Notes under the pieces: model-generated
Database searches by the model: none
What the model saw: the letters and a program-made list of their open reading frames with translations, nothing else
What the model was told of the DNA's origin: nothing
Part shown: positions 1-64,000 of the stretch, piece by piece
Layout of the letters: every line of letters starts with the position of its first letter
Position numbering within the stretch: position 1 is the first letter of the stretch
NCBI RefSeq assembly: GCF_037975245.1
Contig: NC_092580.1
Coordinates: 2,079,501 to 2,143,500 of the forward strand
From: Apostichopus japonicus
Taxonomy: Eukaryota; Echinodermata; Holothuroidea; Aspidochirotida; Stichopodidae
Length of the DNA stretch: 64,000 nucleotides
Reading direction: 5' to 3'
Program-made: the position numbers and the translations under genes

Positions 1-1319
1 GACGATATTTTTTGAGGATTGAACAAATGACAATAATTTCTTGTGAAAGAAATTTGAAATAAGTGTGGATAAAAATGCGATTATCCTTTCTCCGTTTTAT
101 GTGTAAATGTTTATTCTAGCATTCCATGGTTAAGAAAGTTGAAACAAAATAAAGTTTATCAACTTCATTTACTGACTTTTGAACTTCGTAAAAAACCCGT
201 CCTTTACAACATTAACTGTATAGAGAAAAAAACCTCGAAAATCAGTAGAGAAATTACCAAATGTGCACGAACATTAAGTTGGTACACCTTTCAAATTTTA
301 CGAAAGATCGAGCAAAATACTAAACAAGGCTCTAGTACACCCATTTATGAATAAACCATACGACCACATCTGCTGTTAAGCGGGGGAAAGAGAAAGTATT
401 TTCTAGAATTTCCACAAAAAAAGGAAAAAAAATATCCTACCATAGTTAGGAGTATAGTACATAGCCTAACCACTTCGTTGGTTACGAATCTCACGTAACA
501 ACAAAAACACAACTAATTGTATTTTGCGAAGTTGACGTTTTCTACAAGGACATGGAAACAATATTTAACATTTAGTTAATCATGCCAAATGGCCTAAAAC
601 ATGGGATTGCAAGATATACTTTCATAAAGATGGCCATACTGTAGCTACTGGGGCCTTGATATCGTGCTGTCTGTATGGTATACACTGTGCCTCGTGTATC
701 ATGGGGAACATATTGTTTTGTTCCTGCGGATGAGTCGGTTGGCTTGAGGTGTGTTTTTACCTCCATGGTTTTACCTACCTTAATGTTACGGGGATATAAA
801 TTTTCTTAAACGTCTAAAATAATATTTCGCATAAATTACAGATCCTTTACTGACTGACCTAATTAATTCTAGAGTGGAGTCAAAATAGTTTACTCCATAA
901 AAAGTTTTTTGGAAACGTGCCAAAAATGTTAACAAACAGGTGTTAGGGGGGTTGTTTGGCAATTTACCTGGGAAAATCCGCAGCACATGTACAGTAGCCT
1001 ACCGTGATATTTAAGTAGGGGTAAACACTGCAGTTAACTTGTAAACTGATGTACGTATAGCGCACACTGTTCATTGTTAGGCAGTCTAGAAACGGGGCTT
1101 TGTCGAACATAGTATCTTTCATAATATCGTCAGTTTTGTAAGTTAAACTTTTTAAAGATTGTAAGACAGATTAAATCTCTTTTCATTTTATCACATAATA
1201 TAGCTATACTCTAACTTGTCATTTTCAAATTTTCATCAGTTTCTTGACAATTTAGATTCAAAAAGTTGTTAGTATTTTGAATCCTCAACTGCAAGTTTGT
1301 TATCGCCAGACACGCAAAA

Positions 1320-1600
1320 ATACTAAAATAATAAAATTTTCCGGGGCCTTCGCCCCTGGACCCCACACAAGGGGTTCCATCCCTTAACCCCACTGGGGCC
1401 CTAAGGCGGGCCCCTTGACCCCACGCCATTATGCTCGCACGCAACAGGGGTTGGTGTGTTCGCTGCGCGAAAACACCGGTGGTAAATCGGCAGTTGTTTT
1501 TAGTGTGTTTGCGAACACACTAAAAACAACAAGGAAAAATTATCGAAATATCACGATAATTTTTGAACTATTTATCGTGACGTTAAAAAGCAAATATCGC
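1320..1600. repeat. GC-rich foldback repeat cluster
   Basis: A sharply GC-rich block (1340-1435, with repeated ggggcc/ccctgg blocks) sits in AT-rich surroundings. It is followed by a perfect inverted repeat: 17-base arms at 1493-1509 and 1514-1530 around the loop tgcg. A second, imperfect hairpin lies at about 1452-1477, and short inverted motifs around cgataat follow at 1537-1580. This looks like a remnant of a foldback or MITE-type element. No target-site duplication was found. Confidence 0.5.
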
Positions 1601-1838
1601 CCAACCCTAGTTACATATGACATTGTTAAAACACTGCTGTTAAACGTACGACAGAGTGTCCCAATTTTCAATCAAAGAGATATAGTAACCCTATCAATGG
1701 TTACATGTTATATTTCACTTCAAACGCAAACTATTCACACGATACAAACGGTTTTGATAATGCTAGAGACAATACTACAAATATTTAAAAACCATCCTTG
1801 ATATTTAAGAAAGTATCAGCCAGTCGAATAGAACCATA

Positions 1839-2085
1839 CAACAGCATTTTCAGAAATCAAAAAAGTTTTGTTTGCTTCTAGAATATTACTGAGATCAAAT
1901 CGGTGCAGCTACTTTGAGTAATGAATTTCTGGTTACGAAATAAGTAATTCATTCATTAACTCAAAGGATAACACCAATATGACCTTCACTGACAGACAAT
2001 GTTTTCAGAGTTCAAAAAAAGTTTTGCCCTAGAATATTACCAAGATCAAATCAATGCAGCTACTTTGAGTAATGAATTTCTTGAC
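1839..2085. repeat. Diverged direct duplication, copies of about 90 bp
   Basis: The segment at about 1839-1930 recurs at about 1995-2085. Both share the order ttttcaga, aaaagttttg, tagaatatta, agatcaaatc and gcagctactttgagtaatg. They differ at several positions and by small indels, so the duplication is not recent. Confidence 0.7.
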
Positions 2086-2490
2086 AAACAGAAAATGTTT
2101 AAGTTTGGCCAAAAAGCAAATTACCAAATTTTAAATTTTCAACTTGTACTACATTAATTGAAATGAAATTTTGCTAATCAAGCTAATAAACTCGATCGAA
2201 ATGGAATTTGATCATTAAAGATTATCAACATTTATCACAATCCAGGCAATAATTTTAGTGTTCGATTTTTTTCTCTGGCAGTCTTCAAGGCTCTGAGTAT
2301 TATCTCTCTCTTATAAAATAATATTCTTCTTGAGTACAAAACTGCTATACATGTTTGCACTTTTATGGCAATTAGCTCATCTTACATAGCATTTTGCTAT
2401 GAGATACTGGATAAATGGTTCCCTGCAACCAGCTCAAAAAACTGCAATAGGTTTCAAGGCACTTCTTGACACTGAAACTTGAGCAGTCAT

Positions 2491-2506
2491 GGGGGGGGGG
2501 GGGGGG
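2491..2506. repeat. Homopolymer G16
   Basis: An uninterrupted run of 16 G lies just downstream of the donor at 2530. Length in assemblies at such runs is unreliable. Shorter runs of the same kind occur near 22573, 33452, 36300 and 62850. Confidence 0.9.
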
Positions 2507-2530
2507 ACAAAGCAAAATGTTTAAACTGAC

Positions 2531-5500
2531 CTGACAACACCAGTGTGACCCTCGGCATGTGCCCAGTCTATGGTTGAAGTACACCGGCCTGTCTGAATGT
2601 CCCAGTATTTGAGATTTCTATCTAACGAGCCACTGATGATCTTATTTGCATCAAACTGCAAGCAGGTGACAGCATCCTGGTGGCCAGAAAGAGTTGTCAG
2701 GCAAACTTCTTCCCTCAGGCTCCAAATCTAGGATATTTAGACGAGATTAAAATGTTTAACAGACGTACGAACAAGCTGATATCGACAGATCACAAACTTA
2801 ACAGTACACACAGATCTATCAATGATGAGGAGATCAAAAGCATATTATGGAGAAGAAATTCAATGTTATCTTAAGTATCTTGCTTGCAAGGTTTCCACAT
2901 ATTGTTCTTTGTTTAAGGGACAAGAAATGACCATTAAACTCCTCTTACAACAAATGAGACTTTTCATATTCATAATCACAAATTCTCATAGTAATGAGAT
3001 ACATCCATGTTTCCTTTCTAGAGATTTTTTGTCATTGAAATATTTTGAAGACTTTGACCCTTAATTACCTTAAGCACCTGTATGCTGCAATATGGTTCCT
3101 GAAATCTGTGTCCCGAACCATTACAGCGTTCAGATTATGTACCAATGCTAGAGAGGTCTTTATCATACACGCCACTGCCCCTTTCCAAAAAATACATTTT
3201 ATCATCTACAAGGTAATATAATACAATGTTTAAATTTGTCAAAACTTGTGATGTCATTAACAAAAAATTCCTGTCCAGCTTTTTCAAAATGCCAAACGAA
3301 TGTTTTAAATTTGCGACCAGAAAGCCAGTTGGCTTTGTGAGTCCTTGCCATATCATATGCTCAAAATTCCACATATCTGACTTAATGTAGAGCAAGTGAG
3401 TTAATTTGTCCAAGAATTAAGTGAGAACCAGAAAAGACCAGATATTTCCATCTCTTATTTGTAGCACTCACTTTGTACTCAATGAGATGGTTCCACATAC
3501 CAAGTATGAAGTTAATCCACCATGAAATTTTTGAGTTACGGTGTTTACAAGCAAATGTCAAATACACACACAGAAGCAAAACCTGCCATCACCTTCACAT
3601 AGATTCCACTTTAGACACAGAATTTCAGCAGAATTCATAAGTGTATCTAATGACATTTGCTATTTTGCATAATTTTCAGGTGTGATAAATTCCTCAACTA
3701 ATATGTCAGATTTTCAAGTCAGTCAGCAAAAAGACTGAGCAAATACTGAAACCAGACCCTCCAACCCCCAAAGGTATAAACCTGGAGATAATCCAAGGAA
3801 AACGTGGACATTTTACAGAAAGTTCTCACATCAAATAATATTCATATTTGTTTGAAAACATCCACCAATCCATGCAAATCTGCTATAACTTTCTTTGATG
3901 GATTTATAAAGTTTTGCATGTGAGACATGGAGACCCTGCCATGATAGGGTACATGAAACTGTTAGTAAACCTGTTAGAGTTGGCAGGAATGAGAAATAAA
4001 TTAAATCACAAACTAGACAGAACAAAGCTTTCTAGGAGAGTGTTGTGGTCAAGTGGTCAAGGCAGTAGACTTGTGATCTAAGGATCACAGGTTCGAGTCC
4101 TGGCCAGATCACTGCGTTGTGTCCTTGGGCAAGGCACTTTATCTCCATTGCCTCTCTTCACCCAGGTGTACAAATGGGGACCTGTGAGAAAAAACTGTCA
4201 GCTGGGCGCTGTTTAGCTGCTGCCATGTGGAGGGATTGTCTCTATGCTTGACAGGTCATCGTTGACCGGGGTAATATTGTGATTGTTAAGCGCATAGAAA
4301 TGCATTTGCATATAGTTGCGTAATATAAATGAATATTATTATTATTATTTTAATTTGTTGCATACTTTATAAACAAAAAGTAACAACGGGATTGGGTACT
4401 GACCTTGATGGTGTTATCAGCCGAACCGGATATTATCTTTACGTTGTCAAACTGTAAGCACAAGACAGCGCCGTGATGCCCCCTGTCAAGGAACAAAAAA
4501 AATATATTGTGGAGTGAAAATCTGTGTAGTATACTAAAAAACAAAAGACCACCATGATGTACCAGCACAAGATTGTAAAGTAGTAAAGTAAACTCCAGTT
4601 AGGAATATCTGTAGAAACAGTACACTTAATATGCCGAGTAACATAAACATTGTATAGGGAAACAGTGATATAACATCAAAATAACTTACGATAATCTAGG
4701 TTAAAGGTCATTAGCATTGGCAGCATGTTTTAGCATGCTTAAGACTGCTAAACATTTTCAAAAGTACTTCCTTAAAGGCTTCTGATCTTCTGAATTATTC
4801 CCATAGTGTTCAAACAGACAAAGATCTCATAGTGGATAACTACGTTAAGACTGGCAGTGAAAATACTGGCTGGAATTTGAGCATGTTTGTCCATTTTCAG
4901 ACTTGTAAGCATATTTGGGGGCCATATTTATGACCGTTAGAAGAATAGTCCAGGAGTTTTTTCGTGTTAATGATAGATAACCCAAAAATTACAACACAAA
5001 ACTTCATGAAAGCATAAACATATCTGATTTAAAGCTTGAGAGAAAACGACATTTTAAACTTACTACAAGCCCTCCAAATATTTACAGAACTACCATGGTT
5101 TTGATATCACAAAGGTTTACTATTTCCAGACAGCACAAAATACTTCTAGGCCCTCTGTCACTGGGTCCTGCTTCCAAACACCCCTCTTGGGGTTACCTAT
5201 CATCAATATGAATAACCTCTGGACTATTCTTTTAAGGTCCCCTACAACCATGATTCACTTTTGCTCCCTGATTGTTCAAGTAAATTCTTCTGGCATATTA
5301 ATCACCAACATGAAAGACCCAGGGATGTGCCCGCGCTGGCCGACACTGGGCGGCCCCGTCCAGCACAAAAAATTACCGCCCAGCACTGTCTTAAAATTTG
5401 TGAATCCCGCCCAGCACTACTTTCATCCAAAATCCCGACATTCCTAACAATATATTCAACATAAATTTGGCCTAGCCTATGCCAAAATTTTACAGACTAA

Positions 5501-8500
5501 TAATGCATCAGTAACTCGTGCGAAAAACATTACTTATGGCTCTCAATCGGTCCCTGGTAAAATCTCTTTGAAACAAACTAATAACTTTTACCAGGTACGT
5601 AATATATTTCACTATAAAATTAAAGAATGTAAATTGTTAGCAAAACTAGTACTTGTGTATGTGCTTAAAAAGCTACACAAGTGCCAGCATTTGTGCATCT
5701 GAGCACCTTCAAAAATTGAAACACCCCCTCCCCTTAGACCCCTCCCCCAGGACGGCGATCAGTATACCTGGCACTCAGGAAATCCTGGGCACATCCCTGA
5801 AGACAAGGTTATCAGAGTACTGCAAAGATTACAGCTTAACTGAGCACTGGGGGTTCGCATTTCTCGAGCCCCTTCCCATGACACACACACCATATATGCA
5901 CACACATACACACACTATACGTTCCTTGTGTTTGCGCAGGCGCTCTTTCGATTTCACTTGTCATTTCCGGTAGCGTATCATGTCACAGAAGTCAAACCGC
6001 AAAAAGGCACCGGTGCGCATTTTTGTTACTGTTATATTTTAGCCACCAATATTCTCCGAGAAAATAAAAATCCATTGCTGCAATTTACCTAAATAATTAC
6101 ACTTCACCGACAGGCAATATGATCCCTGAAAGCAACCAATCATACGTATTCCTCACAAAAACATTAATCAGAAGTATCAAATGGTTACATTAGCCAGCGA
6201 TGTGCGTACCTCAGTGTAAATCTGCAGTTTCCGGTCTTGATGTCCCAAACTTTAAGAGTTCTGTCGTAGGAACCACTGACCACCTTATCATCGTCTACCT
6301 GGAGACAACGAACGGTGTCCATGTGTCCAATCATGGTAACCCTGCAGGCGATGCTGGACCAACTGCTCTGAGTAGAGAGATCCCATACCTGTAAAAAACA
6401 AGAGAAAAAACACACATTTTCTTCTCATAGGCTTCTCATGACTACATACCATCTATGCATAAAACAAACATATGTAGGCCACTAGAAAAATAACTGTCAT
6501 CAAAAGCTAAATGACCATAATGAACATTAATGTTGTGCAGTGAACACAAAATGAAGAATCAATCAAACAAACATTATGGGTTACAATTAAGTAGCGGGCT
6601 GTGTTTGTAATCCATTGTCTTCTTTCAAGTTCGCACATCTAAAAGACAAAATACTTGGTGAATTGATTGCATCAATGTCAAAAACAGACATTCAAAACCT
6701 TGAGACAGTCAATAACTTTTAGAACATCTACCAGACTATCGGCTGCTCTCCGACAGTCTGGAAGTCTATATTGTAGGATGAAGCGTATTGTGTGCGGTAC
6801 ATAGTTTAGCTGGTACATTGGTGTATTTGTAACATCAGAAGTGGAGAAGGTCAAAATGGAAGCATCTATGTTTATTCTTTGCAAGACTGCTTTTAGTTAT
6901 CATGAAGTCATGGTCACACCCTCCAACATTTTCCCTTTTGTAATACATTTAATACAAAGACATAATTTAAAATTACCTTCCTTAGGTATAAACTTCACAA
7001 CTGTTTGTGTAACCTTTGTTTCTATCACATGTAAAGAAGAATACTTTGTTCATCTGTTGTTGTTTTCTGTTAAATTAAATATATCCAATATAAACTACTA
7101 CAATCGGACTACATGTACAGTGTACAGTGTAGGGCAGACTCGGCACACTTACTTTGATTGTCCGGTCTGTAGATCCACTGACCAGCATGTTACCCTCAAG
7201 GTGTAGACATCTAACCGTACCTGAATGCCCGGTCAGTGTTTGTACAGACCAAGGAGAATTGGTTCTGATGTTCCAAACCTAGCAGGGACATTAAATGACA
7301 GAAATGAGAGAAACATATTGTAACTAACATCAGAGACAACATCACATGACAATCTTAACAGCTCTATCAAACTTTACCAGTAGACAGAAACTAAGCCATA
7401 CCCCATTCACCATACATGGACATTGGATAAACAGCTGTTTGTTATTCAGCAACTACATACTGTCCTAGATATTAATATATACAATCTAATACTTGCTGTA
7501 CATCTCTAGAGGTAATAGTAATCTAGTAATTCTATCACGAAAATGCACGATATGCTGGTAACGGTATGTGAAGCTAACATAGGTATTAATGTATAGGACT
7601 GGCTAGCATCCACTCAATAAATGAAGAGCTGAAGTAAACAAAATACCCAGCTAAATAACAATTGATGGCTAATATACAACCATTATCAAGGATGTGTATA
7701 TGCTAGTTACCTTTGTACACACACATACACTCAGTTCTCAAGGAACAAACCAGTACCCTAACCACAGAATGAACTTTATAGCCAATACTAATACCTGGAA
7801 GTGAATAGTGGACAAACTGATTTAATGTTTACATATTCAACAGACTTGTAAAATGCAAAGTAGTCTTCCTGATCAGCAACAAAAGGTGGCACATTGAATA
7901 TTCATACATTGTTTTGCAGGATCATTTTGAAGTATTTGCAAGAAACCTAGTCTGGTGACTGGTGAAACATAAATAACTTTATGTTAAGAGACTTTGGATA
8001 ATTCTAGTATAGGTGTTAAGCCAACAAGCTTTGTATTAAGATTTTTAAATTACAATACCTTGATGGTTTTGTCAGAGGATCCACTAACAATTCTTGTATC
8101 ATCAAACTGGACACAGGATATGCCTTGGGTGTGCCCCTCGAATGTTCTCACAGTACACAAACCGCCGAGCCAGTTTCTACAGAGTCGAAATCTTTCTGCA
8201 AAAACCTGCTTCCACTGCAAAAAGATGAGAAGGCACTCATTTAATAAATTGGCAAGAAATATGTTTTAAAAGAGAAACCGAAGTTTAAACACCGAGGGGA
8301 AGCAAAGATTTGGTTTTAATTATTCTTCCACTCGATAATTTAGAAAACCCAGTTACTGTAAGTAATCAGTGAACACTGGCAACCATGGATAGCAGTCACT
8401 GCTCTTTATCAAATCTAAAACTGTTGCACTTTCCATTTCAACATGAGTGTCTGAGTAGTACTACTTATACTGAGACTTGTATGAATACACTTGTATGAAC

Positions 8501-11500
8501 ACACTTGCATGAATGTACTTGTATGAATAAACTTGTATGAATACACTTCTATGAATAAACTTGCATGAATGCACATCTATGAAAACTACTAGGATATGTT
8601 GATGGTGGCTGAAATTGATTTGCTTCATAAATATGGAGGAACTTTTCATCAATTTGTTCATCAAAACGTCATCTTCATATCACTTCATATTACAAAGATA
8701 TGATTTCTTTTAATTTGTTGGTATTTTGTGAATGACTTTGGCAACAGCAAAGTGAATGATGTCATTCACATCAGAATTAACTTAAAAACTGTTTTTGTTT
8801 TTCCTCAAAAGAGGAAAATAATGTGTCTATGAAGAAATAGGAAACTTCAATAGAAGAGTAAAGCTTTTAAAGAACATTTGCCATTATGACATCACATGCC
8901 ATCCTCTATGATCTATACCCTAGGAAGGATTGAGGGTTTAACCAGCCAAACCAGGTTCCATTCAATAAAACCATATTTTGAGTTAAGAAAAACAATGTAA
9001 TGAGATGTGGGTTTTCAACTAACTGTGTGAAAAAAAAATTCTCTTCCATGTTAGTGTCACTTTGTCTACCAATGGAATTTCCATTTCATAAAGGCCACTG
9101 TCTCTAAACAAGTAAGGACAAGAGGTATTTCAGGTATTCTCAAGAGTCAGATTCATTTCATGCTGAATGGTAAATTGGAAAATAGATGCAGGAAACGATA
9201 AATTAACTATTTTTGATGTCTTTGTAAACAACCATCGATATGTGCGGTCAAATGCTACCATGAATGTCGTGTACATGAATCTTTGCAATTGTGTAAATGC
9301 ATATACCTAATTTAGTTGGTTTTTTGTTTTGTAGTTTAACAAATTACAAGCAGATGTGCAGATCCAAAAGTACTTTTCAATATTACAGAATAAGCACAGG
9401 TTGATGATCTGTTACAAGAAATCCACACCGATTAAGATAACTTAAGATGATTTTTCTGCAGGCACATTTGAGACTTGATACAAGGTGGCATGACATGGTG
9501 TTCTTCTACCTTGTACAGGTTAGCACATGATATTTATGTCACATTATATTATGCTGTATGTAACCTATCTGAGAAGAAACAAAAGCTGGGAACTTTTACT
9601 TGGATTGAAAGGTACAGTATAGTAAAGTCTGAAATTTACAATAACATATGACAAAGAGCTTGTGAAACGAAGCGCTTTGATTGGCCAGGTTCATGGCTTG
9701 TTGCCTTGCTGAGATATAACATTTGTGCAGTAGATTAACTTTATTTGGAAGGGTACATTTTGCAGTTGTTTGTGATGTCACACACGGACTAGGCAAGAGA
9801 CTGCTCCCTCTTACAACGGAAAGAATGGAACCCTTCAAATGTTAAATTGCTAAGGTATGATCAACAGAGACTCTATTAAACTTAAGCAGCACTTGTCATC
9901 AATTGTGGAGAGGTCACACAAAGTTTACTTAGTGAAAAACAATGAAAAAAGGATGGTTTGATGTGTTTTTTGTAACTCTGTGTATAACATCACAAAGTAT
10001 GACATCACTGCACAAAGTTGTTATCCTTTTAACAAATGTGTAAGCTTTCCTCTTTTCTTTGGGTATCTCAGCACCAGAGCTAGCTACGAAAATGGGGAAG
10101 TGGACCAACATGTGAACTTATGTCAATAAAAAATGTGTATTACAGAGTACCAGAGTAAAGAGAAAGTAACAAATATAATTAACTAATTAACAAAGCAATG
10201 GATGTGATTAAAAGGTCTTGAAACTTGGCCATATTCAAGGATCCTCGACAAAGTGCTGAAACGTACCATTTCAAACAAGAAAAATTTTGATTGCGTGACT
10301 AAATTATAAAACAAATCTCCAAACCACACTTCAAGTGGATGATTGTTGAGATTTCCCATTATCCTGGAGATAACACATTTTATCCTGAACAAGGCGATTG
10401 GTTTGATCTGATTTGATTAAAAGTTCTTGCTTTCCAGATCTTAAAACTTGGCCATATTCAAGGGTCCTTTGTTTAAGTGTTGGCACGTACACTTTCCTTT
10501 ATGATTGCGTGACTAAATGAGCAAATCTCCAAACAACAAACTTAAGTGGATGATTGTTGAGATTTCCCATTATACTGGAGAAGACACATTTTATTCTAAG
10601 TACCCTCACTTAGCTATGCATATCTAACTTTGTCTCAAGTGTTGATTCAGATTATTAGACATTAACTATGCATTACTATGCATGATGTTAAATATTCTTT
10701 CCTATTAGCTGATGCTACAGTATTTAAGGAGTGTTAGCTCAGTGGATAATGCCGGTGGCTTTCAATCATAAGGTCCCGAGTTCAAGTCACTCCAAGATTA
10801 ATGTATGTCGTCCAGTTATACAGAGTTGTTGACAATTGACAATTCATAATCATGGACGTAAAATATGAATCTAAGAGACTGACTTTGGTCAGCTTGCGGC
10901 TTTGATTTAGCCAACGATGGCTTCTTCGCAAGTTTCTGATTGCAGGATGATCTAATACACATACATATTCATACTTTCAGTATATACTAATATATATTAA
11001 TATAAGATTAGCAGGTTTCAATCTGTTACGAGACTCACTGATGTCTTGTAAACCTCCACTATACATATGTTCGAGGAAAGGAATTCCAATGTATTTAACC
11101 TCTGACCAATTTTCTAGTTTAAACATCCTGTTTGGATTAAACATTTTCCACAGCAACTGTGTCTATGTCTATCAACAAAGTGATAATATTGGTTACTAGT
11201 TGCTACAGGAAGTTCTGATATGTCATTAATGCATTGAAACTTGTACAAGCATCAGTTGCATGTGGTACCCGTTTACAACAACAGAATTTAGCAGGAACAA
11301 GACTTTCACCTGTAGATGTTTACAACCTGAGATGAATATAACCTTGTAGTACAACATGACAGTATGTTCTGGGTGTAATGTATAACATTAATTCATGTTG
11401 GAAACAGAGACTAAATGACCATTTTGTAAAAGTACTATTCAGAATTGAGTAGAAATTTTACTGTCTTGTGTGAGGCAATAACATTGCCAGATCTGGGGAT

Positions 11501-14500
11501 CTGGACTGAATAGAAAACCTCACAAAGAAAATAGGTGAATGAAATGTTGAAATTTCTTGAAAGTTCAAATTTAACCCAACCAGGTCAGTCAACACCAGCT
11601 AAAATTTGACCTCCTTGGTATGTAAAAAAAGTGATGAATTCGTGTGTCCAAGTTTATATATCACAGTTTATTTCGAGTCCATCGTTAATTTTTTTCCGGA
11701 TGAACATGATGGCGTTCCATCGATTACATACCAGACAAAATGGATTAGCAATCATGCTCAAGAAATGATGTTCCTTTAAGGATATTGAAGTTTTCGGCCT
11801 CTGTTATAACCTAAAGCTGATATAATCTGATAATTGGAAATTAAAGTTGCTACCAAGGGGATGGTTGTTTTGTGACATACAGGGTTTACTCTGATATGCC
11901 ACGAATCTATATACTTACATAGACATAGGATGACATATGGTTAATAATCTGTTTCTGCTCTTCTCCTTTACTTAGACGCCATCTTGGATGGAGACAGAAC
12001 GTCTTCCAGAGGGCAGGTTCGTTGGCCATTTCATACCACGACCGACTGACCAATGAACAGCGACACAAACTTACTGCAGACAGAAATGAAAAGAACAAGA
12101 AACTCAAAATTTTACCTGTTACTGGCTCCGAGAATGTTTGTTTTTTATTGAGTATAAGACTAATTTAGCAAGTAATAGTATCATGTACAACCTTTGACCT
12201 TTCACCCTAACCAAAGAAATAGGATTCTTCTACTTACTGCCAGGGCCTCTCCACACTTTGTACAACATTTATGTGAACTGTGATTGTTTTCAACTACTTT
12301 TTACTGCACTTGCAATTTATCAATGCAATCAACTTTTCTCTGTGGAGTTTAATTTGGCTTTTCCACTACATCTTTGATCTCTTTTCATCTTTGGTGAGAA
12401 ACTTTAGCAAAAAGCCACTGACATTCACAGTACACAAGAGGAGTACCATCACGTCACAATCAATGAGAGATAAACAATTGCAATATCGATGTTGCTTGCC
12501 ACCTTGAAGTGAAATTAAATCTACTCACCAGGATCAAGGTAAGACAAAATAAGATGAGACAGCCTCTTAGGTAACCACGACAACAGATCTTGGCAATTGT
12601 GTGGGCAGTGTTTATGAAGAATGGGCTCCATGGTAACGGACAGCATGTGCATTTGTGGTAAATCACATTGTTCCTGAAAACCAAGAAATCAATCAACTTT
12701 GCCAACTTTTGTATGTCCAGTAAAAAATTCACAATTTGCACAGAAGAAGAATTTTAGTTTACCACACCTTTTCTGCACAGAAAATGTTAATACCCTTTTA
12801 TTCTGGAAGGTTTCTGCCTGTGGTTAATTATTTCTAGCATAGCTTGCAAGTTGCAATAGAAGACAAGTGCATATAATTTAGACACATCTTGCAAGATCAC
12901 ATTTAATAAAGAGGTCGCAAACACCAATTCATATATTTCAACAACAAAATGTTATTAGCAAAAGTTATTAGCAAAAGCGTAGATTGTTTTTCAATTTTAT
13001 TTCTTGGTGTATGAAACATCTCTCCACATTTTCAAAGTGGTCCTAATGATTACAGAGGTTTATCAAGATGCCTAGCAGGGCATGGATATATTTGGTGCAG
13101 GACTCACCTGGCATGAAGTGAAATCTACTGTACAAGCCGTTTATCAGTAGCATGGAGGTATATGTCCACTGGAAACCAAACCATGATACCCTTTACATGC
13201 TATTTCTAACAGTCTAAAGGAAGGAATTAATGACATTAGGGAACAGAATGGCCTATACTCCTCATAAATCAGACCTCTGAATACCTGAAAATGAGACTCA
13301 GTATTAAGCAAAGATGACAAACAAAATGCAAATCATGTACACATACACAGTCAGATGTCTTCCTGTGTCTTGATAATAGGGATGCACCGGATATCCGGTC
13401 CGGCCGGACTATCCGGCCGGATAGTGAGGAATTATCTGGTTCCGGTTCCGGCCGGATATTTTTGAAAATCCGGCCGGATCTTTTTCAAAATCTGGCCGGA
13501 TCTTTTTCAAAATCTGGCCTGAATTATTCCTTAAAAAGGTGTTGGTATTAACTTAAATCAATGTAAACTATTTCCAAAAATTAATAAAAACATTCAAAGT
13601 AAGGAAAAATTAGGTTTAACAAGTTTAATTTAATTTTCTCAATGGTCTGACCCACTGTTTCTAAAGATCAACCAAAATAATACAACTACTGTTATAATAT
13701 GAAGCTATATACAACAAATACAGTTTGCAGTGAAATCATTTCTTGCAGCCTTCATCAGTTTAATATTGTGCAGTTAAAATAGACCATTCATATACTTATC
13801 AGTCAAAATACTGTTCCATTGAATCTTTACTTTCCCATTATTGTTGGCATTCTCTTGGATATATCTCTTGTCACCATGAAAGTTCCTAAAAGTTCATGAA
13901 AAACTTAAATCATTAAGTGTTCTAATGAACATTCAATTCCATTTTAAAGGATAGATAAAAGATAGATAAGAAGTTTCTTCCACTTCTTCTTCCACTGGAA
14001 AGATACAATGCTTTTTTTATTTATTTTACAGATAATATTGCAGTGTAAAAATTTGTTACCAAATAATGAATAATAAAAGACAATTCTAAATCCAGATAGT
14101 AGTGTTATTACAACAATTAAATAATCTTTTTATTCAGTATGAAGTATGAGATTTGTGAAATGTAGCTTCCTGTTTTAAAACAAACTTCATAGGTAGTATG
14201 CAGTATTTTTCCAGCAAACAAATTTACATACTGTACTGTATCACGCTTGTCAACAATTATATTGTAGTTATTTTATTAAAGAATGTACAGTAGATTACAC
14301 CACTTCCAGTCATATTTAATCTCATAAATGGGGTCTTAATTTCACCTTCTTTATAATATGCATATACCTCACCTAAGATTTGCTCCTTGTTTCATACTTC
14401 TACTTCTTATTAATGATTTTCTTTTGTGTAATGAAAAAATCCGGTTCCGGCCGGATTTTATCCGGCCGGGTCTCATGTACTATCCGGCAAAATCCGGTTC

Positions 14501-17500
14501 CGGCCGGATCCAAAAATTTGGATCCGGTGCATCCCTACTTGATAATATCATTTATTTCCTAGACGCTTAAGTACTTTTTATTCGTTTACATAAACAGACT
14601 ATGCAAAGTATGTATACAGTATATATCCTGTTGGCACACATCCTATTAGCTTCCCCACTGAGAGGAACCTACTACAGTACTACTGTATACACATCATACT
14701 AGAGTTGGCAGTGCAATGTTCTCCTACCAAGATAGTCAACAGTTTGTACATATATTATAACTTATAAAAGCTGAAAAGAGATCGATCCATATGGTGCATT
14801 AACACTGGAAGTTCAGATTTACGAATAATTAACATTTTGAGATGACTGAAAATATCTGACCATTAAAACAGACTTGGGGATTTAATAATTCACAACTCCT
14901 ATCATGAATGTAAATTTTGAACCTCTAAATGCACAGTACACATACAGCAGGCATAACAAATTTAGAAGCGCTTCACACTGTGAACCTGCTCAGGCAACGC
15001 AAAACCATATGTTCAACAACCTGAATCCATGTGTCATGCTCACATTCAGAATCATTTAAATAAATCTGGGCGTCACAGTCACAATGAGATTGTATCGGAA
15101 ATTTTCAGTAAAACAATTATAATATGGTGACATGGCGAAAGAAATGAATTCTGTATTAAGATGATATCATAGTGTTTAATCTTAATATTTATAAATGAGC
15201 AGTACATGAAACATGATGAAAGAGGGTATAACACAAGTTTTAAATGGGAGGGAAGAGTTGAAACAGCTGAAAAGGGGACAACAGGACATGAGACATTTAT
15301 AAAGAAGGTGTGAAACAGTTTGTAAGTCAGAAAACACATTTTTGCAGAGTATTGCACAATGGATAGTTTTTACGGGCAGAGATTTATTTGTGATTAGATT
15401 CGTACAAAAGTTTGAGAGAACAATTGAAAAGGTTTACATTACCAAGAGTGTTTTCATCATGCTGTTCTTCTGTTGATCGCTGAACTCATGGAACCAGCTC
15501 ATGACAAGCTGAAGAAGAATATTAAAAGTGTATGAGAATGAAGAAACGCAAAGAGGAGTGGAACTAGATCACACAAAAAATGAATACACAAAATGTTATG
15601 AGCATGAAGAGTGTAATGACTGACATGACACAGAAGGTCAATATCTTGCATGTAACATACAATTTCAAGGCGTGCTTTGAATGATCACATGGCATGTGTT
15701 TAACTCCAGATTGCACGTATACGAAACACTGGTTCCTGTAACATAATGCTGTGATCATGGTTGTGTAACATTGGACAGTATCTCTAATAATATTAATATA
15801 TTCTTCTTTTACATTAAAACTGAGAGCTGTTGTGCCAGCATTTGTGTAGTGTCTCCACTCACAATGACTCTACTTACTCTCTGATGTCACACTAAATAAG
15901 TACAACATTAGCCACATCCTTCAATGTCAAGTAAAGGATTAATAACTTGCACTATTTGGAGTGCTGTGATGATAGTTGCTCAACTTCATGTAGAATGTAG
16001 AACCAGACACCAAACACAAGAAGTGTGACAGCTCATAGCATCAAAGAAAGAGTAATATAGCAGCAAATGCCTAGAATTTGCGTAGCACTTTCGGTTGTTG
16101 AAAATTCTGAAGATGCTAACGTTTGGTATACATACAGAAACAATGCCACACTGTACATTTTGCCGTTTCTAGCATATTGCCACTTTGCACAGCTGTTTCC
16201 TAGATGCAATAACAGCCCTTTGCTCTGCAAATTTATTGAAAGGAGCCTGTCTGGCCTATTATAGTAGTCCTGATACTGCTGCCCTAAACAAAACTTTGTC
16301 AAGAAAAGCAGCCATCAAACATTTTCAGAAGATCAAACTGATTTCAAACTGGAAAAAATGGTCACACCTGGCAATATAAAATTAGCACTGCAAAGAACAG
16401 ACCTACAGTACGACAGGGATTTCATAAATAATATGTAGACAAAAGACCAAATACCACTATGACTTACAATGAGCCTGACATCGACTCTTTACTGATAGAA
16501 CCAAAATCCATTAATTATTGACACTTACTTCCATTAACGTGACTTCTAGTGAACAGAGGAATTATAGTGACATTTGTACAGACTATCATATGATCATACA
16601 AAACCACTTACATAGACAACATATAAGTTTAAGCTATTTCTTCACCATGCGTTCATTACGCAGTACTGACTGAATGATGCCCATGATATTGTCACAGACA
16701 TGTCTGTTTTATAATATGAACATTTACATTCCGCACCAAAAATTATCTGTAGAAATTGTGTGTTTGTGACTAATATTGTGGGAGATAACATCCCCAATCC
16801 TGTGATCTCTTAGTTTCTTAGTGCTGCGAGAGGTCTTATCATTAGTTTCATCCCACTGGAAGCAAGCCAAATGTTTAGCACCAAGCACTCTGACCACATC
16901 GCCTGCTACATTAGCATTCTCATACAGAATACAATTCTCCACCAGTATGATCTGCAGTAGCGAAGATTGAATCCATTGATAACTACCATTTATACAGTGA
17001 TAATCTCTGCTTTACATAATTTAACACAACTAACTGGTTTATTAGTGGCACTTTAGAAATGATCATTTCTGCAGTTTCATCACATAGTCCAATTGATTGT
17101 CCTTGTATGGTTCATACCGTGTGCAATACTTTTCGGTCTCCTTTGCTTACAGTATGTCACAGTACATCCAACAAATTACATTTTATAACAACTGCCAAAA
17201 ATATTAACGATATTGTGTTAAGATAAAATGACAAGGAAGTTGTCATAAAATATAACATTATTCCTTGTCAAACTTATCTCAACAGTCAGGCCTAGAATCT
17301 CACTTTTAGTCACTTACTACAAAAAGGCCCAAGGGCGTAGGAACCGGGGGGGGGCTGGGGGGCACCAGCCCCCCAGTGAAAAATGTGGAGGGGCGGAAGT
17401 ATCATTCCGCCCCCCCGCTTCGCAAGTCAGAAAACCCCTTTTTCATTTCCAAATGAGAAAGAAAATCTCAATTGGAGCACTAAATTGCATCTAAGGCCAG

Positions 17501-18991
17501 GTGAAAATACAAAATTAAGTTTACAAAATGGAGTGGGTGTTGAAGTGTGCTATATTGCACCAAATTGCATCTGAGGCCACCTGGAAATGCAAAAAAATTC
17601 CAAAGGGGAGGGGGTAGACCCCTCCCCAAGCCAGCCATCAGTCTTCAGCCCCCCCACTCAAAAGTACCTTCCTACGCCGCTGAAAAGGCCCTTGTATTAA
17701 ACATCTACCACTTAAAATCAAATTCCCATTTGCATTTTCCTTCAATAAATACAAAAGTAATATTATTTTTGCACTGACATCAAAATGGGAGGGCTTCTTT
17801 ATTCTACTGGCAAAATGCAAATCCACCAGCATTTAGCTAATAAATAGCCTGAATTTGGACGCAAGATATTCTCATTTTATTTTTTGAAAATATACAGCGA
17901 TGGCGATTATGCAAATGATATGGACTAACCTCCATTCTTTCTTTGTACACAGCTCCATCCACACCTAAGAGTTGGTTCTTCCTTCTGTCTTGAAAGCAAG
18001 GTAACTTCAAGTGCAACATCTGATTGCATTCGCTTGACTGGTTCATATAATCCGTAGGACTGCACTTCATGCCCGAACGGTTAAGGTTAGCTCTATTCGG
18101 TAGACTACGAGACTTCCTCTCATATTCAATTTGACGGGCGCAACAACAACTCTGCGTGACCTTGGATATTATACGGCAGTGGCCTGTACAGCCATTCCAT
18201 ACTTTAGAGCTGTTAGGTACTACCCTGACGACAGCCTGCTTGGACATAACTGAACTGAAACAGTTCTCATCGGAACTACAAAAGCCTCTTCTGTCAAAAG
18301 ACCTGTTCACTTGACCTATCACAAACGTCTTCAACGGACAGTCGTACTTTCTCGGCCAGCTTTTGTAGATTTGTGATCTAAAGTTTGACTGACAACTGCA
18401 GCAAGATGGGCAGTGACACTCCTCTGAATTTGAACTGCTCTCGACCTGAATACCACCACAAGTCTCCTCCAGACTGCTTCCGTCTTCCTCGCATGAATAC
18501 TGGCTTTTCCTCTTTACCGTTCTCCCTTTGCCTTTCCTGTTCTTTTTGTGGTTGTCAGAAGAGTTCATGCAAGGCCCCAAGACGGAACGTACCAGACTGG
18601 GCTTCACACACGGTTGAAATACCACCGCTCCGGTGTTGCAAGTCTTGCAGACGAAGCGACTATTTTCAGTCGGAGAACCGTTATGATATAGACTCTCAGA
18701 TGATGAACTCCAGTCCGAGAATTGTCTGCTCGTGCTTGTTGATGAGTCGTTGGATGATGGAATATCCTCCACATCCATGTTGTCATGAGGCAGGCATGCC
18801 GCTCCACCTATTTCTCCTGTTGCTACACCATTCATAACAGTCTGTACATTGTTGCCGCTACTTTTGGATTTATGAGTCATCCGCACGACTTTGTTCCAGA
18901 CCTTGGATTTTGTCTTAGACCGTTTGGATGGTGACCTTGCTGCTTTGTGGATCTCGGAAGTAGGAGTCTTTGGACGATCCATATCTTGCAT
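2531..18991 (-). CDS. F-box and WD40-repeat protein (3'-incomplete), nine exons
   Basis: Probable substrate-recognition subunit of an SCF (Skp1-Cullin-F-box) ubiquitin ligase. Exons, 5' to 3': 18991-17930, 15508-15443, 12673-12529, 12073-11919, 8214-8059, 7278-7153, 6388-6210, 4482-4404, 2727-2531; all have ag/gt borders and matching phases, giving 721 codons so far. Residues 1-354 (one exon) are Ser/Cys-rich, basic at the start and probably disordered. Residues 355-404 are a helical segment of the type seen before the F-box in FBXO16 (MSWFHEFSDQQ). The F-box is about 405-452 (LPKRLSHLILSYLDP, then SLCRCSLVSRSW). WD repeats with GH and SGS.D.T.K motifs follow from about 493; exons break at TIK/VW repeat borders. 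The last propeller blade(s) are outside the window. The start is the ATG at 18991; a GTG just upstream is not needed. The exact orthologue is not assigned. Extra small phase-0 exons between 15508 and 17930 cannot be excluded. Confidence 0.85.
4037..4352 (+). mobile_element. tRNA-derived SINE in an F-box gene intron
   Basis: The head carries pol III promoter-like boxes (box A region tggtcaagtggtcaaggc, box B ggttcgagtcctgg). It is followed by a body containing ccttgggcaaggcactttat and a tail of att trinucleotides at 4332-4350. It lies in the intron between exons 4482-4404 and 2727-2531, antisense to the gene. A related body occurs inverted at about 50687-51000. Confidence 0.8.
5320..5799. mobile_element. 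Non-autonomous hAT-like element
   Basis: The termini form an inverted repeat: cagggatgtgccc at the left and gggcacatccctg at the right. The interior is GC-rich at both ends and holds no transposase ORF. Flanks (aaagacc / aagacaa) only approximately match, so the target-site duplication is not convincing. The element lies in the intron between exons 6388-6210 and 4482-4404. Confidence 0.6.
8465..8580. repeat. 14-bp minisatellite (acttgtatgaatac type), about 8 copies
   Basis: Diverged direct copies of a 14-base unit alternate acttgtatgaa and acttgcatgaa, followed by tac/cac/taa. The array is intronic, about 250 bp upstream of the acceptor of exon 8214-8059. It contains no copy of that junction. 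Confidence 0.8.
10199..10605. repeat. Tandem duplication of about 200 bp
   Basis: The block at about 10199-10390 recurs at about 10415-10605. Shared landmarks, in order, are aacttggccatattcaagg, gattgcgtgactaaat, aaatctccaaac, aagtggatgattgttgagat and ttcccattat. The copies differ by substitutions and a deletion of about 20 bp. The duplication lies in the F-box gene intron between exons 12073-11919 and 8214-8059. Confidence 0.85.
10727..10985 (+). mobile_element. tRNA-derived SINE (family B), nearly full length
   Basis: The head has gttagctcagtgg (box A) and gagttcaagtcac (box B), followed by a body ending in gcttcttcgcaagtt...gcaggatgatctaa and a ta/ca-rich tail. A 5'-truncated inverted copy of the same family is at 62307-62507 in IFT122, which establishes it as a dispersed repeat. 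Confidence 0.8.
13377..14537. mobile_element. Non-autonomous hAT transposon, 1161 bp, with TIRs and 8-bp TSD
   Basis: The termini are tagggatgcaccggat and its inverted complement. The element is flanked by a perfect 8-bp direct repeat, cttgataa, at 13369-13376 and 14538-14545, which is the hAT target-site length. Sub-terminal regions contain many tandem and inverted ccggccggat/ccggttccgg motifs (13389-13510 and 14441-14525), typical of transposase-binding arrays. The AT-rich interior has no transposase ORF. It lies in the F-box gene intron between 12673 and 15443. Confidence 0.9.
17331..17683. mobile_element. Short hAT-like MITE, about 353 bp
   Basis: Ends carry inverted ggcgtaggaa / ttcctacgcc motifs with sub-terminal G-runs on the left and C-runs on the right. 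The 8-bp sequence aaaggccc flanks both sides (17323-17330 and 17684-17691). It is inside the F-box gene intron next to its first coding exon and holds no coding sequence. Confidence 0.7.
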
Positions 18992-21900
18992 CACTTTTGG
19001 TATGTGACGTCTATCTCATACCTAGTCCATGGGTCGCCTTCTGCAAAACTAAACATGTCATGTTTGACTGTGTGAATACAGGAAATTCATAACATTTGGA
19101 CTTAATGTAATCATCAAACTACTGTAGAGAGGAAAGACACATAATGTTGGTTTTATTACTGTCTGGCAATATGTATGCAGTGTAAACTCTTAAACAAAAC
19201 TTGTTGGAAAATAGCTTCATAATCGTAGTTAACATTTGGTTATACTTGATGATACTCACTGATATAAACTCTAACTGTAACACTAATTCCAGAGAACTGT
19301 TTTTTCAGAATTACATATTGCGGTACGAGACATTCATGCAATCATGCTCACGAATAAGTCTGACAAGGCTACTGAAATAAATGCATACACTTGACCTACA
19401 GACTGTTGGTTGGGCCAAACTTCCTTTTTATTAATGTGATTGCTTACCATAGTTTTTTAGTGTCTCCCTGCTGTCTCAGTAATAATAAACAACTTATAGC
19501 CAAGACTAGCCTGTAAACACTTAGGCCTATGGATGTGTGGGGATTATGATCAAATCACAGCTGTTGCTGTCCACTAAATTTTGAACAACTATTTCACCAT
19601 TTCACTTCAACATAACCAATGGTAATCCAACTTGTCAAGTCCGTGACAATTCGTGGCACCTCCCTTGAGCATTTTCTCGGCTAGGCTAACAGTAACACAC
19701 AGTAACACTCTAGTATGCACACAGCACACATTCTTACAGGCTTGCCTAGCGGAGCCTATTCTACTGCTACATCTGACAGTAATACTACCATTATAACCTA
19801 AAACAGGTTGTACGCATTGTAATTCGACGGCATATTTTTTTTATGATAGAACACTTCATAAAATATTCACCCTACCAAAAAGCGTATACCCTTGTGGTTT
19901 TCTTGTTGCCATTTCGTTCGCTCCGTTGTTTTCCAGTCGTAGATTGTTGCACAGCATGCAATGTCTGTGTCATCTACTTACAAGTTACAGTTCAGTGAAT
20001 AGTGTTAGAGCTTGATCATAACAGTGCAGCTGAATGCACAAAACTTGTTTCATTAGTACTGCCCTTGATTACAAAATGTAAATCACAGTCACTAAGCTAT
20101 TCAACTTACTATTTGCCGAGGCTCTTACCTCTATCTTAACGTCGTCATGATAATACGTTACAGTTAAAGTAAGAGTTCTGGGACAGAGAGTGGATCAGTT
20201 AAGTAGTTTGGTGATCTAGGGTGATTTCTTCTTCATTTTAAAAAAAAAAAACCTTCATCTTTTTCTAGTGAAACACGGAGCTGCTCTAAGTCTAAGCTCA
20301 TACGTTGCTTAATTGGTAACTAGTCAAGTAACCACAGCTATAAAGGGCAAACAGATTGCTTCTTTTCTCGTTATAAATATGTATATATGTTTTAATTGAC
20401 TACCATTCCTGATTTCTGTCCACCGCGGATCAGTCCTGGGAGTTGAAAGAAGACACCCGGGTGCATCCCCATGAGCAGCCAACATGATGGATGCAAGATA
20501 ATAAAGACCCCCTCACCCTCAACCTAGCACTAACCCAACACCCTGTCGTCCCCGCCTCCCACCCCCCCCCCCCAATTCCACATTAAAGTCTGTGTTAAAA
20601 AATCAGTCCTAAGTTGTATGAACGATGACGTCTAAGTTAAAATAAATAGGCCCCCCCCCATCTCGCCCGGTATGGTAAGGTTGAGTCAAAGCCATTCCGA
20701 CGCTAGCTTGAACTGAAAAAAGGGGGTGCTAGACCGAATTGTCTATCAGCGATATCAATAAATCGTCTACTTGTTGGTACAGTAATCCAGTAATTACTAA
20801 GTTACTAATTGTTACTTGGATTGAAGTTTCACTTAAATTCCATTATAAACACGAATTACTAACTGATCCATCACTCTACAGTCGTTATTTATGTATGTTT
20901 TTTTTTGGGGGGCGGTGTGAGGGCTACTATGGTAAAGAAAATTATCATCATCAAAGATATTTATCCCAGAGACTATTTTATTCGCTCGATCTCGGTGAAC
21001 AGGCCAAAATTGTGTGATTGTATGACTACACAAAACTAAAGTTTAGACCGTGGAGATTGGCTGCATACTAGTGGGCTTTAAGCCGTAATTACATACGGGA
21101 CCAAACTGCTAGCTTTTAATTCTAGCTTATCATATGTGCCTGTCTTTATGTTTTATTCTCAGTTTCATTTCGCTAGTGTTTACTTATGACGAATATGTTA
21201 CAAGAGAATTTTTTAAAGCAGAGCGGGCAAGTCATTGGATGTAAAAGACTGGTGGAGAAGCCCGTTTGTTATGAGGATCATTCCACAACCCTCCCATCTA
21301 TAGTGTAAATTAATTTAAGTTCAATTAAGTTTGTAAAATACTAGTCGTGCCATTGAAGAATGCATACGTTTAACACATGCAGCCCCGCTGTTAGAGACAG
21401 GACATCCACATATTACAGAGAATTACGTCATAATTTCGAGAATATTGCGCCGATTTCGGCACTTAGTTTCATCAGGGAGTTGTTATGGAACAACTCCCTG
21501 GTTTCATTCACGTTTATCACCAACCTATCTGTAAAATTTTTCTCTAGGGCAAACAAATTCATGGCTCAAGTCATTTATGGGGCGATAGTGCATTTCTGAT
21601 GATTCAGTTTGCATATTGTTAAACAGCCTACAGTGTTAGTTACAATGCTTGCTCCACTGTGTTAAATTTACTGTGGTGAAATTGTAACTGAATTCAGTTG
21701 CAGTGGGGAACATCTTGATGCAATAAAGTGACAATGAAAAGTGTACATTTTGTTGCGAATGTGTCAATAAAAAGATACATGACATATTAAACACTTTAGT
21801 GCATTGCGATGATCAACAGTGTTAGGCAGTTAGCAACACGAATACTGGGATTCATTAACTTTACAGCTAAAAAAGAGGAAGAACACATCTATTTTGTACA

Positions 21901-23326
21901 TAAACATTATATCTGTTGTATTGAAAACTTTTAATAAGAAATAATATATACAACAATGTCAGATAGTATTGTTATTATGCTTAATATGATAACAATATTG
22001 ATATAAAGTCAATTGTTCTCTCAGCATTTCACTTATATACCTTACTGTGTAGATTGTAAATCTCCACATACAGAGGTAGATTCACATATGAGGGAACTGA
22101 CGGATGAATGTTCTGTGTGTTAAAGAACAACACAACTGACCAAGAAGAAACTTGTAGAATTTGATTCTTTTTAATCTAATCACGGAGATATCCCAAGGCT
22201 CTTCTCATATTTTAAAACGAACATGTGCAGTTTGAGATTGTCATGGAGACTCACAAGAAACTTGCCAAAACCTGCTGGATAACACAAAAGGTTGACTCGA
22301 TGTTTCCTTTATGTATGAAGAATACACGATAAAATAGAATGGGTAGCTATGTACTAATATCCTGGTACTATGAGGCACTCAGAAGTAAAGTAAAATTATG
22401 TTTTTCTAGGGTACCCAAGGCTGTTTCCAATGAACTGACCAGCTGCCCACTGGATGGCCTGACGTAGGCAAACATGAAAAATGCATTCAGCTACGATAGT
22501 GGTTTAGTCTGTTTGTGACTACTGAGATAACTTTATCAGAAGGTAGAACAGAGAGCCAATGCAGGCGTGGGCGGGGGGGGGGGGGTTGGGTATTGAGTTC
22601 AAATAAAACATTTTGTAAATTCTTCATAAGTTCATCAATGGTACCAGATGTGGGCCAGATACTGTACTTAAAATGACTGCAATAAGTGTGATTGACCAGC
22701 AAATGTATTTGTAATAATTAAGTATAATAAAACTAAACTTTTCATCTTTCATTACCAGTGCTCCTTCAAATAGACATTTTTCTTCGTTCTTGTTTTTTTT
22801 TGGTTGCATTAATTTAATAGTTTTGGTTTTTGCATTTCATCAAGAACATAATTTCAAAGATCTTTTCCCTTCCCAGTTAACAGATAAAAGTTAAACAAAA
22901 TATAAGTCTCTCTCACTCAATGTCCTTCTTACTGTAGATAGCACATAAACTTGTTGACATTAATATTAACTTGAAATCTAGACAAAGCCTGAGAGGGCAT
23001 TATTAACTTTTGCCAAACAAAATCAGAATACTATGCAAAACAAAAGGAAAAGGAGAAACAATGAAAAATGAAAGAAGAAGAAGAACAAAGGACTTGTAAA
23101 ACAAGTAGTACTAAATGTCAATAATAAGCCCAAGTGTGAAAGATGAGTTTACTCTCCATTGTTTCAGGATTTCTAATATATGTGGATGGAATAGATTTTA
23201 ATACACACAACGGTGATCGGATCAAACTTGCTCAAGGTGATAAGTGATAATTATTATGTAATGTGCGTATCTTCTCTTTCGTCACGTTGGAACGGTGTGT
23301 CTCTCGTAAAGTTTCATTACGCTCCG
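18992..23326. other. Intergenic: 5' flank of the F-box gene and 3' flank of the MEIG1 homologue
   Basis: No ORF here has coding character or recognisable homology. The F-box promoter and any 5' UTR exon must lie above 18991. The stretch contains A and C homopolymers (20240, 20560), a short perfect hairpin (listed separately) and a G run at 22573. I see no RNA gene. Confidence 0.6.
21473..21500. repeat. Perfect 12-bp-stem hairpin
   Basis: Arms cagggagttgtt (21473-21484) and aacaactccctg (21489-21500) flank the loop atgg. There are no mismatches. It is isolated in intergenic DNA, with no downstream T run or other sign of a known hairpin gene. Confidence 0.8.
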
Positions 23327-24934
23327 TTAGTTATACGAGTAAATCTTGATTTGATGGACGTCTTTGTCCGGGCATTCCCTGTCTTTGTTGTAGTAGTAAA
23401 AGTTGCCGTCTTTCCTGGTCAATTTCTTGATATATCCGCTGTCTGGCCATCTCTCGACCTGCAGGGAGAGGAATACAGACCTACTGTAATACATTGCCAA
23501 TAAAACATTATCATACATAGTCATACATAGTCATACATAGTAATACATTATTGCTAAACAGCTTATCAGTAACCCTGTTTTATTGGATATAAACTATAAA
23601 GCTTGATCCAAGAAAACAGTCTTTCTAACAGGTTAATGCAGCTGGATGCATTTGTTTTTTAACTAAACCATTAAACCATATTAAATTGCCACATTTGTTT
23701 CATTCCAAGAACTGGTGCAACATTTTCATGCTACAATATGTAGTAGCATGTTCCTCACGACTTTTTTATAATTTGCAATAACTTTGTCATTCTGATTAAC
23801 AAGATATGTTCAGTAGCCTAGTCCTAGGTACACAAGCTCTGGAATTGTTGTAGACCAAGCTGAAGCATCTGGAATTGCTCACATAAGCTTTGAAAGCAAC
23901 AAAAGTTTTATCATGGTTTCTAACAATTACATGTTAATCTGTATTTGAATGAAGAGTGAACATAATTCTTTTCCAAACTAACACAGCTGCTGTGCAAAAC
24001 TATAATTTAACAAGTGTCTTAAAAACTCAACTAAAAATTCAAACAAAAGTATTGTTGTCCCATCTAAACAACTCCAGTAAAACAGTACTTGGACACTTGT
24101 GTGGGCAGATGTATTGATGTTTCTGTTCAAGACTGTGCATGCGGTTTAATTCTTGGGTACGTATTCAAAGGAATAACGAAGGCAGGCATCAAAGACAATT
24201 TATATTATTCAATAACCTCAAAACTCTCTAATACTCCATTTTAAGTGAACTGCTTCCCGTTTGACTGAATACGTTCCCTTTGAGAATTGGCTCCTGAGGC
24301 CAACATCAACATACTAACTATGACATCTGTCCTTGTTGAAATATTGCATAAAACATGTTTTCCACAATTTGATCCCTGGTGAACTCAAACAATGATAGGC
24401 TTCGTGTACTCAAACATGGTACTTCTCATACCATGAAATTGATCCGACCTTCCCTTCTGCAGATATTGTGTTTACAAGCTGGGCGTCACAAAGCACACAC
24501 ACACATGCAATCATGAATGCAAAGGTTACGATATTCAAAAAAACCAAAAACACAAAAAGTGACACATTTACAAAATGGAATTTCAAGTTTAGAAAACGGA
24601 AAAATTTTGGCTTAACTTAAGGTAACATACATGCTTCTGTGAAGGTAGAAATTTTTATCATAACATTTGTTCTGTACAAGGAAGAAGAAATCAAGCTCAG
24701 CAGGTATGCAAACATTTATTATCTTATCTTACAAGGTGAGCTTCTAAGATAAAATGAAATTTGTCTCGGACTTCTTTAAATCTTGGTGATTACCTCTAGT
24801 CCTTTGAGTGCTATGTATTCTGCTTCACCTTTATATCCAGCTACCTGGAACCTGTAGGCCTCCTCTACCTCATCTGACCATTTCTTGGCTCTGGTCATGG
24901 ACTTTGGTTCTGGGATGACACTTGCTGCACTCAT
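23327..24934 (-). CDS. MEIG1: MEIG1 homologue (meiosis/spermiogenesis-expressed protein), complete, two coding exons
   Basis: Exon 1 is 24934-24794 (47 codons) and exon 2 is 23458-23327, joined in phase 0, giving 90 aa against about 88 in mammals. Diagnostic blocks are [19 protein letters not shown] (residues about 16-34), [21 protein letters not shown] and the C-terminal VHQIKIYSY, all in family order. In mammals MEIG1 is a small soluble protein that binds PACRG in the manchette and is required for sperm flagellum assembly; in other animals it is linked to motile axonemes. The ATG at 24934 is followed directly by conserved-type sequence. A 5' UTR exon may lie upstream (see the X-box-like site). 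Recognition is from remembered family sequence. Confidence 0.92.
23511..23550. repeat. 10-bp microsatellite, tcatacatag
   Basis: Three exact copies and one degenerate copy of tcatacatag lie in the MEIG1 intron, about 50 bp upstream of the exon 2 acceptor. Confidence 0.85.
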
Positions 24935-27161
24935 TGTGAATTGCGCTTCTCAGTAGCAGTGGTAGGTGTTGGTAGGTTCTTCAAGTAAATGATAAGAAAA
25001 TAAGAAAGTTAACAACATCATACATTCAACTGAATTGTGTGTGAGTTGAAGAATATTTACAAACAAAATTAGCTGTGATACATGTACTGTAGCTGCATCA
25101 TATACCACCTACTGATATGAATTTAATAGCGACAGAAGTAACTATGTAATACTGACTGACGTACTAATGATATGACAAGTTACATACATAAAACAATCAC
25201 ATACATAATATGACATCATAATGACATACTAACATGTACTGAATGTAATAGCTTCCAAGAATAAAATCTCAACCACAATTAGCCAGTTAGCCACAGAGGT
25301 GGTTTAGAGAAGGTCAAAGGTCATTTTGGGTCCCCAGGGGTCAAATTGTGCAAACCTTGTAAACACAATGTCTCAAGAAGGGAAGCTTGTACTGATCTCA
25401 TATTTCGTGTGTAAGAGAATCACATGTAATTGTATCAAAATGGTGGTTCGGGCTATTTCTATTGTACAGCTAGTTCTGGTTAGTACATGCAAAAGCCTAG
25501 GAGCAATGATGCCATCGAAACCTCAATGCATTTTGTATACTGGTTATTAAAAAGTATTGCAACATGATGATCCCAAAAATATCATGTCTGATATTCTCTA
25601 TGCTTCCATGTTCATCCTTAATGATGCTTGTAAGAAGTGTGTCAAGAGTATTTAGGCCTTCAGGTTAGAAACCAATTGAAGTTTGGGGTAGACGGTGCCA
25701 CTGTTTGTGCTTGACATTACTTTATATGGATGAACCCTGCTCACATTTTTAGCCAACTGACATTGACAAGTTGCATTGACAATACTTAAGCTGATTATCA
25801 AGAAACGCTAAAGGTACATTATTTACAGTAATGAAAAATTGTATCATTTGCAACACGTAACAAAGAAGGTAGGCCTAGCCTAGGCCTTAAAAAACATAAA
25901 GAAGTTACTGTCTGCCATGCCAGGTTTATTTGGCGGAAGGTACTGGCTGATACGGATCAAGTTTCTTAGGTTGGATTGCCTTATGTATTTATTAGGGGTA
26001 CTTAAAAGCAACAAAGTTGTTTGTCCTTTGACAAAACACCTGACAATTGTAATTGTGTAAAACTCCCTTAGGCTGGCTTCTCATTTAATTCAAATATGAG
26101 TAAGGGATGTTAAGTTTTGTTCTCAAAATAATTTGAAATGACAAAAAACTTTTTTTGCTATAAAATAACCCTTGCTCTATGTCTAATAAATAAATGGAAT
26201 AAACTGGGCACACTTGACATAAGAAAAAGAAGAGGACAAATAAGAGGCTTGATCTATGGAAACTAACTGTCACACTCACAGCAACTATTCTACCAAATCC
26301 GCCAAACTAGGCGGCCTAACTTAGTATACAGTAGTCAGTAAATACACAATTTCACCATTACATGTAACCTACAGCAAGAGCCAATTTCACAAAAAAATAG
26401 GAAGCTACAGTGAGTTATTTCTCTCCAAAATGAACTGTGTGCAAGTAAGTACTTACATATTTGTCAATAAAAGGAAGTTATAGTTTTGGGGTGTTTTAAG
26501 GCGTAGGTGTCCAAACTTAGCATTGTCCATGCTACTTGCTGCAGAATAACAGTTACTTATAGGCCTTAGGCTGATGCTTAAATTATTAGGATAGCCTAAA
26601 ACATCCCTCTGGCTTAGGATACTACAAAGTCTCGTTTCAGTTGTAGAAATGCCAATAGCATGCTGCAGACTTGGCTAAGAACTGTGGTAGAATGACAAAA
26701 TATGATGCAACTACAAACACGTTACATTTGCCAACTAGGCCACACAATGTAGAATAGAATAACATTGGCCTAGCCAACATAAGGTTAACTCAGTTAAAGT
26801 TAGGCCTGTACTTAGCCTAGACTTATTACTAAAGTAGGCAACGGTAGTTATGCTAGGTCACTAACAATATTATTGGGCGAGTTTATTTCTAATAATAGGC
26901 CAACACTTCACCAACGTTTTCTCAGCTACCTTAATATGTTAATTTCACTTCGTCGATGACCCACAGAAAATGCGATGGTTACATAAGCCTAAGGTTGTGC
27001 TGCAAATTAAAAGGCGCGTCAGTTCATGACTTTCAAATTGATTGCTATGTGAACGTTGTCCAATTGAATACAGGTTTGTTACGTTATCCTGTGTAGCACG
27101 TACGTACGTACACGAGAATACAAGGGGATTGTTTTCATTCGAACAGGAAGTACTAGACACT

Positions 27162-27174
27162 GTCGCTAGGCAAC
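27162..27174 (-). promoter_or_regulatory. Candidate RFX X-box
   Basis: On the minus strand the sequence reads gttgcctagcgac, a two-half-site arrangement close to the RFX X-box consensus found upstream of many ciliary genes. It lies about 2.2 kb upstream of the MEIG1 ATG, far for an X-box unless an unseen 5' UTR exon starts near 27.1 kb. Single short matches arise by chance, so this is tentative. Confidence 0.3.
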
Positions 27175-28183
27175 ATGATGCACCCGTGTTTATTTTCGGT
27201 GATGAATCGCGTTACTCACTAATCCTTATAATTTCAAAAAGAGTTCCAAAATTTTGTTGCAATTTCAAGGAAAAAGTTAAGTCGATATATCCATATCATA
27301 ATACTGGAGAATACGGCAGACGTTTTGAAGTTAAACAGTTCAAATTCTGAGATTAGAAATCAAAAGCTAACCATAAAATTTTTGATATAAAATGTCGTAT
27401 TTTTGAAGAAAGAGTTTTAAGTTTCGATATACAATCGTCGAAATTTCCAGAAAAAGTCGAAAAACCCTGGTAATATTTCATAATACCGCAAATTGCTAAT
27501 AGCAGGTATTCCGTACATGATAAAGTCTCTGTTCCAGTTACTATATAATCGTAGAAATGTTTCTTATAATTACTTACTTTCAGTGCTTTATTTGTCCCTC
27601 TGTGTTCTTTTATTAGAAGTGACTTAATATGATTTAATCAGAGATTGATTATACACCAGTTAGTTGTAGGAGAAGAGATATGTCGCGCTGTAGTATACTG
27701 TGCATCGACAAGTACGGTGTAAAATAAATGCCATGTTTGCTTCTTTGTTATGAATTCTTTGCTTTCTCAAAATTACGAAATGCTTACATGTTATTTGCAT
27801 GTGTTCTATTTTTAAAAATATATAGAGCTACGACAAAAAGTATTTTCTTTGAGTTTTTCGGATTTGTTGCTTTTAGTTAGTTCAATAATTACGCGTTTTG
27901 TTTAACAAATCAACCATATGTTTAGCTCTGTTGTTGTTAGACTTTACAGTGTTCATTGTTGTATTTAATTGAAGCCCAGGGACAACTGGACAACATGCGA
28001 TGTGACCCTGACCATTATCTGAACTTGACAATCTGCCAAATAAATATGACAATGCTTATACGTTTGTTATACTTTTAGTTAGCGATACTTCAATTTAAAC
28101 GAAAGAAAGAAATCTTTGTTGAATTTTTAAATTTTAAATTTATTTTCTCTTTCAAACTTCATCTCATATATAGGTTTCCCTAT

Positions 28184-28189
28184 TTTATT
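28184..28189 (-). terminator. Candidate polyadenylation signal of the kinase gene
   Basis: AATAAA on the minus strand lies about 135 bp past the kinase stop codon. A second AATAAA follows at 28139-28144. The region is AT-rich, so the signal is plausible but not unique. Confidence 0.4.
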
Positions 28190-28323
28190 TCATTTACCAT
28201 TATTTTCATCACTATATACATTATAAAAAGGTATTTACGTGAAACTTTATGACGCACCGGGCGCTGTAAATGTTTTTAATTACTAAATATTAATAAATAA
28301 ATATAATAAATATTCTTTCTCCT

Positions 28324-31300
28324 CTACCCTACACTCCTCCATCTAGCGTAGCTGGCCTGCCTCCCTTTAATATAAGTATCAATCCCTCGTATCAAGTCAT
28401 GGATATTTGGTCTCTCGTTCCAGTCTTCAGCTAAACATTTCAATCCAAGTTTCCGCAGAAATCTTCCAGGAGACGCGTCCACGTTTGATAGCACTTTCCC
28501 CAAAGCGTATACGTCTGTATACAGACTGTATGGCCTGGTTCCATATACAACCTCTGGTGCAATGTGGAAGCATTGCTTACGGATATTAACATGTTCGTTT
28601 CTTGGGAAGTGTTCATATTTTGCTCTCCCTGTCCTGCTCACCGCTTTCCCAAAGTCAATAATTTTTATCTTTACGTCCCCATCTTCCCCAGATGGACCTC
28701 TCAGGAACATGATGTTATCGGTTTTCAAATCACAGTGAATTATTCCTGCGAAATGAATGTCCTTAATGGCGCGACAAACTTGAATGGCTACACTGAAAGA
28801 GCTCGGCCCATTCAGGCCCTTGGCGTCGATGACGTCAGCTACCGTGGTAGATTTAAAGGTGACCGAATCACCGAGGAACTCTTGAACGAGGACAGGAACA
28901 TCGGTATCGCTGCCAATTCTGGAAATACCGAAAAGTTTAGGAATGCAGTCTAGATGGCTCAGAGATGTCAGCATTGAGGTTTCTTTCTGCAAATCCTGCC
29001 AAATTAAATCAACGATAAATATTGATAGGATGAAGTATGTAATAATCCACAGTCGGGTCTTAGCAACGAGGGAGAGGATCGAGGAAGGAATAAGTTGTGA
29101 AGTTGAAAGACTGTACACATTTAAAATTGGAGCAGAGAAGAAAGGATTAATAAAATGGTAATTATTCTTTCATATCTTCTAATATCAAAAGCGGCATACC
29201 CGTTTAATATCAAATTCCATTAAACTACATAATATATACGGTAAATTACAAGATTCTATGTTGTTTCATTTCTATGATATTAATATAAACACATTGACGT
29301 AGTATACCTTGATAATACTCTTTTTATCTCGGTTTTTGTGATGAACTTTGACCGCACAAAAGCGTCTTGAAGATAGCTGCCTCATCAACCTGACTTCACC
29401 AAAGCTTCCACTTCCTAGAATCGTCGGCATCTGCATCGAGTTACAAATATCTTCCAAGTCGCTCTTTGCGATGACGTCACAAGAAGAAGGGAGATTGTAG
29501 TCAGAGGCCTTTAATGACTTAGGAGGTGGGCTGTGTAGAATTTAAATAAATTATGATCGGTACCGTGAATTTCATACAGGCCAGTAACCATAGCAACTGA
29601 TAAAGTTTTCAGATCAGAACCGTCATTTCATTGTGAACATGATATTGAGCCCTGATGAGCTATAAAGCAAGTTGCAGCCTGTGAACGTTTCATTGATTAC
29701 AGTTATATACGAACTATACACGAACTATACGGACTGTCGCAGTGGCATGACTTTCATTAGCTTATGAATATCACTTTAGTAAATATATCACTATAGTCAT
29801 ATTAAGTGGTATTAAATATTATATTTATTGCAGTGGTTCTCGTTATTGTTACTCTGAATCTTTTTTTTTTGTAATCATGTTTTGTATTTAGCATTATTAG
29901 TATTTTTATATTATTGTGTTAACAAGTAAGTATCATATAGATTCCTACCTGTGCAAAGCAAGTTGCTGAGTATTCCAAATTCCAGCAGTATAATTCTGAA
30001 ATGGATTCTGAAAAGAAACGGATGAGAGAAAAATACGTTTATGACGTATGATATTATATTGCCAGAGCTGTAACGTTATAACTAGGTTACTCAGTTTTAT
30101 TATTTTATTTATTCTATCGGATAAAATTCCATATGTAGTAATGTTATAGAACGCCTAGACTATAACCAAATTACACCAAATTATATCATTGTGTGGAGGA
30201 TTATCTGACAGAAAAAGTGTCATGAATATGATTTAAACAGATACATATCATGACGCGTTATCGTTTACATGTATTTACATAAAGGAGTTGATTCAATCAT
30301 TCAGTATATAACGATGTGATGTCTTATGCAGTACTCACATATAGCGGTTGTTGCTGGACGGCTCCATTTATGTTCTGCGCGTGGCCAGAAAGGGACTTCT
30401 TGGCGGGAATTGCTGTTTGAACGTTCTGCAAGAATGGATTCTTCCAAGGATATTGCGGTACATTCTTTAACGCATTTGATGAGGTGGACAGTTTCGGTGC
30501 GTTATTTTGTGGTGGAGTAGTCGGTGATCCTCCGAGCGTTCCCCAAGCTGGTGAAGTCAATTTAGGTGTCTTGAACCGAAAACCACCGACAGGATTTACT
30601 CCTGCTGCGGTAGGTATCAACGGCGAGTTGACATTTTGTCCTAGTGGCTGACCAACGATAGCGACATTTGATGCACCTTGATGAAAAAGGTTAGATCCCA
30701 TCCAATTTATTGCAAGATTCCAAGCAGGCATGACAGGCTGCGCATGAAATGGTTTATTTTGTGTTTCATTGTTGCCAAATATACCTGGTGTTTTCACGGT
30801 TATTTTCTTGCCGATAGGTACAACTGTTGTATTGGTTGGTTTGAAAGGTTGCAATGTGTATTTCGGACTGCAATTCCTACTAGTAGCAATGCTACATTGT
30901 GGTATTGCGTTTTGCGATGGAATGGCATGGTCGACTGGAATGGGGTTATTTGAGATCCAGTTTGCTGGCAGTTTGCATCCATTATCAGGAAGATGGTCAT
31001 ACACCCGACGGTTGGCAGATATAGATTGCATGAGGATGTCATGATGCTCTGGTGACTTAACCACTTTGGACACTGGATGTGAAATTGAGAGCTGACCAAA
31101 AATGCTATTTGATGATAAGCATTGGGCGGTTTGGTGAGTACCAAATAGTTGATGTTTCACACTCATTTGTACAGGTGTGCACATTAGTGGGATGACGTGA
31201 TGATTGATACACGATGAGGCACCATTATTAATAGACGTGACATTGGATCTTAAGGTCACGGTGTTATGGGTCCCGAATTCGATAGCGTTGGCTACAGACA

Positions 31301-33322
31301 ACATAAGGGGCGACGGTCCTGCTGCTTCCTCGAGGGCGGAAACCTTCCATGCAGAGTTGGCTGTGGTAACAAGAGGGCGGTAGTGTACCAGCTGATGTGG
31401 CGCTGAATAACACCTTCCTTTGGTCTCGGGCCTTGTCGTACCAGCGACGATGAGAGATACGCACTTTCGCCCGAATGTGATGGACAATCTTGCAAAGCAG
31501 ATCGTTGCCGGTTCTGATTGGCACCTCGTTCGAGTAAGCCGATTGATGGATGAACTTAGTATCTGGCAACTTAGTCCAACATTTGTCTGAGCTGGTGCGG
31601 ATGGTGCACGTTCATGGCCATTCATAATAACCATTGGTGTCACAAAAGATTGAACCACTCGAACATCTCTGAAAGAAATGAAATGTCCCATGTTGCTATT
31701 GCTACTTCTGATAGTATCGGTAGCAGTTGACGAATGGAAGCACACTCCACGGCAAAGGCGAAGGGTAGGCATGTCACCTGATAATTGACGTGAGGGCGTA
31801 TGTGATCTCGGTGCAGATATTATGATCTGATGTTGAAAGCAGTCAACAATATGGGGTATGTTGGTGATGTCACTCACTAGGCGATGTTTGTTTGCCGATG
31901 AGACCTGAATGTCACGTGACAGACGTGAAAGAGGGAGTGATATTGATGTCGTTATCAGCTCCTGATGATGGAATGATTTAATAAAACGACGGTCATTACT
32001 GACGTCACTCACTGGGCGATGTTGGTATGTCAATGAGGACTGAAGGCTAGTCCCTTTAAAGGAGGTGGCTGTTACATTAGTGGTGGCTACATCTCCTTGA
32101 CAACCGGGAAAGAAATATCCTGCTTTGATGAACGAAGAGGATGATGGGATACCGCATTCAACATGGCGGTCAATCGACAACATACTGATATATTGGCATT
32201 GAACTTTTGTGGCCTTTTCTGAGTTGTTGGCTGCTGGCAGTATCTCATGATGATCAGAGGAATTGCGATGGTGTTTATCCCCGGGGGTGTTTTTGGTTTG
32301 GTGCCGTTTAGACTCATCCCTTGTGTTGGTAGTAAGGGACGATGGCTCTCCTGAGAAGATAGTATCAATCAGTGATGAAGACTTAGTGGAAGGCTCGGCA
32401 CGGGTGCCTTCATCTTCTCCAGGGAAGCTTAAAACTCGCGAGGCAGGTTTTTTCATCTCGCTTGATACAGTCACGTGACTGTCTTCTTGTATCGGGCCAT
32501 AGTATGGAAGACGACGAGGAATAGGATGGATATGAGCAGGAATATATTCTCCGGCTAGACCATCGTCATCAGCGTATGTGCGGCCACAACAAGGCAAGGT
32601 ACAAAATACCTTCTTCCAAACCGAACGTCTGAAACGAAACAAATACAGTGAGAAATTAATAGTTTAATCATTATAATAATATGTCGATTTATCATACTAC
32701 GATGGAATGTAGGGGCGAAACTTAGAGTATGAAATGTATTTACTAAAAAGAAAGGGAAGGGTGGTGTTACGTAATAGTTGGAATTCTTTATTTGAGCATG
32801 AAAATAATATATACATATATATTTCACTTCCTACCTTATTAATCGCTTCATCTACTAAACAATTGAACCTGTGAACTTGCGTATTAAACTTATTGTCGGC
32901 TGTAATTATTTTCTTTATAAATTTCGTCCATTTAATCAGATTTTCTTCGGTTTGGATTTCGGCAGATATATATATTTTAATTAAAACTAAACATCAAGTT
33001 AAACATATTGATCATAATGAATGGTTGTAATTTGATTCCTCTAAATATTGTCACGTGGTAATGACATATGTCTTCTATGAGGGAAGGTAAGGCAGTTTGA
33101 AAGTTATAGAAAGTGAATTTTTGTTAAAGGAACCAGCCACTTCCGTTGCAAATATAATAACAAAACAGATATGTGTTTCTTCCCTTCCCGACCTTCTCTC
33201 CCTCCCCGGTCCCTTTCGTCACATTGTTGAAGAATAAAAACATTATAAAAGTTAAATTCTAACCTCTCTAGACGTGGTCGGGACGAGACAGATGTTCGTC
33301 TGAAAAGACTTCCGAATGGCAT
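28324..33322 (-). CDS. Protein kinase with long disordered N-terminal region, complete, five exons, 1100 aa
   Basis: Exons, 5' to 3': 33322-33264, 32628-30339, 30007-29949, 29530-29308, 28995-28324; phases close and the stop is TAG at 28326-28324. Residues 1-780 are Ser/Thr/Asn/Pro/His-rich with no domain I recognise; a basic, Cys-containing start (KKVFCTLPCCGR) is near residue 30. Two degenerate 40-residue repeats (HRPVSDVSN..., HRLVSDITN...) lie at about 221-305. The kinase domain spans about 838-1090: glycine loop GSGSFGEV (842-849), Lys864 in CAVK, Glu882, HCDLKTDN with catalytic Asp966, DFG 991-993, APE at 1023, and YTDVYALG. All catalytic residues are present, so activity is likely. The HRD arginine is replaced by cysteine (a non-RD kinase). 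Subfamily is unknown; it may be a lineage-expanded group. The start is the ATG at 33322, preceded by accacA. Confidence 0.88.
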
Positions 33323-36300
33323 TGTGGTAACCGACTGTAAGAGATTCCAGAAAGATTTGTTTTTAAATTAAAAAGTTTTATATTATATTATATTATAGTA
33401 AAGTTACGTCGTATTCGTATGGATGTAGATGAGTTTTACTTGAGGGGTGGGGGGGGGGACGGGTGGTAGTGTAATAGAAGTTTGGGTTACAACTTATATT
33501 GCTAGAATCATCCACACAGGTAATCATAATACCATCACGATCACATTCCCAATGTTAGGGTATTGGACGTGGTGTATTGAGTGAGGGCAGTGTTCATCAT
33601 TTGGTTTGGTGCGCTTGCTCTATATATCCTTCACACGTTTCATTTATATTTAACTATAACACATACAGCTATACGTAACTACAGTACCACACGACAGCAT
33701 CTAGGATGCTTAAGTATTTCCCTATAGCCTATAAGTGTCAATAATCTTATTTTTTAGTCACTTCAAGTTTTGCGTTTGTCTTTATTTACATGATTTTTTT
33801 TTCTCGCAAAAATGAAAATATACGTAATAGCTTGCCGCCCTCTCTCCCATAAAGTGTTTGCCGATGTCGTTGGAACGCCATTTCGACGGTGACCGAGGCT
33901 AGCCTAAGCTACTTAGTCTTCTGAATCATCCGCGTAGAGAACTGATTCGTAGATTCTTTTCTGATGTTACAAATATTATGATCTTTCTCCATTTAGTAAA
34001 TCCATTAAAAAGCAACGGCAAATGATGACAGACTTACCGGAAGTGGAGTTGTGAAGAGATCCAGAAACTGGTCAAATAATCGCTGTACTATTCGCTTTAA
34101 GCAAGTACGGTGTGTTCGTGATGCAGAAGCAAATTGAACTAAACCATTTATCAACATTGTTGCTACGTTAATAATACTTGTCTTGGTATTTCCTTTGTGG
34201 CGTCATAAACACGAAATATTTGTTTACGACGCAAAGCGCGCGCATTCGGTATCTGCGTAATACGTGCGGGGTAGCTGAATAAAAAACAACGCAAGAAAGT
34301 ACGCAGAACAAGACGACCTTACGCATACGTACAAAGTGGCTTCATCATTAAGTGTACACGAACGTGTCCAGGCGCTCGTTCAAATGGCTTCATCATTTTT
34401 TTGTGTAAGAAGTCTGCAGTCATACATCTAGCCATAGGACGCTATCGGGTTAGACCCGCTAACGTCAAATAGGAGACGCGCAAAATACGTAACAACCACG
34501 GCGAATAATCTAGTTTTCAACGATTTTGTAATAGCACTGAAGGGGCTACATCTCAACATTTCGGCAATTCCAAATTTTGAAATAATCTATAAAAACATAA
34601 TTGTTCAAGTGAGAATGAGGTGATGAGAAGAAATAATGAACTCATGGTAAAGTGTTGTATCAATGTCGCAATAGCTGCGACAAAACTCGATAAAACATGT
34701 TTGCTTTCAAAGTGGATAAAACAAATGCCACTTTTTGGACAGTTTCCAACAAAAACCAATTAAGTAACAAATGGGCACTTTAAAATTACAAATATAGAAA
34801 AAATATCTTTATCATTCAAAGGGCTGTATTAAATTGAATCATAACAGTGTTCTTCCGCTCCCCTTACAGCTTCGCCACTTAACTGTGAAGGAGTATTAGA
34901 ACGTCATACTCAATAAAGCAGACAATGCATTGAAGGAAAGAAGAAAATGCGTGAAACCGCAGCCCCGTACGTCCGGTTTTTTCCACAAAAAAATGGTCCC
35001 GATTTTTCTACAGGTCTTTTTGACTGTAAAAAATACCACCGTCTTTATATGGAACGCAAAAAGGGCAAAATCAAACAAAAAACAATGTTTATCACATTGA
35101 TGACTATATGAATTCAAATGACAACGACGTGGTATGATGTAATGGTGCATGTGCAACAACAACATAAATATTTACAACAGCTACATAAAATAGTATAACA
35201 ACGACGCAAAAATGAACATTAATACCATATTTCAGTATGACGTCATTTTTTCGGTAACATCATCGATATCCTATCGTCGTTGTCAACCCGCCAATGTGAT
35301 TGATGGCCCAATGAAGATTTGGCGGGAAAAGCTGGGTCACGTGGGCTGCATAGTCGCAAAAGGGAACTGCTGCTTCTCCAAGTAGCTTCTCTTTCGTTGC
35401 AACGAGTACTAACTGTAACATTCATATCGCTAATTCGAGATACGGCTAGACTACATTAGTACATCTGCTTACTGCACTATCACGTGATGTCCCATACTTC
35501 AATCAATGAAATATGGTAACCCTATACATACCCCCCCCCCTCTCTCTACCCGTCAAAAAGGCAAAGTGCAGCTCTTGGACAAAATGGGATCAAAATAAGT
35601 ATAAGAAACTCGGTCAATATTGCATCTGAAGGAAGGTACATCAAGTAAAACATCTATCAACCAAGGAAACTGAGTGGAGAGTAAATTATAAAGTAAATTA
35701 TAGAGGGATGACTTGAGAAAGAAAGGACACAAAAAAATATGGATTTTATATGCACAACCAAAACAGTAGCGTTTATTTAATTACAATATATGATCAAAAT
35801 GAAAACTAATTAACTGAAAGAATATGCCTTGACAGATATGTACATCTACCAAATAAATTAGAGCAGTCTATATATAGCAAGCTCTCAGTGTATCAAGGTG
35901 TGCAGTAAAATGGGTCTAACAAATGAATAACACTCTTGTATTTCCTGCTACTTAAATCTGCTTCTTTATCTGATATTATTTAAAATAATTCTAAGAAGAG
36001 ATTGCATCAGCATTGTCCCTAAATCATCAGCATTTTCCCTAAATGTTTGCTGATAATATCATCTCTATTTCCTAAAGGTTCAAACTGTCAATAACTGTAA
36101 ACTCTTAATCTGACATTGTAGAAGAGTTTTACAAATCAATCAAATATCTTTCAGAGGTAAATTGCTTCAATGGAGTTGAAAGCTGAAGAGTGGCCTTTAA
36201 TTTGGTACTCTAGCATATTTGGCTACAATACTGATAACCTATAAGGACTGGAATATCTAACCGATGTAAGACAAGCATAACTTTGATAAGGGTGGGGAGG

Positions 36301-36774
36301 GGGGGGGGGAAAGAAACAGAAAAATAAATACTGAGTTTTTCAATGTCATGAAGCATCGATAACATACTAAGCTTGTTAGTTTCCACAAATTGACAAGGCA
36401 TTGCCTCGGGGAAGGGGGGGGGGAAGGGTTCTTCAGTTCCATTCTGACAATTATCAAGGGGGCAGTATAAGGTTATACAAACACCCCAAGAAGGACATCC
36501 TTCGATGTGTCAATCTTTTAGACTTGATATTTAAGAAAAAAGAAAAAAGAATCCTAATTAGGATGATTATTTATGACAAATGAAGGAATTTAGTTTGATA
36601 ACTACATGTACAAGATCTTGCTATATTAATGAAATAACACCTTTCCAATCTGAATTTCAAAGAACGAGAAATATACTGTCAACAAGACAACAATCAAAGA
36701 AGTTTAAATCAAGCTTTCCCTAATCATTTGTATTCATAATATCAGGGTTAAATCAACAAGGCACATATGTACTT
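33323..36774. other. Intergenic 5' flank of the kinase gene
   Basis: No coding exon was recognised on either strand. The ORFs here are short and lack conserved-looking sequence. The kinase promoter should be in the first kilobase or so. Simple runs occur at 33450 (G), 35530 (C), 36297 (G) and 36413 (G). Confidence 0.55.
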
Positions 36775-38460
36775 ACTGGTATCATCACAACTAAATCAAG
36801 GTGTCTATATATCAAGGTATAAGCAGTACAGATCTACTGATCTTCATTCAACTGTTACTGAGTATCATAACACTAAACCTGGGGTAACTGATATCAAGGT
36901 GTAATCAGTACATATCTATTGATCTTCAGTCAACTGTTACTGAGTATCATAACACTAAACCTGGGGTAACAGATATCAAGGTGTAATCAGTACAGATCTA
37001 CTGATCTGCAGTCAACTGTTACTGAGTATCATAACACTAAACCTGGGGTAACTGATATCAAGGTGTAATCAGTACATATCTATTGATCTTCAGTTAACTG
37101 TTACTGAGTATCATAACACTATACCTGGGGTAACTGATATCAAGGTGTAATCAGCACAGATCTATTGATCTTCAGTCAACTGTTACTGAGTATCATAACA
37201 CTAATCCTGGGGTAACTGATATCAAGGTGTAATCAGCACATATCTACTGATCTTTAGTCAAATGTTACTGAGTATCATAACACTAAACCTGGGGTAACAG
37301 ATATCAAGGTGTAATCAGTCCGGATCTACTGATCTTTAGTCAACTGTTACTGAGTATCATAACACTAAAACTGGGATAACTGATATCAATGTGTAATCAG
37401 TACAGATCTACTGATCTTTAGTCAAATGTTACTGAGTATCATAACACTAAACCTGGGGTAACTGATATCAAGGTGTAATCAGTACATATCTATTGATCTT
37501 CAGTCAACTGTTACTGAGTATCATAACACTAAACCTGGGGTAACAGATATCAAGGTGTAATCAGTACAGATCTACTGATCTTCAGTTAACTGTTACTGAG
37601 TATCATAACACTAAACCTGGGGTAACTGATATCAAGGTGTAATCAGTACAGATCTATTGATCTTCAGTCAACTGTTGCTGAGTATCATAACACTAAACCT
37701 GGGGTAACAGATATCAAGGTGTAATCAGTACAGATCTACTGATCTTCAGTGAACTGTTGCTGAGTATCATAACACTAAACCTGGGGTAACAGATATCAAG
37801 GTGTAATCAGTACAGATCTACTGATCTTCAGTTAACTGTTACTGAGTATCATAACACTAAACCTGGGGTAACAGATATCAAGGTGTAATCAGTACAGATC
37901 TACTGATCTTCAGTTAACTGTTGCTGAGTATCATAACACTAAACCTGGGGTAACAGATATCAAGGTGTAATCAGTACAGATCTACTGATCTTCAGTTAAC
38001 TGTTGCTGAGTATCATAACACTAATCCTGGGGTAACAGATATCAAGGTGTAATCAGTACAGATCTGTTGATCTTCAGTTAACTGTTACTGAGTATCATAA
38101 CACTAAACCTGGGGTAACTGATATCAAGGTATAATCAGTACAGATCTGTTGATCTTCAGTCAACTGTTACTGAGTATCATAACACTAAACCTGGGGTAAC
38201 AGATATCAAGGTGTAATCAGTACAGATCTACTGATCTTCAGTCAAATGTTACTGAGTATCATAACACTAAAACTGGGGTAACAGATATCAAGGTGTAATC
38301 AGTACAGATCTGTTGATCTTCAGTCAACTGTTACTGAGTATCATAACACTAATCTGGGGTCACAGATATCAAGGTGTAAACAGTACAGATCTGTTGATCA
38401 TTAGTCAACTGTTACTGAGTATCATAACACTAACACTGGCATAACTGATATCAAGGTTTC
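36775..38460. repeat. 82-bp minisatellite, about 20 copies
   Basis: The unit contains, in order, agatctactgatcttcagt, caactgttactgagtatcat, aacactaaacctggggtaac and agatatcaaggtgtaatcag. Copies are about 95% alike in the centre and decay at both edges. Variant sites (act/aca before gatatc, tactgatc/tattgatc/tgttgatc, gttact/gttgct) recur in neighbouring units, indicating local homogenisation. The array begins about 1.4 kb downstream of the IFT122 stop and shows no similarity to its exons. Confidence 0.95.
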
Positions 38461-38756
38461 CATTTGTCTAGATGGAATATATATAAAACCAAAGAAATAG
38501 GATACAACATGTCCTTGTATGAGATTGTCCCTGTCTAGTTTGAAGGTGTTTTCACATAACCAAGTAGAGGGAAAAGACTAAAACGTGACTTCCAGCTATG
38601 CATCTATTCTTGAACTAACATTCGGGTGATGATGAACATGGAAAACATGTGGATAGTTTAGAAGGTTCAGAGGTCACATTATCTGCTATCGGTAAATGAG
38701 TTAAGTGTGTACTAGCTATGGAATCACAGACCATGGTGTGTCTGTCAAACACTGTG

Positions 38757-39220
38757 ATATTGTTAACTAGACTGTGACATGTTAACTAGACTGTGACATT
38801 GTTAACTAGACTGTGACATTGTTAACTAGACTGTGACGTTCTTAACTAGACTGTGACATTGTAAACTAGACTGTGACATTGTTAACTAGACTGTGACATT
38901 GTTAACTAGACTGTGACATTGTTAACTAGACTGTGACATTGTTAACTAGACTGTGACGTTCTTAACTAGACTGTGACATTGTAAACTAGACTGTGACATT
39001 GTTAACTAGACTGTGACATTGTTAACTAGACTGTGACATTGTTAACTAGACTGTGACATTGTTAACTAGACTGTGACATTGTTAACTAGACTGTGACATT
39101 GTTAACTAGACTGTGACATTGTTAACTAGACTGTGACATTGTTAACTAGACTGTGACATTGTTAACTAGACTGTGACATTGTTAACTAGACTGTGACATT
39201 GTTTTAACTAGACTGTGACT
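38757..39220. repeat. 20-bp minisatellite with a 120-bp higher-order block
   Basis: The unit is ttaactagactgtgacattg, about 23 copies, mostly identical. Two variant units (gacgttc then ttgtaaac) recur together at about 38836 and again 120 bp later at about 38956, so a six-unit block has been duplicated. It is located 0.7-1.1 kb downstream of the IFT122 stop codon, next to the 82-bp array. Confidence 0.95.
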
Positions 39221-39885
39221 GTCAACTTCCAAGTATCACAATTCAAACTTGCATTATAAGTAATTCTGTATTCATTACTTAATAACTGACTTTACGTAGA
39301 ATTTAAGTTTTAGCATTGCTATCTTGACTTTTGAAACAGTTCTAAAGTTTTAAGTTAACTTTAGGGTACCTAATGAATACATTGAACATAAGAATACAAT
39401 GAGCCCGCTCAGTTTGGCTAATCAAGTTGGTAGATCATAAAAATTTCAATTGATTCACTTATAAACTATGGTTTGTTTTATGACTTGTTTAGAAAAGACA
39501 AAGAGCTTTCTCCTTATTGACTAACACCATCATTTTTCAGGTTTTGTTCTCAATTGAGATTGTTCATAATGTTTGCAAATATATCTTATAGACTGAACTA
39601 TTTGATGATTCATCTAATTGTTAGTCTATTGATATGTATAACAGGTTAATATTGCCTCAAATAAAGGATAGAATGGATGGGAGGATTAAATGATCAGATC
39701 AGTATGTTTCAAAGTGGACACCATTGTCCCCCGTGCTACACCTGCATGCTGTCCTACATAAGACTGGGGGAGGAATGCCCTACCCCTCCCTCTCCTCCCC
39801 CCCCACCCACATGAATGAATTTAGTTTGCCTTCCATCAGTCTACTCTACAGCTTGACTATAAACACTACCAGTTTCAATGAATGG

Positions 39886-42800
39886 TTAGTCCGCCTTGAT
39901 CTCAGATGGATTTCTCCGGCAGAATGGACAGTGGTTGTTTTGTAGGACAAGCAATTCGTATTCCTCAACATGAAAGGTCTGAAGAAGGGGAAAAAAACAA
40001 ACCAAATAAAGCATTTTCGACAGAGCTAGGGTCAAATATGATTTGAGCTGCTCAACAGAGGTTGAATCCATAACACCTTGTGAACACTTTATTTCAAGTA
40101 GCGGATGTCTTGATTAGCCAACTCAAACATTATGAAAATTTCATGTTCATTATTTATATAGAGTCTTTAACTTTATGAATAGGTGTCTGGGTGTGGAAAT
40201 GAATGATGATTGACTTGAAGTCATTATTATTCAATGATTACCCTTCCCTTGCTGAAAAAAAAAAACAGCTAAGAGAATGAATAAATTCCAATCTTGTTAT
40301 GGGGTAATAATATGGTTTTTGGTTACTTTTGGGCCAAATGGAAACTTGTGGACCAATACTGCGTTAATCAATATGTTGTTGGTAATGGCATAACAAGTGC
40401 CAACATGTCTCTTTGAGAAATAATGCAGTATGAGGAAAACAAAATTAAACGATATATTTCATCTTGAACAGGTTTATGTCAAGTTTGTACTGACCTGATT
40501 ACATGAAGGGCAAACGGTTACGTTAACGTCGTCCAGTAGAGACTTATAGTATTGGTAGCGCAGAGGAGACGGCCACTTCTTGACCACTACCTGGCTTCTG
40601 TCCATACTCTGTAAAACTGAACGGTTGACCACTACAGGAACAAACTCCGTACTTCCTTGCTGCGATAAGAGGTGAACCAAAATAAGTAAATACAACCACT
40701 GGAGTATAATGTTATAACCAATTAGACTCTTCTGTGCAAACCTTTCATATGATTCGGCTTAAATCAAATTATTTACAATCTGACACTTCTGCTAGTGCAT
40801 ATCATCACCTGAACAAGAATGGTCGACTAATTTGTGTCCATGGGTTTGCTGAAGGTTGTGTAAAATCTGAAGGATTGCAAGCATTGTGTGAACAAATGTT
40901 GATGTGTCCTGTAGGAGATTAGAACAAACGGCTGATATATCAAGTCTATGAGTATAGTGATCGTTGAGATTTGTTTGTATTAAACCATCAATTGTGAACA
41001 CAACCTGCAATGTATTACACTTGTGCATAAATAACCTTGCTGTTTTATTTCTGATTGAGTTATTACAACTGACACCAGAAAATATCGCAACTAGCTAATC
41101 AGTAATAACCCAACAAAATATGCTAGTATGCCAATCAATGGCCACTAATCTTCAACCATTAACATGCATGTTACTGCCACCCTGCTACCACACCCCTTCA
41201 CTGAGACAGTAATTGATAATATTTAATATCTCTCAATGTCTTGGAATAGTTCCAAGGGTCTAAACATCTTTTGAAATATTTCCACAAAAATTGGTGTGCG
41301 CTGTAGGAGATTAGAACAAACGGCTGACAAGTCAAGTCTATGATGATGGTGACCCTTGAGACCTTGGAATGTCTTGGCATTGTTTGGACATCTTTGGAAT
41401 TGTTTTATCTGAATGGCATGCTAAAATTTGGAGGCAATACCTACGAGCTTTCATCCTCTAAGTATCTCTTTTGATCCCTAAACGTACCTCAAAACTCATG
41501 AGACTGGCAGTGAATGGATCTTCCTCCAAGTCCGCCCCTGCATCTCCAAAGTCATCCAGTCTCATGGATTGCATGTTACCAGACGATTGCTCCCTCCATT
41601 GATCCCTCTGTCTCTTCTTGGGTGGTTCCATCTGAATCAGTTGAACTGCCTCCTCGTCACTGAGACCGTTCTCTAAGACAAACTCTACCAGAGGTAGAAC
41701 ATCTACAAGATGAAAAAGATAAAACAAAATGGAGGAGCCATGTCATTAGCTGTATTAACATAATGAAAGATATGGAAACACAGAGAAGGAGTGAGGGTGG
41801 ATTAAAACTGCTTAAAGCCTGGATGATATGAGCACAATTATTCAATTCAGACCTACCACAGTAGTGATGAGAGTGACGGTCAAGGTAATGACCACCATCA
41901 TCATCACGATTCTTAAGATGACAACAGGATTCCATAAATCCTTATCAGTGACGAACAAATGTTCACTAGTTCCTCACTTTGTGCCAATTTGGATCTCCCA
42001 GTCAGCAATACCTCCCACCTCTTCCCCCTCAATAACACACAAGAAGGTCAACTGGTTCTTATCAACAAGGTGCATAGAGGCTTGATGTGATTCTAATGGA
42101 TGGTGTATTTCATAATCTATTTCATTATTTGTACATTCAAGGTACTGTATGGTACCTTTGCTGGTAATGTAGGTTTTTATTGCATACACAGCACTGTCTA
42201 GAAATGGAAAATGCTGAATGTTTAAGTCCATTGAACTGTATGTACTTGTGTTACTGGTGACAGTTCATAGATTAATTAAGTCATTAATAAATTAATTAGA
42301 GATGATTAATTACGTACCAAACGATGAAAATGAATGCACAAATGGTTGGCTGCAGTTGGTACATTGATTGCCCTGGTTATTGAGGAGAGGGTTGGTGGTG
42401 GAACATCTGTAACACATTGGTAGGACCTCCTGGTTGGGACAAAAAAAAAATGATAAAGAATGGAAATAAAATTTACTATTAATTGAATTAAATGAAGAAA
42501 ACAGTACAGAGGTATATCAGTGATTATATGAACATTATAGAAGGAAAATATGTGAAAATTTGAAACCACAAGATTAGATTAGAGCATATTGTTGTGATAA
42601 ATGGTTGTGTATGGAAGGTTGGGTTATTAATAATTTTAATATATAATATAGTATCATAAATTATATAATATGTAATAAAAATTAATATCCTCTGTATTAC
42701 TTTTAACAACAATCACACCTTGAGGAATGGAATTATATATGGAAATGTTGGATATTAAAACAGGTACAAAGTATACCCGACCATAAGGAGAAATGATACC

Positions 42801-45800
42801 AGCAATATCAGTGACTATTTGTCTATGGAAGGACACAAGATCCAATAGGAAATCAGAAACCAATCATTAATTATAGATGTAACTACAGGAATGCAGTTTA
42901 CAATGACACACACTTGATACAGTCTGCTGTTCTGTAACACTTTACCTCGGCATCATGGAATGGCTTCGATCTTATCGTAATGCTGCCTAGATCAACAGTG
43001 TCTTGTAATCTCGGTGGTATTCTAAGGGATTGCAATTTCTCAAAGGCAAACCTTGCCAGTTTGTAAGCCTGTAAGATCCTGCTCTGTTTAGCAAGAGCAT
43101 AGAGAGTGTTACTGAGATAAGTTAAGGAAGATGAACTGTAATATGAAGACAAAATAGTAAACAAATAAATTTGAAAATTTAGAGGCACATTTATGAAAGA
43201 TTTGACAAATAACTTCTTGAAAATTATGTGTGACAATTGTTCAAGTAAAACTTGCCACTTTTAAGTTTATACTGTAATATTTTTGACTGTAATTAATGCA
43301 TACTGAACTTTGACCCATGTTGGCACCCTGCCGAGGGTATTACAAGAGCACAGGTTTCCATTATTTTGATAAAAGACCCTCAATTACTCTAAGAAAGTTA
43401 CCCCTAAAACAAAGCCTAAGCTTGCAACACTTTCTAAAGCAGATGCACCTTTCATAGGGAACCCACTTTGCATATAAGAATTGGGCTGAAGATGTGACAT
43501 GTTGGACATGTTATCTTTAATTAGAGTGGCTAATAATCAGCTAGTTCCAACTGTTTGACAGAAAGAAATACTTCCCATATTTTCAAACAAAACAGTACAT
43601 TTATTTCATGAAATTATATGTTTTTATGGTTACATACATTTATTAATGAAATACATACTATTGTTATTTGGTGTATAGAAGTACAATGCTTTTCACATTA
43701 ATGTATTCCGTCCGATCGATGAGGTGAATCATCTCACTGTATAATAATAATAATTATAATCATTCAAGAAGGAAATATCATGTTTCAAGTACTGCCGTGA
43801 ATAATAATTAATTATTTTAATTTCCATTTCTACGCAACGACACTTCCAACATTAACCGACCACACAATACATCAGTGGGGTGGGTGGGTATATATGTAAA
43901 AGGATACACTTTACTGACTCCATGAGGAACCTCTTTCAAGATGGCATGCCAGAGGTACTTGGCCATATTAAAGAGTGTCTCTGCCTGATGGGAGGTGAAG
44001 GGTTCATCAGTGTACCTTTGTATGGTATGGTAAACATAATAAACCTCAGCTTTAGACTGGAACTCCTGGAACTTCTGCAACATCTCACGACTATTCTCTT
44101 CGTTCTCTGTTGAAGAATGACAGAAGTTATAATATTAACTGCAGCTAATGTCAAATGCCAAACCTATTATGCCTTGTCGTTAATTTATGCAAAAAAGAAA
44201 CTTTGCTAGTTTCGCTAACATTTCATAATGTGATCACAAACAGTAGTGCCCATACCTATTTGTAGTATTGTAATGTAGCCAATGGCTGTAGCATGAACCT
44301 ATTTTCACAGTAGTACAACCTGGCACTGAGTGGTCCTATGTTAAGTGAATCCTAAGTAGACTTGCACAGGCTGTACAGAAGTAGGATGCAAAGTATAGTT
44401 CAACTTGCCACTGGCTGTAAAGGCAATCATTTTCTGAAGACTGCCTAGACTGCTTTGAGTAAATATTTATCCTTCCAGTATCTAGTTTCCTATAAAGTAC
44501 ATTGTGATAACTTCATAACCACAACGTAACAAGAGCTTGGGGAACTTTGGTTAAAATACTGAATGTTTATTTGAATAGAAAGTGTGGATGAGACAATCTT
44601 ATCCATGTTAAGATAATATGTGCCATAAGCTTTAACATTTACATGTTATTATTCAGTCCACATTCAACATTTAGGTAAATTTATATTAGCATTGTGACTA
44701 ACGAGTACAGCTAAATGAGACTTACGAAATGAAAGAGAACTTACTTCCAGCAATCTCCAGGCACTGCATAGACAGATTCCAAAAATAGTAACCAGCATCG
44801 TTAAAACGGCTCTCCATGACGGCATTGTGCGTCAGCTGTTCCAGTACTCTAACTGCCTCCCTCTGTTGTCCAGCCTTGTGGTAAGCTAGGAATAAGTCAG
44901 ATCAGTAAAGTTCATGTTCTATTCTATTCAATGCACAACAATGCTCTATTCTATTCAATGTAGAACAATGCTCTATTCTATTAAGTGTAGAACAATGCTC
45001 TTTCTATTCAATGTAGAACAATGCTCTATTCTATTCAATGTAGAACAATGCTCTATTCTATTAAGTGTAGAGCAATGCTCTTTCTATTCAATGTAGAACA
45101 ATGCTCTGTTCTATTCAATGTAGAACAATGCTCTATTCTATAAAGTGTAGAACAATGCTCTTTCTATTCAATGTAGAACAATGCTCTATTCTATTCAATG
45201 TAGAACAATGCTCTATTCTATTCAATGCAGAATAATGCTCTATTCTATTCAATGTAGAACAATTCTCTATTACATTAGCTTTCTTGTATGCAGGCCATGT
45301 TGCTCTATACTGAAACCGTTTGCTGAGATAAATGGTAACAGCCACATTCTACAGTGTTCCAGTATTAAGCCTAACAGGAGATGGAATAGTTATCTGGGAT
45401 AACCTTTGTCCTTGAGAAAGAATGTCAAATTAGAAGGATGCAAACTTTGGATCCTTCAAAGTCTTTATCCACACGATGGTTTACGGAAAAGACCACGACA
45501 CATTTACACCTTAATTCATTGCTAAAGGAAGGAACTACGCACCCCTTCTTAAAGTCAACCACTCAATCAATCCTGGGTAAACTGTGTGAAAGGGAAGTGC
45601 CTTAATTAACATATAACATACACTCTTGTGGAGCAGGATCAAGGGAAATTTAAATTGACAATATAAGTACTCTTAATTGCAAACATAAAGCAATTGGAAG
45701 AACGGCATAGCAACTTCACGCTTTGTCTATCAGCGCCATTCAAGGCTTTCTCATCTCTCAGCATTATCTGAGGCTTGCACATGGTTTTGTATAACCCGCT

Positions 45801-48800
45801 CTAATGATGTACGGCTTCAGTATGGTATATAATGTTAACTACATTGGAATGCATGTTCTCCAATGATGAATGACTGACCTCTCTCATCATGTTCTTCACT
45901 GAACTTACAGCCTTATATGTCTGTCTTTGTATGAATACACACACTGCACTCTTTAGTACTATACTCAATGGTAACTTTTCACCCAAAGAAAATGACTTAG
46001 TGCCTAGCATCAAGAATGTCCTTGTTGTAGAAACATGAATAACCATCTCTACACTGAGTTGTTCCTGTAAACTTTGAGATGAGAGGACCAACCTTTTTGA
46101 GCTTCTTCAAATCTGTCATTCTCAGCCAGCCATCGGGCATAAGGTACGTAAACATCATCCTTAAGGACAAAAGAAGAACAATGTATAGGCTTAAATAAAT
46201 CCCTAGAAATAATTCAAAATACTGGAATATTGCTCTTAATTAAAACTTCAGACAAACACATTATTAACCCAACATATCACTATGCTGTTAAAATTGCAAT
46301 GACATGTTACCAGAGAGAGGTAAACGTTGAAAAACAGACAGTTCCATACATCATGTACAAAACCAAACCAAGCAAACAAAAACACATAGAGACCAAGCAT
46401 TTACTGCCATTGATTTCCATCAAAGGGATATTATGCTGGTCAAAAGCTGTTTGTGTCATATAAACCCTATGAACTTTCTGCACTCGTAGTTATAAATAAC
46501 ATCCTAACAGCATGCTCTATCACAAATGTATGAATGTGTACAGTGTTAGAGGGTTTCATGTGTTTTGCAACAGAAGTGCCAGTGACATCACAGAAATTGA
46601 GTTGAAAATGTCTTTTGGGGTTGATTTGTGATTTTCAACTTGGATTAAACAGGGGATGAACCTGGGGTAAAAAAAATTCACGGAACTTTGCAAAAATTGC
46701 GGTACAGGCTCCAGTTTGAGTATGCTACAGTGTGTCAGGATAATAGTTTATGTCCCGAGGTAGAAAAGAAATCACAGATATTCCGCGAATTCGCGGGAAA
46801 AGCTCATGCCTGATTAAATGTGACAGAAATTTTGTCTTTCATGTAAGGTCCACATAAGCCACAGGACTATAACTTTAAGTTGTATTCTCATGTTTACTAC
46901 CTTGAATTCCGAATGCTTCTCTACTAAGGTGAAGGCTGCTTCCCAATTCCTGGACTCCACATGAAGGAGAATTAAGTTCCGGGTGTCTCCCATCTTGGTC
47001 AGAGTCTCTGCAGCGTAGGCAAACTGCTCCATCCTCTTAAAGTATTGTGCACATTTACCGAGAGGTTCTCTGTCAGCCTTGTCAAGCTTACGAGCAACGT
47101 CGATGAGCCTTGTGAGGAGAAATAATAAAGATAAAGAAATTCTCTGACATAATAAAAAATAAAATATATACAACGGAAAAGTGACTGTGAAATTATGAAA
47201 AAAAAATATAATACATATCAGCCATAAATTCGAAGAAGACATTTGAATGAAGTTTTAAAAGTAAGTAAGGCATTGCCAGTACTGTGTATGGAATGCACTG
47301 ATACCAATAATTATAACCAGGATATCCATTTGTTCAGAAGTAGGTATTGATTTGACTTTACCAAGTAAACAAAATATAGTATACGTAAATAAGAAAACAG
47401 AAACTGACGGTAAAGTTTCAATCAAATTTGAGCGAAGAAATTTAAATCGCTAGCAAAGCAATTCAAACCAGTGAACTATACTCTCCTTCCCCAAGGATTA
47501 TCAAAGGAAAGGTGGTTGAATAACTCAAATGGGTAGCAAACAAGAATTGCACCTCTGGGGCAATTGATTCTGGCCGTTAATTTGTTTGCTCTTTGAAAGT
47601 TTTTAAAATACATAGAAGACAAAAAACCCAAACAATCCTCACATATCTGCCCAGCCATTGTCACCGATGATCTCTACGGCTTTAAGGTGTTCTCCAGCGG
47701 ACAGGTACATCTCTGCGGCAGCTCTGGGTTCGTTGATATTTTTGGCCCAATCGGCCTGCTTTGTGATCAGTAGTTTCTTATCCTGCGGATCTCCGCTGCC
47801 GATGAAATCTTTGGCCTGGTCGAACATGCAGAGATCCGTGTACATGTTCATGGCCTTCTGTTCGTGCCCTGCCCTCTTGTACAGCTTAGCTGCTTCGCCA
47901 AACTTGCCCTGGTAGGCGAAGACATCTGCCAGGAATAACTGGTCGTCTAGCTCACCGCGGCGCTTCCTCTCCTGTAGAAGTAGTAACAAAATAAAATTTA
48001 AAAACAAAAAAGTCACCAGCAATTTTTCCACTTAAAATGTTTATTTTTGATTAAAATGATTATTTTTTAAAATGATTTATTTTTTCTTAAAATGATTATT
48101 TTTTAATATACTTTGGCAAGGATAAAAACCAAAATTGATAATGCTAGACTTAATCTTATTGGGCAAGTATCAAATTTGTATGAACAGTGCTGAGAGATTA
48201 GGGTTAACATTAAACATTAAGGAGAAACTTTGCCCATTTATCTTAAAAGATATCTGAAAGTAATGCCCTAATGTTTACCATTTAAAGTCAGTATGTTGCT
48301 TTTACTTGATAATTAACTTCATGTTGTCAAACAAATATGTGACTTGCAAACTATTTCACCACAAAAGTGAGGACATTTACAAAGGTCATGTTAGTTTCAA
48401 TTACAAATTTAAAAAATGAGACTATAGATGGAAACATGGAATGGATTATCTTTCTAAACTTTGGGATTCATTCATAAATGGGACAATGAAATTGACATTA
48501 TTACTTGTATTATCTGATGTGAGTTAATTCAGAGTATGCTTAAGTTTGGTTGCTATGTGTGGCCATATCCTAGGAACCAAAAGGATTCAGACATTAATTT
48601 TTGTGCCCATTTTCTTCCTTTGAGACATCTGGGAACACAGTATATTAATATCAGCCAGATATAAATAGTCGTCTGGAGGTGTCTGTTACTTTGGCATGGA
48701 TTGACCTGTGTACCAGAATATCTGTAACAGACACCTGACTGGGAATCAAACTAATGACCTCATGAATACCAATCCCATGATGCATCACACTAGCTATTCA

Positions 48801-51800
48801 GCTATCAATATTTCCCACTGCTTTGCCTCAAAATATCATAATTATAATCTTGGACAAAGTTTGAACATAACAACATGGAGAGCGCCATGACAGTCTTTCT
48901 CCTGCAATTTAAGACATCCTCTCCTTTGAATGTTTACATTGTGACATTATTTAAGTCTCTTCTTGTGCAGGTCCTTACTACACCTCCTTTCCATACTTGC
49001 AGGCCTACCTCAATGTTATGAATGAGTTCCAAGTAGCGTAGATCCCGGACCCTGATGAAAGCTTTCTTGGATGTGTCAAAATCAAGTCCCTGAAGGGCCT
49101 CGTGGGCCAGAGCATTCCAGTCCTTCTCAGTTACTCCCAAACATGCAACTCGATAAGCATCCCTGCAAGAAAAGTAAATTGCTGATCTTTTTAAGTTTTG
49201 TACCATACAGGCAGCCACATAGGATTCAGTTTCATTGACCTCACTGTAGTCCTGCTTCTTTGTATAAACCTACATCTGGTCCTTTCGTAAAGTGCAACCT
49301 CCTAACTTAATCGGTCGTGAACAATTTTTGAATTTGCCACACACCCCTCCCTCCTCCCCAAACTTTAAAATCCTTTGCATGCCACTGCCTTTTAGAGTTA
49401 ATTAAAAAAATGACAAATCTTGTGGTAGTAACAACTACTTTCATAAACTGTACAAAGTATGTGTTACCTTGTGGAAGTAAAACATAGTTGAACTGAAGGT
49501 ACGTGTTACCTTGTGGAGGTAAAACATACTTGAACTGAAGGTATGTGTTACCCTATGGAAGTAAAACATACTTGAACTGAAGGTACGTGTTACCTTGTGG
49601 AAATAACACATACTTGAACTGAAGGTACGTGTTACCTTGTGGAAGTAAAACATACTTGAACTGAAGGTACGTGTTACCTTGTGGAAGTAAAACATACTTG
49701 AACTGAAGGTACGTGTTACCATGTGGTAGTAACACATACTTGAACTGAAGGTACGTGTTACCTTGTGGAAGTAAAACATACTTGAACTGAAGGTACGTGT
49801 TACCATGTGGTAGTAACACATACTTGAACTGAAGGTACGTGTTACCTTGTGGAAGTAACACATACTTGACCTGAAGGTACGTGTTACCCTACTGAAGTAA
49901 CACACACTTGAACTGAAGCAACGTGTTACCTTGTGGAGGTAACACATACTTACTTGAACTGTTTCCGCTCCAAATACTGATACATGGGTGCTGACTGGGG
50001 TACCTCCACCGTGGTCATAGCGTACACATGAAGACAGAAGATCTTGGAGCCAGTGAAGCCCACCACAAAGCCCTGCATCTTCTGTTGGTGCACTGGAAAA
50101 TTGCTGGCCTTAATGTTCAACTGGTTGTTACCCGAGAAACACAGCATATCTTCACATTGGGTATTCCAGGCAACGCTGTTAGCATTCGGTTCCTACAAAG
50201 TAGCAAAAACCGGTGGACGGATAAAATATGAGGAGAGAAGGCTAAAGATGTGTTAGTTGAGATCTCAGAAATGTCATGACGCAAATTATTTGCAGAAGAG
50301 GGTGTAGTCCCAGCGGAAAAATCTATTCATATCTTCTGTTATATAATGACTACTTCAATGTGTTCAGATGTTATCAGATTATGCGTTGCATAGCAACAGT
50401 TCTTGTTAAGAACTGAATGGTTTAGATAGATTTTGGATCAATGGTTGATATTGCCTGTAGAGTCGGAGGATGAGTGATTTCTGTGGTATCTTATCTAGTC
50501 ACATATCTTACTAAACAAGTAAGTAGAAGTACATCCATCTCAAATGTGACCCAGTCAAGGAATAGTTTGAAATGGCCTTACTGAAGTGATTTCTTTCGGC
50601 ATATTTTCAGTCATTTTCCTGTTGATGTTTGGATGTTCAAGAGGATGAAATAAAACCACCAATGGTCTAAACATTGGCAGGATTAATAATAATAATAATA
50701 ATATTCCAATTTTATATAGCCCTTTATTCCAGCGATAGGTCTCAAAGTGCTTGACAGACGTTATGTTACCCCTGGTCAATGATAACTTGTCCCAGAGACA
50801 ATCCCTAACGTCAGCTACAGTTATATACTGCGCCCAATGACAAGTTACCTCACAGGTACCCATTTAAACCCTGGGTAGAGAGAGGCAATTGAGATAAAGC
50901 ATCTTGCCCAAGGACACAACGTAATGAACTAGGCAGGAGTCGAACCAGCAATCCTTGGATCACGAGTCTGACGCCCAATCGTCCACCACGCTCCACAGGA
51001 TTGAAGGTGATTTAAAAGCATTCAGAAATTCCTGGGTGAAACAGTGAGAATCTAAAGCAAGATTCCGCAGGGTCATGCCATGATAGCCCAAGCCACCAGC
51101 CAGCTACCAATTGGTGTGTCGGACATGTGTGTAAGTCGACGGAGTATTAAATGAATCGTGGTACGACACCAAGACAAACTTACCTGAAAGAGCAATTCTT
51201 TGGTGTCTACATCATAAACCAAACAGGTATTATGTTCATCAACCACGGCCAGGTGTTTCCTGGAAGAGTTCAGGTCCAAACATCTCACAGAAGTTTGTTG
51301 TTTCAGGATGAGGATGGGGAATGGATTGTCCACAAATATCTTCAGTATCTGGTAAAAGTCATTTTAGGTAAATTTACATAAATTAAATGCAAGAACTCTT
51401 GATTACATAGAAATTCCTTTGCCAACTGTAGTTAAATCAGTTCTCTGTACATGGTCAATGTAAAGTTCAATACAGTATATTTAAGTTTTGACTGAATGCT
51501 GTATAATTTATGTCCTAGGTTAGAGAGATCTAAACCTATTCTTGAGGTAATAAGAGGCAGAAGAAGATTATTCATAGTAAAAGAACGCATTCATAGCTTC
51601 ATCATAAATTTGTATCCTTTCGGACAGCAAACTTTGAATTCAAGCAACCTTAAAAGGAATGTCAACATTGTATGAGGGCGTACCACCAAACTCTATTAAA
51701 TTAAAATCTGAGTCCATTTACATGGACAGGGTTACATTTCATCACATTACTTTGATCATGGTCCCCAAGAGTTCCCTCAAAAACAGCCAAGTGAATGAAT

Positions 51801-54800
51801 ACCAGCTAAAATGCATTTCAACAATAGCAACAAAAGAAGACTGCATCACAACTTTAAAAAACTACCAAATAATTTCACAAAAATTGGTTAAGACAAAAAT
51901 CTTCACAAATGAATGGACTCATTATGCAAATTATTTACAAGGACCAGATGACATTAACACTGACCTACATAAAACAACACAGCACAAAACCCTTTCCCAG
52001 CAGTAATGATTAACCAAACATCTTCATATTTCTCTTTTAGTTTATTATTGCGAGTCAAGTTACCATTTAATACAAGTCACATTTTCTTGTATTGCCCCTT
52101 CATTTTTGTTGCCATTGTTTTTCTGCTGCATTGATGCTAACAAACAAAAGTGGAGATGAAATGCTTACCTGTCCGTTCTTGAGACCGACTAAAAGCCCTT
52201 CTCGTCCACTGGTTCCTCCGATTACTTTGATGTATCTGATCAAGGCCTCCATCACCCACTCACGTTCCTTGTTTCCAGATAAGCTGTAACATGTCAACCG
52301 TTTTTCCTGTGATCAAAAATATTTTAAAAAACTGGTGATAGGGGCTATGGATAATACAATCTTCACTTAGCCAGGAGGATGGACTGAATCAGTGCATGGT
52401 CTCAGAGATGATATACAACATGACATACTTCAATGGGAGATCTTGGATTTAAAATGTGCCGTTAATGACCACTAACATTCTCAGCTCAATAGAATTCTCA
52501 TAAAAGATTCCTGGGCCTGAGATACTCATTCTAGAAGGATATTCTTTAAGAGGTTTATTGTTTCTGAAGAAGGTCTTGCTATGATCAAAACATCATTTTG
52601 TACAATTACACACAGAGGCATTTTGTAGTAAACATTGCAGTTTTTAACACTCTGTTTTCCTATGTATTTGTATTCTGTGTTTGATCTCTGGTCACATGTC
52701 AAACATGGTTCATTGAACAGATTAATGTCAGATATATAACTAGGATTGTTTGTTTTCATTCCAGAGATCCCTAATTAGCTATGTACGAATGATTCCATCC
52801 GGTTCTAACTTATTAATTAGTCATGCTGACACCTTTGTTACCTCAAATACAAGTCCAAGTGAACCTTGAATCAAATATTCACACCAGAAATGAGTCTTTA
52901 CTGAGTAAAGTTCTGTAAATCAGCTGCATTCTACAAGGATTAAGGTATGAAATGGTCTTCAGAGTCAACATGAATTACCCACAATCCCTTAGTGCTGGGG
53001 TTCTACATTAATTGTCTACAAGGGTCAGAGAAAAACATTGGTTGGAGCACCAGGCAATAGAGAACCACAATTGAGCAACGTGTAGAGTAAGCTGGTAGTG
53101 TTCTCAAGCCTATGGCCTTAAGGGCCCATATACCTGATTGTGTTAGCGTGTGAGTATATTTTCGCTTCTCGGCCTTTTGGCTAAGATCATGTGTAGTATC
53201 TGTTCCCTTTCGAGGGAATGGTGATGCACACCTGACGACAATCGCACAGTCACAGTCCCGATGCAAGGGGACTGGGGTTGACAGCGGATCAGTTGTTTGG
53301 TAGTTTGGTTTTCGTGCCCGGGTTCTTTCCTGGGCGACTTTTCCTTAAAAAAAAGTATATTTTTTGCAGTATGTTTTTGCAGTAGGTTTTGTGGGTATAT
53401 TTTTTTGGCAGCCCAGATGTGGCCCACAGTCCACCTATTGAGCACCCCTCTCTTAGTTGGAACCATGACTAGGTGATAAGCTGATAGGGACAATGACTAG
53501 CATGCCTCTTTCGTTCTCCTTAAACCCCATTTTTTCAATTTGGATCCATCCTCTTACCTGACAGAGGACGATGTGTTGAGAGCAGACCACGAGAAGGTTG
53601 CATTCAAACTTCTGATTGATTTTTTCCTTGACTCTGTAGTGCATGTCAGATGCATCCTCTGAGTATAGTTCATAGATGATTATCTTATCGGAGAGTTGAA
53701 CCTATAGCCGCAAAACAAAAACAGAATTTAAGCGGGTTGCAAAGATTAAAACAGAGCATATCTAGTAAAACAAGGTTTAAAGTAAGTGATGGATGATTCC
53801 TCATGAAACGGAGCATTTAATCTCCCCAGAATGGTGCAGTAAGGTGGACACTAACATCAGTATTAAATTTTTAATTAACATTTGCCCTGATTCTTAAAGG
53901 CCAAGTAAGCTATATCTGGGTACATACCCACTGAGCAAATGGTTTAGGACTATGCCAATTGTCAATGTTTTTAATATAAGGAACAGATTTTTTGCATTTC
54001 TTGTGACATAAGTAAAGTAGATGACAAACAATGTAGTTGGTGATCAAACTCTATTTGCATGTTAAAATGACTCAGTGATAAATAGATATGAGATATGCAC
54101 TCCACAATCTCACAATTCCATAGGAAAGTCACACTTAATACATTCTGATTTATGAAATATCTATTAAAAATTTAAAAAAATACATTGATAGTATAATTTA
54201 TAAAACAACTTATACATACATAAATATACTGATACAAAAGCTTTCTCAAAAGAAAAATGTTTTACTTTTAATCAAGAAAAGTTCTATGTGCAGGAATGAG
54301 TAGTAAAAATACTACAAGGTTTAAACTTACTGCAAGTCTGTTCTTGTAGATGGCTATCTTTTTCACCAGGTCTCTGCATTTCAAACGGACTTTCTGTTCT
54401 GTGAGCAGATGCTGGACGATGACATCTGTCATGTTTTCCCTGTAGGCATATCTATCCTTGTAGAGCCCATGAACGGTACTGAAGATTAGCTGATAGTAAG
54501 CTATGGTACCGTCCTGGCAACCGACAGCCTATATGAAAGACAACAAACACACATACATATGACTGAAGATGAGCCTATACGACAACTAACACACATACAT
54601 ATGACTGAAGATGAACTGATAGTAAGCTATGGTACCGTCCTGGCAACCGACAGCCTATATAAAAGACAACAAACACACATACATATGACTGAAGATGAGC
54701 TGGTAGTAAGCTATGGTACCGTCCTGACAACCAACAGCCTATATGAAAGACAACAAACACACATACATATGACTGAAGATGAGCTGGTAGTAAGCTATGG

Positions 54801-57800
54801 TACCGTCCTGACAACCAACAGCCTATATGAAAGACAACAAACACACATACATATGACTGAAGATGAGCTGGTAGTAAGCTATGGTACCGTCCTGACAACC
54901 AACAGCCTATATGACAGACAACAAACACACATACATATGACTGAAGATGAGCTGATAGTAAGCTATGGTACCGTCCTGACAACCAACAGCCTATATGAAA
55001 GACAACAAACACACATACATATGACTGAAGATGAGCTGATAGTAAGCTATGGTACCGTCCTGACAACCAACAGCCTATACGAAAGACAACAAACACACAT
55101 ACATATGACTGAAGATGAGCTGATAGTAAGCTATGGTACCGTCCTGGCAACCAACAGCCTATATGAAAGACAACAAACACACATACATATGACTGAAGAT
55201 GAGCTGGTAGTAAGCTATGGTACCGTCCTGACAACCAACAGCCTATACGAAAGACAACAAACACATATACATATGACTGAAGATTAGCTGGTAGTAAGCT
55301 ATGGTACCGTCCTGGCAACCAACAGCCTATATGAAAGACAACAAACACACATACACATGACTGAAGATGAGCTGGTAGTAAGCTATGGTACCGTCCTGGC
55401 AACCGACAGCCTATATGAAAGACAACAAACACACATACATATGAGTGAAGATGAGCTGGTAGTAAGCTATGGTACCGTCCTGGCAACCGACAGCCTATAT
55501 GAAAGACAACAAACACACATACATATGAGTGAAGATTAGCTGGTAGTAAGCTATGGTACCGTCCTGGCAACCGACAGCCTATACGAAAGACAACAAACAC
55601 ACATACATATGAGTGAAGATTAGCTGGTAGTAAGCTATGGTACCGTCACCGACAGCCTATATGACAGACAACAAACACACATACATATGACTGAAGATGA
55701 GCTGATAGTAAGCTATGGTACCGTCCTGACAACCAACAGCCTATATGAAAGACAACAAACACACATACATATGACTGAAGATGAGCTGATAGTAAGCTAT
55801 GGTACCGTCCTGACAACCAACGGCCTATACGAAAGACAACAAACACACATACATATGACTGAAGATGAGCTGATAGTAAGCTATGGTACCGTCCTGGCAA
55901 CCAACAGCCTATATGAAAGACAACAAACACACATACATATGACTGAAGATGAGCTGGTAGTAAGCTATGGTACCGTCCTGGCAACCGACAGCCTATACGA
56001 AAGACAACAAACACACATACATATGACTGAAGATGAGCTGGTAGTAAGCTATGGTACCGTCCTGGCAACCGACAGCCTATACGAAAGACAACAAACACAC
56101 ATACATATGAGTGAAGATTAGCTGGTAGTAAGCTATGGTACCGACCTGACAACTGACAGCCTATATGAAAGACAACAAACACACATACATATGACTGAAG
56201 ATGAACTGGTAGTAAGCTATGGTACCGTCCTGACAACCGACAGCCTATATGAAAGACAACAAACACACATACATATGACTGAAGATGAACTGGTAGTAAG
56301 CTATGGTACCGTCCTGACAACCGACAGCCTATACGAAAGACAACAAACACACATACATATGACTGAAGATGAGCTGGTAGTAAGCTATGGTACCGTCCTG
56401 ACAACCAACAGCCTATATGAAAGACAACAAACACACATACATATGACTGAAGATGAGCTGGTAGTAAGCTATGGTACCGTCCTGACAACCAACAGCCTAT
56501 ATGAAAGACAACAAACACACATACACATGACTGAAGATGAGCTGGTAGTAAGCTATGGTACCGACCTGACAACTGACAGCCTATATGAAAGACAACAAAC
56601 ACACATACATATGACTGAAGATGAGCTGGTAGTAAGCTATGGTACCGACCTGACAACTGACAGCCTATATGAAAGACAACAAACACACATACATATGACT
56701 GAAGATGAGCTGGTAGTAAGCTATGGTACCGTCCTGACAACCAACAGCCTATACGAAAGACAACAAACACACAGACATATGACTGAAGATGAACTGATAG
56801 TAAGCTATGGTACCGTCCTGGCAACCAACAGCCTATACGAAAGACAACAAACACACATACATATGACTGAAGATGAGCTGGTAGTAAGCTATGGTACCGT
56901 CCTGACAACCAACAGCCTATACGAAAGACAACAAACACACATACATATGACTGAAGATGAGCTGGTAGTAAGCTATGGTACCGTCCTGACAACCAACAGC
57001 CTATATGAAAGACAACAAACACACATACATATGACTGAAGATGAACTGGTAGTAAGCTATGGTACCGTCCTGACAACCAACAGCCTATACGAAAGACAAC
57101 AAACACACATACATATGACTGAAGATGAACTGGTAGTAAGCTATGGTACCGTCCTGACAACCAACAGCCTATATGAAAGACAACAAACACACATACACAT
57201 GACTGAAGATGAGCTGGTAGTAAGCTATGGTACCGTCCTGACAACCAACAGCCTATATGAAAGACAACAAACACACATACACATGACTGAAGATGAGCTG
57301 GTAGTAAGCTATGGTACCGTCCTGGCAACCGACAACCTATATGACAGACAACAAACACACATACACATGACTGAAGATGAGCTGGTAGTAAGCTATGGTA
57401 TCGTCCTGACAACCAACAGCCTATACGAACACAACAAACACACATGTAGACACATGATAACTTCATGAAATAAAACCAAATAGCTCAAACATCTACTGAC
57501 GTAATATCAAACTGACCGATCTGACAAATGAATATTCCAACTGTGTATTTATTCTACTGTATCACAGATAATTTGATTGGTTTAACCGAGGTTCATTTCA
57601 AGCGTTTATACTGACCACAAAGTTTTGATCGGGCCTGACGGCACACGACCAAATCCATGACTTTTGTTCTGCGATGACACCTAGTTGCACCCCTTCCTTG
57701 GTGTGTAACACTGCCTGTTTGTTGGACCCACCAATCACCATGTATTCCCCTTTGGAGAAGAATCCCAGAGAGCAAGGGTCATAAGCTAGGTCACGATCTT

Positions 57801-60800
57801 TGCCAATCTGTAGGGAAATGAAGAGAATAAATAGTCTGGTTCAAGTCAATCTATTCGAAATGCCAATCGGTACCTCCAACATGCTTGAATTTAGTCCAAA
57901 AGAGACTTGATGCTGTGTTCCTATACAGACTCCCACTCTGTATGGTACAGTTTCAATGCAAAAACACTTGGCAAAACATTAATCAAATCCATAAACTAAC
58001 ACTTTTTTGCAATTTCTAGGAAAAACAATAAATCTGTACCACCTGGACAGAACTCAAGGGCATGCAGATGTCTTCTAGCTTGATAAAGATAATAGTAAGT
58101 CCTATAAGTTCCAAAAATAAATGCCAAATTTCAAGGAATGTCACAATGTACTGTTATCGAAGATAACTGTTAATGTTAATGTGACCCTGTCTTACGTGCA
58201 AATCCAAGTCATTAACACTGACAACGGTTACAGTCGACTACAGTCGGATAGCACAATCTCACATCATGGCCGGACTTAACACCTTCAAGCAAGATTGCTC
58301 CAAGATAATGTGGTAATGAATATAAATCACTGTTTGCCTCAAAATTTTACTATGTTTATACACATCACCATAGAGTTACTTCTTGCATTCTTTAAATGAC
58401 AGGTACTACAGTAGCTAAACAAGAAGAAACTATCTTTGTAAACTATCTTTGTAAATCAAAATCTCTACCCCCTTCCCTTAATCCTCTCTTTGTCCCTCCA
58501 CTGTTATCTCCTACCTCTCCTCTTTCCCTGTTGGTTTCTTTCTTTTTTCTCTCCATCCCTTGTCTTCTAATCCCCTTTCATCAATCTCTTTGTGTTCACC
58601 ATGCTCATTAACCTGTCTGTATTTTGTGCGTGTTTTTGTCCCTTCTGTTACTGTTACTTGTCATTTAGCCTTTGAAGAAGATCCTGCTAGGATCGGGGAT
58701 CAGGCCAACTTACTTTTACACATACATCAAATTGTATTAAAGGCACCCAGCTTCCACAAGGTTATTATGGATATTGCTATATTTACCTTTTGACCACTGA
58801 GTTGGTAAAATGATAGCTTCTGACCCCAGTCGACCACTGCCAGGACATCATGAGCTTCACCTCTACATAATACAAAAAAATGGAGGGTCAGTTTCTTGGA
58901 TTTATTCCTTTACAGCATTCCTTTGGTTACTGTGTGCAATAATACAATTAGTATATTAATTTTTTTCTTTTTCTTGGGGGGAGAAGATCATGCTTAGGTT
59001 GCTTGAGAAAGCAATAGGCAGTTTTCCATGCCTATTGTTGAAAGGGAAAATGGGGGGGGGGTGGTATCTGGTGGAGGGGGTTACAAAAGTAAAGTAAAGA
59101 GGAAAGTGGACTAGAATTGCTCAAATAAATTTACTTAGCAGGATTCCAGCTCATCTTCCAAATTGGGTTTACAGCTCCACCTGGTCGTTCAAACTTCAAC
59201 TTCTCCTCGCCATTCTAAGGATGAATAAAAATAGGTAGATATTAAAAAACCCATGAAGGTAAGAAGTTAAAGAACAACACCATTTGATAGGATCTACTAA
59301 CACACTGAAGTAAACTGAGTACCCGAGTGGAAGGACATGGACTTACATGGATTTGTCCATTCTACTAGCTTACCTTTGTTCGTATACTGATTTGTCCATT
59401 GAACTAGCTCACCTTTGTTCGTATACTGATTTGTCCATTCTACTAGCTTACCTTTGTTCGTATACTGATTTGTCCATTGAACTAGCTTACCTTTGTTCGT
59501 ATACTGATTTGTCCATTGAACTAGCTCACCTTTGTTCGTATACTGATTTGTCCATTGTACTAGCTCACCTTTGTTAGTATACTGATTTGTCCATTGAACT
59601 AGCTTACCTTTGTTCGTATACTGATTTGTCCATTGAACTAGCTTACCTTTGTTCGTATACTGATTTGTCCATTCTACTAGCTTACCTTTGTTCGTATGCT
59701 GATTTGTCCATTCTACTAGCTTACCTTTGTTCGTATGCTGATTTGTCCATTCTACTAGCTCACCTTTGTTCGTATACTGATTTGTCCATTGTACTAGCTT
59801 ACCTTTGTTCGTATGCTGATTTGTCCATTCTACTAGCTTACCTTTGTACGTATACTGATTTGTCCATTCTACTAGCTCACCTTTGTTCGTATACTGATTT
59901 GTCCATTCTACTAGCTCACCTTTGTTCGTATACTGATTTGTCCATTGTACTAGCTTACCTTTGTTCGTATGCTGATTTGTCCATTCTACTAGCTTACCTT
60001 TGTTCGTATGCTGATTTGTCCATTGAACTAGCTTACCTTTGTTCGTATACTGATTTGTCCATTGAACTAGCTTACCTTTGTTCGTATACTGATTTGTCCA
60101 TTGTGCTAGCTCACCTTTGTTAGTATACTGATTTGTCCATTGAACTAGCTTACCTTTGTTCGTATACTGATTTGTCCATTCTACTAGCTTACCTTTGTTA
60201 GTATACTGATTTGTCCATTGAACTAGCTTACCTTTGTTCGTATACTGATTTGTCCATTGTACTAGCTCACCTTTGTTCGTATACTGATTTGTCCATTGTA
60301 CTAGCTCACCTTTGTTCGTATACTGATTTGTCCATTCTACTAGCTTACCTTTGTTCGTATACTGATTTGTCCATTCTACTAGCTCACCTTTGTTCGTATA
60401 CTGATTTGTCCATTGAACTAGCTCACCTTTGTTCGTATACTGATTTGTCCATTGAACTAGCTCACCTTTGTTCGTATACTGATTTGTCCATTCTACTAGC
60501 TCACCTTTGTTCGTATACTGATTTGTCCATTCTACTAGCTTACCTTTGTTCGTATACTGATTTGTCCATTCTACTAGCTTACCTTTGTTCGTATACTGAT
60601 TTGTCCATTCTACTAGCTTACCTTTGTTCGTATACTGATTTGTCCATTCTACTAGCTTACCTTTGTTCGTATACTAATTTGTCCATTCTACTAGCTTACC
60701 TTTGTACATATACTAATTTGTCCATTCTACTAGCTCACCTTTGTTAGTATACTGATTTGTCCATTGTACTAGCTCACCTTTGTTCGTATACTGATTTGTC

Positions 60801-63097
60801 CATTCTACTAGCTTACCTTTGTTAGTATACTGATTTGTCCATTGTACTAGCTCACCTTTGTTCGTATACTGATTTGTCCATTGTACTAGCTCACCTTTGT
60901 TAGTATACTGATTTGTCCATTGTACTAGCTCACCTTTGTTCGTATGCTGATTTGTCCATTCTAGTAGCTTACCTTTGTACGTATACTGATTTGTCCATTG
61001 AACTAGCTTACCTTTGTTCGTATACTGATTTGTCCATTGAACTAGCTTACCTTTGTTCGTATACTGATTTTTCCATTGAACTAGCTCACCTTTGCTCGTA
61101 TACTGATTTTTCCATTCTACTAGCTCACCTTTGTTCGTATACTGATTTGTCCATTGTACTAGCTCACCTTTGTTCGTATACTGATTTGTCCATTGTACTA
61201 GCTCACCTTTGTTCGTATACTGATTTGTCCATTGTACTAGCTCACCTTTGTTCGTATACTGATTTGTCCATTGTACTAGCTTACCTTTGTTCGTATACTG
61301 ATTTGTAACCTTTGTACGTATACTGATTTGTTCATTGTACAAGCTTAATTTTGTACATATACTGATTTGTCCATTCTACTAGTTTACCTTTGTACATATA
61401 CTGATTTGTCTGTTCTACTAGCTTACCTTTGTACATATACTGATTTGTCCATTCTACTAGTTTACCTTTGTACATATACTGATTTGTCCATTCTACTAGC
61501 TTACCTTTGTACATATACTGATTTGTTCATTGTACAAGCTTACTTTTGTACATATACTGATTTGTCCATTCTACTAGCTTACCTTTGTACATATACTGAT
61601 TTGTTCATTGTACAAGCTTACTTTTGTACATATACTGATTTGTCTGTTCTACTAGCTTACCTTTGTACATATACTGATTTGTCCATTCTACTAGCTTACC
61701 TTTGTACATATACTGATTTGTTCATTGTACAAGCTTACTTTTGTACATACACTGATTTGTCCATTCTAGTAGCTTACCTTTGTACATATACTGATTTGTT
61801 AATTGTACAAGCTTACTTTTGTACATATACTGATTTGTCTGTTCTACTAGCTTACCTTTGTACATATACTGATTTGTCCATTCTACTAGCTTACCTTTGT
61901 ACATATACTGATTTGTTCATTGTACAAGCTTACTTTTGTACATACACTGATTTGTCCATTCTACTAGTTTACCTTTGTACATATACTGATTTGTCCATTG
62001 CACTAGCTTACCTTTATACATATGCTGATTTGTCCATTCTAGTAGCTTACCTTTGTACGTATGCTGATTTGTCCATTGTACATCCCAATAGCTAGATACT
62101 GCCCATCGTTAGTCCAGCTGCAACAAGTTATTCTACTGCTACATCTGTGTTTAGATACAGCCTTCTGTTCCATTGACCACAAACCTGGGAAGCGGATACA
62201 CAACAACCATTAATGTATTGCAAATACACAACAACCATTAATTGATAGCAGATACACAATAAACATTAATAGAAAGCAGATAAACAATAACCATTAATGG
62301 ATACCATATGTATGTATGTATTTTAGATCCTCCTGCAAGCAGGAACTCGCGAAGAAGCCATCATTGGCTTATCAAAGCCGCAAGCTGACCGAAGTCATTC
62401 TCTTAGATTCATATTAAATGTCCATGATTATGAATTGTCAACAACTCTGTAACTGGACGACATACATTAATCTTGGAGTGACTCGAACTTGGGACCTTAT
62501 GATTGAATGTGAAGTTGTGAAGTTTTCAATTGAAAAGAGGATACTACAAAAAAAAAATAGCAATGTGTTACCATCAAAGCAATGACTCAAAAGTTTTTTC
62601 TGCAGAATAGATTCAAAGGGATTAATTATTTAATTAATTAATTAATTACTTCTGAACACAGCTCACATGCCATACAAGAAACCCTTGAAATGATTTTGCT
62701 ACAGCTTTGGCAACCAGACAAAATGGTGTCTACCTTCAACAATCACATTGTGGTCAGTATATCTTTACAAGTTTACATAAACATTAATAACAAGAATTAT
62801 AGTCAAAGATCACATTGGATGAGGAAATTGGGGGTAGGGGAGGAGGGGGGGGGGATTTTTTCAGAGTCAGGGGCAATTTGAGAGCCCAGTGTGGGATGCA
62901 GTTCCATTTGACGATGACATCATATCTGGGCATCAGATGAAAGCTACTTTGAGATATTACTGTCCGTATTAAATGATGTATCAAAAAGCTGTATTATGAA
63001 CTAGATTTGTTATAACCTACCAAAGTCACTACACGCGCAGCTTGCCAACTGATGTGTTATCGGATTGAATGACAGGCACTGCAAGGAATCATTGTGT
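39886..63097 (-). CDS. IFT122: Intraflagellar transport protein 122 (IFT-A subunit), 5'-incomplete, 21 exons
   Basis: IFT122 is a core subunit of the IFT-A complex, which drives retrograde transport and membrane-protein entry in cilia. Exons 5' to 3': 63097-63021, 62184-62051, 59214-59135, 58862-58787, 57807-57616, 54528-54331, 53701-53558, 52306-52169, 51348-51184, 50192-49954, 49162-49009, 47971-47643, 47108-46901, 46159-46093, 44885-44745, 44106-43908, 43111-42946, 42429-42318, 41702-41488, 40659-40495, 39978-39886. Phases agree at every junction, giving 1096 residues plus TAA. N-terminal beta-propeller blocks include [35 protein letters not shown] and VGCQDGTI. The middle and C-terminal TPR-like helices include [20 protein letters not shown] and [17 protein letters not shown]. 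Zn-binding Cys pairs (CYRC/CTNC, CPSC/CPFC) close the protein. The first roughly 100 residues are beyond base 64000; no earlier exon was found up to 64000. Splice junctions at 62051, 54528 and 49954 are embedded in tandem arrays. Confidence 0.95.
40909..41361. repeat. Pair of direct repeats of about 62 bp in an IFT122 intron
   Basis: ctgtaggagattagaacaaa followed by cggctga and tcaagtctatga occurs at about 40909-40970 and again at about 41300-41361. Both are within the intron between exons 41702-41488 and 40659-40495. Confidence 0.75.
44913..45275. repeat. 27-bp minisatellite just upstream of an IFT122 splice acceptor
   Basis: The unit is approximately atgctctattctattcaatg plus tagaaca, about 13 copies, some one base shorter (ctcttt). 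The array ends about 28 bp upstream (in transcript sense) of the acceptor of exon 44885-44745, so it occupies the usual branch-point region. Unlike the other three IFT122 arrays, the unit does not contain the exon junction. Confidence 0.92.
48020..48115. repeat. AT-only low-complexity tandem (aaaatgattatttttt type)
   Basis: Three to four irregular copies of ttaaaatgattatttttt lie in the intron 5' (transcript sense) of exon 47971-47643, starting about 50 bp from its acceptor. Confidence 0.75.
49441..49953. repeat. 42-bp minisatellite carrying copies of an IFT122 exon end and splice donor
   Basis: In transcript sense the unit contains cttcagttcaagtatgtgtt (or gttttac), acttccacaagg and taacacgtac; about 12 copies. 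The real exon 50192-49954 ends cagttcaa, followed by the donor gtaagtatgtgttacc at 49953. The array starts immediately there, and each unit repeats cagttcaa plus a gtatgt donor-like hexamer. Two to three variants (accatgtggtagtaacac versus accttgtggaagtaaaac) alternate. Period 42 leaves frames open: in the exon frame units read [14 protein letters not shown], but the first unit has TAA directly at the true donor. Confidence 0.93.
50687..51000 (-). mobile_element. tRNA-derived SINE in an IFT122 intron
   Basis: Read on the minus strand, the head is at the high end, with box B ggttcgactcctgcc and the body module ccttgggcaagatgctttat. The tail is the att/aat trinucleotide run at 50687-50702. It shares its body module with the SINE at 4037-4352. 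It lies in the intron between exons 51348-51184 and 50192-49954, in the same sense as the gene. Confidence 0.8.
53161..53353 (+). mobile_element. U2-snRNA-derived SINE with target-site duplication
   Basis: The first 45 or so bases match the 5' end of U2 snRNA nearly perfectly (cgcttctcggccttttggct, then aagatc and gtgtagtatctgttc, including the branch-point-pairing gtagta). After that the U2 similarity stops: the Sm site and 3' stem-loops are missing. The rest is an unrelated body with a gcccggg/cctgggc hairpin and an A8 tail. The 8-bp agtatatt occurs at 53153-53160 and again at 53354-53361, a target-site duplication that marks retroposition. It lies antisense in the IFT122 intron between 53558 and 52306. 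This is a repeat, not a functional U2 gene. Confidence 0.85.
54481..57460. repeat. 84-bp minisatellite carrying copies of an IFT122 splice acceptor and exon start
   Basis: About 35 tandem copies. In transcript sense each unit reads tgtgtgtttgttgtctttca, tatag, then gctgttggttgtcaggacgg and taccatagcttactaccagc tcatcttcagt, then catatgta. The last copy is the genuine 5' end of exon 54528-54331: its first 51 bases (encoding [17 protein letters not shown]) match the unit, and after ttcagt exon and unit diverge. Every unit keeps a pyrimidine-rich tract and the AG acceptor. Copies differ mainly at g/a and c/t positions; two units near 54560 and 55648 are shortened. Because 84 is divisible by three and the exon begins in phase 0, every acceptor's TAG is an in-frame stop for an exon extended upstream. 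Long ORFs on both strands here are by-products. Confidence 0.97.
59340..62083. repeat. 39-bp minisatellite carrying copies of an IFT122 exon end and splice donor
   Basis: About 70 tandem copies. In transcript sense the unit is aatggacaaatcagtatacg then aacaaag and gtgagctagtac. The first copy is the true end of exon 62184-62051, which encodes [10 protein letters not shown] and is followed by the donor gtaagc at 62050. Nearly all units keep aaag followed by gtaagc or gtgagc, a good donor consensus. There are two subfamilies: units near the exon (about 61310-62083) have gtacatatac/acttttgtac, while distal units (59340-61310) have gttcgtatac. In the exon frame the first unit reads GTA AGC TAC TAG, so read-through stops within four codons. 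The array fills the 2.8-kb intron to within about 125 bp of the next acceptor at 59214. Confidence 0.97.
62307..62507 (-). mobile_element. 5'-truncated copy of SINE family B
   Basis: The reverse complement matches the element at 10727-10985 from caatcataaggtccc through box B (aagttcgagtcactcc) to gcttcttcgcgagtt and gatctaaaatacatac. Box A is missing, as expected for 5'-truncated retroposition. It lies in the IFT122 intron between exons 63097-63021 and 62184-62051. Confidence 0.8.
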
Positions 63098-64000
63098 CTG
63101 TTAAGAAGAAAATAACAAATACCTTGTTTTTCCAAAGTGAGTAATATTTTTTAAATAGAAAGCTACTAAGTAACCCCAAACTTAAATGATTATGTAGTAA
63201 TCTACAGAACTGGCTAGTAAATACTTCATGATAAATGTGTTATCTTGCAGCAAAATGAACCAAAAAACACTACAAATTAATACAAACTTAATGAACAAGA
63301 ATAAGAGAGACATGGTAAATCAGGCAACATAACCTGCAATGGATATGGTAAAGCAATCACTAACCATATATCTATCTCTAAAATAGAACTAAAAGTAAGG
63401 AGCAAAAAGTCAAGATTAGTCTAAGAGAACTTTATGTCATGTACATGCATTAGCTGTACATGTATATTTGACATCTTGTTGTGTATGGAGGATGTGTAGG
63501 CATTTATTTGCATTTCATCACAATTAACATACATAATGTTTGCTCAAGAATATGAACTTCTGTGAGAGATTCTCTAATAATGCAGGAACATTAAACCAGA
63601 GTAATAGTAATGTTCCCGTCTCCTAATACAAGATAAATCTCACATATAACAAGCAAAGAGTCTCTATTTCATACTATTAAAGCAAGTCATACATTACACA
63701 TAGTTTTAAAACCAAACATATAGAAATAGTGTTGAAGCTGTTTTTTGCAAACGGGATGGAGTATTAATTGTAATAAGATTGCAATGGATCAAACAAAGAC
63801 GACAACCTTGATGTTTGACCAAGTGAAGTTCAATGAGCAAGTTATTTTGATGCCCAGGCACCTTATAATACTGGGAAGTTATCACATGCATAGAACTGTC
63901 CCAAAAATAAATTTGATGTCATTGTTGAAATGGAAGTTTTGAATACAAAGTAATGACCTTCCTTGTTCTGGGAAGTTTTGTATATGACACTATAAAACAA
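63098..64000. other. IFT122 intron (right edge of window)
   Basis: The exon at 63097-63021 starts with one base of a split codon, so an upstream exon must exist. I did not find it in this stretch, which is AT-rich and has no recognisable exon or repeat. It is most likely intron running out of the window. Confidence 0.6.

Follow-up and report, generated by a model that had tools for sequence, protein, structure and literature searches.

The conserved cilium gene IFT122 of a sea cucumber holds three tandem arrays that lie across exon/intron junctions, and these are probably minisatellites of the type known from amphioxus as 'mirages', i.e., duplications that can fall anywhere in introns, whose copies carry one splice site each and would be tolerated through exon definition, and whose lengths are not selected for reading frame. 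An earlier note on this DNA had listed arrays with periods of 27, 42, 84, and 39 bp in the gene, all of which were recovered on the minus strand. Its statement that three of them contain a junction holds clearly for the 84- and 39-bp arrays and only marginally for the 42-bp array (8 exon bases).

The window analyzed was a stretch of 64,000 nucleotides (G000:C20:2079501-2143500) in an assembly of 671,581,487 bases and 35 contigs. Based on the match to human IFT122, most of the gene lies on the minus strand at about 39.9-63.1 kb of the window. Its exons were located as 21 segments by tblastn using a human IFT122 sequence as query, with which no match was found for the residues before 78. Twenty introns were fitted using homology and splice-site scores, not transcripts, with generic score matrices; two of the fits (P>Q and Q>R) are uncertain, each lying six residues from the expected gap. 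Tandem Repeats Finder (TRF) identified six arrays in the gene with a period of at least 20 and a score of at least 100, with periods of 27, 36 (or 19), 42, 84, 39, and 28 bp, so that the earlier count of four had missed the arrays at 62191-62303 and 48031-48106.

The host was characterized using the mitochondrial contig (C35, 16,099 bases), on which the AAA codons of COX1 read as Asn under genetic code 9 and as Lys under code 5, while code 2 introduces stops; the sites with AAA are what we take to be conserved Asn positions. COX1 is followed by a nad4L-like and then a cox2-like frame (named by eye), and code 9 together with the nad4L/cox2 order is presumably the echinoderm pattern. Contig C29 also carries a nearly complete COX1 that is broken up among several frames, together with another COX1 fragment (G000:C29:14745-16086 and 30842-31219), which may represent mitochondrial sequence copied into other parts of the genome or a leftover of the assembly.

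The 39-bp array (59350-62081, minus strand, about 70 copies) reaches 31 bases into the exon at 62051-62184 (minus strand; tblastn and splice-site fit) and copies its 3' end, where the donor AAAG/GTAAGC follows the exon end at 62051. The unit combines 26 exon-end bases with 13 intron-start bases, and the copies are 94 to 96% identical to their consensus. The authentic donor is followed by 70 candidate decoy donors, of which 59 equal or exceed it in score; the 70th of these, located 27 bp further along, could be a coincidental GT. From a 25-bp step at copy 18 onward the frame is no longer kept, and 17 of the 70 decoy donors are in frame.

The 84-bp array copies the 5' end of the exon at 54331-54528 (minus strand), the acceptor of which is TTTCATATAG/GCT. 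This acceptor was set by hand at 54528 because the residues AVGCQ precede the AG chosen by the automatic fit, which lies 15 bp inside the exon. The array occupies 54478-57445 (minus strand), comprising the TRF call (54581-57445) and one further copy to 54478; 33 copies were found, including the authentic one, and 51 bases of the exon are covered. Each unit consists of 33 intron-end bases and 51 exon-start bases. The AG is intact in all 32 extra copies, whose mean acceptor score is 8.1 (vs. 8.0 for the authentic acceptor). Within the exon-derived bases of the copies, third codon positions vary more than the other two (0.064 vs. 0.017 and 0.013; P = 0.034), as if the intronic copies had once been coding or were exchanging sequence with the real exon; the 39-bp copies show no clear excess of this kind (P = 0.2).

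The 42-bp array (49457-49962, minus strand; TRF end at 49951, 2 bp short of the exon) qualifies as a junction array marginally. Its units have in common the last 8 bases (cagttcaa) of the exon at 49954-50192 (minus strand; tblastn and splice-site fit), and 4 bases of the authentic donor are absent from them. Eleven copies lie past the authentic site, with a GT after the exon-like 8 bases in 10 of them, and a second decoy, AAG/GTAAC, occurs eight times. Genome matches of the 84-, 39-, and 42-bp units (36, 30, and 5, respectively) were all located inside their own arrays in a search that skips very common words, and each array therefore grew in place from its own exon edge.

The other three arrays of the gene do not span a junction and are intronic minisatellites near acceptors. 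The 27-bp array (44914-45271, minus strand) has mixed unit lengths, with a TRF score of 621 at period 80 vs. 590 at period 27, and lies 28 bp upstream of the acceptor of the exon at 44745-44885, just where it had been placed before. The AT-rich array of 36 or 19 bp (48031-48106, minus strand) lies about 60 bp upstream of the acceptor of the exon at 47643-47971, and the array of four 28-bp copies (62191-62303, minus strand) 6 bp upstream of the acceptor of the exon at 62051-62184. No exon sequence was seen in the 27- and 28-bp units. The IFT122 stop codon was placed by eye near 39,886, and two further arrays, of 20 copies of 82 bp (36809-38457) and 23 copies of 20 bp (38751-39219), lie downstream of it at distances of up to about 3 kb and possibly belong to the 3' UTR. 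Antisense within an IFT122 intron there is also a U2 snRNA-like copy (53161-53236, plus strand; Rfam RF00004, 50.9 bits), which with 76 bases vs. the 192-position model is probably a truncated pseudogene.

As controls we used introns of dynein, kinesin, and myosin genes of the same genome, the exons of which were taken as best-scored candidates from searches with the Myosin_head, DHC_N2, and Kinesin profiles. The sample comprised 62 stretches (52 dynein and kinesin stretches of 239,852 bases, and 10 myosin stretches); among the 70 myosin and 126 kinesin matches listed, only those within these 62 stretches were used, and the sample is biased toward conserved genes whose exons lie close together. 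Introns were fitted for 214 of the 237 pairs of neighboring exons, with 23 pairs left without a fit, and in one stretch (L039) skipping a questionable additional exon brought back an intron fitted earlier, for a total of 215 control introns. TRF listed 55 arrays in the control stretches (period of at least 15, score of at least 100), and the 37 with a period of at least 20 in fitted introns were counted. Seventeen of the uncounted arrays lay outside fitted introns and one had a period of 16; three of these 17 uncounted arrays (72 bp in L007, 92 bp in L043, and 53 bp in L058) extend into an exon match and resemble junction arrays. The largest number of arrays in any control stretch, seven with periods of 49 to 124 within 8.7 kb, was observed in a dynein gene (L007, 1-8701).

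The 37 arrays are located in 29 of the 215 control introns and cover 10.5% of the intron bases. Nine of them, in nine different introns, span a junction by at least 8 exon bases, which supports splice-junction minisatellites as a genuine class of repeats in this genome, as had been supposed. Their periods are 33, 42, 52, 53, 66, 68, 168, 214, and 297, and seven lie at donors and two at acceptors (donor bias P = 0.18). For three of the nine introns the fit departs from the expected gap by 2 to 4 residues. Each of the 12 junction arrays (IFT122 and controls) copies a fragment of its exon that is 8 to 51 bases long. The corresponding frequency in IFT122 is three of 20 fitted introns.

Placement was compared with a random model in which each array was collapsed to one unit that was free to fall anywhere in the intron or across its edge. 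Within the power of the control sample, the number of junction arrays does not clearly depart in either direction from the prediction of this model (9/37 vs. 6.6 expected, all units; P = 0.19). The result changes little when the required overlap is set anywhere from 1 to 12 bases (P = 0.16 to 0.27) or when L007 is removed (P = 0.17), and adding a 113-bp array of L039 that was seen only on the other strand gives 10/38 vs. 6.9 expected (P = 0.12).

Splice junctions, mainly donors, could instead be hotspots of tandem duplication, e.g., through co-transcriptional nicks or R-loops, with arrays born there more often than inside introns. We consider this rather unlikely. It is favored by IFT122, where three junction arrays compare with 0.57 expected under random placement (P = 0.012) and all six arrays lie within 60 bp of a junction vs. 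1.7 expected (P = 0.0005), both values being post hoc for a gene picked for its pattern. It is also favored by control units shorter than 100 bp, six of 27 of which fall on a junction (2.7 expected; P = 0.045, uncorrected) and 10 of 27 on or within 35 bp of one (5.7 expected; P = 0.042). Restricting the short units to TRF scores of at least 200 gives 6/19 vs. 2.2 (P = 0.016), and to at least 400 gives 3/12 vs. 1.3 (P = 0.12). For all units, 15 of 37 arrays are on or within 35 bp of a junction (10.5 expected; P = 0.065), and the seven donors among nine control junction arrays point in the same direction. However, the pooled count does not clearly exceed chance, and the excess on junctions is found in kinesin genes (6/16 vs. 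2.7; P = 0.03) but not in dynein (2/12 vs. 3.0) and myosin genes (1/9 vs. 1.0). The small P values, moreover, are uncorrected and come from several looks at one small set, and the short-unit excess is a hint. The junction-targeted repeat mechanism proposed in the earlier note is thus not supported by the control sample, with the short-unit excess leaving room for it. That short-unit arrays are preferentially born at splice junctions, above all at donors, we regard as unlikely; if they were, a process coupled to transcription or splicing would seed minisatellites, and mirages would be a shared deuterostome feature and not an amphioxus oddity.

The arrays might also be young introns that originated from tandem duplication of exon sequence (Rogers-type intron gain), and junction arrays do tend to fill introns that are otherwise short. 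Collapsed to one unit, the IFT122 junction introns (49163-49953, 54529-57615, and 59215-62050) have lengths of 174, 254, and 336 and are three of the four shortest among 20 (P = 0.0035); among the controls, four of nine junction introns (in L007, L017, L039, and L050) are shorter than 340 bp when collapsed, vs. 40 of all 215 (P = 0.064). Introns gained in this way should have a unit that matches the exons on both sides, whereas in 11 of the 12 cases here the unit matched the opposite exon no better than shuffled sequence, the exception being the 52-bp unit of L007 (P of about 0.02 among 12 tests). We therefore consider intron gain very unlikely.

Even less probable is an artefact of assembly or annotation. 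The junctions were placed by homology and splice-site scores without transcripts, and the three control junction introns that fit 2 to 4 residues off their gap would agree with an artefact. The copies, however, differ among themselves, as the 39-bp copies do from their consensus, similar arrays occur in many genes, and the available parts of one report describe an Apostichopus japonicus assembly built from HiFi reads (PMC10344927), if this is the same assembly.

According to the remaining alternative, selection retains only arrays whose period is divisible by three, in which splicing to a decoy would leave the frame intact. The four periods first listed (27, 39, 42, and 84) are all multiples of three, and after inclusion of the two missed arrays this still applies to five of the six IFT122 periods as listed (P = 0.018), or four of five without the 36-bp array (P = 0.045). 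The rule that all periods in the gene are divisible by three is nevertheless broken by the 28-bp array, and the mixed units of the 27-bp array, which scores best at 80, and the 25-bp step that puts most of the 39-bp array out of frame also speak against it. Multiples of three make up five of nine periods of control junction arrays (P = 0.14) and 14 of 37 periods of all control arrays (P = 0.34); junction arrays do not differ significantly from the other control arrays (5/9 vs. 9/28; Fisher P = 0.25), and their periods include 52, 53, 68, and 214 bp. Stop-free extension of the exon to a decoy site was found in IFT122 for none of the 70 sites of the 39-bp array, none of the 32 of the 84-bp array, and none of the 11 of the 42-bp array. 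An in-frame stop likewise precedes the first decoy in seven of the nine control junction arrays; the 66-bp array of L017 and the 52-bp array of L007 reach it without a stop, the former in frame and the latter out of frame. There is no sign that array lengths are selected for frame, and given the stops in the decoy extensions and the control periods off three, frame-neutral selection, which the earlier note had suggested, was rejected as the least probable of the explanations.

For the mirage-type reading that we prefer, short tandem duplications would arise throughout introns and expand through slippage or unequal exchange. A unit that includes an exon edge yields an array with one splice site per copy, as observed here. 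Decoy copies may be tolerated because each has only one splice site and an exon fragment; it would hence not be recognized as an exon, and the site pair of the intact exon would win. Use of the authentic sites and exon definition are what we infer from this arrangement. Wrong splice choices would mostly meet stops, and their products might be removed by nonsense-mediated decay. The mirage-type reading is supported by growth in place, the strong decoy sites, the fragmentary nature of the copied exon parts, the near-random placement in the controls, and the stops in decoy extensions, while the excesses of junction arrays in IFT122, among short units, and in kinesin genes, together with the open extensions of L017 and L007, count against it.

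Arrays of this type are hereby extended beyond cephalochordates to an echinoderm, and a first estimate of their frequency is provided (nine of 215 sampled introns, and three of 20 in IFT122), which makes them common enough to be studied on a large scale. Introns that offer the spliceosome about 70 strong donors, or 33 acceptors, of nearly identical sequence are natural experiments on its choice of sites.

Several known systems resemble the sea cucumber arrays in part. In the introns from tandem arrays of Zhuo (2007) and the internal gene duplications of Gao and Lynch (2009) the repeat reportedly supplies both sites of a new intron. These share with our arrays tandem copies within genes that carry splice signals; they differ in that 11 of our 12 units are without a match to the opposite exon. 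The mostly intronic minisatellite CeRep25B of Caenorhabditis elegans, which has been linked to splicing, forms a single family of 24-bp repeats with several loci on chromosomes III and II (PMC4039745), whereas each sea cucumber array is specific to its own exon edge. A 2009 study of segmentally duplicated human genes described variable minisatellites located at exon-intron boundaries, with units of about 30 bp on average and 27 intron modifications (PMC2812944). As far as the available sections of that study go, recent paralogues were compared, and new introns can arise via cryptic splice sites along with alternative transcripts; the sea cucumber arrays, in contrast, are found in single conserved genes and have no known decoy use. 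Earthworm metallothionein was considered as a further case of junction repeats and set aside, the accessible part of the source mentioning only an intronic minisatellite (PMC12783039). A term search in the accessible parts of two sea cucumber genome papers (PMC5638244; preprint PMC13228809) retrieved no mention of junction repeats, which does not show that echinoderm reports are absent from print, since subscription papers were mostly outside the search.

The closest counterpart is found in amphioxus, in which 'mirages' were described as minisatellite-like tandem duplications of exon/intron borders in the Adh3, globin, troponin C, and PGBD5 genes (PMC3087553; PMC3902484), the 2013 paper adding PGBD5 and citing troponin C (PMC3902484). 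In the accessible parts of these papers, mirages affect 5' and 3' splice sites, have units of 10 to about 160 bp with the AG/GT in many copies, and are reported not to disturb regular splicing (PMC3087553; PMC3902484). The statement in the earlier note that no such class had been described was therefore mistaken, given these reports and that on the human boundary minisatellites. Likeness to mirages refers to structural features, here read from one assembled haplotype. Common to both are units that lie across the border (clearly for 84 and 39 bp, marginally for 42 bp, and in nine control arrays), duplication of both borders (donors by the 39- and 42-bp arrays and acceptor by the 84-bp array; seven donors and two acceptors in the controls), and retention of splice signals in the copies (59/70 donors no weaker in score than the authentic one, AG in 32/32, GT in 10/11). 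The cephalochordate host shared by the mirage reports is no structural feature, and its replacement here amounts to an extension of range. The sea cucumber arrays thus differ from amphioxus mirages in their echinoderm host, in copy numbers of up to about 70, and in having an estimated frequency (9/215 introns).

Follow-up and report, generated by a model that had tools for sequence, protein, structure and literature searches.

The window analysed here, a stretch of 64,000 nt from the sea cucumber Apostichopus japonicus (contig NC_092580.1), carries on its minus strand a gene whose top matches among solved structures were IFT122 homologs, confirming the identity proposed by an earlier sequence-only reading of this DNA. 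The spliced model comprises 21 exons and 20 GT-AG introns within the window, in a single open frame, and aligns to the C-terminal end of the Holothuria leucospilota protein P0001; it starts downstream of the gene's 5′ end, and the 5′ bound of its first listed exon is arbitrary. A pseudogene was ruled out, since the 21 exons join in frame with GT-AG introns.

P0001 shares 94% identity with the draft protein over 100% of its length (120 of 1984 matches listed). Among these listed matches, sea urchin proteins (83–85%) and a sea star protein (80%) fall below P0001, and a Branchiostoma protein shares 76% identity with the draft; with holothurian sequences closer than this, an amphioxus host was rejected. 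An A. japonicus protein, P0007, shares 90% identity over 94% of the draft, again among the matches listed, and the window differs from it by five substitutions, counted outside the first exon, an exon that P0007 lacks, and the P0007 tail. The tail is a read-through of the window's own intron after 46093. The skipped exon of P0007, which derives from a 515-kb scaffold, is the one adjoining the acceptor array described below.

Three tandem arrays, A, B and C, span exon borders of this gene (a donor, an acceptor and a donor, respectively), and they are probably three independent junction-spanning minisatellites ("mirages") in a single sea cucumber gene. In the order of transcription, the arrays and their flanking exons are as follows:

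62051–62184, minus strand: exon 5′ of donor array A (spliced model; genuine donor AAG/gtaagc)
59350–62050, minus strand: array A, 69 decoy copies of a 39-bp unit (TRF, unit listing, U1 pairing)
59135–59214, minus strand: exon 3′ of array A (spliced model)
57616–57807, minus strand: exon 5′ of array B (spliced model; donor GTG/gtcagt)
54529–57460 (end approximate), minus strand: array B, 35 decoy acceptors (TRF, unit listing, acceptor listing)
54331–54528, minus strand: genuine IFT122 exon of 198 nt, 3′ of acceptor array B (in frame with P0001; donor GCA/gtaagt)
49954–50192, minus strand: exon 5′ of donor array C (spliced model; genuine donor CAA/gtaagt)
49457–49953, minus strand: array C, 11 decoy copies of a 42-bp unit (TRF, sequence, unit listing, GTAACA count)
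49009–49162, minus strand: exon 3′ of array C (spliced model)

Array B was the subject of the sequence-only reading, which described about 35 tandem copies of an IFT122 splice acceptor with the first 51 exon bases, in 84-bp units; donor arrays A and C were absent from it. Both TRF (period 84, 54581–57445, 34.2 copies, 96% matches, score 5121) and re-alignment showed this array to be real, and its copy number agreed with our count of 36 TATAG/G acceptors, comprising 35 decoys and the genuine site at 54528. A full unit consists of 51 nt of exon start and 33 nt of intron end. Re-alignment recovered 33 decoys with the complete 51-nt exon part in addition to the genuine copy; the proposed unit content holds for these 33 of the 35 and fails in two that are damaged, one of them 78 bp long (at about 55656) and the other truncated (at 54574). 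The unit length of 84 bp applies to 32 of the 33 full decoys, the last of which, at 54654, measures 80 bp. The similarity between exon and units was upheld on re-alignment, with the exon parts of the decoys identical to the genuine copy at 46–49 of 51 positions. When the intron was searched with the 24-nt exon edge, 33 places matched at least 17 of 24 positions (best 24/24), far above the mean best of 12.4 for shuffled edges, so these matches are not due to chance. Damaged copies occur at the exon end of the array, and its start is diverged; judging by its sequence, the truncated last unit looks like the result of a deletion between two GCT triplets.

The predicted consequences of choosing an upstream acceptor in array B stood in part. 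A TAG directly precedes the exon part in all 34 copies checked, and every full decoy tested (33/33) brings the expected in-frame stop, the exception being the truncated decoy at 54574, which shifts the frame (46 nt) instead. The extensions had been given as multiples of 84 nt; calculated from the acceptor positions, the three nearest decoys would add 46, 126 and 210 nt, because the copies nearest the exon are damaged. Each unit had further been called a complete decoy mini-exon of about 58 nt. The best GT inside the unit yields a mini-exon of 56 nt in 31 of 33 units, and "complete" proved too strong a word, as the unit donor is very weak, pairing with the U1 5′ end at −3.5 kcal/mol versus −5.6 kcal/mol for the exon's true donor (here and below, a ViennaRNA duplex with the U1 5′ end). 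The acceptors themselves are alike: the last 23 nt of the genuine acceptor are common to 19 of the 36, the genuine one included. The only YTNAY motif 15–55 nt before the genuine acceptor is a CTCAT at 42 nt, located in exon-derived sequence. An exon-derived branch point is thus a lead only, as YTNAY is a common motif and 2 of the 20 genuine acceptors have none.

Variable columns in array B are found in both the exon part (11/51) and the intron part (6/33), and this even variation fits a homogenised, unconstrained repeat. The exact genuine peptide is encoded by 20 of the 33 full decoys. At four synonymous sites the genuine exon has a variant that only a minority of decoys share (12, 11, 8 and 3 of 33), which fits either exchange with the decoys or common descent. 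Third codon positions show higher minor frequencies, while variable columns are not clearly more numerous there (5/17 vs 6/34); with five synonymous and six nonsynonymous variable columns, we make no claim of coding selection on the decoys.

Donor array A extends over 59350–62081 with its genuine copy, giving 70 copies, and its 39-bp unit contains about 30 nt of exon end followed by 9 nt of intron start. The GT is kept in 68 of the 69 decoys (69/70 with the genuine copy), and U1 pairing reaches −9.5 or −9.6 kcal/mol in 60 of the 70 copies, among them the genuine donor at −9.5. The exon edge found a best intron match of 23/24, compared with 13.5 for shuffled edges. Use of a decoy donor would lead to a stop at codon 4, as computed for decoys 1, 2, 5 and 69; this read-through stop sits within the first added unit.

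Donor array C (49457–49970 with its genuine copy) has a unit made up of 8–9 nt of exon end, the donor and intron sequence; the spacing of the first unit differs by 4 nt from that of the units after it. The donor GT is kept in 10 of the 11 decoys and lost in one copy. The genuine donor CAA/gtaagt pairs with U1 at −7.5 kcal/mol and the 10 GT decoys are weaker, at −4.0, so that in this array site strength alone could explain the choice of the genuine donor. The array holds 12 further donor-like GTAACA sites (−5.0 to −6.5) that are not exon-derived. All 10 decoy donors would give an immediate stop. The exon-edge screen returned a best match of 12/24 for array C and made nothing visible, the exon part being too short.

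Altogether, 113 decoys in IFT122 retain an intact AG or GT (35 in B, 68 in A and 10 in C). No match to the units of A, B or C was found in the rest of the window, and a screen of 40 junctions for low-copy duplications revealed copies matching at least 17 of 24 positions only at the A and B junctions. With 40 tests, chance alone would account for the next best junction, acceptor 52306 (16/24, p = 0.02). Long open frames run along the arrays on both strands, and we considered whether they encode repeat proteins; this was set aside, as two such stretches, one from B and one from A, were scored against 7989 and 7992 candidates without a protein match at E 0.001.

The sequence-only reading gave these structures neither a name nor precedents, such as the mirages of amphioxus and the repeats in intron 7 of human F7. 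Amphioxus mirages are junction-spanning minisatellites described in Adh3 and in the globin genes BflGb6 and BflGb9, with similar repeats at splice sites of TnC and PGBD5 (PMC3087553, PMC3902484), and RT-PCR suggested that splicing is undisturbed by them (PMC3087553). The IFT122 arrays resemble them in having minisatellite-like copies over an exon-intron border, on the donor or the acceptor side, and in carrying an AG or GT in the unit. The units of A, B and C all span the border, although the exon part of C is just 8–9 nt, and the splice signals recur in most units (35 AGs in B, GTs in 68/69 decoys of A and 10/11 of C). Judged by sequence, the three arrays are of the structural kind of the amphioxus mirages. 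They differ from the cases described there in lying in an echinoderm gene, in number, with three arrays and both polarities in one gene, and in size: 12, 36 and 70 copies with the genuine one, compared with three and six units in BflGb6 haplotypes.

Human coagulation factor VII offers a donor-side parallel, its intron 7 containing 37-bp repeats of which the first holds the genuine 5′ splice site and the later ones decoy donors (PMC6627357). Arrays A and C are alike in that the genuine donor is the first copy, whereas the genuine acceptor of B is the last of 36; the published case is, in that account, restricted to the donor side, and the oriented scanning it invokes would fail for array B. In segmentally duplicated human genes, variable internal tandem repeats at exon-intron borders alter gene structure (PMC2812944). 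Those units average 30 bp × 4, occur in recent paralogs and are associated with alternative splicing and novel introns, whereas the IFT122 arrays have far more copies and lie in a conserved gene. The CTNS repeat (PMC5628181) was set aside as a parallel, being purely intronic. A search of the open-licence literature, judged by title and start of abstract, found no report of such arrays in echinoderms among the papers listed.

The arrays raise the question of how the genuine site is chosen. The conserved IFT122 frame results solely from the exon-attached copies, and in A and B the predicted strength does not separate the real site from the decoys, so the choice must come from context, as the sequence-only reading had maintained in naming exon definition as an example. 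We think it likely that the arrays are minisatellites that grow neutrally across junctions while the exon-attached copy is chosen by exon definition, the joint recognition of the two splice sites that flank an exon. Under this rule the exon-attached copy is preferred in A, B and C alike. The distances to the partner site across the intron point the other way: they are 159, 195 and 367 nt for inner copies versus 2836, 3087 and 791 nt for the genuine pairs of A, B and C, so that if sites were paired across the intron, inner copies would be preferred in each array. Since exon pairing fits all three arrays together with the conserved frame, exon definition is most likely the main rule. The decoy acceptors of B would be disfavoured by having only very weak donors nearby, and the decoy donors of A and C because the true donor lies closer to the acceptor of the exon. 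We infer that the exon-attached copy is the one used and that the decoys are spliced out along with the intron, while missplicing would produce an early stop or a frameshift, with the transcript destroyed by nonsense-mediated decay. Exon-centric choice of 5′ sites has been reported for exons between long introns, and for 3′ sites the effect given in the same report was only a reduced upstream preference (PMC9225289). On that account, exon definition by itself may not hide the 35 upstream acceptors of B, the nearest of which would give exons of just 244 or 324 nt; some leakage to these nearest decoys would be expected, and would be removed by nonsense-mediated decay.

An oriented 5′-to-3′ scan that accepts the first good site would pick the genuine donor, the first copy, in A and C, and the same conclusion was drawn for human F7 intron 7 (PMC6627357). 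In B, however, it would choose the first decoy acceptor and run into the in-frame stop, while the acceptor that preserves the reading frame of the conserved protein comes last; as the main rule here, scanning is most improbable. The stops themselves could be read as regulation, with decoy use leading to premature termination and degradation, so that array length would tune the amount of IFT122 mRNA by regulated unproductive splicing. The consistency of stops in the three arrays agrees with this, as does the undecayed state of the decoy sites in A and B. However, stops are also expected by chance in any non-coding extension, the TAG of B is simply the acceptor itself in phase 0, and the decoy exon parts show no sign of constraint, which leaves a regulatory role quite improbable. 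Tandem arrays are often mis-sized in assemblies, and the exon skip of P0007 at array B is what a gapped or collapsed array region might cause. Against an assembly error in the copy numbers or in a whole array, the copies differ from one another (the commonest exact 84-mer occurs five times among the 33 listed units of B), the ends of B are damaged copies as in real arrays, and similar structures have been confirmed by others in amphioxus genes (PMC3087553, PMC3902484). We consider such an error very improbable.

The position of the arrays bears on the neutral part of the preferred reading. Random placement of the arrays, each collapsed to one unit, gave a mean of 0.52 junction crossings versus the three seen (P of at least three = 0.0096), and of the gene's nine arrays, six cross a junction or come within 60 nt of one, where 2.28 were expected (P = 0.010). 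Collapsed to one unit, the carrier introns measure 174, 254 and 336 nt and rank 1, 2 and 4 of 20 (p = 0.0018). Tandem duplications might therefore be initiated at junctions by a mechanism linked to transcription, splicing or short introns. Yet all three tests were picked once the data had been seen, and they cover a single gene with nine merged TRF rows, whose limits were partly set by hand (B and C were extended to their genuine copies); six of the nine arrays cross no junction, and further arrays lie outside the gene. Non-neutral placement is accordingly an unlikely explanation, although neutral growth alone does not account for the surplus of arrays at junctions.

Under neutral growth with exon-defined choice, each array would have begun as a tandem duplication that covered part of the exon edge, the splice site and part of the intron. 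The extra copies would have come to lie on the intron side and been multiplied there by slippage or unequal exchange, drifting like those of any minisatellite. Growth from the exon end was considered as a general rule and set aside: in array B the units resemble the genuine copy more the closer they lie to the exon (Spearman 0.495, permutation p = 0.0014), array A shows the reverse trend, and with these opposite polarities we make no general claim about the growing end. A wider proposal, of low probability on present evidence, is that junction-spanning minisatellites are a recurrent mode of intron growth in deuterostomes that starts at the borders of short introns. An array would lengthen a short, intron-defined intron until exon pairing takes over and hides the decoys, thereby making itself harmless. 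The length ranks of the carrier introns, a post hoc result, are offered for this proposal.

The present data, which cover one window and one haplotype, add a carrier among the sea cucumbers, the presence of three arrays in the same gene and the joint occurrence of the two polarities, none of which turned up in the literature listings searched. The IFT122 arrays have more copies than the amphioxus globin cases, and the presence of both polarities among the three arrays of a single gene makes them unusually informative. About 113 decoys, many of them matching the predicted strength of the real site, lie in one conserved gene. Because donor and acceptor arrays occur together, each of the three leading views of how splice sites are chosen predicts junctions of its own, and sequencing the RNA of an ordinary, unengineered animal could tell these views apart. 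IFT122 is thus a natural setting in which to test how cells recognise exon ends. Junction-spanning arrays can also mislead gene annotation and short-read assembly. If they prove general in echinoderms, such repeats would be no amphioxus oddity.

With every array cut back to a single repeat unit, the IFT122 introns that carry the three splice-site arrays take length ranks 1, 2 and 4 among the gene's 20 modelled introns (p = 0.0018, post hoc).

Carrier introns and their lengths after collapse to one repeat unit
62050-59215, minus strand, intron with array A (39-bp donor copies), 174 nt
57615-54529, minus strand, intron with array B (84-bp acceptor copies), 254 nt
49953-49163, minus strand, intron with array C (42-bp donor copies), 336 nt

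Alignment to the spliced model revealed that the A. japonicus IFT122 protein P0007 lacks exon 57616-57807, just upstream of array B, the preceding sequence running directly into the genuine exon 54528-54331. The exon may truly be skipped, or it may fall in a gap of the assembly behind P0007.

Repeats also lie near other IFT122 acceptors. Exon 62184-62051, whose donor is the one copied in array A, is adjoined on its acceptor side by a 28-bp repeat (TRF; four copies, 62191-62303) ending 7 nt away. Two wholly intronic arrays, 44914-45271 and 48031-48106, end 29 nt from acceptor 44885 and 60 nt from acceptor 47971, respectively.

Beyond the modelled exons of IFT122, TRF, the spliced model and Pfam placed the following features.

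Features past the last modelled IFT122 exon
38751-39219, array, 20 bp x 23
36809-38457, array, 82 bp x 20

Protein-kinase domain and neighbouring open frame, 28327-32663
30327-32663, minus, 779-codon open frame next to the protein-kinase domain, with no Pfam match
29275-29541, minus, weaker protein-kinase piece (Pfam)
28327-29169, minus, protein-kinase domain (Pfam Pkinase, E 1.7e-16)

Long open frames occupy both strands at 54490-57484 (array B) and 59297-62095 (array A), the longest reaching 612 codons. One stretch from each had no protein relatives at E 0.001 (7989 candidates scored for B, 7992 for A). Such frames on both strands are a risk to automatic gene prediction.
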